Below, piece after piece: positions 1-64,000 of a stretch of DNA of 64,000 nt. How positions within the stretch are numbered: position 1 is the stretch's first letter; the number at the start of each line of letters is the position of its first letter. The position numbers and the translations under genes were made by a program. This DNA comes from Polytrichum commune (lineage: Eukaryota; Streptophyta; Polytrichopsida; Polytrichales; Polytrichaceae), in NCBI GenBank assembly GCA_950295325.1, contig OX485804.1, positions 63,580,533 through 63,644,532 of the forward strand, given 5' to 3'. Under the pieces are notes generated by a model. That model was not told where the DNA came from and did no database searches. It saw only the letters and a list, made by a program, of their open reading frames with translations.

Positions 1-3000
1 TTGGGAGATTTCGGCCGTATAACTGAGTTAAATTTGAAGAGTACAGGAAATCAACCGACCAATATGAGATAATGTAGGAAATTTAACCCCTCATGCTCAG
101 AAAATGGCGGAAATGAATTGGGTCTCCTGAGGGTATAGGCGGATATTGGCTGGTCTCCCGAGGGTATGGGCAGATATTGAATGAGGGAGGTTGTCAGCTG
201 TGTAGGTCATAGGAAACTTAACGATGCTTTTGCTTCATTATTGCATTTCATTGTTGACGGCTAGCGTTTAGAATGTATTATGAGTGTGTCTATGGAAGAT
301 CTTTGTGGTGATCTTGATAATGTACTAATGGAAGCCATAGCTTTATGAAGGAACTCTACAAAGTTTAGATGGTTGTTTTCACATCCACAAAGATACCTTT
401 CAGGGCGTTTTCCTCTTGAAGGTGAAGATGATATTGTTGATTTTGACTCTAATAGTTGGTGAATTTAATTTTTGTATACAGTATGGTATGTTAGGTTACT
501 CTTTTATCATGTTGTGGCCTCAAATCTAATATGAGGTTTTAAGACCTAGGTATGATAGAAGAGTTTATCCATGGCCATCAACCGGTTGATGGCTTAGTTT
601 AGGTTCAACTCCTGCTACGGATAAATTGTTGATCATTCTTGTTGGATGTTGATATCATTACATATTATTGTTGTATGATGATATGTTCTTTGGACATTGT
701 TGTTGAATGGTGTATGTTGTTTGTAGATATAATTGGAAAACCAACTTACTTATCAATGCCCGAGTTTTTGGCCGGTTGTCATTACAATGAAGAGGAAATT
801 AACTAGCACTTGAAAAAAAATATAGGATATTGGCCGATCCAAATTAATGACAACAAGTTTGCAACCGATCAAATCCTAAAAAAACTGGTAGAATTTATGA
901 AGGGACGGATTTTAGATGGTTGAGCTCAAAAATCTCCCGAACCCTGATGGCCATCGAAGTCGAGAGGTTGTGGGATTGAGTGGCCAAACTTTGTTGAGAG
1001 TCCAAAGAAATGGGCTGAAAATAGTCAATAAAATATAGTAATTGGAGCCTTCAGCCGGGCATAGTGTGAAGCTTCCAAAGGCCAAGCCCAAAGTTCAAAC
1101 CCAAAGGAGCATCCCACTTTGTTTTTGTCCAAAACAATCCCTCCAATCTAACGGCCAAGATCTTGTCAATGATTGATTTTTTTATGAAAAAAACCCGACA
1201 GCCTCTTGACCATAGTTTGGGTTTCTATTCCCGTCCGACCCAAGCTTCCTTCGAGAGTCCGTCGCCTTCTTCAAAAAGTAATCATTTTTAATTGCAACAG
1301 CCTTTGGACTTTGGCCTTAGTGTGAAGGGTCGAGAGGCCGAACTCTTGGTTTCTTGCAATATCATTGGTGGAAATCAATGGCCTCTTGACCTTCGGCCAT
1401 AGTGTGAAGCGCCCCTAAGGCGGTGCAAATTCTTCTTGTGTAGGAAGATAGAAATCAAGAGGACTGCAAAATATTCCCTAATATTATTCCTCATATTGAA
1501 ATTATTGTGAATTTTTGAAACCAAAAGTCGGTCCAAACATATTACCAATAGCTAGAGTATGCCATAACCACTCATTGTAATACCTCATTCCTCCTCACTT
1601 TAGCACTCAAAATCAGGTCATGTGTCATGGCACTATTGGCTCCGGCCTGATCGAAATTTTGTCCTAACCATATCAAAATTCAGTCTCAACCTAATCGAAA
1701 ATTTGGTATCATATAGATTGCCAATGGGGTCCTAATTGGGAATAGGAGCCTTTACTATACATTTGATTGGTATGAGGTCAAGTGAGGATCAACGAACAAA
1801 CACCATTAATCACACGTGCTAAAAAGAGATTGGACTTCGTCTTCAAGATTTTTCAACATCTCTACTTTCAATAATGAACACAACAGTGGAAGTACCTATG
1901 TACAATATAAATTTAAGGAAATCAACAACCATAAGTAAATCAAGAAAAATATGATTATTAATTTGGTATTTGTTGATGTTTTATTATAGATTTGCTAATA
2001 TAACATAAATTTTGAAGATGATGGAGAACAAGGGAAAAAAAACAACCACGTAACATCCGCATATCTTAAGGATGATGGACCTTTTCAACCTTTTTCTCTC
2101 ATGATGGGCCAATTTAAGGTACGGTAAGTGGGTCTTAAACAAACAAATTTGCACCCACTTCTTGTAGAATATGAAACATGCAATAAATGCAAGATGATTG
2201 GCACATCCAAATTGTTGCTGCAACCATTTGTTTGATAAGAAGATTTTATTCATCAAGTGAAAGTGAAGATTCCCATGCTCATCACATAGTCGTATACCTA
2301 GGTCATCCCAATTATGTTCACTATCAAGTCTAGTATGATTAATAAATTTTGAGCACTTAATCCAAACTATATTGAACATATGTTTTTTGGGTGACCCTCC
2401 TTAGATCCACACCTAACATGTGGGCATGAAAGCAACACCTCTAAATACTTTATGTAGTTTAGGGGATTTACCAAGAGAGAAATATTGCACTTGTGTGATG
2501 AACCTGTAATATTGGATTGTTGGGGGGAGACTGACCATAAAATCAATCTTAAAGGTCATGAGGGTCTTGTATTAAATAAGAGTATTTTTCACCTTTTGTT
2601 GAACACTTATTATAACACCATGTTGAGCGTGTAGATTCCAAATTAATCATTATGATTGGCCAAAGTTGGTGCCTTTCTTAATTCCTTCGTACGCCCTTCT
2701 AACACCGTCACTCTGATTGGCTAGAGTGGTGTTATTTTGTACTTAATGTTGCATATTACCAATAAGTTTCAACTTTGGCTCACTTTATGCACCATCACAC
2801 TTACTTGCATTTCATTGTTGACGGTTTATGAATGAAAAATAAGCAAAATTCAAGGTTGGTGTAATCTTCATTCACACATGCTTACCTTAAGGTAGGTCCA
2901 AAACAAAGACTTTCAACTATGAGCTCTCCACCGACTTCTTCTAGAATATTGAATATTCATACGAATCGATCAATAAATCGCCTCGGGTGAATCAACCCCC

Positions 3001-3337
3001 TCACTCATAACATGCCCAAATGAAGGTTGGGTTACATGAAGAGGAGCTACCTTGTATGGATCTTAGTTCGATGGGATCCACTTGGCAAGAAATCCCCTCG
3101 CCCATGACATTGCACACACATGTCACCTTATAGATACACATACTTAGGTAAAATCACCCTAGTATCAATATACTTTAGATTAGTGTTGACTCAAATAATA
3201 ACTCGGATATACAAAGATTCTCTCATCTTGACATATCCATCAAATACAAATATTTGATTGGTATTATAATTTTGATATCCACAAGTAGATTCTTTGACAC
3301 CATTATTGATGGTGGTTACCAATACCATGCAATCACT
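1..3337. other. Intergenic, AT-rich, no gene supported
   Basis: No ORF with recognisable protein features was seen on either strand. There is a small imperfect tandem pair of about 30 bp at 121-180 (two versions of a GGTCTCC-GAGGGTAT unit). Scattered AGTGTGAAG / GGCC phrases at 1050-1420 resemble the ends of the MITE families found later in the window, but I could not define an element. The 131-codon minus-strand ORF at 1984-2379 has no recognisable domain and I treat it as chance. Confidence 0.5.
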
Positions 3338-4075
3338 GATGAAATTTTCTCCTTTACTATATGAGCTTTGTCATTCAACAATAGATGTGCCATACTATTG
3401 TCAACCTCAACCCTCATCTCCGAAATTCATACTAAGTGCAAACAAACCCCGATTTTAATTTTTTTTAATTTCCAAATATTGATGAAATTCTCTCTTCTAG
3501 ATTTACATACGTTTTATTCTTTCAAAACTAGTATTGTCTAGTACTAGCGCCGACCTCAAGCCCTTAATCTTCATATTTTCATACAAAGTGCAAACGAACT
3601 CCGATTTACATTTTCTTTATTGACATGTTGCTAAAATTTTCTTCTCTACATTTATATGAGCTTTTCATTTAACAATAGTACTACACAATACTAGTACCAA
3701 CCTCATGCCCTAAATCTCCACATTTTGATATAGAGTGCAAATAAACTCCGATTTCAATATTCTCTATTACAACAATGATGAAAATTTTTCCTCTACATTT
3801 ATATGAGCTTTGTCATTTAACACTAATACTATGCAATACTAATGCTAACCTCAAGCCCTCAATCTCCAAATTTTCATACAAATTGCAAATGAACACCGAT
3901 ATCAATTATTTGTTTTTTTTTCAATATTGATGAAATTATCTTCTTTATTTATAGGAGTTTTGCCATTCAAGACTAATGTTGTAAATACTTGTGTGGGCCT
4001 CAAGCCCTCAATCTTCAAATTTTGATACAATCCAAGGAGCTCCAATTTCAATTTGTTTTTTTTAATATGTATGAA
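3338..4075. repeat. Satellite-like tandem array, about 147-bp unit, five copies
   Basis: Five head-to-tail degenerate units start near 3338, 3481, 3630, 3777 and 3929 (spacing 143 to 152). Each unit begins with a GATGAAAATTTTC-like phrase, continues with ATTTATATGAGCTTT and an ACCTCAAGCCCTCAATCTCCA-like core, and ends in CGATTTCAAT. A sixth partial unit begins around 4070. Divergence between units is considerable, so this is an old array. No coding potential is seen. Confidence 0.85.
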
Positions 4076-4858
4076 TTCTCTCCTCTCCACTACTATGGAT
4101 TTTTCCCTCACACCACATTGTGGTGATCATTTTGAAGGTCACGAAGATGTGATGTGCCACAAATCTTTTGGTTGCTTGCTTAGACTTTAACTTGTTGTAT
4201 TTGCCTCATGCTTGTGCTTGTGGTTTAATTTTCTTAACAAGTTGGCCATTGGTTTTTGTGGCATTGAATCCTCTCTTTCATTTTTTGGCTACTTTCTTAA
4301 GCCTTGAGTTTGAGTTCAATTTTGTTCTTGGTTGTTGTCATTTTGGTATTCTCTGCATTAATTGACCTTAAGCTTCTTGGTAGTTGCTCTAGGTGTTGCA
4401 CTTGACGGTTTTTTTTTCTGATCTTCAAGCCAACTTGCTCTTCTTGGCGTGAATTGGAGACGGTTGTGGATAAGACCATTGAGAGGTTTACTTCCGCTTT
4501 AGCAACACATTTGTTTTATATTGCCAATTTGACAATCTTGATCCTAGATTTCTGAATATGATAACATCAATGAGATTTCCATTGGTAATAATCGTGTCAT
4601 CGGCATCATGAGTACAACATTAGGTATTGCAAGTAGGTTTTCTATTTTGCACACATTTTATGATATTAACATTTTTCTAGTGTCGTGCACATCGCATACC
4701 ATTCAAAAGATTGTTATGGATAAGTGGATGCATAAGTTTGGATTTAAGGTCCTTGACCATTAGACATGTTTTAATAGTCTTTCCTTTGCAACATACGTAT
4801 TTAAAAAAAATACAAGTAAGTGTACCACATATTCATGTTAGGCATTGAGATCTTCATG
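4076..4858. other. Spacer between the satellite array and the large transposon
   Basis: No gene, repeat or regulatory element could be supported here. Short ORFs on both strands (4168-4365 plus, 4297-4479 minus) show no domain. Confidence 0.4.
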
Positions 4859-4887
4859 TAACACTATATTCGTTAAATTGAGACTTT
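4859..4887 (+). repeat. Left terminal inverted repeat of the 17-kb element
   Basis: 29 bp identical to the reverse complement of 21790-21818. It starts TAACACTATATTCG and ends TGAGACTTT. Immediately inside, TTGAGACT (4878-4885) and AGTCTCAA (4892-4899) form a small hairpin with a 6-nt loop. Confidence 0.85.
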
Positions 4888-5390
4888 CTCTAGTCTCAAA
4901 TTAATATATGGATCAAACAACATTCCGTGTTCCGAAACTATATTGAGAACAATCTCAAATATATTATATGTTCTAATATCCCAAATCTATTATGTGTGGA
5001 CATAAGCACATATGGTAGAGCACTCAACACCAACTTCATCAACAAAAACACTTTGGGTAGAGCACTCCAAACTAGTTTCACCCAAAAAACATATAAAACG
5101 ATTTCTATTATTAGCATGGTCAATAAAATATAGACCTTGCAACATACAAAATACATGCAATAAATGCATTTTTCTTCAATGGAAAATTTAGTCCCAAACT
5201 TAATAAAAAAATGAACTTCACAACTGTATTGAAATATAGTAAATGGATATTCATCCAACCCCAAACAATATAGCATTCGCACGTTCTACCCAAACTTTGC
5301 CCCAAGTTTGAGGAGCACACATATGAGTAATATATATTCGTTGAATTACATATTACACTATAATCATGCTAACACAATCCTCTCAACTTC

Positions 5391-8300
5391 TCATTCAACG
5401 TGGGTTGCTTCTTCTGCGATCCGAGCAAGGTTGTCTTTTGCAAAAGTTATGTACTTTTGAGGGATGGACACTGATCCACTATGATTTTTCCGTGGTTTCC
5501 ATGCTATGAATATGGAATCTGTATCTACCCAAGATGGACCGTGCTTAGAATCCACCTTCCACCGAAAGTTAGGGTTTGTATCCCAGTTTGTATAATGCCG
5601 AACAACATCTTCATTCCGTGTTGTCGATCGGTAGTACTCTACTTGTATTTGTCGAAAATGAGGGCTGGAAGTTACAAAATTTGGTTTGGACAAAGCTCTT
5701 GCCACCCACGCTGGCTTTGCATATGTCTCATCTCCAGGACTCAAAATGAGCATATAACCTTCATGACAATCCACTGCAATGCGGAAAGATGGTGGCGGAC
5801 GACTACTAGCAGGCCCCACGTAATGGTCGTCCACATCAAACTCCTCTCGAACCTCTCCATTTCCCAAAAGACTAGCCTCCGAAGCTTGTACATTGACACG
5901 TGTTTGTGGCCAAAACCCATGCCTTAAAGTAAGGGGTGTATCTTGATGAAGGTTTGCCAAAGCGCCACGAACACGTATCCAATATTGTATCCAACTTCCG
6001 TAACGAAGCCAACACGATCCACCAACATCCGCTACCCTCAAACTCTCCCAATATTGTATGAAGCATGATATGCCTTTACAAATGTCCTCCAAATTCTTCA
6101 TGGGCATTGGTTTGCAAGGCTTAGGCTCTCCGTCAGGCAACATCGTCTTTCCTTCCCCATCAACACGCCATACAAGGAAACCCTCCGGCGGGCTCCAGTC
6201 TTGTGATGTGCACAACAACTTGTATTGCATGGCGGGGACACCATCGTCACGCACGTAGAACCGAAATTGTTGTGCCTTCGTATGCCCGATCAATCGGTGT
6301 GCTCCGCTTCGAATATACGGTTCTATAAATGCCTTGAAGTCTGGAACCTCCTCGATCATATGGGGGATGACGGGAATGTTCTCCAAATCCATGTACGACT
6401 TCATCAACAATGGAATTGTTGGAAAATCCTCCTCGCGCAACTTCATGCTCCACCGCCCAAAAGATGCATCGATATCATCGTGCGTGTGGCCTACCAATAG
6501 AAATGACACAAAAACCTCCTTGAAAATGCCTTTCGCAACCAACAACGACCAATAAGCAAAAACATATCTACTTTTATTGTCCTTCGCACAATTGTCCAAT
6601 TGGACACGCAGAGTTGGGGGCAAATTCTTGGCAATCACATCTTCACTTGGTGGCTCCGGCAAGGAGTGCACGCAGACATCTCTTCCATCCAAGACCGCTT
6701 CATATAGAGGTGTTGATCCCGAGTTTTCAAATAACAATCTTGATGAATAGGACGGCGGTTTCTCCAAATCACGTAAAAGCTTTGCAAATGACCCTATCGT
6801 GTGGTTTGAATCCGCCGGATACAAATCAAGAGCATAATGAGCATATTTGACATCACCATGCCCATGTGCAATCATTCCTGCAAAGCCACCCCAATGGTTT
6901 AATATTCAACTATAACACCAAAAAATTCACATGGTGTACATCTATGGCCCCAAGTACAAACCTAAAAGCACAAATTTGTGTTTAGGTAATGTAATGCAAT
7001 TGTTGTCAAAATCACATGTAACCGATACAAGAAGCTTAAAAAGGCCGTCCGTGGCTTTGATTCGATTTGCAAAACATGGTGAGGCTGTTTTGGCATGGTC
7101 CATTTTATCATGGATGATTGTAAGGACCTCCAAAGGCCTAGAGATGGACAAAACTCTATTTGTGTAGTAACCATTACGGTGTGCCTCTTGCATGTTCACA
7201 TGCTTGAAATAGTTCATTTGATGTGCTGCATAGGACTCTGTCCCCATCGTGTGTGCATCTCGAAGGCGTTTCAACTTCTCGCATTTGGAACAACAGGCAA
7301 ATTTGTCGCCTCGTCTTTTTGTGATGTATTCGCTAAAGTTCGATTTTTTGATTGCACTCAGTTTCGACAACGAAATAGGGTCCAACCCAGCCTCTCGCCA
7401 ACTGCGTTTACGTCCAACAATATGTCTTTCCATCTCGTGCCTGTAGGAAGAACCTTCTCCACAACCTTTTCACCGGTTGCGAGTGTGCGTGTTTTGTGCG
7501 GCATTGCATCGGCAAGGGGGACAATGATGGTTGCCAGAGTGGTTGTTGCTTGTCTCGTTGCTTCCCTTGGTTTCTTCAAGCTCGTATTCCCATGGTGACG
7601 AGACCGGCGTCCTTCCTTGGCATACGCGGCTTGTCTATAAAATTCCGCTTTCAACACACCGTGAATGGTGTACCATGCCGTACAACACACGTCTATGCTC
7701 TCAAGGGTGATGACCTTGCGACCCGCTCCGTTCACATGTATCGCCCTATGGACATCAAGCTTTTTGGTGGATCTGAGACGGAAATCTCCAAGCCACATTT
7801 CCTCGCGGATGGCCTTCAATTTATCCCTTGGGAACAATTGGCAACAACGATGTACACAACAATCCTTTGTGGTAACTTCTCTAATAGACTCCTCACATAG
7901 CAATCTTTGACGTTTACACTCATTTGTAGACGGAGTAGGACGTGCCAATGTATCGTACTTCCGTAGGCCTTTGCGTGGCCTAATGTGTGCTTGGAGCTCG
8001 TGTTGGATTTAGATGTGTCGTCGCTCATGGTCATGCAAGCTAACCCCCTCAATTGTCACATTCCTCAACGGCCACCTTCGCAACGAGAACCTATGAGTTG
8101 GATTCACTTCGGAATGTACAAGTGATTCCAATATAACAACTCCAACGTCATCGGTGCCAAGGGGGTTTTCATCAATGCAATCTTGTAGATGTGTGTTACG
8201 ACAAATACCCTCCGCCACAGCAACTCCATTGTCATTAACAAGTACCACATCCAAATTCACCCATGATGCTCGTGAAAGCCCCGCACATTCCACAATAGGG

Positions 8301-8458
8301 CAAGAAGGGGCAGATGGCGAAGGACTCCCCAAGTCATCTTCATCTGCACTGTCATCAAAACTATCCTCCCCGACAATGTCTAGCTCATCCCCAGACGTAG
8401 ATTGCGTGTTGCCCATGTCGTCAGAGAAGGAATCCCCTCTTCCACCAACTCCCTCCAT
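5391..8458 (-). pseudogene. DUF7869-like DDE/D transposase gene, two coding exons, disrupted
   Basis: Probable transposase of the 17-kb element. Exon 1 runs 8458 to 7016 and exon 2 runs 6877 to 5391. The likely ATG is 8456-8458, directly after a TGTGTGTAG splice acceptor. Order of parts: acidic Ser/Asp-rich N-terminus; a Lys/Arg-rich region (RKGLRKYDTLARP); a Cys pair in CCSKCEKLKRLRDAHT; then candidate catalytic acids in TIIHDKMDHAKT (exon 1), VQLDNCAKDNKSRY and VGHTHDDIDASFG (exon 2). These resemble the RNase-H-fold positions of DUF7869 proteins. A C-terminal part of about 250 residues is unassigned. Lesions: an in-frame TAA at 8009-8011 (both sides are in the same frame), a 1-nt shift near 7434 (PTGTR continues in another frame as MERHIVGRKRSWREAG), and T instead of G before the donor at 7015, which would create a stop after splicing. 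Exon 2 is intact (494 codons from 6875). Family name is from memory of motifs; the fold assignment is inference. Confidence 0.72.
6878..7015 (-). other. Intron between transposase exons
   Basis: Minus-strand donor ACAT|GTGATT (GT at 7015-7014) and acceptor TTTGCAG (ends 6878). An ancestral G at 7016 would give a standard G|GTGA donor and, with GA of exon 2, a Gly codon leading into MIAHGHGD. With the T present, the junction spells TGA. The intron reading is inferred from the conserved-looking protein context on each side. Confidence 0.55.
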
Positions 8459-8658
8459 TGCGCCTACACACATGCACATGAAACCTCAACACACATGGAA
8501 AGAATGTAAGGGTCCAAAAAGAATCAAATATCGGAAAATGCAAGACACCATGATCAATGGGGACACCGAGGATGAAGACATTTCCAACACAACTACACTG
8601 TGAACTCCCAACACTGTGCGCAAGTCCAAAAAAAGTTCCAGAAAATATTTTGGTGGGG

Positions 8659-9470
8659 GTTTGGGTCGACCGGCCCAAACCTCATAAGGGTCATACTGAA
8701 ACCCTAACACACTGGGGTAGGGGTTTGGGTCGACCGACCCAAACCACACAAGGGTCAGACAGAACCCCTAACACATTGGGGTAGGGGTTTGGGTCGACCG
8801 ACCCAAACCTCACAATGGTACATCCACCCACACCAGGTACGGGTTTGGGTCGGTCGACCCAAACCTCATAAGGGTCAAAAAAAATTGAAAACATTGGGGT
8901 AGGGATTTGGGTCGACCGACCCAAACCTCATAAGGGTACATCCACCCACACGAGGTAGGGGTTTGGGTCGGTCGACCAAAACCTCATAAGGGTCAAAAAA
9001 AAAATTGAACACACTGGGGTAGGGGTTTGGGTCGACCGACCCAAACCTCATAAGGGTAGTACATCCACCCACACCAGGTAGGGGTTTGGGTCGGTCGACC
9101 CAAACCTCATAAGGGTCAAAAAAAAATTGAACACACTGGGGTAGGGGTTTGGGTCGACCGACCCAAACCTCATAAGGGTACATCCACCCACACCAGGTAG
9201 GGGTTTGGGTCAGTCGACCCAAACCTCATAAGGGTAAAAAAAAATTGAACACACTGGGGTAGGGGTTTGGGTCGACCGACCCAAACCTCACAAGGGTACA
9301 TCCACCCACACTAGGTAGGGGTTTGGGTCGGTCGACCCAAACCTCATAAGGGTCAGAAAAAAACCCTAACACACTGGGGTTGGGGTTTGGGTCGACTGAC
9401 CCAAATCTGTTAAGGGTCATACATAAACCCTTACACACAAGTGGACAGGTTTGGGTCGGTCGACCCAAAC
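8659..9470. repeat. Array of 14 near-palindromes in the leader or first intron of the transposase gene
   Basis: Fourteen copies of a 22-nt inverted repeat (10-nt arms GTTTGGGTCG and CGACCCAAAC, two central bases) lie about 54 to 68 bp apart, the first at 8659-8680 and the last at 9449-9470. Two spacer types alternate: one with ACATCCACCCACACCAGG, the other with AAAATTGAACACACTGGGG, giving a higher-order unit of about 120 bp. The central bases switch between AC and GT in step with the spacers, so successive copies point in opposite directions. The array sits between the TATA box and the transposase ATG. Translations such as FGSVDPNP or VWVDRPKP in all frames are by-products. Confidence 0.9.
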
Positions 9471-9609
9471 CTCATAGGGTCAGACTCAAAACCCGCCAAC
9501 ACTAGTGGAAAGGTGAAGGTTCGCCCAAGTACACCACAAAATCCGGCGTATAATGCGGCGGATATTGCGTGGTGTGGTGAATTTGAGCTCATTGCAAACT
9601 TCACGGTGG

Positions 9610-9668
9610 GCTTGCATGCTGTGGGTAGGTGCTCATGAACTTGCATGCTGTGGATAAGTGCTCATGAA
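9610..9668 (-). repeat. 29-nt tandem duplication in the transposase leader
   Basis: Two adjacent copies of a unit containing TTGCATGCTGTGG and GTGCTCATGAAC lie between the TATA box and the palindrome array, in what should be the untranslated leader. They differ at two positions. Confidence 0.6.
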
Positions 9669-9774
9669 CGGCAGCATGCACGAATCTTGAAGTACAGCTC
9701 CTACTAAGAGTTCTCTCTACGAATTCGGCAGCGGGAGAAGAGAAAAAAATGACCAACTTCTGGGGGGTGCGCCC

Positions 9775-9781
9775 CTTTATA
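9775..9781 (-). promoter_or_regulatory. TATA box of the transposase gene
   Basis: TATAAAG on the minus strand in a GGATAGTATAAAGGGGCGC context, followed about 30 nt downstream by a pyrimidine-rich CTCTTCTCCCGCTGCC. This is the normal plant core-promoter layout and points towards the transposase gene. The start site would be near 9745. Confidence 0.55.
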
Positions 9782-9783
9782 CT

Positions 9784-12700
9784 ATCCACCTCCGCTTCCC
9801 AGACTTTGTCATTGGATGCCTTCCCCGCCTTCTTCTCTTGCAAAGGTTATTTCAAACCTCCTGACAACATTCCCCGTTTTCTGTTTATAGTAGAAAAATG
9901 CGCATCTATGAATGCCCCTCTGATACCCCGGCCGTCATATGACTTAGTCTATGTTATTTAATCTATTTTTTTTGTTTTGTGTGGATATGACATACGCCAT
10001 TGGGAGGAAGGGTGGCGGCCACATTAATTTTTTCAAGTATCATCACGGCATATTTTAACCAATATGTAGACCCAAACACAACTCCATTCAATGCTTTCAA
10101 GTGTAAACCTATTTAGGTGGGGTTTGGGCCATTTGGAGGCTGCAATTATGAGAGAGTTTCCAAGGCTTGAGGCCATTGTCATGATGAATAGAATTATTTA
10201 TTTGTCTCCACTAAACCCTAAACCCTAGAACATTGCTCTATTATCTCGCATGCAAGTGTGGGAATGACAAACACGTTGTGGACGTTGTTAAGGGGATACT
10301 AACTACCAATGTCCCTTTTTAGTTCAATCTTTTAATGTTACTTGAATCCATCATCAAGTTCACTTCAAGTTTACTAATGTGTGTGAGCAAAACATCCAAA
10401 ATTGGACCCTAAACCTTTATAACATCCACAACATGAAATACATATTGACTAAATACAAAACCAATTAGGATATCCTGTTTAAACGTCCCATATAGCATAT
10501 TCACATGATCAAGATTGTATTTACTATGACCTTCCGATTAGACTCTTCTTCATATTATGCAAACAATATATGTTATATCTTCCTCCATTATCTAATACAC
10601 GTGGAGAGAACAATGAACAACAACATGATTGCTTGAATGGCTTCATTTCATGTTGTGCTTCTCCGATTAACTTTTGCATCACATTCCATATATTCAATAC
10701 ATCATGAACCATGGTTTATTAGCGACTATGTGATTCCCTAAAGTGAGCAAAACATCCAAAGTTGCACCCCTAACCCCTATTAACATCCACAACATTTCAT
10801 GTTATTTGAATAAACACAAGAGCAATCAATATATCGCGTTTAAACGTCTCAAATAACAAATTAACATAATCAAGATCGTCTTTACTATAACCTTCCTATA
10901 AGACTCTTCTCACCAGTAAGACAATGTTATACATTGACATTGGATAGATTAATATGTTATAACCCTATCTCCTATCTCCTAAACCCTAAATCCTAAACAC
11001 CAAATGTAGTTGTGGTTCACTGATGCCCCCATATACAAACAACATCTATTTTATCTTGCGCCATCATCTAATATACATGGAGGGAACATGTATAACAACA
11101 TGATTGCTTGAATGGCTCCATTTGATGTTCTGCTTCTCCGATTTACTCTTATATCACAATCTAATATATATTAAATATATCGTGAACCATGGTTTATTGG
11201 CCACTCTGCGATTCATCAAAGTCACAATATCAGGGATGTACTTAAAACTTGAGCATGTTAGCATTTTCAAATAAGGCTCATGCATTTCAAAACCCTTACA
11301 AAATGCAGTTGGGGAATGTATTCATTTAATAGGCTCCACACTCAAGTATTCTAAATTGTTCCACATGTTAGGGGGTGTGGGTAGATTTTTTTATTCATTC
11401 AATATCGTGTGAGTTGTTGGCATCATTGGTAAAGTCTAGATGTCAATGATTACATCGTTGAATATCACGCAATTGTATGGTTTTCCTAACATGCTCGAAC
11501 AAAAGAGAAACCAATGCCCTCAATGTGTTTGGAAAATTTAGGGTATGGTGTCATGTAAGTAAGGGTTAAGTATTCGTTTAGCACAAAGTTTTGTTGTAAG
11601 AATGCATTGGCTATATAAATGGTTAGTTTAGTAGAATAACACATTTTATGTAGCACCTTAGTGTACTCCAGAGTTCAAGGTACATACTATTTAAGGGCTT
11701 TATGTTGAATAGCCTTCAAGTTACATACTATTTAAGTTGCATACTATTTAAGGGCTTTATGTTGGATGAACGAGAGGTGCACTTGTGCACTTTAGAATTA
11801 TGTCTTGCTATAATTTTTTACCGACATTATCGTTTTTTACGAACTAAGTCATATCATAATTTTTCGTGTGCATACTACCTAGTTATGTTATTTGGATGAA
11901 AAAATACTTTCTATTAAATGTTACAGAAATGTGTAACTCCGAATGTTATGCCACACTAATTAGAAAAAATAGTCTAGTGGATTAGGAAATGATCACAAGC
12001 ACAAGGGATTGAAAACTTGAGAAACTTGTACAAAAGCTTTGGTGGGGTGCGAGGTGGGGGTGGGGGGCATTTTATACATCATAGTAGAGTTATACATGAA
12101 GTCTTGGATCAAACTTAGGTTTGAGAATATAACCATAAAGTCATCCAATTATTTCAAGGACTTAGAACCAATTTTAAAGCAGGACCACAACAACATAGTC
12201 TAATGTTTGGGTCGTCCTACCTAAACCATCCCAAATTAACGAATATAGTGATTAATACAAATGCAGCCTAAAAAATAAGTGACTTAGCCTATAAAATTTT
12301 GAGAGTGTAGGACAAAGAGCCTATGCACAATTTAAGAACATAGGATATCAACCTAGTATGTGATAAAAAACATGTAGGAAATTTTACCTACAAATTTTTT
12401 AAAAGAGAGGATTTTAGCCATTCATCCTTCTTCAAATTGGGAAATTAGTTGGCCTAAGTACATATCTTTAGGCTATATCTTGCAGGAAGAGTAGAGGTTG
12501 AATCAGAAGATGGTGAGGACTTTTACCCTTAAACTCATTTGAATTTTAGCAACCTTTCATAACTTATAATCAACGCTTTAAAAAACAGTTGGTTAATCCT
12601 TGGCCTTCAAACGTGGTGAAAGGCATAGTTGTTGGCATCATTGGGAAAGTCTAAATGTCAATGATTACATCGTTATATGTCACGCAATTGTATTATTTTT

Positions 12701-12889
12701 CTAACTTGCTCAAACAAAAGAGAAACCAACGACTTCAACTTGTTTGGAAAGTTTAGTGTATAGTGTCATGTAAGTAGGGGTTAAGTATAAGCTTTGGCAT
12801 AAAGTTTTGTTGCAAGAATGCCTTGGCACCGCACCTTAGTATATTTCATGTAGCACCTTAGTTCATTGAAATAAGTAATACCCGCTAAG
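9784..12889. other. Intergenic part of the 17-kb element between the two divergent genes, with internal duplications
   Basis: No protein-coding exon is supported. Two direct duplications are visible. The first is 10382-10740 against 10740-11220 (shared phrases AACATCCACAACAT, GTTTAAACGTC, AACATGATTGCTTGAATGGC, CATGAACCATGGTTTATT-like), the second copy carrying an extra segment at about 10910-11035. The second is 11412-11668 against 12627-12868 (GTTGTTGGCATCATTGG, TGTCAATGATTACATCGTT, ATGTAGCACCTTAG). These divergent copies suggest internal rearrangement during the element's history. Confidence 0.65.
12190..12250 (+). repeat. Internal copy of the right-end sequence
   Basis: The segment holds a degenerate palindrome (12205-12226) followed by TTAACGAATATAGTG (12236-12250), matching 15 bases of the right terminal repeat. 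The palindrome context (AGTCTAATGTTTGGG ... CCTACCTAAACCATC) also matches the right-end subterminal repeats at 21440-21480. It looks like a fused subterminal repeat plus terminus, which would be the end of another or older family member. Confidence 0.6.
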
Positions 12890-13714
12890 GGTTTAGAGTT
12901 AGGCTTTAGGATTTAGGGTTCCCCGAAATCCTAATTACGTGGGTACCCTAATCATGTGGGCCGCCTATTGGCGGGGGTGGGGCCAATTCCCGAGGCGAAC
13001 AAAACCCCAAACGTCACCTTTTCGAATTCTTTCTCTCTCTCTCCGCGCCAAGCATTCCCTCTGCGCCTCGCTTGGAAGCGCCGCCTCTCCTGAAGCGCCG
13101 CGGCGATTCAGGCGCGGTATTCCCACCATTCTGCTTCTTCTTCATTATTTCTCTTTTTGCTCTTGCTCTTGCATAACTCTTATCCAATCTTAGGTTTTAG
13201 GAAGAGTCTTGAAAAGCACAGAAACTTGCGGAGGAAAGGTTTAGTGCGTGAGGGTAAAGGAACTTAGTAGAGGAGTTTTCAAGAGTGTTGTTTAAGAGTG
13301 TTGCAGAGTGTTGAAGAGTGCGGCAAGAAGTTAGGAGAACATCGTGTAGGAGGTTGAGATTGTGCTTGTGAGTATCAGGAGTTATTGTGTAGTGCAAAAG
13401 ATTTCAAAGTCGTTTGAGCGATTCTATAATTTTGTGATAGATTCAGGAGTTGCTTGAGACATTTAGAAGTCGTTTGAGAGATTCAGAAGTCGTTTGAGAG
13501 ATTCAGAAGTCTTTTGAGAGATCCAGTATTTGTTTGAGAGATTTCAGAGTTGTTTGTGAGATTTCAGAGTTGTTTGAGAGATTGAAGAGTTGTTTGAGGG
13601 ATTCCAGAGTTGTTTGAGATTGAATAGTTGTTTCAGAGATTCCAGAGTTGTTATTGAAGGTTATTGGAAAGAGACATCATCTACTCCAAAGTGTTTGCAG
13701 TGCAAATTTCAAAG
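12890..13714 (+). promoter_or_regulatory. Putative promoter and untranslated leader of the plus-strand element gene
   Basis: Base composition jumps from AT-rich to GC-rich at about 12940. A CCAAT (12977 region) is followed by the pyrimidine stretch TTCTTTCTCTCTCTCTCC (13027-13044), a typical plant transcription-start context, then by a leader without long ORFs. A splice donor AAAG|GTATTG lies at 13715, and the first coding exon begins after a TTGCAG acceptor at 14371. No clear TATA box is seen. The assignment rests on layout and composition. Confidence 0.5.
13406..13655 (+). repeat. 20-nt minisatellite in the leader
   Basis: About a dozen imperfect copies of a 20-21-nt unit (TCGTTTGAGAGATTCAGAAG and variants TTGTTTGAGAGATTTCAGAG) run head to tail. 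The unit is purine-rich on the plus strand and close to pure GA/T. It lies in the inferred untranslated leader just upstream of the first donor. Confidence 0.85.
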
Positions 13715-14371
13715 GTATTGTGTTATGTTTCTGGTCTCTTAGTGTTGTAGCATACACAACACATAAGCATTGTTTATGCTATGTGCAAACTTTTAAAATA
13801 TATTAATAAAAAACACTTTGGGGAGACGACCCAAACAAGGACTGTTGTTTGGGTCGATCGACCCAAACAAAGGCAGACGTTTGAAACCCTCCACCCAAAC
13901 AAAGGCTGATGTTTGGGTCGCTCGACCCAAACACAGTCTTTTAAACCCTAAACTCATAAAGAAATCCATGATGTTAGATACAATATAAAATACAAATCCA
14001 CCCAAAACTAAATAATCCGATGTCAGCATACAAATGATGTTCACATATAATAATACAAACTAGGGTCCTCTCATTCTTGGGTCGCTGGACGCAAACAAGG
14101 GCTAATGTTTGGGTCGCTCGACCCAAACACAGTCTTCTAATTATAAACCCATCAAACAATCTATGATGTTAGATACAATATAAAATGCAAGTCCACCCAA
14201 AAATAAAAATACAATATCACCATTAAATGATGTTCACATATAACAATACACAAACCAACAAAATACATGCGGCAATCTATTACATTTCAATTACATCACG
14301 TGACTTCTATTCAGTTTGAAGAAGTTTGGGTCGACCGATCGAAACTAACATTGGGGCTTCATTCCTTGCAG
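13715..14371 (+). other. First (leader) intron of the ParB-like gene with palindromes and a direct duplication
   Basis: Donor GTATTG at 13715 and acceptor CCTTGCAG ending at 14371. The intron contains near-palindromes at 13847 (centre AT), 13911 and 14107 (centre CT), plus broken ones near 13810, 14077 and 14334. A direct duplication of about 150 bp (13911-14060 against 14107-14256) begins with the palindrome and shares TGATGTTAGATACAATATAAA and ATGATGTTCACATATAA-type phrases. The architecture mirrors that of the transposase gene's leader. Confidence 0.6.
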
Positions 14372-15055
14372 ATGGCCCCAAAGAAACGACCAGGCGAAAG
14401 GTGGTTCATGCTTGCGCTAGACATGATATGGCAAGAGCACGAAACACCGGAAGATGACTCCTACATTCCTAAGGACGGGCTTGTCCTCGCGTGGTCTATC
14501 CAAGTGGTTAAGGGTTCGCAATACAAAATGATTTTTGTTGTGAAGGTTGGGACCGTGGAGAAGCACACATGGGCTACTCTTACGGGGTGGGAGGTGGCAT
14601 CGGTTCAGTCTCTTGGAGACTACGTGGATGTCATCCTCGAGAACAACGCTGTCCAGAACGCGCATATGTTTATGCACCAGTTCTCCGAACCCTTTGACGC
14701 TATCTATGCAAAAGAAACATGTGTAGAACCAGACATCATCAAACCGGAGTCCATATTCATCGATAACAGTACATCGAACACAAAGGTGTCGAGCCGATTC
14801 ACGAAACTAAAGCATGCAATCAGCGTGCTCAACAAAGCCCTGCAGAGCAAAACCAAGTCTCAGCAACCCGTGAGGCGGAAAGCTAAAACAGAGGAAGGTG
14901 TAGGGTCGTCAAGACCTCAATCGGTGAGGAAGCCGTGACCAGTACCGATTGACTCGCGGAGGACCACTCCCTCCCAAACACCTGCAGATAGCGAGACGCC
15001 TACACCTTCTGGGAGCCGTCAAACAACTCCATCCAAGAGGGCAAGAGAGTCATCT
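14372..15055 (+). other. N-terminal region of the large gene, unrecognised domain, with in-frame TGA
   Basis: Begins MAPKKRPGERWFMLALDM and includes a compact alternating hydrophobic region (VLAWSIQVVKG, MIFVVKVGTVEKHTWATLTGW) suggesting beta strands, then a basic Ser/Lys/Arg-rich linker. Family not recognised. The TGA at 14936-14938 sits in the linker. The same frame continues open on the far side to 15697, so it is read as one mutated Arg codon. I looked for an intron that would skip it in frame and found none that keeps phase. Confidence 0.6.
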
Positions 15056-15697
15056 GTGATGACTGACGAGCCAGTCTCACCGGAGTTGCGCATGCCGAAG
15101 CCCGGCGAAGAGGTGGATGCAGGGGAGCTGCAGAAAATCGTGAACAATTTCACGACGAAATGCTCCCACTGTTTTTTCATGGGCAGGGATTTCAAGTTTG
15201 ACGTGAACATCAGCCAGTGCCATCTAGCGCCACCGGAAAAGTGTGTCCGGGCAAAGGAGGATGCCTACGTTGACTGGATAATTGCGCAAATCGTTTGCGA
15301 GCAGTTTAAAGACGACAGACAAACGATTGTAGTGATGCCACAGGGTCTCAAGAAAATGCCTACACCTGAAATGTGGCCAACAATTCAGAAGGGCGTTTTT
15401 TGGCTCATAGACGGCCAACACAACGTGGAGGCATCCAAGAAAATCCAACTCATGAATGAGTGGGATGATCCGAACAATCAGAAGGAGAAGCTGAAGGTTT
15501 GGAAGGCACTGGTGGTGTGGTCTGACGACGAGACCAAGCTCAGCGACATCTCCCGGTACTTCAATATGGGAAACAAAAAGAGGGCCTACCAAGCGTCCTG
15601 GATAAGGAATATCATGGCCTCGCGGGAGGTGTGGGAGTTCTATGGTAGGCCTCCCAAGGAGAGGGAGAATGCGAAGGACAAGAATCCCAAGTGGGAG
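15056..15697 (+). other. ParB/sulfiredoxin-like domain segment
   Basis: The stretch WPTIQKGVFWLIDGQHNVEASK has the ParB-fold signature (a strand ending in DGxHR-like residues followed by EAxK; here the Arg is Asn). It is followed by KVWKALVVWSDDE, SRYFNMGNKKRAYQASW and REVWEFYGRPPKERENA, which fit the helical part after a ParB-like core. In bacteria and phages such domains bind palindromic parS sites or precede N6-methyltransferase domains; here a methyltransferase-like segment also follows. The assignment is by motif only. Confidence 0.55.
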
Positions 15698-16054
15698 GTG
15701 AGTATTGTTTGGGTCGACCGACCCAAACACCTGGTGCAACCTTGTTTATCTAGTTTGGGTTGCTCGACCCAAATAATTGTTGCAGTCTTGTGTTTTCTAG
15801 TTTGGGTCGATCGACCCAAACAATTGTTGCAGTCTTGTGTTTTTTTAGTTTGGGTCGATCGACCCAAACAATTGTTGCAGTCTTGTGTTTTTTAGTTTGG
15901 GTCGATCGACCCAAACAATTGTTGTAGTCTTGTGTTTTTTTAGTTTGGGTCGATCGACCCAAACTCTTGTTGCAGATGTTGGTCATGATATGGTTTGAAA
16001 ATCACATGTACATATCTAACACGCATTCAAATGTTATGTTTGGTTCACGTCCAG
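15698..16054 (+). other. Intron 1 of the large gene, packed with palindromes
   Basis: Donor GTGAGT at 15698, acceptor CACGTCCAG ending at 16054, phase 0. Palindrome copies start at 15707, 15753, 15800, 15848, 15895 and 15943. The last four are perfect 22-nt palindromes (centre AT), set in a unit of 47-48 bp that also carries TTGTTGCAGTCTTGTG. Each unit therefore contains an acceptor-like TTGTTGCAG (TTGTTGTAG in one). Confidence 0.8.
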
Positions 16055-17680
16055 GATTTCAAATACCAGATGATCAACAAATTCTCCTCCATTGATAATT
16101 CGAGCCACAAGTAGAAGAAATACAGCGACCTCAAGGGGGAGATTTACTTGATTACAGCATCGGACTCAGTTTGGAAGAAGTGAAAAACCGTGTTTGAAAA
16201 GTACGAGACGGGAGATTTGATCGATCCCGACACTGGCATTTATTTCAGCCAAACCTCGCGCTTCAAGCAGATGAAGCCTCTCGTGAGAGAGTTTTTTAGA
16301 ACTCTTCAAGGGCTGTCAGAGACGGAGGTGGAGAAAGCGGCATCGCACATCCTGCACGTGGCACCCACGGCGAAGAGGTGCTGGGTGCACCCGAAGATTG
16401 TCTTCCAAAAACCAAAATCCTTCGTTCCTTCATGCTACACCATGAAGGAATGGACGGACAACAAGAAAAAGAAGACGACTATCGTGCATGAGCTGCATAA
16501 ATTGGTGCCAGAGAGGAATATTGTCGTGGACGGCGAGGTTCATGAGGCTAACTGGAGATCATTCAAAGCTGAATATAAGTTCACCAGTGCCTCCATGGCG
16601 GCTCTAATAAGGGAAGCGGGTGACGATTTCTTGCGGGCCAAGATGGTGAAGGGTGGGAAGAACCGGGTGCTTCCGGATCACACAGCGCATGCGTTCTCGA
16701 ATTTCATCAAAGAGAAGAAGATTGTCCAGTTTGAAGGGGAAGCGTACTTCAACCTTGTCACCGTCGACCCTTTGAAAATTCAGGGTTGGCCAGGTCAAGA
16801 CGCCAGAATGGCGATAAGGACGAAAGCAAGGGACCGCTTTCCTTTTGGGATGATTGATTTCAGGAATATTCCTGGAAGCTCATTTGAGGGCACGATGAGC
16901 ACCCTCTTCTACGACCCCTTCCTGTCTAAGTTCGTCGATTATGCAAGCCCTAAGTTTAGGGAGGTAGATATCTGGCTTTGGATAGTCGAGGATAGGAGGG
17001 CGGAGCAGGTGTACGAGCTTGTCCGGAAACTGCAGCCGGAGTATGCAGTCTCCAAGTCTCACTACATCGCCGCACCAGCGGAGGGGGCTTACACGACGTT
17101 GAGGGACAAGAAGACCAAGTTCGTCAACGTCTTGTGTTTGTACTTCGTGTACAAAACGGAGTTGCTGAAGGTGCCGAACCACCCTATATCCCAAATGGAC
17201 AAACTCTTCCAAGTTCCAGAAGGGTTGGGTGCCAACAAGTGCCTCTACGACGAGGCTAAATACGCGAACTATCCTGTAGATGAGCTGCGTATGGAATTTT
17301 ACGTGAGAATGATGAGGACGCTGACGAGGAGAGGGGACTGCATCTTCAACGTCTTCGGAGGCTCGAAACCTATCTATGCTGCCATGGTAAGTGATTTTCT
17401 ATAGCTCGTGCGCAGTTTGGGTTGATCGACCCAAACTAGGGTCTTTGTTGGTTTGGGTCGATCGACCCAAACTAAGCTCTTTGCAGGTTTGGGTCGATCG
17501 ACCCAAACTAGATATTATTTTTGGTCTTGTTTATGTCCCTCGCCTAATTCTAATGTCTATATAACTTGGATTGTGTAGATGTCGGGGCTGAGTATATACT
17601 CCTACATAGAGGATGGCGATCTGCCATTTTACAGGGCGCAGAGATCGCTGGCGAAGAAGATGGACATCCTCGATTGGATC
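16055..17680 (+). other. Beta-class N6/N4 DNA-methyltransferase-like segment (exon 2 and start of exon 3)
   Basis: FNLVTVDPLKIQGWPGQD resembles motif IV (D-P-P-W/Y), here DPLK. About 170 residues later RRGDCIFNVFGGSKPIYAAM joins after splicing to MSGLSIYSYIEDGDLPFYRAQRSL, resembling motif I plus the acidic SAM-binding strand (gD-x-F-GGS-x(3)-AA, then E/D and a Y..A..RL helix). The order IV then I is that of the permuted beta class. Both key motifs deviate from active enzymes (no DPPY/W, GGSK in place of GSGT), so it may be non-catalytic. Two stops (16112, 16181) lie before the motifs. Alternative: an unrelated Rossmann-like domain. Confidence 0.45.
17387..17578 (+). other. Intron 2 of the large gene with three palindromes
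   Basis: Donor GTAAGT at 17387, acceptor TTGTGTAG ending at 17578, phase 0. Palindromes begin at 17415, 17451 and 17487 (period 36), all with centre AT; the first has one arm mismatch (GGGTTG). The intron splits the methyltransferase-like motif I region. Confidence 0.8.
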
Positions 17681-19064
17681 CCGGGTAGCTACGTCGACGA
17701 GGTTGTTCAGGGGGGCGAAAACCCTCTTGATAGGGTGAGGCGGATCAACCCGGAAGAAATGGCCATGAGGGCCACAACCCAAGTACCCGAACCTCTGGTC
17801 GGGTTGCATCTGGGCAATCCGTCCCGCACAGAAGGTGGCGAGGTTGACGAGGAGGAGGAAGAAGAGGAGCACGAGGAGGCGGAGAAGGAAGGCGACGTGG
17901 AGGAAGGGGCAACGGGCTTCACGCAAGAATCCGAAGCCCCTCAACGGAAGAAGGCGATGCGGGCGGCAACCCCGCAGAGTAAGCTGGTGCCCGTCCTGAC
18001 GGTGGACGATGCACGGGACATGTACTCCAGGGACGCCACCGCCACGTTTAGGGAGAGGAGGAAGTTAAAGGGGAAGAAGCTGTATGGCAACTACTCCGTG
18101 GAGGAGACCATTGCCATAAGCAGCGAGGACGACGATGACATTGAGCTCGCCAAACGGCTAAGATCGGATCCCCCGTCCCCGACAGCGTTCGCTGGCATGG
18201 TTAGGGTGAAGCCCGAGGTCCTGACTGTGGAGGAGGCGAACGAGAAGATGAGGAGGGACGAGGAGCAGCGAGTCCGCCTGCAGAAGGCTGCCGCGGAAGA
18301 ACCCTCAATGCGGAACGAGGTCGCAGAGCTGAGGGCTCTCCTGTTGGAGCAGGAGCGTCAAAGGGCGATGGCCCAACCTCCGTCCCACGCTGACTTGATA
18401 TCACAAGTGATACAAGGAATGTGGGCGCAAGGTTTGGTGGTGGCTCCCTCCAGCTCCTTCCCGCACTTGCCCCCCGGCTTCCCTGCGCAGAGCATCCCTC
18501 AGCAACCTTTGCTGCAATCGTCTTTCAGTTTCCAGCACTTGATTCGGCCCCACCAAGTTCCGTACGCGCCGGTCCAGCAAGTGGATGACCCCAACATCTG
18601 GCGCGTCTCTGGAGCCTCCTCCCCTTTGGGCCCTCCACCACTTCGGCCCCCCATAGTCATGGCGCCCCCCCCACCAATCGGACGACCCCAGGATGTTTGG
18701 GTCGACCGACCCAAACCCACCATCCACTGTAGTGTCCGAAGGGCCCTCTCCAGATGCAGGACAGTTTGGGTCGGGCGACCCAAACCCCGTTGCAGCGCAG
18801 TCCTCCCTTGACCAACATGGGTGTCAACTAGACACGGCCATGCTAGATGTTGAAGGCCTGCAAGGGCCTGGTGATACCTCTACTCCTAACCAAATCGATG
18901 AACCCATGCATGATGCACATGCGGAGATTGGTTTAGGACAAGGGCCTGATGCCGATCGTTTGCAGGAGAAGGTTCCTGACGTCGTTGGAGAAGGCGGTGG
19001 CGAGAGAGGCGGGGCAGCGGGGACGGTGGAGGCTTCCACATCGTCGAGACATGACCAGGGTGAG
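17681..19064 (+). other. Acidic, coiled and proline-rich linker region of the large gene
   Basis: Contains a Glu run (EVDEEEEEEEHEEAEKEGD), a short hydrophobic-acidic stretch TIAISSEDDDDIE that resembles a SUMO-interaction motif, a charged probable coiled coil (EEANEKMRRDEEQRVRLQK) and a Pro-rich part. Two palindromes lie inside the coding sequence (18695 with centre AC, 18764 with centre GG) and read as FGSTDPNP and FGSGDPNP in the downstream frame. The frame changes near the C8 run at 18664-18671; the downstream frame stays open to 19064. Confidence 0.5.
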
Positions 19065-19549
19065 GTAATACACTGAGCCCTCCCAGTTTGGGTCGACTGA
19101 CCCAAACTTCTTGGGTCATTGTCTTGTTGGCCTGGTCGTGTCCCCCTTGCTAGGAGGAAATGCACACCCCTTGCCCCCCCTGCTCTACACTTGCTCCCCC
19201 TCCCCCCAACGTGCCCCCCCGCGATCCCCTTCGTCTCGTCTGCATTCGACTACGCTCGACCTTGGCGGCGCGCAACCAATTTTGTGGATGTAGAATTAGG
19301 ATAGTGTGAATGCCCTCGTTCACCGCGGTCCCCCCCCATCAAATTATACATAGAGATTTGTAAAAATAAAATTATTATTTTTGGCGCCCATATGTTTGCA
19401 TCCATGGCCCAATGTATGTTGTTCCCCTTGTATGTTTTTGTTGCCACCAATGGTCCAATTGTTCTTGTGTTTGCACAAAATTTCCGTTCTGCTTGAGATG
19501 GACATAGCATAACATAGTCCTCGCCGCCTTCTCTCGCTCGTCGCCGCAG
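19065..19549 (+). other. Inferred intron 3 of the large gene
   Basis: Donor GAG|GTAATA at 19065 (an alternative GTGAGG at 19060 breaks phase) and acceptor CGTCGCCGCAG ending at 19549. One palindrome copy begins at 19086 (one arm mismatch). A C-rich stretch (CCCCTTGCCCCCCC and others) follows. Joining keeps phase 0, as for the other introns, but could be coincidence. Confidence 0.5.
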
Positions 19550-20362
19550 GGTTCGGAGCATAGCGTCGCGGCTCCCCACCGATCCTCTCCGAGGAGTGTG
19601 GAGGACAGCGTGCTGGTCCCCCCGATTTTGCCCTCGCCACCTTCGCCTCCCAAGACCCGGTTCCTGGTGCTAGACCTCAACGGGGTCCTTGTCCAGTGCG
19701 TGCATTGTCCGAGGGTCCCCACGGTGCCTTTCTGCAAGCCCGAGGACACCAACTACGATGGACCCCCCGCGTACATCAAAAGCAAGCTAGTGTACCTCCG
19801 CCCATCCCTTCGGCGCTTCCTACAGGTCGCCCTATCCAAATGGTGGGTGTTCATTTGGAGCTCCATGAAGTCCGAGAATACCCAGGCCGTCGTGGAGTTC
19901 ATCTTCAAGGGACTCCAACCCCCGTGCTTGGTCCTAGGACAAGATTCTTGTAAAACATTATACACCCCCGAGGGTAGGGTTGTGAAGAAGCCCAACAACC
20001 CCGCCGTAAACCAATTTCTTAAGGTCTTGAAGCCAGTCGTATGGGACCAGCGTCCGACCATGGTCGGCTGTCCCTACGACGTTCGCCCCACCCGTGACAA
20101 CACGTTGATGGTGGACGACAGCGCTTCCAAAAACATTTTGAACCCGACCTCGAACTTCATAGTTTGCCCCACGTGGACGGTCGAGAAGGTCCAAGACCGC
20201 TTTTTGTTAGACCTACTTAAGTACATTCAAACGCTCATGGGGAGCGGACTACCCGTGCCCCGGTTCCTTAGTTGTAATCCGATAGGCGAAAGATACATGG
20301 ATCCGAAGGACTATATGTACAGAGAGTTGTATGCTCACGCGAAATATAATAAACTCATTTGA
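19550..20362 (+). CDS. FCP1/NIF-type HAD phosphatase-like domain (last confident exon of the element gene)
   Basis: Open from the acceptor to TGA 20360-20362 (270 codons). HAD motif I appears as FLVLDLNGVLVQ, motif II region as VFIWSSMKSENT, a candidate motif III Lys in RVVKKPNNP, and motif IV as TLMVDDSASKNI. This matches the FCP1-homology/NLI-interacting-factor family seen in plant proteins, including the DLNG variant in which the second Asp of DxDx(T/V) is Asn. That second Asp is normally the general acid, so activity is doubtful. No lesion inside. If not spliced to the upstream exons it would need a non-AUG start or the acceptor read as exon start; the first ATG (M in SSMKSENT) is too late for a full domain. 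Confidence 0.65.
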   Translation, partial: GSEHSVAAPHRSSPRSVEDSVLVPPILPSPPSPPKTRFLVLDLNGVLVQCVHCPRVPTVPFCKPEDTNYDGPPAYIKSKLVYLRPSLRRFLQVALSKWWVFIWSSMKSENTQAVVEFIFKGLQPPCLVLGQDSCKTLYTPEGRVVKKPNNPAVNQFLKVLKPVVWDQRPTMVGCPYDVRPTRDNTLMVDDSASKNILNPTSNFIVCPTWTVEKVQDRFLLDLLKYIQTLMGSGLPVPRFLSCNPIGERYMDPKDYMYRELYAHAKYNKLI

Positions 20363-20481
20363 GATACTACATGGTGTGCCATTGTGTGTGATATATTATG
20401 CCTCAATTGTATATCGATTTTCACATGCTCCCCCCTCCCCCCCTCCCCTTGGGTTTTGTTTTGTTTCTTTTTTTGCGCCAG

Positions 20482-21278
20482 CGTTTGGAGCCCTCGATTG
20501 AGATCGTCAGCGAATCAAACTTGGGGAGCTTCTTCTACGAGACCGTCTACGATGCCGCGTCCACCATCGACTACTCCAAGGAGCCTCTTGACGCCGGCGT
20601 CGTTGATAGCCCCCCACCCAAGCAAATCTTACGGCGATCTCCGTCCCCGTCGCTGCTCAAGGGCATAAATCGCAAATGCATCCGGACGTCCCCCTCTCGG
20701 CCCGGCGGCAGTATTACACCTCAACGGCGGCTGCGGATGGACACTCGGCCTACGAAGAGTGGAACCCTTCCTATTCCTTTGCGGGACGCCTTGCCCCTCC
20801 TCGCCAACTCCGACGCGAATGGCCCCGGTGACAAGGTGAACCCCCCCACACATGGTTAACCGCGCATTACAATCATTTTGCTCTAAAAAAATGAACGTGT
20901 GACACGTTTGGGTCTTCCTCCCTAAACTAACACATGTGGTCTTGCATTGACGCGTTGCAGGTTGCTCCCACCCGTAGACCTATGCGGGCTAGTGCGTCCG
21001 TCGAGTTGGAGCGTTTCTACTCCATGACCAGAAATGCAAGACAGTCCACTTCATCGTATTCGAATTCTTCGTCGTATAATTCGGGCGGCCGACGGAATCC
21101 AAAATGTGTTATTGATGGCGGTCACCCCAAGAATGGCTATAGTCGCGGGGCGGAGATTTTCAGGAATGTTGAAGCAATGCGAGCAAAAGAAGCCGCAGCA
21201 AAAGAAAAAGAGGCAAAAGAAAAAAAAACAAAAGAAAATGAAGCAAAAGAAAAAGAGGTAGTCTCCGAGGCTAGATAG
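20482..21278 (+). CDS. Two downstream exons of unknown protein, Lys/Glu-rich C-terminus
   Basis: Exon A 20482-20835 (acceptor TTTTTTTGCGCCAG, donor AAG|GTGAAC) and exon B 20961-21278 (acceptor GCGTTGCAG) are both phase 0. A reads RLEPSIEIVSESNLGSFF..., with Ser/Pro/Arg-rich stretches; B ends in a strongly charged MRAKEAAAKEKEAKEKK-like helix and TAG. There is no ATG of their own near the start. They may be alternative 3' exons of the large gene (its TGA at 20360 lies only 120 nt upstream) or a second gene whose first exon I cannot see. The intron between them holds a degenerate palindrome (20906). Confidence 0.45.
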
Positions 21279-21427
21279 GCCATAGTAGGCGTAGGGTTTT
21301 GGGCCATAGGCAAGAACATTTTGGGTCACAGTATGCAATGGATGTGTGGTGTTAGCATGCTATGCATTTTACATGCCACACTTTGTATGTTTTTTTTTGC
21401 AATAATATAAGTGTCACATGATTTCCC

Positions 21428-21670
21428 CTTCCATATGGTCTAAGGTTTGGATTGCCCTACCTAAACCATCACAAATATGAGTTTGGAATATTTTGTATGT
21501 TATATTATATTGGTTCACATATTTCCCCTTCAATATGATCTATGGTTTGGATTGCCCTACCTAAACCATATTCATACAAGTTTTTGTGCGATAATATGAA
21601 TGTTTTAAGATTTCCCCTTCAACTTGGCCTAAGGTTTGGATTGCCCGCCCTAACCAATCCCAAATATGAG
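21428..21670 (+). repeat. Three subterminal repeats near the right end of the element
   Basis: Three copies about 90-100 bp apart share TTTCCCCTTC-A---GG/ATCTA-GGTTTGGATTGCCC-ACCTAAACCA. Each contains a degenerate form of the element palindrome (21444, 21544, 21633) in which arm symmetry is partly kept. A fourth copy lies inside the element at 12190-12235. Confidence 0.8.
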
Positions 21671-21789
21671 TTATTAATGGGGTTCTTGTTCTAAACACCC
21701 GCTTCAAAGTGTTCGCATCTTACAACTTTCTCCAATATGTGTTCCGTTTATCCTTGTTCTTATTTCTGTGAATGTCTCAAAATGCCCAA

Positions 21790-21818
21790 AAAGTCTCAAT
21801 TTAACGAATATAGTGTTA
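21790..21818 (-). repeat. Right terminal inverted repeat of the 17-kb element
   Basis: Perfect 29-bp mirror of 4859-4887. GTCTCAA is found twice in the same orientation just inside the end (21774-21780 and 21793-21799), typical of subterminal repeats bound by a transposase. Confidence 0.85.
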
Positions 21819-22765
21819 TGTCTCATTGTCTGTAGATACATGAAGTTCAATGTTACCATTAACATTTTTTCATTTCTTTTGTTTGATGGAGATGTACGCA
21901 TTTAATTATTTTGTATTTATGATGAAGCAAAGTGCATCACGTATGGATGCATTTTTTTTAGGCCATCATTGTGTGATGGAGAATTGTCATATTCAACAAA
22001 TCTTTTTTTTGAGTGACATATTATTGAACAATGCTACGGTTGATGACTTGACTGTGACTAAACTAGCATTGAAGGGGATCACAAAAAAAATTCAGCAATT
22101 ATCATGAGTTTCAAAAATATTGTTGCCCCAAAAATTGAGTGGTGGTTGAACTTAATGTCTTGTCATGTATAACATCAATAATTCTTATTTTGCATCTTGA
22201 TATTTATATTATTTGTCTCTAAATTTATTCAACTTGTGAGGAAAAATATTTGTCATTCCAAGATCATGTATAAGGCATGACAAACTTTTGGACACAAGCT
22301 GGTATTTTTTTCCCTTGGCTGCAAAGTTTTACAAGGAAAACATCCAAGAGATGTTGGAGGAGGAGACACATACTCAAATCTTCTAATCATAGCAGCAAGT
22401 CTAGTTACATATCATATACCTCCCTTCATCCAAAATTTGATGACATGGCCATAAATTCAAATTGTTACTTAATTTTAGAATTATACTTGAATTGAATTGT
22501 CAAATGTGATTGGTCCATCTTCTCGTGGCTACAATCTTCCGCCATGGCTAGAAGACACAACACGCCTACACGTGAATTCATGATCACCCACCCATATTCG
22601 TTTTTTACATTGGAAATTTAGAGGTGGAGTCAAATTATACATGTTTGTAAAGGCAGTTAAACCCTCTAAGTAGCCTTTCATTTATTTGTTGGCAACTGTG
22701 TATGTTTTAATGAATTGGTGATTTCTATAAGATCTATGAATTTTGATCTCATTCATTGTGGACTA
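21819..22765. other. Spacer, no gene supported
   Basis: Flank of the 17-kb element. An 85-codon plus-strand ORF (21850-22107) and a 72-codon ORF (22277-22495) have no recognisable domain and biased Phe/His/Met content typical of translated AT-rich DNA. Confidence 0.4.
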
Positions 22766-23245
22766 TGTGGGAACACGCGAACACCAAAATATCCGGATTG
22801 GCGGTTTTAAGTGCCTAATCCGGGTTGTCCGGATGACCCTAGTATCGTCCAGGGATTCTGTGAAGTGTAGGAGGTCTAAAACTCTCCGTACCTGCTTATT
22901 TCTTCTTCCTTAGCCAAATTTCCGGAAATCCTAATTTCTGGATATTTGGTCTTTGGGGACATTCTTAGCCTTTTTCCGGAGTGCACCTCTCCGGATGTTA
23001 TTTCTAGGTCCTCTTTATAATACTTACCCACCCCTTTACGTCTACCCTCTAGAATAATTGGTTTCTTCCGGTGAAGACGTCCTTGATAAGGTTAGAATCC
23101 GGAAACTCCCTCACAACCAATCCGGATTGATCAGGTCCGTCCTGGCAGGTCACGCAGAGAGATCTGGATTGTTTCTTGGGACCATAGTGGCCAGAGGAGT
23201 CCGGATTCCGACCGGAAATCTAACTCGACGGGATGAGTAGGTGAC

Positions 23246-23810
23246 CCGTACCACTTTCCGGATTACCCCGTCCAAAGACTGTGAGACCTCTTCAGAAGGT
23301 CGGATGGCGTAAGTCCGGCACCTTCCGGATCTTGCCCAGTCCTAACGACGGCTATCTCACATGGACGTTACCTAGGCATTCGGAACAATGAGGATCTCTT
23401 CCTACTGCACTCCGGAGGTGGCCTCCTATCCGGAATCCTTACTGATCCGGACCTCTCCTTCTCCGTCCGACGGATCTGTCCGGCTACCTCTACCTTGGAT
23501 TCTACTCAATCTGAGCTAACTGGGCGATCCGTACCACTAATCCGGACAGGTCCGTCTAAGGACGGTGGGACCTTTTCAGAAGATCAGATTGGCGTAAGTC
23601 CGGATCCCTTCCGGATCTCACCCAATCTTCCTAGCGGCTATCCCACCTAGACGTTACCCAACCTACCGGATTAGTGAGGTTTCCCTCCCACTACACTCAG
23701 AGAGGATCTACAAGGCGATAACCGGATCTGATCCGGGTCTCCTCTCTCATGTCCTATCCGGAACTCCTATCCCTCATGCTCTCTCTTTCTCTTCCACTAA
23801 CGATCTCCGG
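23246..23810. repeat. Tandem duplication of about 283 bp
   Basis: Two diverged copies begin at CCGTACCACT (23247 and 23530). Shared phrases include TTCAGAAG, GGCGTAAGTCCGG, CTTCCGGATCT, GCGGCTATC/ACGGCTATC, GACGTTACC and ACTGATCCGGA/ATCTGATCCGG. They lie in the non-coding side of the CCGGA-rich block. Confidence 0.75.
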
Positions 23811-24151
23811 ATCATTCACACAAACATCAATAAAGAGAAGTCAAGGAGTGAGAAGCAAAGACATTTATTCGGAGTAGGAGTAATCACAATACAACAATGG
23901 AGAAGGAACCCTCCTCAAGCTCCTTATTCAGCCTTAAGTAGAGGCTCGAAAATCCCTAAACTGAGGGCGGCGGCCCAAGCGGCCGCCGCTTAAGAAAACC
24001 CTAACTACCCCCGGTCTCCCGGATTTCCCGGATCCAGATCCGGGTTTTCCGCTGACACTACCAAAGGAAAATTTTATTAATCGTCTTCAAAAACTCCTAA
24101 GTCCTACCTGCCTACCTCCATTCTGCCTAACTAATCTAGCTACTCCCCTAA

Positions 24152-26218
24152 CTAAGAAGACCGGTGCTTCTTCGGAGCCGATCCCTCCTTTGAGTGACTC
24201 CCTAACCCGCTGACGGCGGATGAGCCCCCTGCCGGCGACGCCTTCTGCAGCCGCGTGAGCATCCTCCTCATGTTCGGAGACGGAGCAACCTCGTCCTCCG
24301 AATCCGCTGCCCTCTCGGTCCGTGGGGTAGCGGTCCCTGGTGTCCCGGAGACTGTCCCTGGGGTTCCGGAAGCTGTCCCCATCCGGATGCTTCGGACTGG
24401 AGAAAGATCGCTTCCGGTGCCCTGCTCCGGATTCTGTCCGCCCGAGAGTGAAGCCGTCCGCGGATCCCTGTTGGAGGCCGCCCTCGAGTGTGGCGGAGGA
24501 AATGGACTCACCACTTGGCAGTCCCGTGGAGACGATGGCGAGGCGTGGGTCATAGGGGCCTTGCCCCTACTCGGAGTGGCCTCCCGATCGGAAGTCTGGT
24601 GCCGGATCGGCGTCCTAGCCCTATCCGGAGTTCGGGACCTATCCGAGTTCCGCGGAACAGGGGACTGGCCCCTTCCGGATCGGACCGACCCGGTGCTCTT
24701 CCGCCTCACCTGGGGAGAACGGACCCTTTCCGGAGCCCCTCCGGAACTACCAGGCCGAGAGCCGCCTCCTTGCTGGCTGGGTCCTGCAGAGGCCGGCGGA
24801 TTCTGAACTAGGGCTACTTCACCAACCACCTCGTAGAGGGTTCCGGTTGGTGACCCTGGCGGACCCGGATAGAGCACCCTCCGCGGTGTTCCGCTTGGCG
24901 GGACCACCCTCTGGATTTCCGCCAGGAGATCCTTCATCGTTCGTGAATACTTCACGAGGATGGGGAGGGTCTGCCTGGCGGAAGCGGGATCTCCGGACTC
25001 CATCATCCGGTCGTAGAGATGTGCTTTGTTAACGATCTCCGCCGGATGACCCACCAGTTCCCGGCTGAAGAACACTGCCTGCTCCGCATGGTACTTCCGG
25101 ATCTCCTCGCTCTTCTGACTCAGCTCCTGAGTCATGGCCGCTACCTGGGCGGTGAGGTGGGCATTCTCCGTCTTGGCCTGCTCCAGCTCCTTCCGATCCG
25201 CCCTCTTTGCCAATTCCCGGAGAATGTTTCCGGGTCCGCAGTCGTCCAGAGCATGGTTCGCCCCCTTGACGATGTGCTCCAGTCGGTAATACTGGGTCTT
25301 GAGGTCCTCCATCCCCTCCTGGAACCGCTTGAATGGATTCTCCGGAAAGTCCCAAGCGGATAGGTCCACATTTCGCCATGGGGTCTCCCGGCTGGGTCCG
25401 GCTTCCGGATGTTGGTGAGGGGGAGGGGGAGAGAGTGGCCTCGAGACGGTTGGTGGCGGGCTTCCGGGTGACGAGGGAGGTGCTTCCGGAAGAATAGGGT
25501 CGCTGGAGGTCTCCGTCTCGACGTCTCCGGCTTCCGGAAGCAGCTTGTAGGTGACCTCATCCGCCGCTATTGTGAGCAGAACCTCCTCCTCTGCCGTGAT
25601 GCAGTCGAAATGCTGGTAGAGGTGCAAAATGAAGGGGGAGAGGAAGGAGGGTTTCCGGCCAATATGGGGGAGGGCCCGCCCCACTATCTCCTAGATAATC
25701 AGCCCCAAGTTCACCGGCCGGACTCCGGACATGGCACCGAACAACGTGTTAGCCATGGTAAGGCTGATCCGCTTCGGCTTGTCCGGGTTAAGGATAGGCA
25801 GGAGGAATTCCAACACCCTCCTTTCCCTTAGGTTCCGGCAGTTCCCGGGGTGGAAACCGTCCTTCGGATCCGCGTCCCCTCTAAATTTTCCGGCGAACAA
25901 GCCGTCGCGGCGGCCAGCCCATTCTTCTGTAATCCCCCGAGGAAACCCGTAGACCCTGTTCCAAATATCCGGAGTCCAGTGTTCCGGATCTCTCCTCTTT
26001 GTCCTTAACCACTGATTTCCTCTCTCAAACTTAAACTCTCGGAGAGTATCTTCGGCTCGGAGGTTCCAGGGTTTGGCTAGCAACCCTGCGCAGCCCATAA
26101 CCCGGAGATCCTCCGCGAGCTCCTGTAGCTTCCTATCTTCCCTCGGAATTGCAGGGATGAGGGCTTTGAGCGGAACCGGGATAGGTTCCCTCTGATCCTC
26201 TTCCCGGGCTTCCGGCAT
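24152..26218 (-). pseudogene. Retroelement-type ORF (plant transposon protein-like, coiled coil, Ser/Pro/Arg-rich tail), one amber stop
   Basis: One frame runs from ATG 26216-26218 (MPEAREEDQREPIPVPL) to the stop at 24152, 689 codons, interrupted only by TAG at 25691-25693. The N-terminal half (VYGFPRGITEEW, NLRERRVLEFLLPILNP, TMANTLFGAMSGVRPVNLGL, then PHIGRKPSFLSPFILHLY) resembles the plant transposon-associated domain often found beside LTR retroelements. The middle (ELEQAKTENAHLTAQVAAMT...) is a coiled coil with heptad Leu/Ala. The tail is low complexity with repeated RSRTPDRARTP and SGTPGTVSGTPGT stretches. No zinc knuckle, protease or polymerase motif. Could act as a gag-like or accessory protein. 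The family link is from pattern memory. Confidence 0.6.
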
Positions 26219-26433
26219 TTTCCTCTTCTCTCAATTCCCGGCTCAATCCTCTCTTCCGGATTCCTTCCCTTCCGTCTAATTGCCACAGAGTCCCGGCAAG
26301 CCCACGGCCGGTGACTGAAAAGTGCAGAGTCCCAGCAATCCCACTGCTGGCGGCTCGAAAGAATTAACACCTCACCACTCGTTCTCTCAACAGGTTGCCT
26401 TTTTCAGAAAAAAGTGGGAGGGAGAAGGAAGGG

Positions 26434-26442
26434 ACCCTTAAA
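26434..26442 (-). promoter_or_regulatory. Possible TATA box for the retroelement ORF
   Basis: GGATATTTAAGGG on the minus strand, about 215 nt upstream of the ATG at 26218. It is followed by a pyrimidine-rich CCCTTCCTTCTCCCTCCC and a leader with an internal duplication (GTGGGATTGCTGGGACTCTG / GTGGGCTTGCCGGGACTCTG). Confidence 0.35.
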
Positions 26443-26878
26443 TATCCTTCCTCCCCCTTCCTTCCCCTGTTACCGTTTGGTTTAACGAAAAACGGTTACC
26501 AACCGTTTTCCGGCGGTTCTCACCAACGGTTTTACTAACATTTTTACCAACGGCTCTCTTTTCCCCCAACCGTCATAAGGCCCGTTATAACCGCCACTTC
26601 CGGGCCGTTGGGTAATCTTGGCGCGTCCGTTACTTGGTCCGGACCAATGGTTTGGACCATGATTACATGGTCCGCCCATCCTATTTGACGGACCGGTCAT
26701 AGTACTTATTTAGAGTCGTTTTACCGCACAAGGCGGGGTTAGAACACTCTATTTCCTAGTACCATTAATTTTGTCCTAATAGACCCTATTATCCTTAGAT
26801 AATCAAGGTAAAATACGGAAATTGAATCCGTATTTCTGTATTTCCGTCTTTCCGTCGAATTTGGACTCCCACAGACTC

Positions 26879-29800
26879 AAGATTGTACATATACCTCCAC
26901 AATCTAAATTTCTCTACCTTCCAACAGAGTTTGGTTTTTGATTCCTTGTAAGTCGTGAAAACTTTTCTTAAGGTTATTAAAAGAAATACTAAAAAATATT
27001 TGAAAATGTGGGTGCAACTAATTTGGAATGGGAGCCAAAATTGGCGAAAAAAAAATGCTTAGTTTTACAAGATTAGCTTAATAATTCAAATTCTTTGAGT
27101 ATTTCTAAAAAACATGAGATTTCTATAACACTTTGACTTCTAGACATACTCTTTGGGTAGTGCAAAATTGGGTATCACGAGGAAGTATGTTCCCAAGAAT
27201 ATAAGTTTTGCATGCAACTAATTGGAAATACGAATAGCCAAACTTTAAATTAAAAACTGGTCACTTGGCTATTAGAATACTTTAAAAAAAACTTGTTTTT
27301 CATAATAACTAGAGCAAGGCATATTGATTATTTTTACACGATGATCTAGTTGGACGTCTTAGCACATCCTTTTTTTAAGAGCAACCTTGCCCAATACACT
27401 AGCACTACCTATGTACGTGTATCAGAGACTTATGAAACTTATTTTCAAACACTTTGACTTGAGCATGCTCATGCCATAGTGCTCATGAAATAGCAACCCT
27501 CAAAGAAAGATAGAGGTGAGCATATGTGTATGTGTAGAATGAGGGTTTTGGAACTAAGAGATCGTTTCAAAGTGAGAGTTCTATTTGTGTTTCCCATAAG
27601 AAATAGAGATGGGTTTCTTCAAATCAAAAAAATCTTCAAGCTTGGTCACAACTTTCAAGTAGGCTTAGGCAAGTTGGCGTGGTATTCTATAATATTAACA
27701 CTTAAAGGTTAAAGTTTGATTTTGCTTCTCACAAAAGATCAAGGTGTTTCTCCTTCTCAAAACAAAATTAGAATAATATGTTGCCTACCATCTTTAGAGG
27801 TTCAATTGGTAAGAGAATTTTTGTATTTAAGATTTTGTGAGAGTTTTCAACCACATGTTTATTAAGCAACAATAATTAGTGCTTTTGAAATAATTGATGT
27901 TGTTGGTTTTTGGATGCTTTCTCAAGAGATATAGTTGTTTTAGAGTGGACATGACATAGTTATTTCCATAGAGAGAGATATGTCTGATTCCTAAAAAAAA
28001 AGTACTTTCAAAACGGAATGAAAGAATTTTTTCGAATGGCAACTTGTTTTGTTTTCCATTGATGACCTTGTTTGTGCTTGGATTTTGAATAACTAATCTT
28101 CAAGCTTTCTTAGCATATTCAAGAGAATACTATTTTAGGTGATTGCTTTGAATTACAAATTTCTAAAATTGTTTGTCACAACCGCTCAATGAACTCAAAG
28201 GACATTGAAAGCTCGCTGCATATCTTTTAATTTTTGTGATATTTTAGCGTGGTATACTAATATAGGTATAGTGAAGCACAAACACAAATGATTTATGCGT
28301 TTATCGAATGTAATCTCTTTACAAATATGTGCATAGACATGCGTTGGAGAATAGAAAGTATTCATATTATTATTTTTTTATAAAGAATGATGTTATTCTA
28401 AATTCATTATTATTTTTATGGGTTGCTCATTAGAGTTACAATGTTTTTGTTTCAACCACATTTCATAATCTATTTCATTTTTAATTGATTTATCCTTAAT
28501 TTAATGGCAAATATTACAATTATTTTTTGTTATCCTTCATAATGAACTTTAATTCCATCAAATTTGTGGCATGTTTTGCAAATTGAGGTGGTCAAGCTTC
28601 TCTAGAAATATATTAATTTTTTAATTTTATAGCATATTTAAAAAAAATTTACAACAAGTATTGTACCTGGGTACGCAACTCCTATATTATACAGAGGAGG
28701 CATCAACATTAAAACGATTTAGAAAACAACTTTTGTAAAAATTCCATCAAATTATACAAAAATAAAAGGACCAAAAAATTGGGTAAAAATCAAATTAAAT
28801 AAAATGAGATGTAGAAAAAGTCGGGTTGCATATTTATTTTAAAAAAAACTCCACAACATGTATAAAGAATTGAAACACATATTTTTTTAGCCTATGCCTT
28901 TTCATAATTTTAAAAGATCCACACAAGTAGTTGCCTCCAATTAAAATTAAAGTTCATTGGCAATGTTTTTATTTATAATTTATTATTATTATTAGAAAGC
29001 CCAAAAAGTTGGGTAGTTTGGCCATTGTACCTATATTAAAGAAACTCATATAATTTGGTGTTTAATGAAATTATATGCTTCAAGGAATATTCATTTTTCT
29101 ATATATAATCACATTTTTGATTCCTTGTTGGAAGGGCTACATGAGTTTCCTACATTAAAACAAATTATATCACTCGAGATTAGACTAAAATGCATCATAA
29201 GTGATTATAAAATATGGGCCATATAATACGGGAGTTGCTTACCCGGGGTGTTGTAAGCAGTGTGATGATTGTAGATGCTATTATTTGAAGATGGTTGTGC
29301 CTTCCAACACCATGAAGAATAGAATGATGAAGGTTATATAGAGAATCGTGCTTCAGGATCCACAATGGCCTATAGCAATCTTAATAGCATGTATTACAAT
29401 TTGAAAATTCATGGTGCTCTTATATATATATAAAATTTGTAGTGTTACATATTTGATCGCCACATAATTGCACGAGATCTTAATTTTTTTGATGTGCTTC
29501 GGTTGCCATCAGTGAGCTCGTGCCGTGCAACTAACATGAAAAGCCAGTAGTTGTGAGCCACTCTAATTCATCCTATTTTGATGTTTGGTTGTATTAGTTT
29601 TTCTCTTACGTTTAATATGTCTCTTATATTCATTTGGAAGACACGTGTAATGCTGAGGGAACGGTTCAATTTTTTCATTCTATGCAGCACATAAAGTGGC
29701 TTGTCGTGCAATGATTTGTAACGTAATTGCCTTACCAACGGGAAAAACCATGAAACTTAATTTTCCTCCTTTTGATGTGAGGATTGTGGCTAAGTTCCTC

Positions 29801-31173
29801 GTTTATTTTAGAAGAAAGAGAATCATTCTTCACTTTGCAGATAATGAATAAGATGTTCATGTCAGATTCAAATATGGTGAGGAAAACAGCTACAGCCTCA
29901 ATTTTTTGGATATTCTAATCATCTTGTCCTTTTTGTGTGTTTAACATCCTGAGAGAAGTGGGCTAATTGGACAAAGTGACCACTTAAGACCCGTCGACCT
30001 AACTTTGAAGATGCCATCTCTTGTTGATAAATTTGAAGAGTTTGAAGTTTGAGGTTCACTGTGCGAAGCCAATATCAATTATAACCACACAGGGCATGCA
30101 CTAAGTTACGACTCACTGGGGACTGCAGCGAGGAGTAGCCAGTTAATGCGATGCATGTAACTGATGCACCACTTCAGAGTGATAGAAATGAGGCGGAGGG
30201 ATTCTACTTTGACAGTTTAGGGTTGAGAAGAGGTTCTATTTTCTCAACGATCTGACCATCTGTACAAATCTAGAATATTACGGCAACAGCTGAGACCATA
30301 AAGAGAAGGAAGAACTTCCAATGGATGCTGCTTGAATGTGGGTTGCAACGGCCAGAACTATGGACTGGAATGTGGATGCATATGTAGGGCCATAAGCAAT
30401 TAGAAAATGGTCATTCTAGGCTGGACACCTAAGTTGACAGATAATCAATGCTGATATGGAACAACGAAAGCACAAGATCCGAGGACAATCTGAGACATGA
30501 TGGACCAAATGCTGTCAGCATCCTTTAACCCCAGAAAGTCTACATAACAGACTACCATTGATCAACTCTTCCAAATTCGGGATTGATTTTTGATTAGTAG
30601 CAGCTATGGAGGTAGAAGGCCATGTACCAGTAGGAGCCACGTCACTCGAAGATTCCAACAAGATCGGATGGGTTTCTTGTCCTCAATTGCCATTTAGGCC
30701 TTTTCAACCCCCCTACCAGCAGGGAAGGTGCAGGGTTTTACCTGCCGTGGCTTAATTCTGGACCCTGGTATCAGCATCTTGTAACAGCTCCCTCATGAAG
30801 ATCTAGGCTTTCCATTAAGAATCTGCCAGATCATGAGAACACGAATATTTGACAGATTTTGGGAGAATCAACTGTACAAGAATTTGCAGCCTGACTTCAT
30901 GATATTGAAAATGCATGGGCCCCCTTCAGAGGTAGCTTCCAATGAGTCATAAACCGAACCATTGCATAAACATAACGTCAACTGGTCGTCGTCTGTAACA
31001 GCCGTAACAGCAAGAAAGTATGCACCTAATGCAGAGAGATCAAAAGCTCACGCAAGGATATACAACCCAAAGCCATGCTAGTATTCCTGACCACTTCCAT
31101 ATAAATGGTGTGATCTTGACCCATGGATGGAGACCCAATCATGGTCTTGGGATGCATCCAAATCACATGCTGG
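26879..31173. other. AT-rich intergenic DNA, then the 3' flank of the homeobox gene
   Basis: No gene is supported. 27000-29100 is strongly AT-rich with poly-A and poly-T runs. From about 29900 the sequence becomes more complex and balanced; this part probably includes untranslated or regulatory sequence of the minus-strand BELL gene. No terminator or poly-A site could be assigned. Confidence 0.4.
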
Positions 31174-31435
31174 TCAGAAACTAATGTGCATGCTCATGAC
31201 GTCAAGAGCGAGCAATTGATGTTCGGAATCTAGAGTATACAGGTCTAAAGTTTGGATGAATTCACCCTCCTCGAATAAATACTGTGACCGACTCCTCAAA
31301 CGGAAACAGCACGTTCCCGCAACACCATTCACTTCAGGATTACTGTGGGGGCCAGAAATTTGATCAAGCAATGTCCTACGACATCCAAGACAAGGGCACA
31401 AGCAATAATTGGAGGTCTGAGAGAATATTATCCAG

Positions 31436-34400
31436 CTAATAACCTTTGCCTCCTTCGTACTGCTTGAAATTGTTGTTGCCCGAGTCGGCTTCATCAGCTT
31501 TCTCCTGCGTTCTTCCTGATGCTTCAGCCTCTTCAGCTTCCTTCTGTTCTTCCAAGTACATCTCCTCCACCATCGGTTTCCAAAGTCGAACTCGTGCGTT
31601 GATGAACCAATTGGAAACCTGCGTTGAAGAACCACACGTCCATTTGAGGCCCACTTGACGTTTATTATCATGATCTCATTGAACCAGAAATATCTGACCT
31701 TCATGCAGATGTGCATTCAAAGAATTCCTCACCACATTATGCATGAGATTGGCTTGCACGATTCATACATGCACTTAAAATTGCGAGTGACTTATCTCTC
31801 AGAGGCATCATAGCAATACCACCAAGTTTTAATTCAAGCCTGCATACCAAGAAAAACAGGAAGAGATTCTGGAACTTTCACCTGGCTTCTTGTGAGTCCT
31901 GTCTGCTTGGCGAGGCTCAGTTTATCCACGTCCTTGGGGTATCTGGTAGCATAACATGATACCGAGTCAGAAACATCTATGGTTTAGTGCAGGATAGAAT
32001 ACTTTTCACTATAAAAAAATCTACAGTCCATATGCGGGACTAGAAAACTAGGGTCCCTTTAGAGTCTCTTGAAATTGAAATGTGGCTCCGATGATGTTGG
32101 TAACAAGCATCCACACACTGATCATGCTTCCAGAGCTTGCAGGACGCAGACAATTCTTTGACTGCTGCATGAACATAGCAAACGGTTGAGACCCGGGGTG
32201 GCAAATATCTGTAGCAGGAGCAGGGGTCAGCGTCTTTAGAACCTGGTCTGGAGCTGCTGAGACATTTCAAGAAGCCCTATTTTGGAGCTGCTTCCATGTT
32301 ACATGCATTTCTAAGAGTATAAACTCCAAGAGAGTTCATGATTTTCTTAGAAACGGGAGTAAAGACCTAGGGGTCTGGATGATGACCACTCCTTGAAGAA
32401 AATATGCTTGTAATTAGTATTAAACGACACTAGACAATATAAACCTTTTCTAATTCAGACACAAATGGTATCGATGGGTTCATCTCGATGCCCTCTTTCC
32501 AAGCATATTTCTCACCTGTGTGAAATAACAAATCATCAAGTCTTTAGAAACATTTGAAGAGATTTACAAACAGTTGTTTTTACAGGGATAGTCGCCACTC
32601 CGCCTCCCGAAAGTTGTGAAATGTGGATTGTTTATTTGAAAGGACCCAACATGATGTGTAGATACAGTATATCAGAGCCTTCAATGCAAGTGTTTTGACA
32701 AATTGACAGGGAAAGATGAAAAAATCTTACGGCTGAAGAAAATGCTCAAACAGCCAACCCCTCAAGACCGAAACAGCACGTTCTGGAAGCCCTCGTTGTG
32801 GTCTCCATGCGTTCTGTTGCTGCATCTGCATGTCGAGCTGTTGCTGTTGGTGGCCGAGAGTGCGCTGTTGACGCATCTGCTGGTCGATGTAGCGCAGTCT
32901 TGTTATTTCTCCACCTCGAGGGTACTCCTCTTCCCCCAGTGCCCGTTTCACGACCTTCAGTTGATGCCTGATTGCATCCCTCAAGCACCTGCGATAGTAG
33001 ATGAACTAAGAGGACCAGCGTTTATGTAGGCTTGATGATCCATGCAGATTCAGAATGAAGATTCTCATGCAGGGGGGATGCAGGGGCACTCAGATTTTTA
33101 ATTAATCAAAATTTTCTACCATCTCACACCACATGAAGGTAGGTCGTCGTTACTACTTATACGAATCTCAACATTAGTCACTGGTCTGCTTTATGTACCC
33201 AAGACACATGCAAAAACATCGTTTCCAAACATACATCCCTTGAATAACATTGTGGTCTGCGAACCTATATATCTGGCCACTGCTGATGTCCTTGTACCTG
33301 AAGTGGCGTGACATTGCGTGGAGAGCTAAAATTGTATATGGAGTGGCTGCTCCTGGCCCAGCTCGAGAGTTGAAACGTGTTATCACCAATTGCAAGTGAT
33401 CACAGTACCGCCTGTACCTTGCCTCGACCTGCACCATTGACCATACATTTAAGGTAACAGAGATAATATTCAGTGGAGGGTGAATACGGCAGAGTTTACC
33501 ATTCAGGACTTGGAGTACACCGAAATGATCAGTTACTTTGAGGCACACATTGTGATCGATCAAGTCAAGGTCGTGTTCTTTAAGATGGCACTTTTTATAA
33601 TCTCGCTATGCTATGCATGGTCATAAAGTCTGCACTAGTACAAGAAAAGTGATCAGGCAACCGTCGATCATCTGTGGATCCCCAAGGTTAATAATCAAAC
33701 TTGTTCACGTGTCAAGGAGCATGTGGAATCCTGTTTTGTAATAATTAGGACACAAGTGATCGCATCCTAATCTTTGCTGAACTTGATGAAGATGACATGT
33801 GACTGGTCATTTGTACTAATCATCATATGGCTAAGCCAAACAGACGCAATAATTCATGATAATCTCGATTTGATGTGCTAAGCATATAATCTCTGGTAAG
33901 CACATTACAAAAGATTTCGACAACCTCACAACCGGCCAAGTTTTTGGAAGCCTACATCCTAAGGTGGACGTTTATAAGCATCAGAAGAGGCGGCCCCTTG
34001 GATCCGATGGCTTCTTACTCTTCAAGTTCTCCAACCAAAAATTTGGGAAGCAGGAAACTGACGAGTCTATGGAAACAGCACAGTTTAATATTGGTTTCAG
34101 GTTTTGACTCGGGCACTCCGAAAAATATGCTAACTTCTCCAACCAAAATTTGGTAAGCAGGAAACTGACGAGTTAATGGAAACAGCATGGGTTAGTATTC
34201 GTTTCGGGTTTCGACTCCGACACTCCGGAAAATATCTTAACTGTACCTCATCGAGCATCAAGATAAGCCTTCCTTTCTTCAATTCCAACTCCTCCCTGCT
34301 TTCTGTCATAGTTTGTTTCATTGCAGCCATCTGCGTAGCTGCATTGAGGCTCGGAAACGTCGAAGCTGGATCGTTTGAAGAGTCAGCAGCTTCGGTAAGC

Positions 34401-35650
34401 ATTGCGCCTGCACGATCGTCTCTTCCACTGTAATTAGTAAAATTGTTTTCCACGCTTGCCGAGCTCCCCGCACCGGCTGTATTGTATTGCTGCTCAGGGG
34501 ACGTGGCACGCCGCTTCGGAGCTCGTTTCCTCGACAACTGCGACACTCTACAGACCTCATTAAGAACATCTTGCGCAGTCTTCAAGAATCTTGATGTTGC
34601 TATCTGATGGCTGGCCGACGGCCGGGGCACGCCTGTGTACCCGGAGCTTTGGCTGGAGTCCATTTGGTTCCTGCCTCCTGTAACCTCCAGATTGTGTTGC
34701 TGGTATCCTGGTCCCATTACATCCTCTGCCGGCACTGGAGTATGATACCGGCTCATATGGAGGCCAGAATTGGCTGATCCCGTGAGATACCTGCTGGCTA
34801 ACTCTTTCGACTGAGCTATCGCCGCTTCTTGTGACTGTAGTGCTGCAGCAACAGTATGGAAGTGATCCGCTGAGGCAACGTCTCCCTGGACAGAGTGAAA
34901 TTGAAGTGCCGTCGATTGTTGTTGATGAGAAGATAATGACAAAGACAAACCTTGGCCGTTGCTCATCGAGAGTCCATGCGTATGGACATCCAAGTGTAAA
35001 GAATGTCCAGCAGCGTCATTCTGAAAATGATCCGTTTGATGCATATGCGACATGTCTTGGCTGGAATGCGTAACTCTATAATTGGCCAAGTCGGCGCCAA
35101 ATTGAGAGTGATCGTTCTGCGATAGTTTACTCATCGGGAGGAATGAGTGTTCACTTCCCACACTTCTCCAGTTGCTATAGCTCTGACTTCCAGTAACACT
35201 TTCTGAATGCGCCCCAAGGCCTAAAGGAATCTCAGCTTCTGCAGGCCCGGCGCCCTCTAAAGCTCGTCGGTGTATTGCTTTATCCGCAAAATTAAATGGT
35301 AGAAAGGGAGCTCGGTATTGATGCTCATTCTGTTCCTCGCAAGGTTGGTGCATGTCAGAAACTGTAGAAGTATGATCTGGATTCTGCGGAGGATACATTA
35401 ACGTCGTCATTACAGTGGAGCGGCCGTCGGAGCTCAAGCCGTTAGAAAATCCGGCATTCACGTAGTAGAGCTGCAATGCTTCCTGCTGTGATGAAGAAAA
35501 GTTGTAGCAGACGTTAGTACTTGGATCACCATCCTGCTGATGATGACCTCCATCACTTGGGGAGCGTCGGCTTGGGCCTCCTGTGAGTAGCTGGGCAGTT
35601 GGTGTGCTTGTTGGAGCTGTCTCCAGCATCCTTTCTCCACCTAATAGCAT
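31436..35650 (-). CDS. BEL1-like (BELL/TALE) homeodomain transcription factor, five coding exons
   Basis: Nuclear TALE homeodomain regulator, expected to pair with KNOX proteins. Exons (minus): 35650-34247, 33428-33298, 32988-32731, 31942-31882 and 31618-31436. All junctions are GT-AG, phases agree, and the total is about 678 residues. Order: disordered N-terminus; GLSLSLSS (about 234-241); [17 protein letters not shown] (SKY/POX-type, from about 353); BELL domain [13 protein letters not shown] (ends exon 1) joined to [15 protein letters not shown], then [17 protein letters not shown]; homeodomain from about [15 protein letters not shown], with the three-residue-loop PYP and [15 protein letters not shown] (W622, F623, N625, R627). 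Acidic tail [13 protein letters not shown] ends GGKGY. First in-frame ATG is 35648-35650; the frame upstream has a stop at about 35707, so a leader intron is likely. The last exon could instead use a GTTATT donor at the stop; not supported further. Confidence 0.93.
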
Positions 35651-37065
35651 GTCTTCCTTGGAGTTGCTGCTCGAAACCAGCGTCGAACTGCCAGACAAGC
35701 AGGTCTACTTGGAGTAAGTTAAGTGTTCCGAGACAAGGCCCCGAGAGTTAAGTTGTGTTAGTCCACAGTCATTATGTGGTGGACCTTATACTAATCGATG
35801 TGCTTTGAGAAGGCTTCTTGCTCGAGTTCAGCTCACAGGATCTCTGTGTAATGTCAGCTCTATGTCGGAGGGTAACCGCAATGGGACGCTATCAGCAGAC
35901 TATCGCTCTCGAGGGTTTACTCGTTGCAGGTGCGCCACTCGCCACACGGTCACCAGACTACAACGGCTTGACCATCACTGGCAGCTTAACAAGCCTCTCG
36001 AATGTGGCAGGACTTTTTGCACCTACAACAAAAGGCTTGAATACACTTCTCCAAGCAGGAGAAAAACTTGTGCTCGTCACTTTAAAAGTATGGCGGTCAT
36101 TACGAAACAGAGTGCAGCTCGGCTTGTCGAGTTCGACCACAGGGCATAGGGATATCAGTCAGGATCAACAAGAACATCCCTGTTTGGAGAAGAAAGAAGT
36201 TAATCTGTAATAATTACAAGGAGGAGATTAGCAATAGACGTCAGACTTGGATCGACATCCCTGCTCTGTTCTCGTGATGAGCATCCACGTCACCTTGTTC
36301 ATCACGAAGCAAAGGTCACCCGGAAATCTGTGAAATGTTTGTTCCTATTGAGAAACGGTCATGCGGTCGCGTGTGAATGTATTTGTGGAGTACAACCTAC
36401 AACTTGCGGCGACAGCTACCAAGCAAAGCCTCACTTCACTGTGATGCCTCTCAGAAGGCTGACCTTCATCCGATTAACCTACCTTTAAGCCCGTCGTTTC
36501 ACGTCCCCATGGGCACTCTGATTCGGCCCCACAGGATATACTAAAACCATCGATGTTTGTTCTTCATATACTGCCAAGGTTTCGGAATACACGCCTCTAG
36601 GTTCTGGAGCGGGGAAACTCCCCGCCGACTCTACAACTTGACAACAAATCGAGTGACCTCACCACTTGTAAGGCCTCAAGGGTAAAGAACACACTCATCA
36701 ATCAAACACGATCGACTTCATGAAAGGGACTTCCTCATATTTTTTCACATACCTCTCGCACGTAGTACTCGCTGCTACGGGCCGGGCCGCGACCGTCACA
36801 ATCACCTCGTGCACGACAAACCCCGCTCTCTCGTCTTTCTCATTCAAAACTATTATTAACCCTTCCTCTTCCACCTTCCCCCAGCTCCTCAAGGTCAACT
36901 CTGCAGAAGCCACCTTGATCTTCACCTTTTACACCTCCTACACCTCTTCAACAGAATATCTACAGCATCCGAACGGTCAACGCTGTCGTTCAAAGAGACT
37001 CGACATGCTGAGGAGCTGCGCCAAGCTTCTTCACACAAAAGCTCTGAAGCCGCAAGCACGAGCAA

Positions 37066-37800
37066 AAGCTTCCTATTAGCAAGAGACAAGCAAGCAATCC
37101 CCCTCAGTGGACAGACGTTGAGAGGCTTAGGAGCTCTTCTTCGAAAAAAATGAACAATCTCTCTTACATGATGAGATACTTCATTTAACCTTGAGCCAAA
37201 TCTTCCTATCAGCACTGGACAAGCAAGCCATAGACTTTCTCAGTGGACAGACTTCCAGAGGCTTAGGAGCTCCCTTTCGAACAAACAAACAATCTCACGC
37301 ACATGAGAAACTTCAAATAACCTTGAGCCAAAATTAGCAATGAACAACAAGGAAGCAACCCCCCTCAGTGTACAAACTTGAGGCTTAGGAGCTCTCCTTA
37401 GAACATACAAAACAATCTCTCTCACATGAGAAACTTCATTTAACCTTCAGCCAAATCTTCCTATTAGGAAGGGACAAGCAGGAAATAATAGCCTTCCTCA
37501 GTGGACAGACCTGAGGCTTAGGATCTCCTCCTTCGAACAAACAATCTCTCTCACATGAGAAACAACTTCATTTGATAACCCTGAGCAAAGTCTTCCTATT
37601 AGCAGCGGACAGGTAAGCAATCTCCCTGAGTGTCCACGAACCCGAGGCTTAGGAGCTCTCCTTGGAGCAAACAAAACAAAATCTCTCACATGAGAAACTT
37701 CATTTACCCTTGAGCCAAATGAAGTTCCCGTTTTAGCAATATTGAAGAAGCAAACAATCTCCCTCAGTGGACATTGAACGTGGAGGATTAGGAGCTCTCA
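37066..37800. repeat. Tandem array of about 130-bp units upstream of the BELL gene
   Basis: Five diverged units plus partial ends. A CAGTGGACAGAC-type phrase recurs near 37104, 37241, 37366, 37499, 37629 and 37764 (spacing 125 to 137). Each unit also holds GAGGCTTAGGAGCTC, ACAATCTCTCTCACATGAGA, AACTTCATTTAACCTTGAGC and TCTTCCTATTAGCA-like blocks. No ORF spans the units in a constant frame. Confidence 0.88.
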
Positions 37801-38240
37801 CTCTCCTTGTCCTGTGTGAGAGTCTCTGTTGTCTGCACAATTGAGTAAGCTAGTACGAGAGCAGCTATGAATGTCACCGTCTAAGGAGAGTGACATGCAG
37901 CGATTGATGACATGCCTGCACCGGCGCAGGGGTTGTCACGGGGTTACCGCGCAGCCTGCAGCTGTAACTGCTACCACCGCTACTGCTCTGCTGCTGCTGC
38001 TGCCGACGAAATGAAATGACTCGGAGTGCAGCCATCGCGTCGCGGCTGCCTGCCTCCTTCCTCCTTCCTCCATAGCTGGGGCTGCTGGGGCTGGCCTTTT
38101 GCTTTCAATGAAAGCCTCGCCTTTGCTTGCCTTTGCTTTGCTGCCTCCCTCGCTCGCTCTCGCAGTTGCGTCTCACTGCGAGCCTCTCAACTTGATGTGA
38201 AGCGCCCCATGGACTACGTAGTATTAGTTGGCGCTAACTT

Positions 38241-38272
38241 AGATGGTGGAGGGGAGGGGAGGGGAGGGGAGG
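38241..38272 (+). other. G-run tract (GGGGA repeats), possible G-quadruplex
   Basis: Four to five consecutive GGGGA units (GGAGGGGAGGGGAGGGGAGG). With short single-A loops this satisfies the usual G-quadruplex pattern. It lies at the distal edge of the BELL upstream region, with the C-rich strand being the sense strand for BELL. Confidence 0.6.
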
Positions 38273-39009
38273 AATTTAGTGGAGCATCCACTATTTTACT
38301 TACTATGTGCCATGTCAATTCCCTAGATCTTGTAATTTTTTTTTTTTCTTCTTGTTGACATAAAAATTGATTTTTATTTCATTGCCAAACCGTACAAGGT
38401 TATTGGGACCCGACAAAGAGTGTTCGGTGACTTGCTTGGGTGCACTAAGTGAAACCACATAACTCCAATAAGGGTGACTGGACACTTAGAACTAAGATTT
38501 AGGTTTATGTAGATTTATGCATGAAGTTTGGATAATTCAGCCGCCAATATGACGTACACTAGATCGCAAAACTACCATAGAAATATGGTGGTTGGCGAAC
38601 ATGGAATATAAACTTTCGAAGTTGTGGTTGTTGTGTGGTTGCTTTTGTTGTTGACGTTTGATGTTTTGTCCCCACAAGTGCACATCCCTTAGTATTTCTT
38701 GACAAGTGGCTTGTCCAAATATACTTAGATGTCATTTTGGGGCGTGATTAACTAAGCCGATGATGGGCGCTTCAAACAATGATTAACTCATGTAATTTTT
38801 TTAAGCTTTTGTTTTTTTGAGGCAGAGGCATAGAAATCATGTAAACTCTGTCATTTGCGTTTCTTTGGGTTGTTGATGTGAAGCCATATTGGCTTAATTA
38901 GTGATTGAATGAAGAAGATAATTTTAGTGGACCATCCAATGCACCCAAACGTCTAATAATTAGATACTGAGTGCATTCATTTGGGCGCGTTGGCACGAAG
39001 TTGTTGCGG

Positions 39010-39480
39010 TGAAGTAACTCCTCGAGAGCCACATGTTCATTGTATTTCCTAACAGTAAATGCCACATATGCACTCTTGACATTCCCAAAACCATTGCTCA
39101 TAGATTCTGGGATTGTCGAAAGAGCATGATGTTTCTCTGCCAACGTTGTGAATTCCATGACTTTACTGAGACCTCTTCTCTAGCACCATGGGATCTTTGG
39201 GAAGAAAATCTCATCATCACCTAACCAACATGCTAAGAATTTGGCTTCTCCTTAGAGGCATTACTTTTTGAATTGAAAGGAATAACATGACCAAGTCAAC
39301 AAAATTAGGTGGGATGTGAAGAAAGTCTATTAAACCATTTGGCAAGGTCTCTTAGATTATGCACACATTGCTTCCGATGGGAGAAAGCCTTAACTTTGGA
39401 AGCAGAGAAGGCTTGTGTTTATGACAAAGTCATGGATAACTTCAACATGATATTGGGCCGGGGGGGGGGGGGGGGCTAAT
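39010..39480 (+). mobile_element. LINE remnant: reverse-transcriptase zinc-binding (zf-RVT) fragment
   Basis: CHICTLDIPKTIAHRFWDCRKS shows the C-x2-C ... H-x3-C arrangement of the zf-RVT domain at the C-terminal end of plant non-LTR retrotransposon polymerases. Downstream, in shifted frames, IERNNMTKSTK and TIWQGLLDYAHIAS fit the conserved tail after that domain. Stops and shifts break the frame. Only the 3' part is present; it ends near a run of about 17 G at 39463. Confidence 0.5.
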
Positions 39481-40340
39481 AAACACACATGATTGTGGAA
39501 TACTAGGGCAGCTAAATTGCTAATGTTGGCTTAGTTAACCATGCTTATGATTGTCCGACTCCTTGCTTGGGGTTTGTAGTTCACGGGGGTCCGGGTACAC
39601 CCAAGAGAACCACCCCGCTCTCATTTTCAAGTGTCCGTGGCCTTGCATGTTTTTGGACAATGAAATAAAACATGTTTCATTCGTCAAATTACATAATTAA
39701 AAACACAAGTAATTTTCTTTTTGTGATATTCATTTCTCAATAGTCAAAGTAATAAAGTCTCTAGTGCTACACCAAAACCCCTGATTAGTGTGTGTGATAT
39801 ATTGATTTTTCAAAACTGATGTAACTTTCTATGGAGTTACATTACATTACATCTTTTACATGCTTATGTGAAGGAGCTCACGGCTTACATAGTTGTCACA
39901 TTATAGAGGGAGGACTTAAGTGGAGCAAATTGCGCTTCACCAAATAACTGATTAGTTGTGTGATGATATTTCAAAAGTCCCCTATTTTTTATGCACTTAT
40001 ACTAACTTACGTTGCATTTTGGGCCAGCTAATGTGAAGCAAATTCTTGTAGCCTACATATATTTTCACTAAAGAGAGAGGGAGGATTTAGTGAAGCATTC
40101 CATGCATGCTACTTAAATTGGTGTGTGTGTGGCATCATTTTTTTAGAATAGATTATTTCTTGTCATGCATCTTTTTGAGCCGTTTATGTGGATCAACTCA
40201 TCACTAGGTGGAAAAAATCGTCAATTGCAACCATCCATTTCAACCAAAAAAAGGGTTGCCATCCCCTGATTGGCACTCCCCTTCGGACACGCATTCATGT
40301 TATACATATGCCCATGTATGCATAGCCTAGATGTTTGTTA

Positions 40341-40838
40341 GGGCCACTTCACACACGAGCCAAGAGCCGTGACCATGAGATTGTGAGAGCCCAAAACAAA
40401 GTGTCCAAAGGCCGTCCCAACACACCCTCACAATTGTGTCGTGTGGTCATGGATCCTCAAGTGTAGTGTGAGCCATATGTGACCGGGCCCTCAACCAAAT
40501 GTTATTTCAAAGAATTTCTATTCATGCGGGTCCTCACACATGATAAAATAAACTAAGTCAACGGTTGTGAGCATTCAGAGTGCCATGGTCTCCTGGTTTT
40601 GTGTTAGGCCTACCTCCAAGAGGTGATTTTTGAAAAAAATCCAAGTGACCACGAAACATGATCCATTTGATGCCATGTAGGAATCCATGTAGACTTTACA
40701 TCCATCTTGCATTCACATTCTCCGTTGGTCCCTCAAGCGTAGTGTGAAGCAAAATTGGACCGGCTATGCCTTTTCCACCAATGAGAGTGCTTGAAATGCA
40801 ACGGTCACGGGCCCTCAATCTCGTGTGTGAAGTGGCCC
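40341..40838. mobile_element. Harbinger-like MITE, family 1, copy 1 (498 bp)
   Basis: The ends GGGCCACTTCACACACGAG and its mirror CTCGTGTGTGAAGTGGCCC form terminal inverted repeats continuing into CCGTGACC / GGTCACGG. Flanking TTA on both sides (40338-40340 and 40839-40841) is a 3-bp duplication of the PIF/Harbinger type. No coding capacity. Confidence 0.88.
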
Positions 40839-40841
40839 TTA

Positions 40842-43161
40842 GACTACTCTAATTCGTATGCACGTGATATTGATTTTCTAGAAACTCTTGTAATGTTTTT
40901 GTTATGTGTCTCTTGGGGCTGCTAATGTGGAGCTCATCGCTTCGATAATTGTTAGATGGGGTATGAAATTAGTGGAGCTGCAAGCATGCACTAGACTAAT
41001 AGTGCACTTTTGTAGGCTATTGGTGTGAAGCTCATGGCCTGTAGGCTGTAAGTAGTTGCTGGATGGAGGGGAGGAATTTAGTGGAACATCCACTACATTA
41101 AACGTCGAGTTAGTGTTCATATATTGATCAATTTTCCAGGCTAGTATTTATTTCCTAGAATCCATGTCATTTTCTAAGGGTTCACACCCGGTGAATGTGT
41201 CATAAATAGACGCCTTCTTGGCCTGCTGATGTGAAGCATATCATGGCCTACGTAGTTGCTAGATAGAGAGGAGGAATGTAGCGGAGCTACCGCTACACTA
41301 AAATGTGTAGTTAATCAAGGCCACTTTACACTAGATAGTAGAGCTTCAAGGCCCTTGACCATTGATTTACAAATGTTGTGATTGGTCAAGAAGCCGGAGA
41401 CGGTCCAAGTTTGCTTTGCACTAGTACCTCAATGCCCAAGACACTGGCAAAGAAATTTGAATGGATGGAACATCTACATGGCGTCCTATTTGTTAGCAAG
41501 TGGACACTAGCTGATGTTTCATGGTCTACCAGATATTACGTTAGACATGTCAAAAAGAGGTGGGTCTAACACAAAACTAAAAGCCGTGGTAATTCATTAA
41601 GTTGCCAAAGGCTCCAAGAAACACTATATTATCATGATGGAGATCTTAACCTGAACACACATAATTGCGGTCCCTCAATATGCCTTGGGGTGCACCTTTC
41701 ATAACACATACGAGTATACGTGAGTGCACAAAAGGGGTATATATTATTTTGAACTTTATCGTAGTATGTATACACATGCTACACAAATTGTGACTCATAA
41801 TTATCTACATATATGAAGGACCTCTATGAGATATGCAACACTTGTACCTGTATGTATGGTAGTGTCACCACACTTTACGGGATAAGTATTTAATATAAGA
41901 TGAAACTAGGGTGAATCATTTTCTCGTGTATTTATCTCATTCATGCATTTATGGAAGGGGTTGTTGAGCTGAGAACAAGGCCACTTCGTACTTAGGGTTG
42001 CAAGTGGAACATGCCACACTTCTTTGTGGAGGTTGATCTAAGGGAATGCGGATGGTTGATGCAGGCGGTTGATGCAGGTAGTGATTACATGCATTAGGTG
42101 ACTTAGAAGTTAGGTTTTGTCGCAAAAACTAGCAAAATTTAATTGTTGAAATTACGAAGGTGCTCAAAACTCCTCCTTTCCTCAATTTTTTTTCCATGTG
42201 TTTCACATTGCCCCTACCTCCTTTTGGGTGCTCGTCACATTAGTGGCTTTGTGGATTCAATTGTGGAAGCAATAGCAGGCGTTTGTAGATCATTTTTTCA
42301 TCAATTGAATTCTTGGTTTTGAATAGGGAGCAGAGTGCTTGTTTTGTCCCCGAATTAAGTTGTGGCTATCATTAAAGCATGCATGATAGGCACCAATTAA
42401 CAAGTGGAATAAAATGGGTCAAGTAGCTTTCTTCTATTCAAGATGCTTTGAGTTTCAATTGATGTCAGAACTATAGGATGTAGGCAAGGAAAATCAAGAC
42501 AAGAACACACTTGAAGCTAGAATTGTCAGAAAAGTGGTAGACTAGAAAATTAGCTCCAATAAAAAGGTATAGTTTCTCGGGAGGGTTTGTAAGATGCATA
42601 CAAAAGTTGGTAATCATTGGGTGGAGTATAGGGATCCAATTGACTTGATGGACCATCCATCAAACATGAAGAATGGCTTATGTTGGTATAAAAAAAGGAA
42701 CCAACAGCAAGTGAACTTACAATGATACTAAACATTTGATGAAAAACTTAGAAACTAAGATGCTTAGGAGTTACATCTGGGGGATGAAAAAATCTTCAAC
42801 AACATTCTTGATGAATGCTAGGGTTTTGCATTATACATATGACAAAGGTTGATTGTTATTCAAAAGTACATTAAATGTGTATTTATGTTAACGACTATAT
42901 ATGAATTTTTATGTATATATATTGTCACTTGTATGTTTATCACTGAAATTGTTCGTATAATGCTCAATTTTTAATTTTTATTAAATAAAATAAAATAAAA
43001 TAACCTTGTGTATAGGGGGTTTTTAGAGTATGTTGCGAAGGCACATGGCTCTTGGTTTTAATGAAAGGTGCACCTCCCGGGTAAATTCCCAAGGGTCGAC
43101 TCTTCATGCCACGTATGAACTAATGTGACTGTAGGAAGGGATATTATTTGAGGCGTTAGCT

Positions 43162-43202
<41 letters not shown>

Positions 43203-45146
43203 TATTTTCCTCTAGTGTATACACTTAAAAAGGCTATTGATTTTTTTTTTCATGAAGGTAGATGTACAAAAGGGGCCCCTAAAGTTTAGAGGGAAACTGA
43301 CAATAGATGTGCTAGTTTCACCCATTTCACCTCATTTCTTTCAAATGACTTGTGTTTTAGGGACATATTATTATGAGTTATATCCTATGGATAAGAATCT
43401 GGTCAATGGCTTTCTCGTTGGAAAGTGAAAGTGGATTATATATGTAGTAAAGGCATGTCTATTTCATGATTTATTTTCAGTGCATGTAAAGTAGGCATTT
43501 ATCACATTGAAATAAAAAGCATAGTATAAATACACAAGTCCATTTTTGAGCCTATTGTGAGTACGTATACATTTGTTTTTCATCTTTAAATTCCCCGTAT
43601 ATAAGGGGTTTATTTCATAGTCACCCACGCACATCATTTAGGTTCCCAATGAAGGGTCCACGCCCTGGGGGTCAATATTATCCACTTTCACTTACCACTG
43701 AGCTTGAGGGCCCATCAACTGCCAAAATTGGATTTCTATTTCCCATGATACGGCCTTTGGGTGATTTTCAAGGGCCCTTGGATTTCCATAGTCATGGCTC
43801 TTGGCTTTTGTGTAAAGTGGCCCCTTGTGTGTGTGTGAGATATTAGTTTTCGATTTTCATATGTTAATCATTTGAAAGACTTTGTTAGTGTATTTGTAGG
43901 ATTGTTTGAAGTGGGGTTTTGGGTGGCTCTCCTTGTAAGCCTGATGGAGTAGCAGAGTGCATGGCCTTTGTGGTTAAAAGATGGAAGGAAGATATTTAAA
44001 GGAAATAAAAAAAAATGTCTCTAAGTTGTAATTAGTGTGTGTGTAACACTAATTTGTCCAGAATCCAGGTATAATATTTCTCAAAGGCTGATTGAAAAGA
44101 AATATGGATGTCAAAAGATGCCATGTTCCAATGTGGCTTTCTTTATTGAAGCACGTGGTAGATCTGTATTCATTGATAAATGGAGGGAAGGAAATTATAA
44201 TAGAGAGTGTGGGAAATTAATGAAGGTGATACAAAATTTCCTAATGTTATGAGATTAGTGTCACCAAAGGATTTAGGAAGCATTGTTCATCCCAACACTA
44301 ATCATTGAAAGTACTATTCATAGCATCATTATTTACTAAAAGTATCGGCACTATCATCTTGTCATTATTCACTAACAAGCATGTGTTTGTATATACCTTT
44401 TTTTTATCGCTCTACAAGCACCTCAGAGCACACACTAACACTTCTGAAATCACCGCAGGGAAGGTGGGTGGGGGGGATTAACGCATTAGCAGGGTTTTTA
44501 TGCACTGTGCAACCGAGGGGTATTTCTATGGGGGAGTTTTGAAGTAGAGGAGATATTAAATAGACAATTGCATTACCTAATTTTCTAATTAGTATTTTTT
44601 TGGAATACCACATTATTACTTAGAATTGAGAGAGGACAATGATACTTTATTGTGTTCCTTCGTTATAAGAAAAAAGAACTTTGTATAAGGGCTAAATTAA
44701 AGAATAGTTGCACCAATCATCACAAGTTTAAGAGCTTAAACAACAAAGAAATATCATGAAGCAACATATGCATAACCTATATTCACATAGTACTTGTTTT
44801 TCATCCATCCATGCATGGTGTATTACAAGTTGCATAGTACATTCTTTATTATGAAGCATTAATCACATCTAAAACAATAGAATTGGTTATATTATGTACA
44901 ACACTACATTGAGGTAGGCATTGGGATGACACTACGAAAATACTAGTAGGATCATGAGTTTGAATTTCAGAAGGAGGAACCACATAAACATAAACTAGAT
45001 TCTTAAATTATTTTATTTTATTTTTTAAAAGTAAAAACTAAACATAAACATAAGAAGAAGAAGAAGAAGAAGTTCACATGAATGTAGAATTCTATTGCCC
45101 AATGCCAACATTCATAAACTGTGCCATCATATAATACAATTACTTA
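40842..45146. other. Intergenic DNA between MITE copies 1 and 2
   Basis: No gene supported. A diverged half of the MITE end (GGCCACTTTACACTAGA, 41328; CATGGCTCTTGGCTTTTGTGTAAAGTGGCCC, 43793-43823) indicates older relatives. A composite microsatellite (AT)n(AG)n lies at 43163-43201, an AAG run at 45054-45071, and a CCACCC/GGTGGG-rich tract at 44462-44478. Confidence 0.5.
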
Positions 45147-45638
45147 GGGCCACTTCACACACGAGCCAAGAGCCGTGACCATGAAATTGTGAGGGCCCAA
45201 AACAAAGTGTCTAGAGGCGGTCCTAACACATCCCCAAAATTGTGCAGTGTGGTCACGGATCCTCAAGTGTAGTGTGAAGCATATGTGACCGGGCCCTCAA
45301 CCAAATGCTATTTCAAGGAATTTTTATTCATGCGGGTCCTCACACATAATAAAATAGATTAAATCAACAGTTGTGAGCATTTGGAATGACATGGTCTCTT
45401 AGTTTTGTGGTAGGCCTACCTCCAAGAGGTGGTTTTTGAAAATAGTCCAAGTGACCATGAAACATGATCCATTCAATGCCATGTACGAATCCATGTAGAC
45501 TTTACATCCATTTCACATACTCTGTTGGTCCCTCAAGCGTAGTGTGAAGCGAACTTTGACTGGCTCCGCCTTTTCCACCAATGAGAGTGCTTGAAGTGTG
45601 ATGGTCACGGGCTCTCGGTCTCGTGTGTGAAGTGGCCC
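45147..45638. mobile_element. Harbinger-like MITE, family 1, copy 2 (492 bp)
   Basis: Same ends and about 90 percent similar interior to the copy at 40341, same orientation. Flanks are TTA on the left and TAA on the right, so the duplication is imperfect here. Confidence 0.88.
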
Positions 45639-46463
45639 TAAGTTGTTTTTCAAATAACCTTTTGGGTGACAACACATGGACATTACTTGGAGATCTTTTT
45701 GTCCAATGATAAGGACATCATCTTAAATGGTTAAAAATATGCGTCCTCCCTATTGAGGACACACAAGTATATATCCACATTATATCACATAATATGCAAG
45801 GAAAGGCACACTTTCTAGTACCTCTTCTTAGTCTACGCCATCGTGACCTATGAGACGACTTGATGATTCGATCGGCCATGTTGACCCAATTTAAGAAACG
45901 GAAAAAAAAAAACACTAAGTATTAAGATGATGATGATGATGTGTCATGTCCGTTTCATGTGTGCCCAAAATCATAATAACCAACCACCGTGTCCATATTT
46001 ATGAGGAATACATTTTTGATGTTGTGTTAGATGTTTTTTTCATCCAAGTCCCTAGGATGAATGTCCCTAGTCTCCGTTCAATCGTCAATGTTGCGTCTAT
46101 CCGTCCATCCATCTATCCATGATCCATCACATCCTTTGCCTCCCTTTCCCTACTTTTGAGTCCTTGAAATCCTTCTTATGTTGCTTTGTTCTCCCAAGTG
46201 GTTTTGTCTGTAATTGCTTCTTGTTTCGGAACACCTCGCGTTGCCAATGTGAACGGAACTTAAGACAATTAATAAATGGCCTTCCATTAATATACACTAA
46301 ATATTGTATTTAGTGTCATCAATTTTATTTGTCTTGATCAATACTAATTATAAACCCACCCATGTAGTGTCACTTACACTAGGAGTAAACTTAACATGGT
46401 CTTTTGTTCTCGGTAAAAAAAATTGGGCATTATAGATTTAAAATGTCGCAATTATTCTCACTT

Positions 46464-46560
46464 CACTAGTAGAAAACTATGCCAAAAAGAACCGCAGCCA
46501 AAATCAACTGTGATTCTTTTGATCAACCTAACATGTAATCGCTAAACGACTGCAAATTAA
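46464..46560 (+). mobile_element. Possible CACTA-type terminus
   Basis: CACTAGTAGAAAACTATGCC matches the usual start of plant CACTA (En/Spm-like) terminal repeats (CACTA-G/C-x-AGAAAA). No matching opposite end or transposase was found in the window, so this is an isolated end or chance. Confidence 0.3.
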
Positions 46561-46611
46561 TTTTTTTGGTTTAACGATTAATTTTTTTAGAAATTTTAGG
46601 GCTCATAATAT

Positions 46612-46650
46612 ACTGTTGGAAAGGTCTTGAAAATACCTTTCCAATGGTAT
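46612..46650. repeat. Small inverted repeat
   Basis: TTGGAAAGGT and ACCTTTCCAA arms separated by about 14 nt; could form a hairpin. No function can be assigned. Confidence 0.5.
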
Positions 46651-47550
46651 ATTACAAGCCCCCAAAACTTCAAAATTGCAATCGCAAACATGGAGAGGAG
46701 TGACCTAGTGACTCTCCGGGGTGCTAAAGGGATCATGCATCTCATGATGGGAATCCCACACAACCCCAAGAACGGCGAAACACCTAAAACACGATTAATG
46801 GAAGCCAAAATGAAACGGGCTAATCTTCCAACAAACCCTAGAGTTTGACCTACGGTAGAGGAGGCATTGCCTCATATTTTCACATACCTCACATTTCAAG
46901 GTGATGATCGCATAAAGAAACCCCAAGATTTTCTAGGGATAACTAAATTTCACATGTGATGCTTATTCATTCCAATAAAGAGTATGGTCCCGGCAAGCAC
47001 AACTACTCTAATTAAAGTTGGTTTACAAGGCTAAGCTACTACAAGAACTTGCAAGGCAACGAAGATCTGATAGATCCCACCTATAATTCCACTTCAACTC
47101 ATAATGTTCGTGAGGCGGATAGATGAAACATTATAACACTTTTCGGAGGATTATTTTTTTTAGTGCAAGATATTTATAATTGTGTACGATTCCTAGATCA
47201 CATCCATATTGGTAATTAAACCAATGCCGCCGTGATTTGCATGGTCTCCATCATCTACACTTCACGGTGATTTTGAGGATGTGAAACATCGTATACTAGT
47301 CACGGTGTTTATCGGCATATGTGGGTTGTTGGTAGGATGTCCCCACTATCAAAGAATGCCACCGTCCTTTTATATCTACACCAATTCGTGCAATTCAGTT
47401 CACCACCCAACATTTGAATTTAGGGTCCCAAGCGAACGTCCTGCATCGGTGAGAGAAATATGCAAATCCACCATCATGGTAGATTTGTAACTTTTCAACT
47501 GACGTAGGATAATTTCTCAATGACACAGGTCGAGACTCAATTATCTAGTA

Positions 47551-47819
47551 CAGTATCCTCCCGCTTAAGTACGCACCCGTTTAAGTACATATCCCAGTTA
47601 AGTACGCATTTTTTGGCAAAAAAATTAGGGTTCAAGATTTCTTAGTTGAACATGTCGTGAATCGTCATTTGGTGTAAGTTTTGAAGTTTTTTTTGCGTTT
47701 GGCTTTGAGGTCAACCGCTCGCGATTTGGGAAACCCTAAATCCTAAAGTACGCACCTACCAGCTAAGTACGCACAAAACTGCGCATGTTCAAGTTACATA
47801 CTTAAGCAGGAGGTTACTA
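47551..47819. mobile_element. Pogo/Tc1-mariner-like MITE, 269 bp
   Basis: Left end CAGTATCCTCCCGCTTAAGTA and right end (reverse complement) TAGTAACCTCCTGCTTAAGTA form inverted repeats of about 25 bp with a few mismatches. TA flanks both sides (47549-47550 and 47820-47821). The CAGTA...CCTC-GCTTAAGTA start is typical of pogo-type ends. AAGTACGCAC is repeated inside. Confidence 0.75.
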
Positions 47820-48522
47820 TATTCATTTTTTTATGTTGATTTAATAGGACCCTACTTTAGCAACATTCTACACTACTTACAAGAATGTATTGCCATAGTA
47901 GCTAAGCACATGAATTTGTCGTTTTATTTATAGTGGTTGCAATATGGGTGAAATAACCAAAGTTATAATTTTTGTGATATGGTTTAAATCCAAGGTAATT
48001 CAATGTAACGGCACATATTAGTGCAGCCACTCTGTAACTAGTATGAGCATCCCAACCCTTTGTACTCATACATAATAAGACATCACCTTAACATGATCCC
48101 CGGGCTACCTTTTTGGAAAGATGAAGAACGGTGAAACGACGGCCATTGCAACCACCATGTTGTCCGCCGTTATACATGGACATAATGCATATTAAGCTCT
48201 TTAATCCGGGGTATTATGTCCATACTAATGGAGGTTGTCATGCATGTGTGCTCAAATTGTTCATAAACCCAACAATGATTGTGATTGGAGTCACTTGCCA
48301 ACCATGCTCTTGGAGCTTGAAGGTGTAGCGGCAAAAAAACATTGTACTTGTTCTAAGTTCCAATAATATTAATTGCATTTGTGAGGTCTCTATCGTGATG
48401 GAAGCGGGATTAGAGGATGTCAAGGGTTACGTTGTCGGTTGGTGAGGTGGAGATGAGGTTGTTTGATGGGATGCCGGTTTTAACTTGTCAAAAGACTGTG
48501 ATTTGTTAGACTACACATTGAC

Positions 48523-48768
48523 GGAGAGAGAGAGGGAAGTATCGTATACGAGCGTACTTTCTCATCCATCCAACATCCAAACTTGACCCCTATACGTTTG
48601 TTGCCAATTCATTTAAAATGGTCTCAAGTAGACCAATTATGGGTTTTAAACCCTAACTCTAGTGCTGAATGAACTAAACAAAGTAACCTTCGGATTACAT
48701 GCTATTTCAGGGTTTCTATGTTGGATGAATGAGAGGTATACTTGTATGCAATAATTTCCTCTCTCCCA
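48523..48768. mobile_element. MITE family 2, short copy (about 245 bp)
   Basis: The left arm (GAGAGAGAGAGGGAAGTATCG ... TCATCCATCCAACAT) mirrors the right arm (ATGTTGGATGAATGAGAGG ... TTTCCTCTCTC) over about 50 bp with mismatches. Related single arms occur at 11755-11810 and in the element at 54066-54760. Confidence 0.65.
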
Positions 48769-51014
48769 CATTCACCTAGCGTATAGCTACACTAAATATG
48801 ATATTTAGTGTCATATGGTATTAATGTCACTATGGCAACTTTTTGGATGACACTTCTAATGAATAAGCAAGCAAATATTGTCATGGATGATGGATGAGTT
48901 CATCCATTGGCCAAAACCCTACCTTGTTTTTCAAGCAACTTGTGATGAAATATTGTCACGGATGATTGAAAATTGGATGAAAATTTACTTGCTAAGTGAC
49001 ACAAATTGCAACATTGTATTTCTGTAATCCCCCAAAAAATTGACAAGGAATGACAAGTAATGTTGGGTTAATATTCAACGTAGATGGGTCTTAAATGGTT
49101 ACTTTTTCCAACTAGCATACTTGTCTTCCTAGAATATGAAACCACAAAAGTAGCACAAGTTGGTTAGCAAATCTAAATTAACGTCATAGCCACTTTCCTC
49201 ACAATTTTCAGAGCTTGTTTGAATTCATTATGAAGTCATCATCAAACCGAAGGATTTTGTGCTCGTCAATGGTCATATGGGTCCCCCTCCCCCACCAATT
49301 ATGTGATCTATTAAGTTTAGAGCGGTAATTTTGAGCATGTACTCCATATCTATTTTAAATAAGCAACTTTTTGGCATATGTTCTTATATGCACACCTAAC
49401 CACACACCACTCAAATATAGGTGTATGTTTGAGATAAGTAACCAAATTATGCACATCTACGTTAAGAGCTTGTTAGCATGCCGATAGCTCATAGACTTGT
49501 GTTGACGCTGAATTTTAAAGTTGGGGAAATACATGTTGGACTTCCTTTTCCAACTCTGCCAACTTTGAAAAAAACTTTGGGATCTAGAATAGTAGGTTGC
49601 ACGTCTAAAATAAATTTTTCCAATGGGACCCGCCTTGGCCTTTACAAGGCTAGCTTGGCCCATCCATTCCAATATGTCAAGCTAGCAAGATGGTAATAAT
49701 ATAGCCTGACGCAATATACAAGCCTTCAGAAAATTTGGGTGACTGGACATGTATGTGAGGGATATGCTCTCAGTCTTCCATTTTAGCCAAATCACCTAGA
49801 GTTTGATTGAGAGACTTTACAAATAACTATGTTGTCCATCTTTACTGACCTTCCTTTTTTGGTTCAAGCTCATGCCTTTAGAAGTTACATGACATATTTT
49901 ATAATTAGAAGAGAATTGAGTATTTTTCTTATATAATATATTAGTGGTTCTACACTGCTATACATGCAATTAGGTTGTCCCACTCTAATTTATTGACATT
50001 CCACAATATTTTGAATATTATTACCACAATAGCAAAATACAATATCTAATGCTTTGTTGTGGTTGCTATACGGATGAGGAAGCAAAGTTATAAGTGAGTC
50101 TTTGCGGTTTGGTTCAAACCCAAGGTAAGTTGCATCATGGGTAAAGAGGCAAACTATTCACAAAAGCAACCTAATAGCACAAATCAGTGTAGAATATACA
50201 AGCTTGTTTTCTTTAGTTGGTCGATTTCAAGTTGGTTGCTTGCCAATTATCCTCATTCAATTTGGAGGTTATAGTTCCAAAAAAAATCTAGAGTGGTTGC
50301 TAAATTCTCATTGAGGATATTGCCTTTTAAATAACCATGTTGGCATGGTTGCAAGGTGGTTGCCAAGTGCTTCATGATTACCATCACTATATGGATAGTT
50401 GCCGCTAGTTCTTTGACACTACAAGGTAGATTTCAAGTTTCTAAATCTATTCGTGTCGTACATTTGAATATCTAAAATCTACCTTGTGATGACAAAGAAC
50501 TAGTGGCAATAGTATGTGATCCTTGTAATGCCTGAAGATTACCAAGTGGCTTAGGCTGGGAACCCCCACCAATAATATACAAGGTTAGTACATTGGGATG
50601 CAATGTTGCAAGGTGTAGTTTATTTTAATACCTAATCTTCCAAAAGTGAGAACATGGAGGAATTATTACATGTATATCCACTTAATGTTGACAAACCAAA
50701 TGAGTGCACCAATGTGGGCAACCTCCTAACAAAAGTTAGAAACAAAAATCCTCTTAATAATAACCTTTCTTTCATGTTAGAATTTCTTAAACATAATGCC
50801 TCAATAGCTAGGTTGTTAGCTTATGACCCTTGTATTAAAGGAGGAGGGGGGGGGGGGGTTCATCACATCAAAAATTGATCAATTTTCTTATAGATAGATG
50901 TCTTTGAAATCTTCCACGCATTGGCTAATATTATATAAACATCAACAACTTATACCACTTCATGTTCTAATATAAGTAATTAGAACATGCATCATATATA
51001 CGGGAGTCATGAAC
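48769..51014. other. Intergenic DNA, no gene supported
   Basis: Mixed AT-rich sequence with isolated short ORFs lacking domains (the overlapping pair at 49457-49696 is a shadow pair). A 10-G run is at 50846-50857. Nothing further could be assigned. Confidence 0.4.
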
Positions 51015-51690
51015 GGGGAGAACTGGCTACTAGTTACAGATGAACTAGTTAAGTTTGAGAAATAACCGGTTGAAGTTCAAGACTTTAGGAAAATTACCCC
51101 ATCATTTTAGAAGAAATTATAGAATATACCCCAATTTAATAAGGAAAATTAAAAGATGTCAACATGTATCCAATTGGACTTGGAAACACTAGGATCTCAA
51201 CTAATTATGCCCAAAAATCTCCCTGGACATTGTATGGGAGTTGTGTGTCCAAAACATGGGGGGTGAATTTAACATAGCTGACAAGATACCATATGGGTGT
51301 ACAAAAGGGTATTTGATGAGAGTTTGGTTTACAAAGTAGACATAAGTGAATCCAATGTATAGAGTTCCACCTAGCATTTTATAAACATATGCATGGTAAT
51401 TTCAAATAGAATAGATTTACAAGTATGTTTTTGTTTTTGTCGACTTGCACAAATATGGTTATTAGTGCCTGGGGAGATTTTTGCGCAATTGGTCAAAAAT
51501 CCTAGTATTACCAAGTCCAATCAGTTCCATGTTGTGATCTTTCAGTTTTCCTTTCTTAATTTGAGATTTATTTTATAAATTCCTCTACAACGATTAGTAA
51601 TTTCCTTAAGTTTTGAACTTCAACAAGTTATTTCTCAAGCTCAAGTGGTTCATCTATAACTAGAGGTCAGTGCTCCTCGTTCGTTGACAA
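51010..51690. mobile_element. Fold-back element with arms of about 230 bp
   Basis: The left arm (about 51015-51240) and right arm (about 51460-51685) are inverted copies. Examples are CTAGTTACAGATGAAC, GAGAAATAACCGGTTGAAG and CAATTGGACTTGG on the left, against GTTCATCTATAACTAG, CTTCAACAAGTTATTTCTC and CCAAGTCCAATCAG on the right. The loop is about 220 bp. No coding capacity. Confidence 0.75.
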
Positions 51691-53657
51691 TTATCATGAG
51701 CCCAAACCTAGTGAACTTTTCATTGATAATGGGAGCCATGTGTGTGCAAGACCCGTTGTTAAAACACCTTATATACAAAAGAAAAAGTATAACGTGAAAG
51801 AAGATTGAACATGCAATCATACAATGGATAATTGTCCATAGTATGAACTTGCGATAAATTCAAAATCCTACTTGAAAACATACATTAATTTCAACAATCA
51901 CACCATGAAGACCGTTATCCCATGCCTACTCAAATATGTACAATTAGGTTGACCTCACAAATAGGTCGACTCTTTATCCATGCAAAATACTAATATGACA
52001 TAACTTACCTGATAAAAAGGTCAATGTTGGCAAAACATTATAGCAACACGTAACTCCAAATGGTAACCCACGCTAACTAGACAAAATCGTGTAGCCTAAA
52101 GGTGGGACACAAATTTTGAGTTGCAAAGCCTCTTTGCAGAACTCCTCCATGAGTTGGTTTGCCATACATGATGCTCGCTACAAGTTTTCCAAAATCTAAA
52201 AATGTGAATAGCAAAATCATAGTTACATATTAACCCTATATTGCCCTATTTTTGAGAGCCCCCATGGGTTCTCTCTCAGAAAGAGAAGTCACTATGGAGC
52301 CACATCATGCCTTTCACTTGGTTGCAAGATCCTTTTTACGTTTCAAAAATAGTTAGGTGCAAGTCTCATTCAATTTTGTATTAAATTTGAAGGAGAACGA
52401 TGTTTCAAAGTTTTTTTGAAAACTTGTCAAAGGTCCCTAAGACATGAGCCTCGTGAGTATTACTTGTTGGAAGATCATGTTTCTTAGTATTGTGGCCAAC
52501 ACCCCGGACTAGACATATTTCAAAATTGACATCCAAATTGTCTCATTGTGAGAGACAATACATTCATTTGGTGAATGAATTTTGACCACATCTACAATAG
52601 GCCACGGGTAGATCACTTAGTGCATTTTAAAAACGACGTGCGGCATAATATAGAGAGGATTAAAATCATTTGAAATAAAAATTATAAAGGAATTCCAAAT
52701 AATGAAGGGGCCCTTAAATGTAGACAATCCCATTATAAGTAAGTTAGATGGACATAAAACGTGGGCCATTATTTTTTTGTAAAATTAATATAGGGGCTGA
52801 AGATAAGGATCCTAGAAGGTATGTTTAGTATGGTATGTAAATGGGTTTAGGACTCACGGGGATGGATGATAATTGGGATTTCCATCTGTCCAAAATTACT
52901 TAAAAGGAATATAGAGTACAAAAAATTGCAGTGACTTGGACAATATAAGTAATGGAAGGGTGCAAACAAATGGGCCATTTTTGAAATTTAAGTAATCATA
53001 GGGATGCTTTAATTCATCCCTTGAAGGTAAATAGCCCCAAAACAAAAAAACCCCCAGCCGCACGTGGTGCACAAAAATGCCTTAGAGTGATCTACCCGTG
53101 CAATAGGCATATGAAAGATCTCCAAATCTAGAAACTCAAATCCTCACTTACATGTACGTCAAACTTATATATATATATATATTTTGTATCAAACGTAATC
53201 ATCCTCCACCACATGATCCAATTTTTTTTTAAATTCATCAGCTACCCTATCTTAGGGACCTTGAACTCTATGACTGTGCGTTCTTCTCACACTTTGTTGA
53301 AATGAAGAGATTTTCTTTTCTTTTTCTTTTGTATCTTCATAACGGAGATGATATCAAGTTGATATCCACGTACAAATGACTAATTCATAAAGTATGTTGA
53401 TGATGATGAGGTCAATTGCCCTTGACATCCATGGTGGTATGAAAAGTTCCAAGTGTATTGGAATGCACCTAGACACATTTAAGAATTAAGGTGTACGGTG
53501 ACCCACAAGTATACCCATGTATACATTTAGAACACATGAGAATTGTGATGGTAGGTACATGTGAAGTCATAGTTCATCGCCATCTCTTAAACTATGAAAG
53601 TGCTCATCATAGATCATGTACTTTTCATTCACGAGACAATGTGCAATTTAGAGTCGG

Positions 53658-53697
<40 letters not shown>

Positions 53698-54065
53698 GCA
53701 CCTATATGTCATGATTTAGTTGTTGTTAGTTATGGGTCACTCACCTTACATTATTTGCAACCATCCCTTTTGTGCAAACTTCCAAGACCGTCCCTCTCGA
53801 CCCCACATGAGCTCGATGGGAGGCCGGACGGCCGGGGGAGAAGTCGACTCGTATTAAGTTTAAATTGTACGCGTCAATCAATTGCCGAGCTTTGGACGCT
53901 CCAAAGACCCAAGTTAAAGCCAAGCCCCACGGCACCACTATGTATAGCTTATTAAGTGGTACGACGGGAAGAAGAAGAAGAAGAAGTAGAAGGGAAAAAA
54001 AGCAAAGGTGCGTGTTTTTGGAAGCCCGACTTGTCGCTCATGACTTTGTCATGGACGTGCAATAT
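51691..54065. other. Intergenic DNA with microsatellites
   Basis: No gene supported. A (TA)n tract followed by CA repeats is at 53661-53700, another (TA)n at 53168-53183, and a GAA run at 53970-53987. The 154-codon ORF over the first tract (53491-53955) is broken by the IYIYIY product of the microsatellite and has no domain. Confidence 0.45.
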
Positions 54066-54760
54066 GGAGAGAGGGGGAATTATGTATCGTATATGAGTGT
54101 TGCTTCCCATTCATCCAAGCATAGTTACCTGGAGGTTACTTTTTGAAGTTGATTTGACATCATAATTAGTTTCAACTCGATGCCGTGGAGTTAGGAAAGT
54201 GTTATGTGCAGGATAGGTTTACAAATCTCGACAAGACAAAAGAATCATGATGTAAGATAGGGGTCAACACTTAGTGCCTGCCTTCAGAACCATACGTGAG
54301 ATTGATAGCTGTGCAATATGTCGAACTTTGCTTCGAGGACCATGTAAACAAAAATTTGATTAAACAACATAAAAAAAGAGGTTTGAAGAAATGTTTGAAC
54401 ATGATTTTCTAGCATAAGGACCCCTGAATTAGTCTACTCAAGGTCATTTGAGATGAATTCACGTTTGGGGATATTATTGGACATAATTGGTCAAGATCCT
54501 TGTTTCTAAGTCCAACCAGTTACACATTGACATCTTTATGCTCTTTTGGGGGTCTATTCTATAGATTCCTCTAAAATGATCGGTAAATTTCTCTGATGTC
54601 TTGAACTTCAACTAGTTAATTCTCAAACTCAATTGGTTCATCTGTAACTAGCAGTTGGTTCTCCCTATTCCCTAAGATGAGTTGGCAATAAACATTTAGA
54701 GGGCCAAGTTCTTATGTTGGATGGATGAGAGGTACACTCATAAATGATGATTCCCTCTTC
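54066..54760. mobile_element. MITE family 2, long copy, with a nested fragment of the fold-back element
   Basis: The ends (GAGAGAGGGGGAATTATGTAT ... and ATGTTGGATGGATGAGAGG ... TTCCCTCTTC) are those of the element at 48523. The interior (54440-54685) is the right arm and part of the loop of the fold-back element at 51010 (shared CAAGTCCAACCAGTTAC, TAGATTCCTCTAAAATGAT, CTTGAACTTCAACTAGTTA). This shows a nested insertion. Confidence 0.6.
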
Positions 54761-55489
54761 TTGTGCAACATGAAGGAAGGTGGTGGGATTGATTGATAAC
54801 TCTAAAATTGCAATGCATGCCAAGCGCCCTTGTCGCCATTAAGTCATCATAGTAGAGTTAATCTTAAAGTCTTTCAAAAACTCATGGTTCTAGTTTGGTA
54901 GGGAGTTTTGGTTTTATTTTTGACAATTTATAATATTTACAAGATCTTCAAGTGGTGCCGGAACCCCCAATATTAGTGAAATTAAGGATTCGCGTTTGAC
55001 TTTGGCTCAAATACATGGCTGTATGAACATGAATTTCATGGCAAACTTTTGAAGGCACCTTTAGATCTCATCGGTAGTCATTTAGGGGCTAGAGTAAACC
55101 CATCCTTATAACATGTCAAAGTCTTAAATGTTTTTCATTGAAACCCAAGTTTAATGAGCCGGAACCCTCTAAGATTTTACATCACCATGACAATCATGCA
55201 ATGGGGAAGGGTTCAACATTGTCATCAATCACTTCATCTTCACAACGTTAATCCAACATGAAAATGAGGACGTTAACACAGAGCGAAACACGTTGATTTT
55301 GGTAAGGATAGAGTTTGAGATGTTGGTTGGTGCAAACATGATTTTGAAGATAGGAGTTGACTCACTATTTAAAAGTAGCTTGAGTTAGGAACAAAGCCAC
55401 ACCGAATTGTGCAAACGGTAGACTTACTAAGCATACAAACGAAGTGATTTAAGGCTATTCTTGTGAACAAAAGCCAGTCTTGGAGGAAG

Positions 55490-55760
55490 GAGGCACCACG
55501 GGCCTTGGCTTGGTGGTTAGGGCTCATGGCCCCCAATGAGGAGGTTGTGGGTTCTATTCCCCATGCCGGCGTGGTGCTCACCACCTTAGTCCACCCAACT
55601 ATGGTGGGGGGTCCTTGGACCTTGTTGTATGGGTACCTCAAAGCCCTTTGGGGGGATTCCATGTCCGGTATCCTCAAGGCACTAGTGGCTAGCTAGGAAC
55701 TAGTATAGTGTGTCACTATAGTGCCCACCCCGAGAGGGGTTAGTAGTCCTGCATCACTAG
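55490..55760 (+). mobile_element. tRNA-derived SINE
   Basis: A box-A-like TTGGCTTGGTGGTTAGGGC (55505-55523) and a box-B-like GGGTTCTATTCCCC (55549-55562) stand at the spacing of an internal RNA polymerase III promoter. The sequence between does not fold as a real tRNA (no acceptor pairing, no proper anticodon arm). The non-tRNA body continues with GGTGGGGGGTCC and a CACTATAGTG palindrome. The 3' border and target duplication are not clear. Confidence 0.6.
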
Positions 55761-56085
55761 TATTATGCCATGAGGGTATAATACCAAGGGTGGGTCGAAC
55801 GGGCATTCCAATCACGCTGATCACATGGTCAACGTTTCTTCTCTCTTGGAGGAAGGCCACATAAATGTGTTGTGTGATCCCTCTCCGTTTATTGCGAAAT
55901 AAATAGGACACAACGAGACCATTTTGAGAAACAATGTGTGTCGACATAACGTGTAACATGGACTAATTCTAACCAAGACTAGATTAAATCGTTCATATTG
56001 TCCTAGTGTTGATTCTCAGAGGAGCTTAAGACACAAATTGGAGTTTCTTTTGTCTTTGACCCCAATGTAAACCCACCCTTACTAA

Positions 56086-56586
56086 GGGCCACTTCAAACA
56101 CGAGACTGAGAGCCCGTGACCATTGCACTTCAAGCACTCTCATTGGTGGAAAAGGCAGAGCCGGTCCAAGTTCGCTTCACATTACGCTTGAGGGACCAAC
56201 AGAGTATGTGAATGCAAGATGGATGCAAAGTCTACATGGATTCCTACATGGCAACGAATGGATCATGTTTCATGGTCACTTGGGTTATTTTCAAAAACCA
56301 CCTATTGGAGGTAGGCCTATCACCAAACCGGGAGTTCATGACACTCCGAACGCTCACAACCGTTGATTTATTCTATTCTATCATGCGTGAGGACCCACAT
56401 GAATAGAAATCACTGAAATAACATTTGGTTGAGGGTCCAGTCACATAATATGACTTCACACTACACTGGAGGATCCGTGACCACACTACATGATTTTGGA
56501 GGTGTGTTGGGATGGCCTTTGGACACTTTGTTTTGGGCTCCCACAATTTCATGGTCACGGCTCTTGGCTCCTGTGTGAAATGGCCC
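56086..56586. mobile_element. Harbinger-like MITE, family 1, copy 3 (501 bp, opposite orientation)
   Basis: Interior matches the other two copies when reverse-complemented (for example the TCTCATTGGTGGAAAAGGC phrase). Ends GGGCCACTTCAAACACGAG and GTGTGAAATGGCCC; TAA on both sides is the target duplication. Confidence 0.87.
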
Positions 56587-56589
56587 TAA

Positions 56590-59500
56590 TACGATGTCAA
56601 AGTCGTCTTAAGTGTATATTGATTGGATCGCTTTCAAAGGTTCAAAGTTGGAAGCCTTGGATTTAAGTCTTAGATTGGCATGTCATGCAACCGAGAAGAG
56701 TCCAACACATCCGAATCACTCCATTTGTAACTCGGTCATCAATGGAACCAAAAACTCACTATAATTATATAGAATACATAGAAATTGTATCATTTGATTA
56801 GCTACCAAAAAAGGGCTGATACTGTATTACTGTAGTGGGAAAAATTTGGTAAAACAAAATGCTACAAATTAGTTATTAAAAACATAGATTTTGGAATTTT
56901 CAGGGATCCCTAAAATTTTCAAATTTTACCATAATTATGATAATACTAATGATAATTTTCCTGCTTAGGAGGCAATACATACGATTTGAGAGTTGTGCAG
57001 AAGTGGCTAGTACTACGATAGATCCTATGCAGATTTTTTTTAATTATAGAATTGACCCTCCATATGTGAAGGAGTGTATGTGATGGGTACATGGAGGGTA
57101 CTTAATGGCTTCAACAATACAACAACCACCGAAAATGATGACTTTGGCATTTTTTAAACTACCTTGTTTTCAACTCTCCAAAGGGTGAGATGAAACTTGG
57201 ACCTCTTAAGGGTTGTGTGTATGTGTGTGTGTGTGGGTGGGGGGGGGGGGTTGGGTTTAAAAAAAAATTATAAGTAAATTAATAGATTTTTGTAGGAATT
57301 TTTATGTGATAATTGAAAAAAGGTTTGATTGTGTGCCAAATATCATACAAGGTTATCAAGACTTAAAAAAAAGAATGAAAAGCAGGCAAGCTTTGTAGGG
57401 TGCACTTGGGTGGGAACCATACATAGTGTGTCAAAGTCCAAATACAACTTGAAGATGGGAGAAGTAGGTGAAATTGTGAGCCTAGTGACTTGCGTTAGGT
57501 CAAGAAGTTGGAACAATATAGGTTCTCATTTTGGTAAAATTTTTAGAAAACCCAAAAAAACATGCTTTTTCTTTCATTTGGAGCGGCGAGCCCCAGGTGG
57601 AGGAGGGGGGCACCATGCGTTATGATAAATAATTTTATATATTTATTATAATGGGATATTAATGTCATTTGGTCATATTGGAAAGAACTCTAGAGGATGA
57701 ACCCACTGGTGTTTTATTTGACAAAATTAACCATCTGTATTTCTTGCATGCAATAATGGATAATTAGAGAAGAACAAAGAAACTCGTGAATCTTAGGATA
57801 TAATAAGGGTTTTTTAATTTATATTTGAAAAAGAAAAAGAAAAAGTATATATATTCTTATAATAACACATTTATGCTTCATTGTGAACTTATTATAAATT
57901 CTCATAGCCCTTATTTTGGCAATTTGACCCATGCTTAGCATAGATGGGTTGCTGCCCAAGGGATTGGAACCCTCAAGTTCATCATGACCCCATCTTGAAC
58001 TCAAGGGTTTAGAAATATGATCAAGTTTAGAATATTTAAGATCATGAAATTTGTGTATGCACTAGGCACTCAAAGGAAGGTACTTATTTGTGGACATAAA
58101 TAGTCTGGATAATTTTTTAACAAATCATTACCATAATGTACATTTGAGTACTTGCAACAACAATAGAGAACTCTATGATAGCAAAAAAACAACTTAAAAG
58201 ACGCTTCTTCTTCTTCGTTTTGGATGCGGTGAACTTGTACGTTTTTGGGCAATGTAAATTTTTTTTTCTCTGTCTTTTTATAATATCAATAAATACCTTG
58301 ATAAAATTTACCACTTTTATAGCCTTAAATGGTAAAATTTTATGATTTCAGCACACTTTACCAACATTGTGGTCCAATTTACCATGCTTGCACCATAGAG
58401 GTAATTTGTTTGTTCAAGAGGCACTTCATTACTCAAGAGTTGATTACATTTATTTTTCATACAAATTTCTAAAGGTATGTGTGGCACAATTACCATTGGC
58501 TTCACTTATGGTCGGTGTTGTCACTAAGGTAAACATGACATTCAACTTATTTTAAGCGCATTTTATGGCTCTTGATGGCCCCTCCCTGAGTAGGCTTGAA
58601 ATTTATCTCTTTGAGTTGGGCCCCACCACTATTGCTAAGGTAATGGGGGTCTAGTGAAACTTGACCCTTGCAAATGTGTGGTTAATTTATCTCAAGTGGA
58701 TCCTTCTACACTAATTTGGGGGACTCTAATGCTAATTACATGGTCAAAATGACTAAGAAACATCATTACAAGACCCATATCAAAGAGGTGTGTGTCTAGC
58801 ATTGGCCGCCCCTCCCCATTTCAAAACAAGGCTCGCAAACAACTAAAACTAAAAATAACACTAAAGGGTTGCGTTTTATCACACATAGTGGAGGTGGGTG
58901 ATAACCCAAAGAAATATTATGAACATGACCAACAATATTTTCAGCCAAATTGTCCCTTAATCTAGGATCAGAGTTCCAATATACCATAGTGCATTGACCA
59001 CTTTGTTTATTTACAGACATCCATTTATTAAAATTTGTGTTTTTATATTAGGAAATATTAATTTTGGAGATTTAAAAAATAATATTTCCAAGTATTTTTT
59101 ATTTTCTAAAAATAATATAATTAGTGCCGAAGTGGTAAGAATGCTACGGTAGTTTGATGGGACCCAATTCTTTTGTTAGGCATCTCATTGGATGGTTGCA
59201 ATATCACTTAAATGTGAGCTTCTAAACTACCATCAAGTTGCATGTATGTGTTGGTCCGAATTTCAACATCATGTCCATAGGTAGTTGTCAAGTGGTAGGG
59301 TGGGAAACCCTTAATATCCGATCATTTTTCTTATTAGGACACGTAGTATATTTGAGTGTGGATGTGGTTTAGTGTGCTCCAAGAACGGATACCAAAAAGT
59401 CATCACATGGTTAAAATAGATTGGACTCTGGGCTCAATATATAATCACAATTCTAGGCTTAATAATCAACACAATTTTTTTGTTTTTTTGTTTTTGTCTT

Positions 59501-62260
59501 TTTCAGTAGGGAAGGGGGGGGGGGGAAGTTTGACATATATGACCATTTAATGAGAAGAAAAATCTTCACTTTGATAATGAACAAGATATTCATTTGAGCT
59601 TTAAAAATTATGAGAAAAGTGTATACGACCTTGAATTGATATGCTAACCATCTTTTACTGATTGCGTGTTTTCACATCCTAGGAGAAGTGGGCCATTCAA
59701 AAAATGTAACCCATTTAAGACCCATCCACCTAAGATATATCTCTTCTCCACCTTGGAATTGGTTGTGACAGCTCATATTCCACCCAACCATGCATATAAC
59801 ACGTTTTGTTTGTTTGTTTGTTTGTTTTGTTGTGGTTTGCATAATGATTTTGGGGGTTGGACCAATCATTTGGTGCCAAGTGGCTCATTGAGGTTAAGAA
59901 GGAAGGAACAATAGGTGATCAAGTTATCTTTAAAATGTCTATAGTTGTAATTAGAAATATTCACCTTGTGTGTTACGTAGTAACCATTAGCAACTTGAGA
60001 TTGTATTGATATCCTTGGCATCAAAAGTGTTGTGTCATGTTAACTATTTAAAGGGGTAAAACATAGTTTGCCATGTCATCAAGTGTCTCATGATAGTGAC
60101 TTTCTTTGGTTGTCTTCCACTGATCACAAGACTTTGATTAAAGTGGATTGATGATAAATAGTGTGGGCTACACTAAGCCATATACACACATATATATAGT
60201 GTAGTGTATAATAAACTAATATGTTGTTGTTGTTGTTGTTGTGGGGGTTTTTGGGAATTCTTTAGGGTCTTTTCACTGCGGGCTTGGTGCACCTTTATTG
60301 AAAGCATACGTCATATTTAATTTAATACCCCTATACATAGTTTACGAGTGGACACAAAATGGGATATACATACATAAATGCCTCTGCTACATATACAAAA
60401 TACAAATATAAAATAAACATTTATTGCATATAAAATCCACTTTCATTTTCTAATAAGAAAGTCATTGAACATTTTTGTCATCCAGACCATGCAACTCAAT
60501 GATTACATCAAGCAAACAAAGATAAGAGCATGATGACTTAGCCACAATCTAGAGAGAAAAACTCTAGGGAGCCCATGAACGCTCCATGAGCCTTCAATTT
60601 GCAAAAACCTAGAACCTAAATGCAAATCCCAACAAGAATAAACAAGGTAGTCACTGAGAACTATTACCATATGAGAATAATGGATGAAAACGTGAATCGG
60701 ATGGAACTAGCACATGTGTTGTCAATATTATCTCTTAACCTTAGGGCCCATTCTATATATCTACCTTTACTTCAACATTCTTAAAAACCTTATAAAATAT
60801 ACACACTATAGAAAAATAATAGCTCTCCCTTATATATATTATGCACACTAATGCCTCAAATAATACCCCTTCTTACACTCATGTTAGTTCATACATGGTA
60901 TGAAGAGTTCACCCCTAGGTCACTACTTAGTGCATGCAATGCTAAGTTAAACTCTTTGCAACCCACTTGCAACTTCCCACATAAAAATTTCTTGTGGCCC
61001 AAAATTGGGGGCTTTGTTTGTGACCCCACATACGACGTGCAAGGACTGAGATAAGGACCAATGCACAAATTGCATGTTGCATGAACTTATTGAACCTTTG
61101 AACGTCCAATGATGTGACATAAGGTAGGCATACCTAAAACCAACACTATATGAGTCCAGTGTCATACATTTGAAGCCCCAAAATGTATGAATTTGGCATA
61201 TACGTAGGTGATAAGCATGTTTAACACAAATGAACTCAACATCTGAGCAAAGTGTCACATGTCTACAAAATCTCATGTATCACCTCAAAACATATAGCCG
61301 TTTGTCATCGAAATGTCAAACATGCTCATCACCTAGTACGGTAAATGTTGATTTTAGGTTTAATTTTGGCTTTGGCTATTTGTATGTTATTGGCTGGTAT
61401 AGGAAATGAATCCCCACCTTGATTGTGTGGACATAATTGGAGGAATGTGTTAGATGTGTTTATACAAACCCTTTGACCTAAGGTCACTAGAGTCACTCCT
61501 TTAAGAGTGAAGTGATCTTCCTAACTTTGACATTTGTCATTAAGTTTTTGACCTATACACTTAAGTTTTGAGATTTCATGCTACATAGAACTAGTGTCCA
61601 TGATCAACTAATTTTCATGTACATCAATTAATGAAAAAGACTCACTAATTCCAAAAATTGTATATATTATGAGTTCATGAAGGTTGTGAGCCATCAAGTC
61701 ATAAATGAGCTAGTACCCAATTGAACTATGACCTACACAACATTTAGTGTACGTACGAGCTCCCAACATAGTTCGACTTTCACTTGGCAGCCTGCAAGAT
61801 TGTTCATTTGAAGGATGTTGTTAGAATATATACCCATTTGATTCTCAAAATGAATCCCCAATACCCTAAATTTTTTTAAGATTCAATAAACTTACATCCA
61901 AGCAATTAAAAAAGACCGTATCTTTTATAGCGTTGTGTGTTCTAAGTTTGAACGGTCTTGGCTCATTCTGACCGTTTAAGGGCTCTAAATTTGATGAAAA
62001 CATTCTTCACTCGTAGACAAGAAGAGATGAATAAGAATGAAAATGGAATAAAAAATCAGCATCACAATTAATGAGAGTCTTTTAGAAATAGTTATGAGGA
62101 TCTGTAGTTGGAATGGCACATGGTTCTAAAAATGACCCCCTCTCAAATGTTCAATATGGATACATCAAATACCAATCAGATCAACCAATACCATGCAAAA
62201 TCTATGAGATCGGTTTTAGAACGGAGTTGGTTTGTCTACCTTTTAGTGGAATGCGGGTTA
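56590..62260. other. Intergenic DNA, no gene supported
   Basis: Only short ORFs without domains. Simple repeats: (GT)n followed by a G run at 57218-57250, a G run at 59513-59525, TTG repeats at 60220-60240, and TTTG repeats near 59806-59828. A box-B-like phrase (GAGGGTTCCAATCCC, minus strand near 57965-57979) lacks a convincing box A. Confidence 0.45.
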
Positions 62261-62261
62261 G

Positions 62262-62842
62262 CTAAGGGCCGGTTTACACCATGGACCATGAAATCGGACC
62301 ATGAAATATGGTTGTTTTCCATGGTCCGACTTGATGGTTCAACATCCATGGTCCCATTTCTTAAAAAATCAATTTACAAAGCCTTTGGGCCCCTCACTAG
62401 GTGCAAACCGAATGTGGACCAAGAGGAATGACCATGCACCAAATGTGAATGTGCTGATTTTTTTTAATATATGCCCAAAAAGGACAGTTTTGAAATAAAT
62501 AAATAAAATTTGACCATTCTCTTGTCTTCACTTCATTCATCTTCTCTTCCCCAAAAAAATTGATTGAAAATTTACTATAACATCATTTCTCTGCCATGGG
62601 CCCTTGCCTTTTTTTACTAGGGCACCGCTTTTGCCTCTCCCACCGCAAAACCCGTTGAACCATGTCAATGAATAATGTAAGCCTTACAATATGTCTTTTG
62701 GAGACCTCGAACTCCATGGTCACTCTGACATTTTTTCCTTGGTGTACACCGAAGTGGTCCCGGGACGAGTTCAACAGCCAATCACAAATTTTACAAGACC
62801 TTGGGACGACTTCACGGTCCATGGCGAAGACAACCCTTTAGT
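62262..62842. mobile_element. Possible MITE with degenerate inverted ends, about 580 bp
   Basis: Left end TAAGGGCCGGTTTACACCATG and right end (CGGTCCATGGCGAAGACAACCCTTTA) are imperfect mirror images. The interior is rich in CCATGG / CCATGGTCC phrases. The GGGCC end and TAA/TTA flanks suggest a distant relation to MITE family 1. Confidence 0.45.
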
Positions 62843-64000
62843 ACACCCCTTAAATTCTTGAATCATAAAACCCCAACTACTCCCAAGAAGATGTTGTTGT
62901 TAGTCAAGGGGGTTGTCAATATGTGAATGTCCACGATGGACATGGAGGGAGAGCGACATCCATGGACCGCCGCATGCACGTTTCCCTTCTATGTGTACCA
63001 AGTTAATGTCACCCATGCACCTAAGGAAATTTACAAGCATGAAATTATTTGTACTTATTAGAATCTCACGAACTTGAGAGCTACTTAATGCTAATGACAC
63101 CGAGAGGCCGAGTGACTTAATAACCTCTTGATTATGAATCAATCGAGTCGATAAGAACCCGCTATTAGACAACGCTGTCTGTCAGCCCATGTTGTTGGAA
63201 ATCTTCTCGTGGGTCAGGCTCACTCGGTGTCGATGGAAACATCTCATTCCTCACCAACTTATGACTCATGCGATTACAATCTCCCCATGATTCTCGTCAA
63301 AATTACCAAGCGTTCGAGTCGCAATTTTGAATCCATTGAGTCAAGGAATGAATGTGACAATTAATTATCGGGAGGACTCGCTTCTCGTCGTCATCGGCTT
63401 CCGATTCTTCTTCTTTAGACAAACGAAACAACATTGTTTCACCACCCAAAAATCTTAGTATATAATGGAATGTAACGTTCCTCGGTGTAATGTAATGGTG
63501 GTGGAGGTGGTGGTGGTGAGGTTGTTGCTCCGCTGTTTGCAGTAGTTATGAGAATGGTGGACGGAAACTTGGATCTAGATGATAGACTTGGACCACCGGG
63601 GTAGCACTGGAGAGACCGCATTCAAATTAATCATGATAATGATTTATTTGCACTTGTGGGTGCAACGAGCCGGGACGACAACGTTTTTGAAACCTAAGTT
63701 ATTGAGGTTTAGAATTTATGGTCGTCAATGCAAACACAATCGCCATTTGGAACTCTGTGTACCCTGATGCCAATTCTTGATAACTTAGCCTTAGTTTGGA
63801 CACTTGACTATTAGATATATCTATGTCTTTAGTCTTTGGGTTTCACTTTTCTAATTTACTTCAATTCATTACAATAATGAATTAAGGGGCTAAATAAATA
63901 CCCCTGTTCATAATTATATGGACCATGAATTAGATGAATAGGTAACTGAATGGTTTATTTAAGTTTTCCGGCCATCAAAATACCCCCTACAATAATACCC
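62843..64000. other. Intergenic DNA to the window end
   Basis: No gene supported. A GGTGGTGGAGGTGGTGGTGGT tract is at 63496-63518. The 90-codon minus-strand ORF (62900-63172) has no domain. Confidence 0.4.

Follow-up and report, generated by a model that had tools for sequence, protein, structure and literature searches.

The DNA analysed here, a window of 64,000 nucleotides from the moss Polytrichum commune, holds an element of 16,958 bp (positions 4860 to 21817, the boundaries being set by comparison with other copies). The first-pass annotation had claimed perfect 29-bp ends, and the inverted match between 4859-4887 and 21790-21818 is exact over 29 bp; the terminal repeat itself, however, is 28 bp long (4860..4887 on the forward strand and its exact inverted match at 21790..21817 on the reverse strand), and the two outermost bases of the longer match (T and A) are part of a 4-bp target site duplication, ATGT (4856..4859 and 21818..21821). 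The boundary is visible in the copies: alignments of the left end at the 40 scored places begin with the first or second query base, with one exception at base 4, and the match to the window ends at the same element boundary in seven other loci. The terminal repeats begin AACAC (AACACTA) and carry the motif TTGAGAC. Duplications of TA and TG had been considered from the window alone and were dropped, as other copies show 4-bp duplications. At one locus (L002), three extra flanking bases are identical to those of the window by chance.

The repeat was sought, as had been advised, in the source genome (407.8 Mb), where the left end recurs in at least 40 places (40 scored out of 1047 first-look candidates) at 98-100% identity, spread over seven contigs, a number in keeping with n=7 in Polytrichaceae. 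Both ends were present in 12 of 19 copies examined, and the right end was not found in the other seven; a perfect 4-bp duplication flanks eight of the 12 two-ended copies (the window's and seven others) and is absent from four. Copies bounded by the terminal repeats span 16.4-17.9 kb, and of the two-ended copies, each of the six that were read from end to end (the window's and five others) holds both genes inside. Terminal inverted repeats common to many copies, together with a target duplication of fixed length, place the element among the class II TIR transposons. It had also been considered that the repeat might be confined to this locus, which its recurrence contradicts, or that the ends might be separate small elements (MITEs) flanking unrelated genes, since MITE insertions in opposite orientation can create long inverted repeats; the duplications, the spans and the recurrence of both genes at five further loci refute the latter reading, which retains a negligible probability, and bear out the original reading of a large two-gene DNA transposon. 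The window copy is broken, and stop-free frames are found in other copies. Positions 4860-21817 are best read as one decayed copy of a recently mobile, 16-18 kb family of cut-and-paste DNA transposons.

The first gene, which is spliced and lies on the reverse strand, opposite to the second, encodes a DUF7869 protein. Its predicted exon 1 (7016..8479, with a putative end) contains a stop at 8009-8011 and a frameshift near 7385-7394 in the window copy, and exon 2 (5391..6877, with a putative start) holds the match to PF25273 (DUF7869; Pfam 1e-41) and is 91% identical to protein P0001. Its fold and a set of conserved acidic residues make this protein a probable DDE/D transposase, and its dN/dS is 0.12-0.15; against solved structures, the DUF7869 profile gave matches only at E 0.8 or worse, and a literature search found no paper containing "DUF7869". 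Three Physcomitrium DUF7869 clusters (P0018, P0037 and P0043) are 43-46% identical to the window's protein over 93-99% of the query, while two other Physcomitrium-named clusters among the five listed cover 85% and 50% of it. The gene comes from a family known in mosses, to which its named homologues belong, and which is perhaps Sola1.

The second gene runs on the forward strand, its transcription pointing away from the first, and had been described as a giant ParB/methyltransferase/HAD-like gene, a description of which the HAD part is secure by profile and the other two labels are weak. Its first exon (14372..15697), with one in-frame stop at 14936-14938, contains a ParB-like stretch (DGQHN) that has no Pfam match and gives weak profile matches to phrog_1033 at the DGQH motif (E 0.017-0.045, in three of 24 members). 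The next exon (16055..17386; in-frame stops at 16112-16114 and 16181-16183) contains methyltransferase-like motifs, whose order was read by eye in an alignment and whose label found no support in profile searches. A linker exon follows (17579..19064, with a predicted end), bearing a frameshift between about 18590 and 18680. An open frame at 19508..20362 then encodes a HAD/NLI-interacting-factor (FCP1-like) domain, matched by PF03031 (NIF) at E 1.9e-13 with a score of 50.8 bits (cut-off 21.8). This frame is stop-free in eight of the eight copies that hold it, and it is read as the probable 3' exon of the second gene because no start codon lies ahead of the domain. The usual HAD motif is DxDxT; here it reads DLNGV, and phosphatase activity is therefore doubtful. 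Searches against solved structures gave matches only at E 0.85 or worse for the second gene's profile and none at E 0.01 for the HAD frame, and a structure model of the gene product (mean pLDDT 31.8) was too poor for use.

Relatives were also sought in mobile DNA of other kinds. Four scans of viral contigs, with three proteins and the palindrome, yielded none; in one of them three stretches fitted a pattern, but a relative was encoded by none of these; tblastn of P0122 against phages gave no match, nor did the BELL-like open reading frame against plasmids. Polyvalent proteins of phages have been treated elsewhere (PMC5512222).

For the first two exons of the second gene, the median dN/dS is about 0.065, a lower ratio than that of the transposase. 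These exons are under purifying selection, and the gene is accordingly considered to have belonged to the element for a long time, as more than a passenger. That it was captured from a host or foreign source and is of no use to the element seems highly improbable: the mosaic copy c8, whose transposase exons are 95.8-97.0% identical to the window's against 75.5-79.3% for its gene-2 exons, might be taken to favour such a capture, but the selection extends over deep divergence, and the regions upstream of both genes share the palindromes described below. Left halves (end and transposase) and right halves (accessory gene and end) appear to have been swapped between elements.

The element also contains a 22-bp palindrome, GTTTGGGTCGNNCGACCCAAAC, with 31 occurrences (up to three mismatches) between 8659 and 19107; elsewhere in the 64-kb window there is none, and the shuffle expectation is 0. 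The earlier observation that the unusual content lies between the ends thus holds for the two spliced, opposite-strand genes and for every palindrome. Fourteen occurrences form an array upstream of the transposase gene (8659..9470), a place where the ten other long copies have an array as well, a single imperfect one lies between the two genes (12205..12226), and four stand upstream of gene 2 (13847..14345). Within gene 2, there are six in intron 1 (15707..15964), where read-through of the intron in homologues shows the same palindrome, three in intron 2 (17415..17508), two in coding sequence (18695..18785), which are 69 bp apart in six of six copies compared, and one in intron 3 (19086..19107). 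From copy to copy, the palindrome arms show about 99% identity and the spacers 63-70%. The conserved second gene and the many copies of one palindrome together suggest that the element recognises and handles its own DNA.

As a whole, the element is best explained, with good probability, as a two-gene cut-and-paste transposon whose second product putatively acts through the palindromes. The putative DUF7869 transposase, judging from its fold and acidic residues, would cut at the terminal repeats, with insertion at 4-bp NNNT sites. Whether the ParB-like/methyltransferase-like product binds the palindromes and uses them on the element's own DNA is close to an even bet; the palindromes stand ahead of both genes as well as within the introns and one exon of gene 2 itself, and the bound protein could recognise element DNA, control both genes, mark or shield the element against silencing, or gather copies. 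The FCP1-like HAD part may, as a guess, have chromatin or the transcription machinery as its target.

Alternatively, the palindromes could be bound by the transposase or a host factor, gene 2 doing something unrelated. TnpA of CACTA elements, which binds subterminal repeats, offers a model for this arrangement, and the window's largest array stands directly upstream of the transposase gene; this alternative is nonetheless unlikely, as the window's palindromes keep clear of the outer 3.7 kb at the left end and 2.7 kb at the right, the regions to which a transposase has to bind, the terminal repeats carry another motif (TTGAGAC), and palindromes occur in gene 2's introns and a coding exon. Further, no translation of the palindrome occurs in the 120 DUF7869 proteins listed, though such proteins cover little or no intron. 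Less likely still is action in RNA, with intron or leader hairpins controlling the splicing or stability of element transcripts: many of the palindromes are intronic and hairpin formation is open to any perfect palindrome, yet the regions upstream of the two genes hold arrays as well, and conservation extends to the arm sequence itself and not to pairing alone.

Cargo of the ParB-methyltransferase kind is already reported from giant transposons of algae. In the brown alga Ectocarpus, Sola1-1_Ec32 is a giant Sola1 TIR transposon of 21.5 kb encoding, on the strand opposite to its transposase, a 1104-aa protein with ParB-like and DNA methyltransferase domains (PMC12477816); the placement of a second gene on the opposite strand of a giant transposon recurs in the moss element. 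The passages describing the algal element mention neither a HAD domain nor a palindrome array, and the word stem "palindrom" is absent from the main text of that paper. That the algal proteins bind and modify the transposon's own DNA has so far been a suggestion. Among the matches listed in literature searches combining ParB with transposon, bryophyte and land-plant terms, only the Ectocarpus paper was judged to bear on such a gene. The proposed new type of cargo-bearing plant transposon is therefore better seen as a fresh variation on an algal precedent. To the own-DNA idea, the land-plant family contributes a target open to testing, a single exact palindrome that has been kept while the DNA around it diverged.

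Should the gene-2 protein indeed mark its own DNA, this would give a transposon a route to evade or steer plant silencing. DNA-modification cargo is likewise described in fungi, where KDZ, Plavaka and other DNA transposons carry TET/JBP genes thought to aid escape from silencing (PMC12730594), although the enzyme is a dioxygenase and the transposase families are different. An analogy can also be drawn with bacterial ParB-parS, in which a ParB-like protein and clustered palindromic sites share the same mobile DNA; by that analogy, and as a tentative and rather doubtful proposal, a ParB/methyltransferase-derived protein might load on the 22-bp palindrome, a site of its own with tens of repeats per copy, and so mark, group or protect the many dispersed copies in a plant nucleus; the element would then carry a self-recognition system comparable to the handling of parS-bearing DNA by bacterial ParB. 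Nothing beyond the weak profile matches at the DGQH motif points to homology with that system.

Among plant transposons, CACTA/EnSpm elements are likewise large and carry an additional gene together with binding sites in several repeats, but have CACTA termini and a 3-bp duplication, whereas the moss termini read AACAC with duplications of 4 bp; no CACTA-type Pfam domain was present in the ten open frames scanned. A 4-bp target duplication is the rule in Sola1 itself, and the moss element shows duplications of this length. Such duplications also characterise the Sola2 group (PMC3627910), and "Physcomitrella Sola1" has been tabulated (PMC9033089), so that moss transposons are likewise known from a superfamily with 4-bp duplications.

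The giant transposon at 4860-21817 is real, mosaic, and present in multiple copies; its accessory gene is under selection, and it has a palindrome dedicated to it. It is close to certain that this is a transposon carrying both the minus-strand DUF7869 transposase gene (gene 1) and the plus-strand accessory gene (gene 2). The perfect 29-bp ends proposed in the first-pass annotation stand as an exact inverted match (4859-4887 against 21790-21818) but not as the length of the repeat, since the flanks show a 4-bp duplication, ATGT, on each side, for which a 28-bp terminal repeat is the better reading. Past this repeat the two ends are alike only at background (local score 29.5; among 200 random pairs, 5 scored higher, at 34 to 38, and 1 scored equal). 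Because no above-background likeness extends beyond the terminal repeat, the alternative that the ends are two copies of one small element was ruled out.

The first 442 bp of the element were used as a left-end query against the window's own assembly (407.8 Mb, 64 contigs), giving 40 scored places, window included, among 1047 first-look candidates, at 98-100% identity and with alignments starting at query base 1 or 2, or at base 4 in one place. Eight loci were read, including that of the window, and all seven others lose similarity at the predicted element end; L002 has three further flanking bases in common with the window and is similar only to position 6085, and at L005 similarity covers 444 bp only, plus a separate right end. 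The copy sample comprised ten 20-kb stretches (c1-c10, four of them copies of L003, L004, L006, and L007), eight copies read at their ends, and the window. Both ends are present in 12 of these 19 copies. No right end was found within the stretch read in c1, c4, c6, c7, c10, C6_1868, or C1_27588, in the first five even with five mismatches allowed; c1 and c10 each contain an inverted end from another element. Same-family elements are inserted into or against each other at c5 (L017/L018), c1 (L009/L010), and c10 (L027/L028).

The anticipated recurrence of the repeat at many loci was thus borne out, with perfect 4-bp duplications in 8 of the 12 two-ended copies among the 19 examined (ATGT in the window, AAAT, ATTT, and CAAT, then CCTT, AAAT, TTAT, and CCAT), all eight ending in T and bounding elements of 16.4-17.9 kb; by our own estimate, chance would produce such matches in well under one copy in twelve. 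The two-ended copies lacking a duplication are c9 (TTTA/CAAA), the nested c5 (ATTC or TTTG versus ATTA), C4_5432 (TTCT/GTTA), and C4_888 (ACCA/TAAT), whose right end has 4 mismatches and may belong elsewhere. Gene content was judged on the window and on five other copies with both ends whose full length was read (c2, c3, c5, c8, and c9), all of which hold both genes, so the pairing of a transposase with a second gene between such ends does occur elsewhere. In c8, the left half is close to the window (left end 97.7% identical, transposase exons 95.8-97.0%), in contrast to the right half (gene 2 75.5-79.3%, right end 85.4%); the halves therefore differ in history, for which recombination between element lineages is the simplest reading.

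Gene 2 consists of a ParB exon (14372-15697), a methyltransferase (MTase)-like exon (16055-17386), and a linker exon (17579 to about 19064), followed by an open frame matching the HAD/NIF domain (PF03031, E 1.9e-13), taken as its 3' exon because no start codon precedes the domain. The window's copy is broken by three in-frame stops and one frameshift. Homologous clusters numbered 3 by the first search and 87 in all by profile search. The HAD part of the originally proposed ParB/methyltransferase/HAD gene is upheld, while the ParB label is weak, with the PHROGs ParB-like model matching the DGQH stretch in 3 of 24 members (E 0.017, 0.040, and 0.045) and a PHROG of unknown function matching there in one other (E 0.0051). 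The methyltransferase label was read by eye from the order DFRNIP, then DELRMEFY...RGDxxFNVFGGxK, and found no support in profile libraries. This order resembles that of the motifs of permuted N4/N6 methyltransferases.

A similar layout is found in Ectocarpus Sola1-1_Ec32, which carries a ParB-like and N4/N6 methyltransferase gene opposite its transposase. The 4-bp duplication and moss setting are consistent with Sola1, a Physcomitrella member of which is listed in PMC9033089, and kinship of the transposases is putative. On a limited literature survey, the presence of a HAD-extended gene of this kind in a land-plant element, and the conserved palindrome arrays, appear to be novel.

Selection was assessed across the ten long copies and the window, dropping pieces that covered <75% of the query and, except for the ParB exon, pairs with dS <=0.03; pairs are non-independent and include broken copies. 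Median dN/dS was 0.122 (39/45 pairs) and 0.149 (60/66) for transposase parts one and two, 0.064 for the ParB exon (9/21, the other 12 being saturated at synonymous sites and giving no ratio), 0.066 for the MTase exon (27/28; median dS 1.43), and 0.192 for both the linker (15/15) and HAD (28/28). Stop-free pieces made up 6/12 of transposase C parts, 7/10 of N parts, 4/7 of ParB exons, 6/8 of MTase exons, 3/6 of linkers, and 8/8 of HAD frames; both transposase parts are stop-free in c4, c6, and c7.

The palindrome GTTTGGGTCGNNCGACCCAAAC occurs 31 times (<=3 mismatches) at 8659-19107, with 0 expected in shuffles, and is absent at that threshold from the rest of the 64-kb window. Its two central bases vary (AC 12, AT 8, GT 6, CT 3, TC 1, and GG 1). 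The ten long copies hold 8 to 72 each, and sites correspond among two-ended long copies upstream of each of the two genes, in introns 1 and 2, in a coding exon, and in intron 3; past the right end, none was found in the 0.4-3.4 kb of flank read in c2, c3, c5, c8, and c9. Across seven copies (window, c2, c3, c5, c7, c8, and c9), arm identity was 98.6% in the gene 1 array, 99.0% in intron 1, and 99.2% in intron 2, above a floor of 85% set by site finding with up to three mismatches, versus 63.5%, 62.7%, and 69.9% for the best-matching spacers. Two coding palindromes lie 69 bp apart in 6/6 copies and are exact at 10/12 sites. An exact translation of the palindrome is present in 32 of 87 gene 2 clusters, mostly in read-through tails (37 with one mismatch), and absent from 50, many of which stop before or soon after the exon end, as well as from all 120 DUF7869 proteins. 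The self-recognition mechanism proposed for the element has an even chance at best. At 3891-8311 of the c1 stretch, a run of 64 palindromes spanning 4.4 kb lies upstream of the transposase gene, compared with 14 in the window, so the arrays expand strongly.

Between the two genes, a 20-bp tandem repeat (13403-13652, 12.6 copies) contains several TTGAGA motifs, also present at the element's ends. Outside the element, adjoining minus-strand open frames of 511 and 178 aa (24155-26230), in a G+C-rich block and with no Pfam match above its cut-off, look like a putative gag-type retrotransposon region, and a tandem array of period 135 or 258 occupies 37061-37720. Minus-strand pieces of a POX-domain (BELL-type homeobox-associated) gene at 33177-35704 (PF07526, 7.1e-15 and 4.1e-11) indicate that the host is a land plant.
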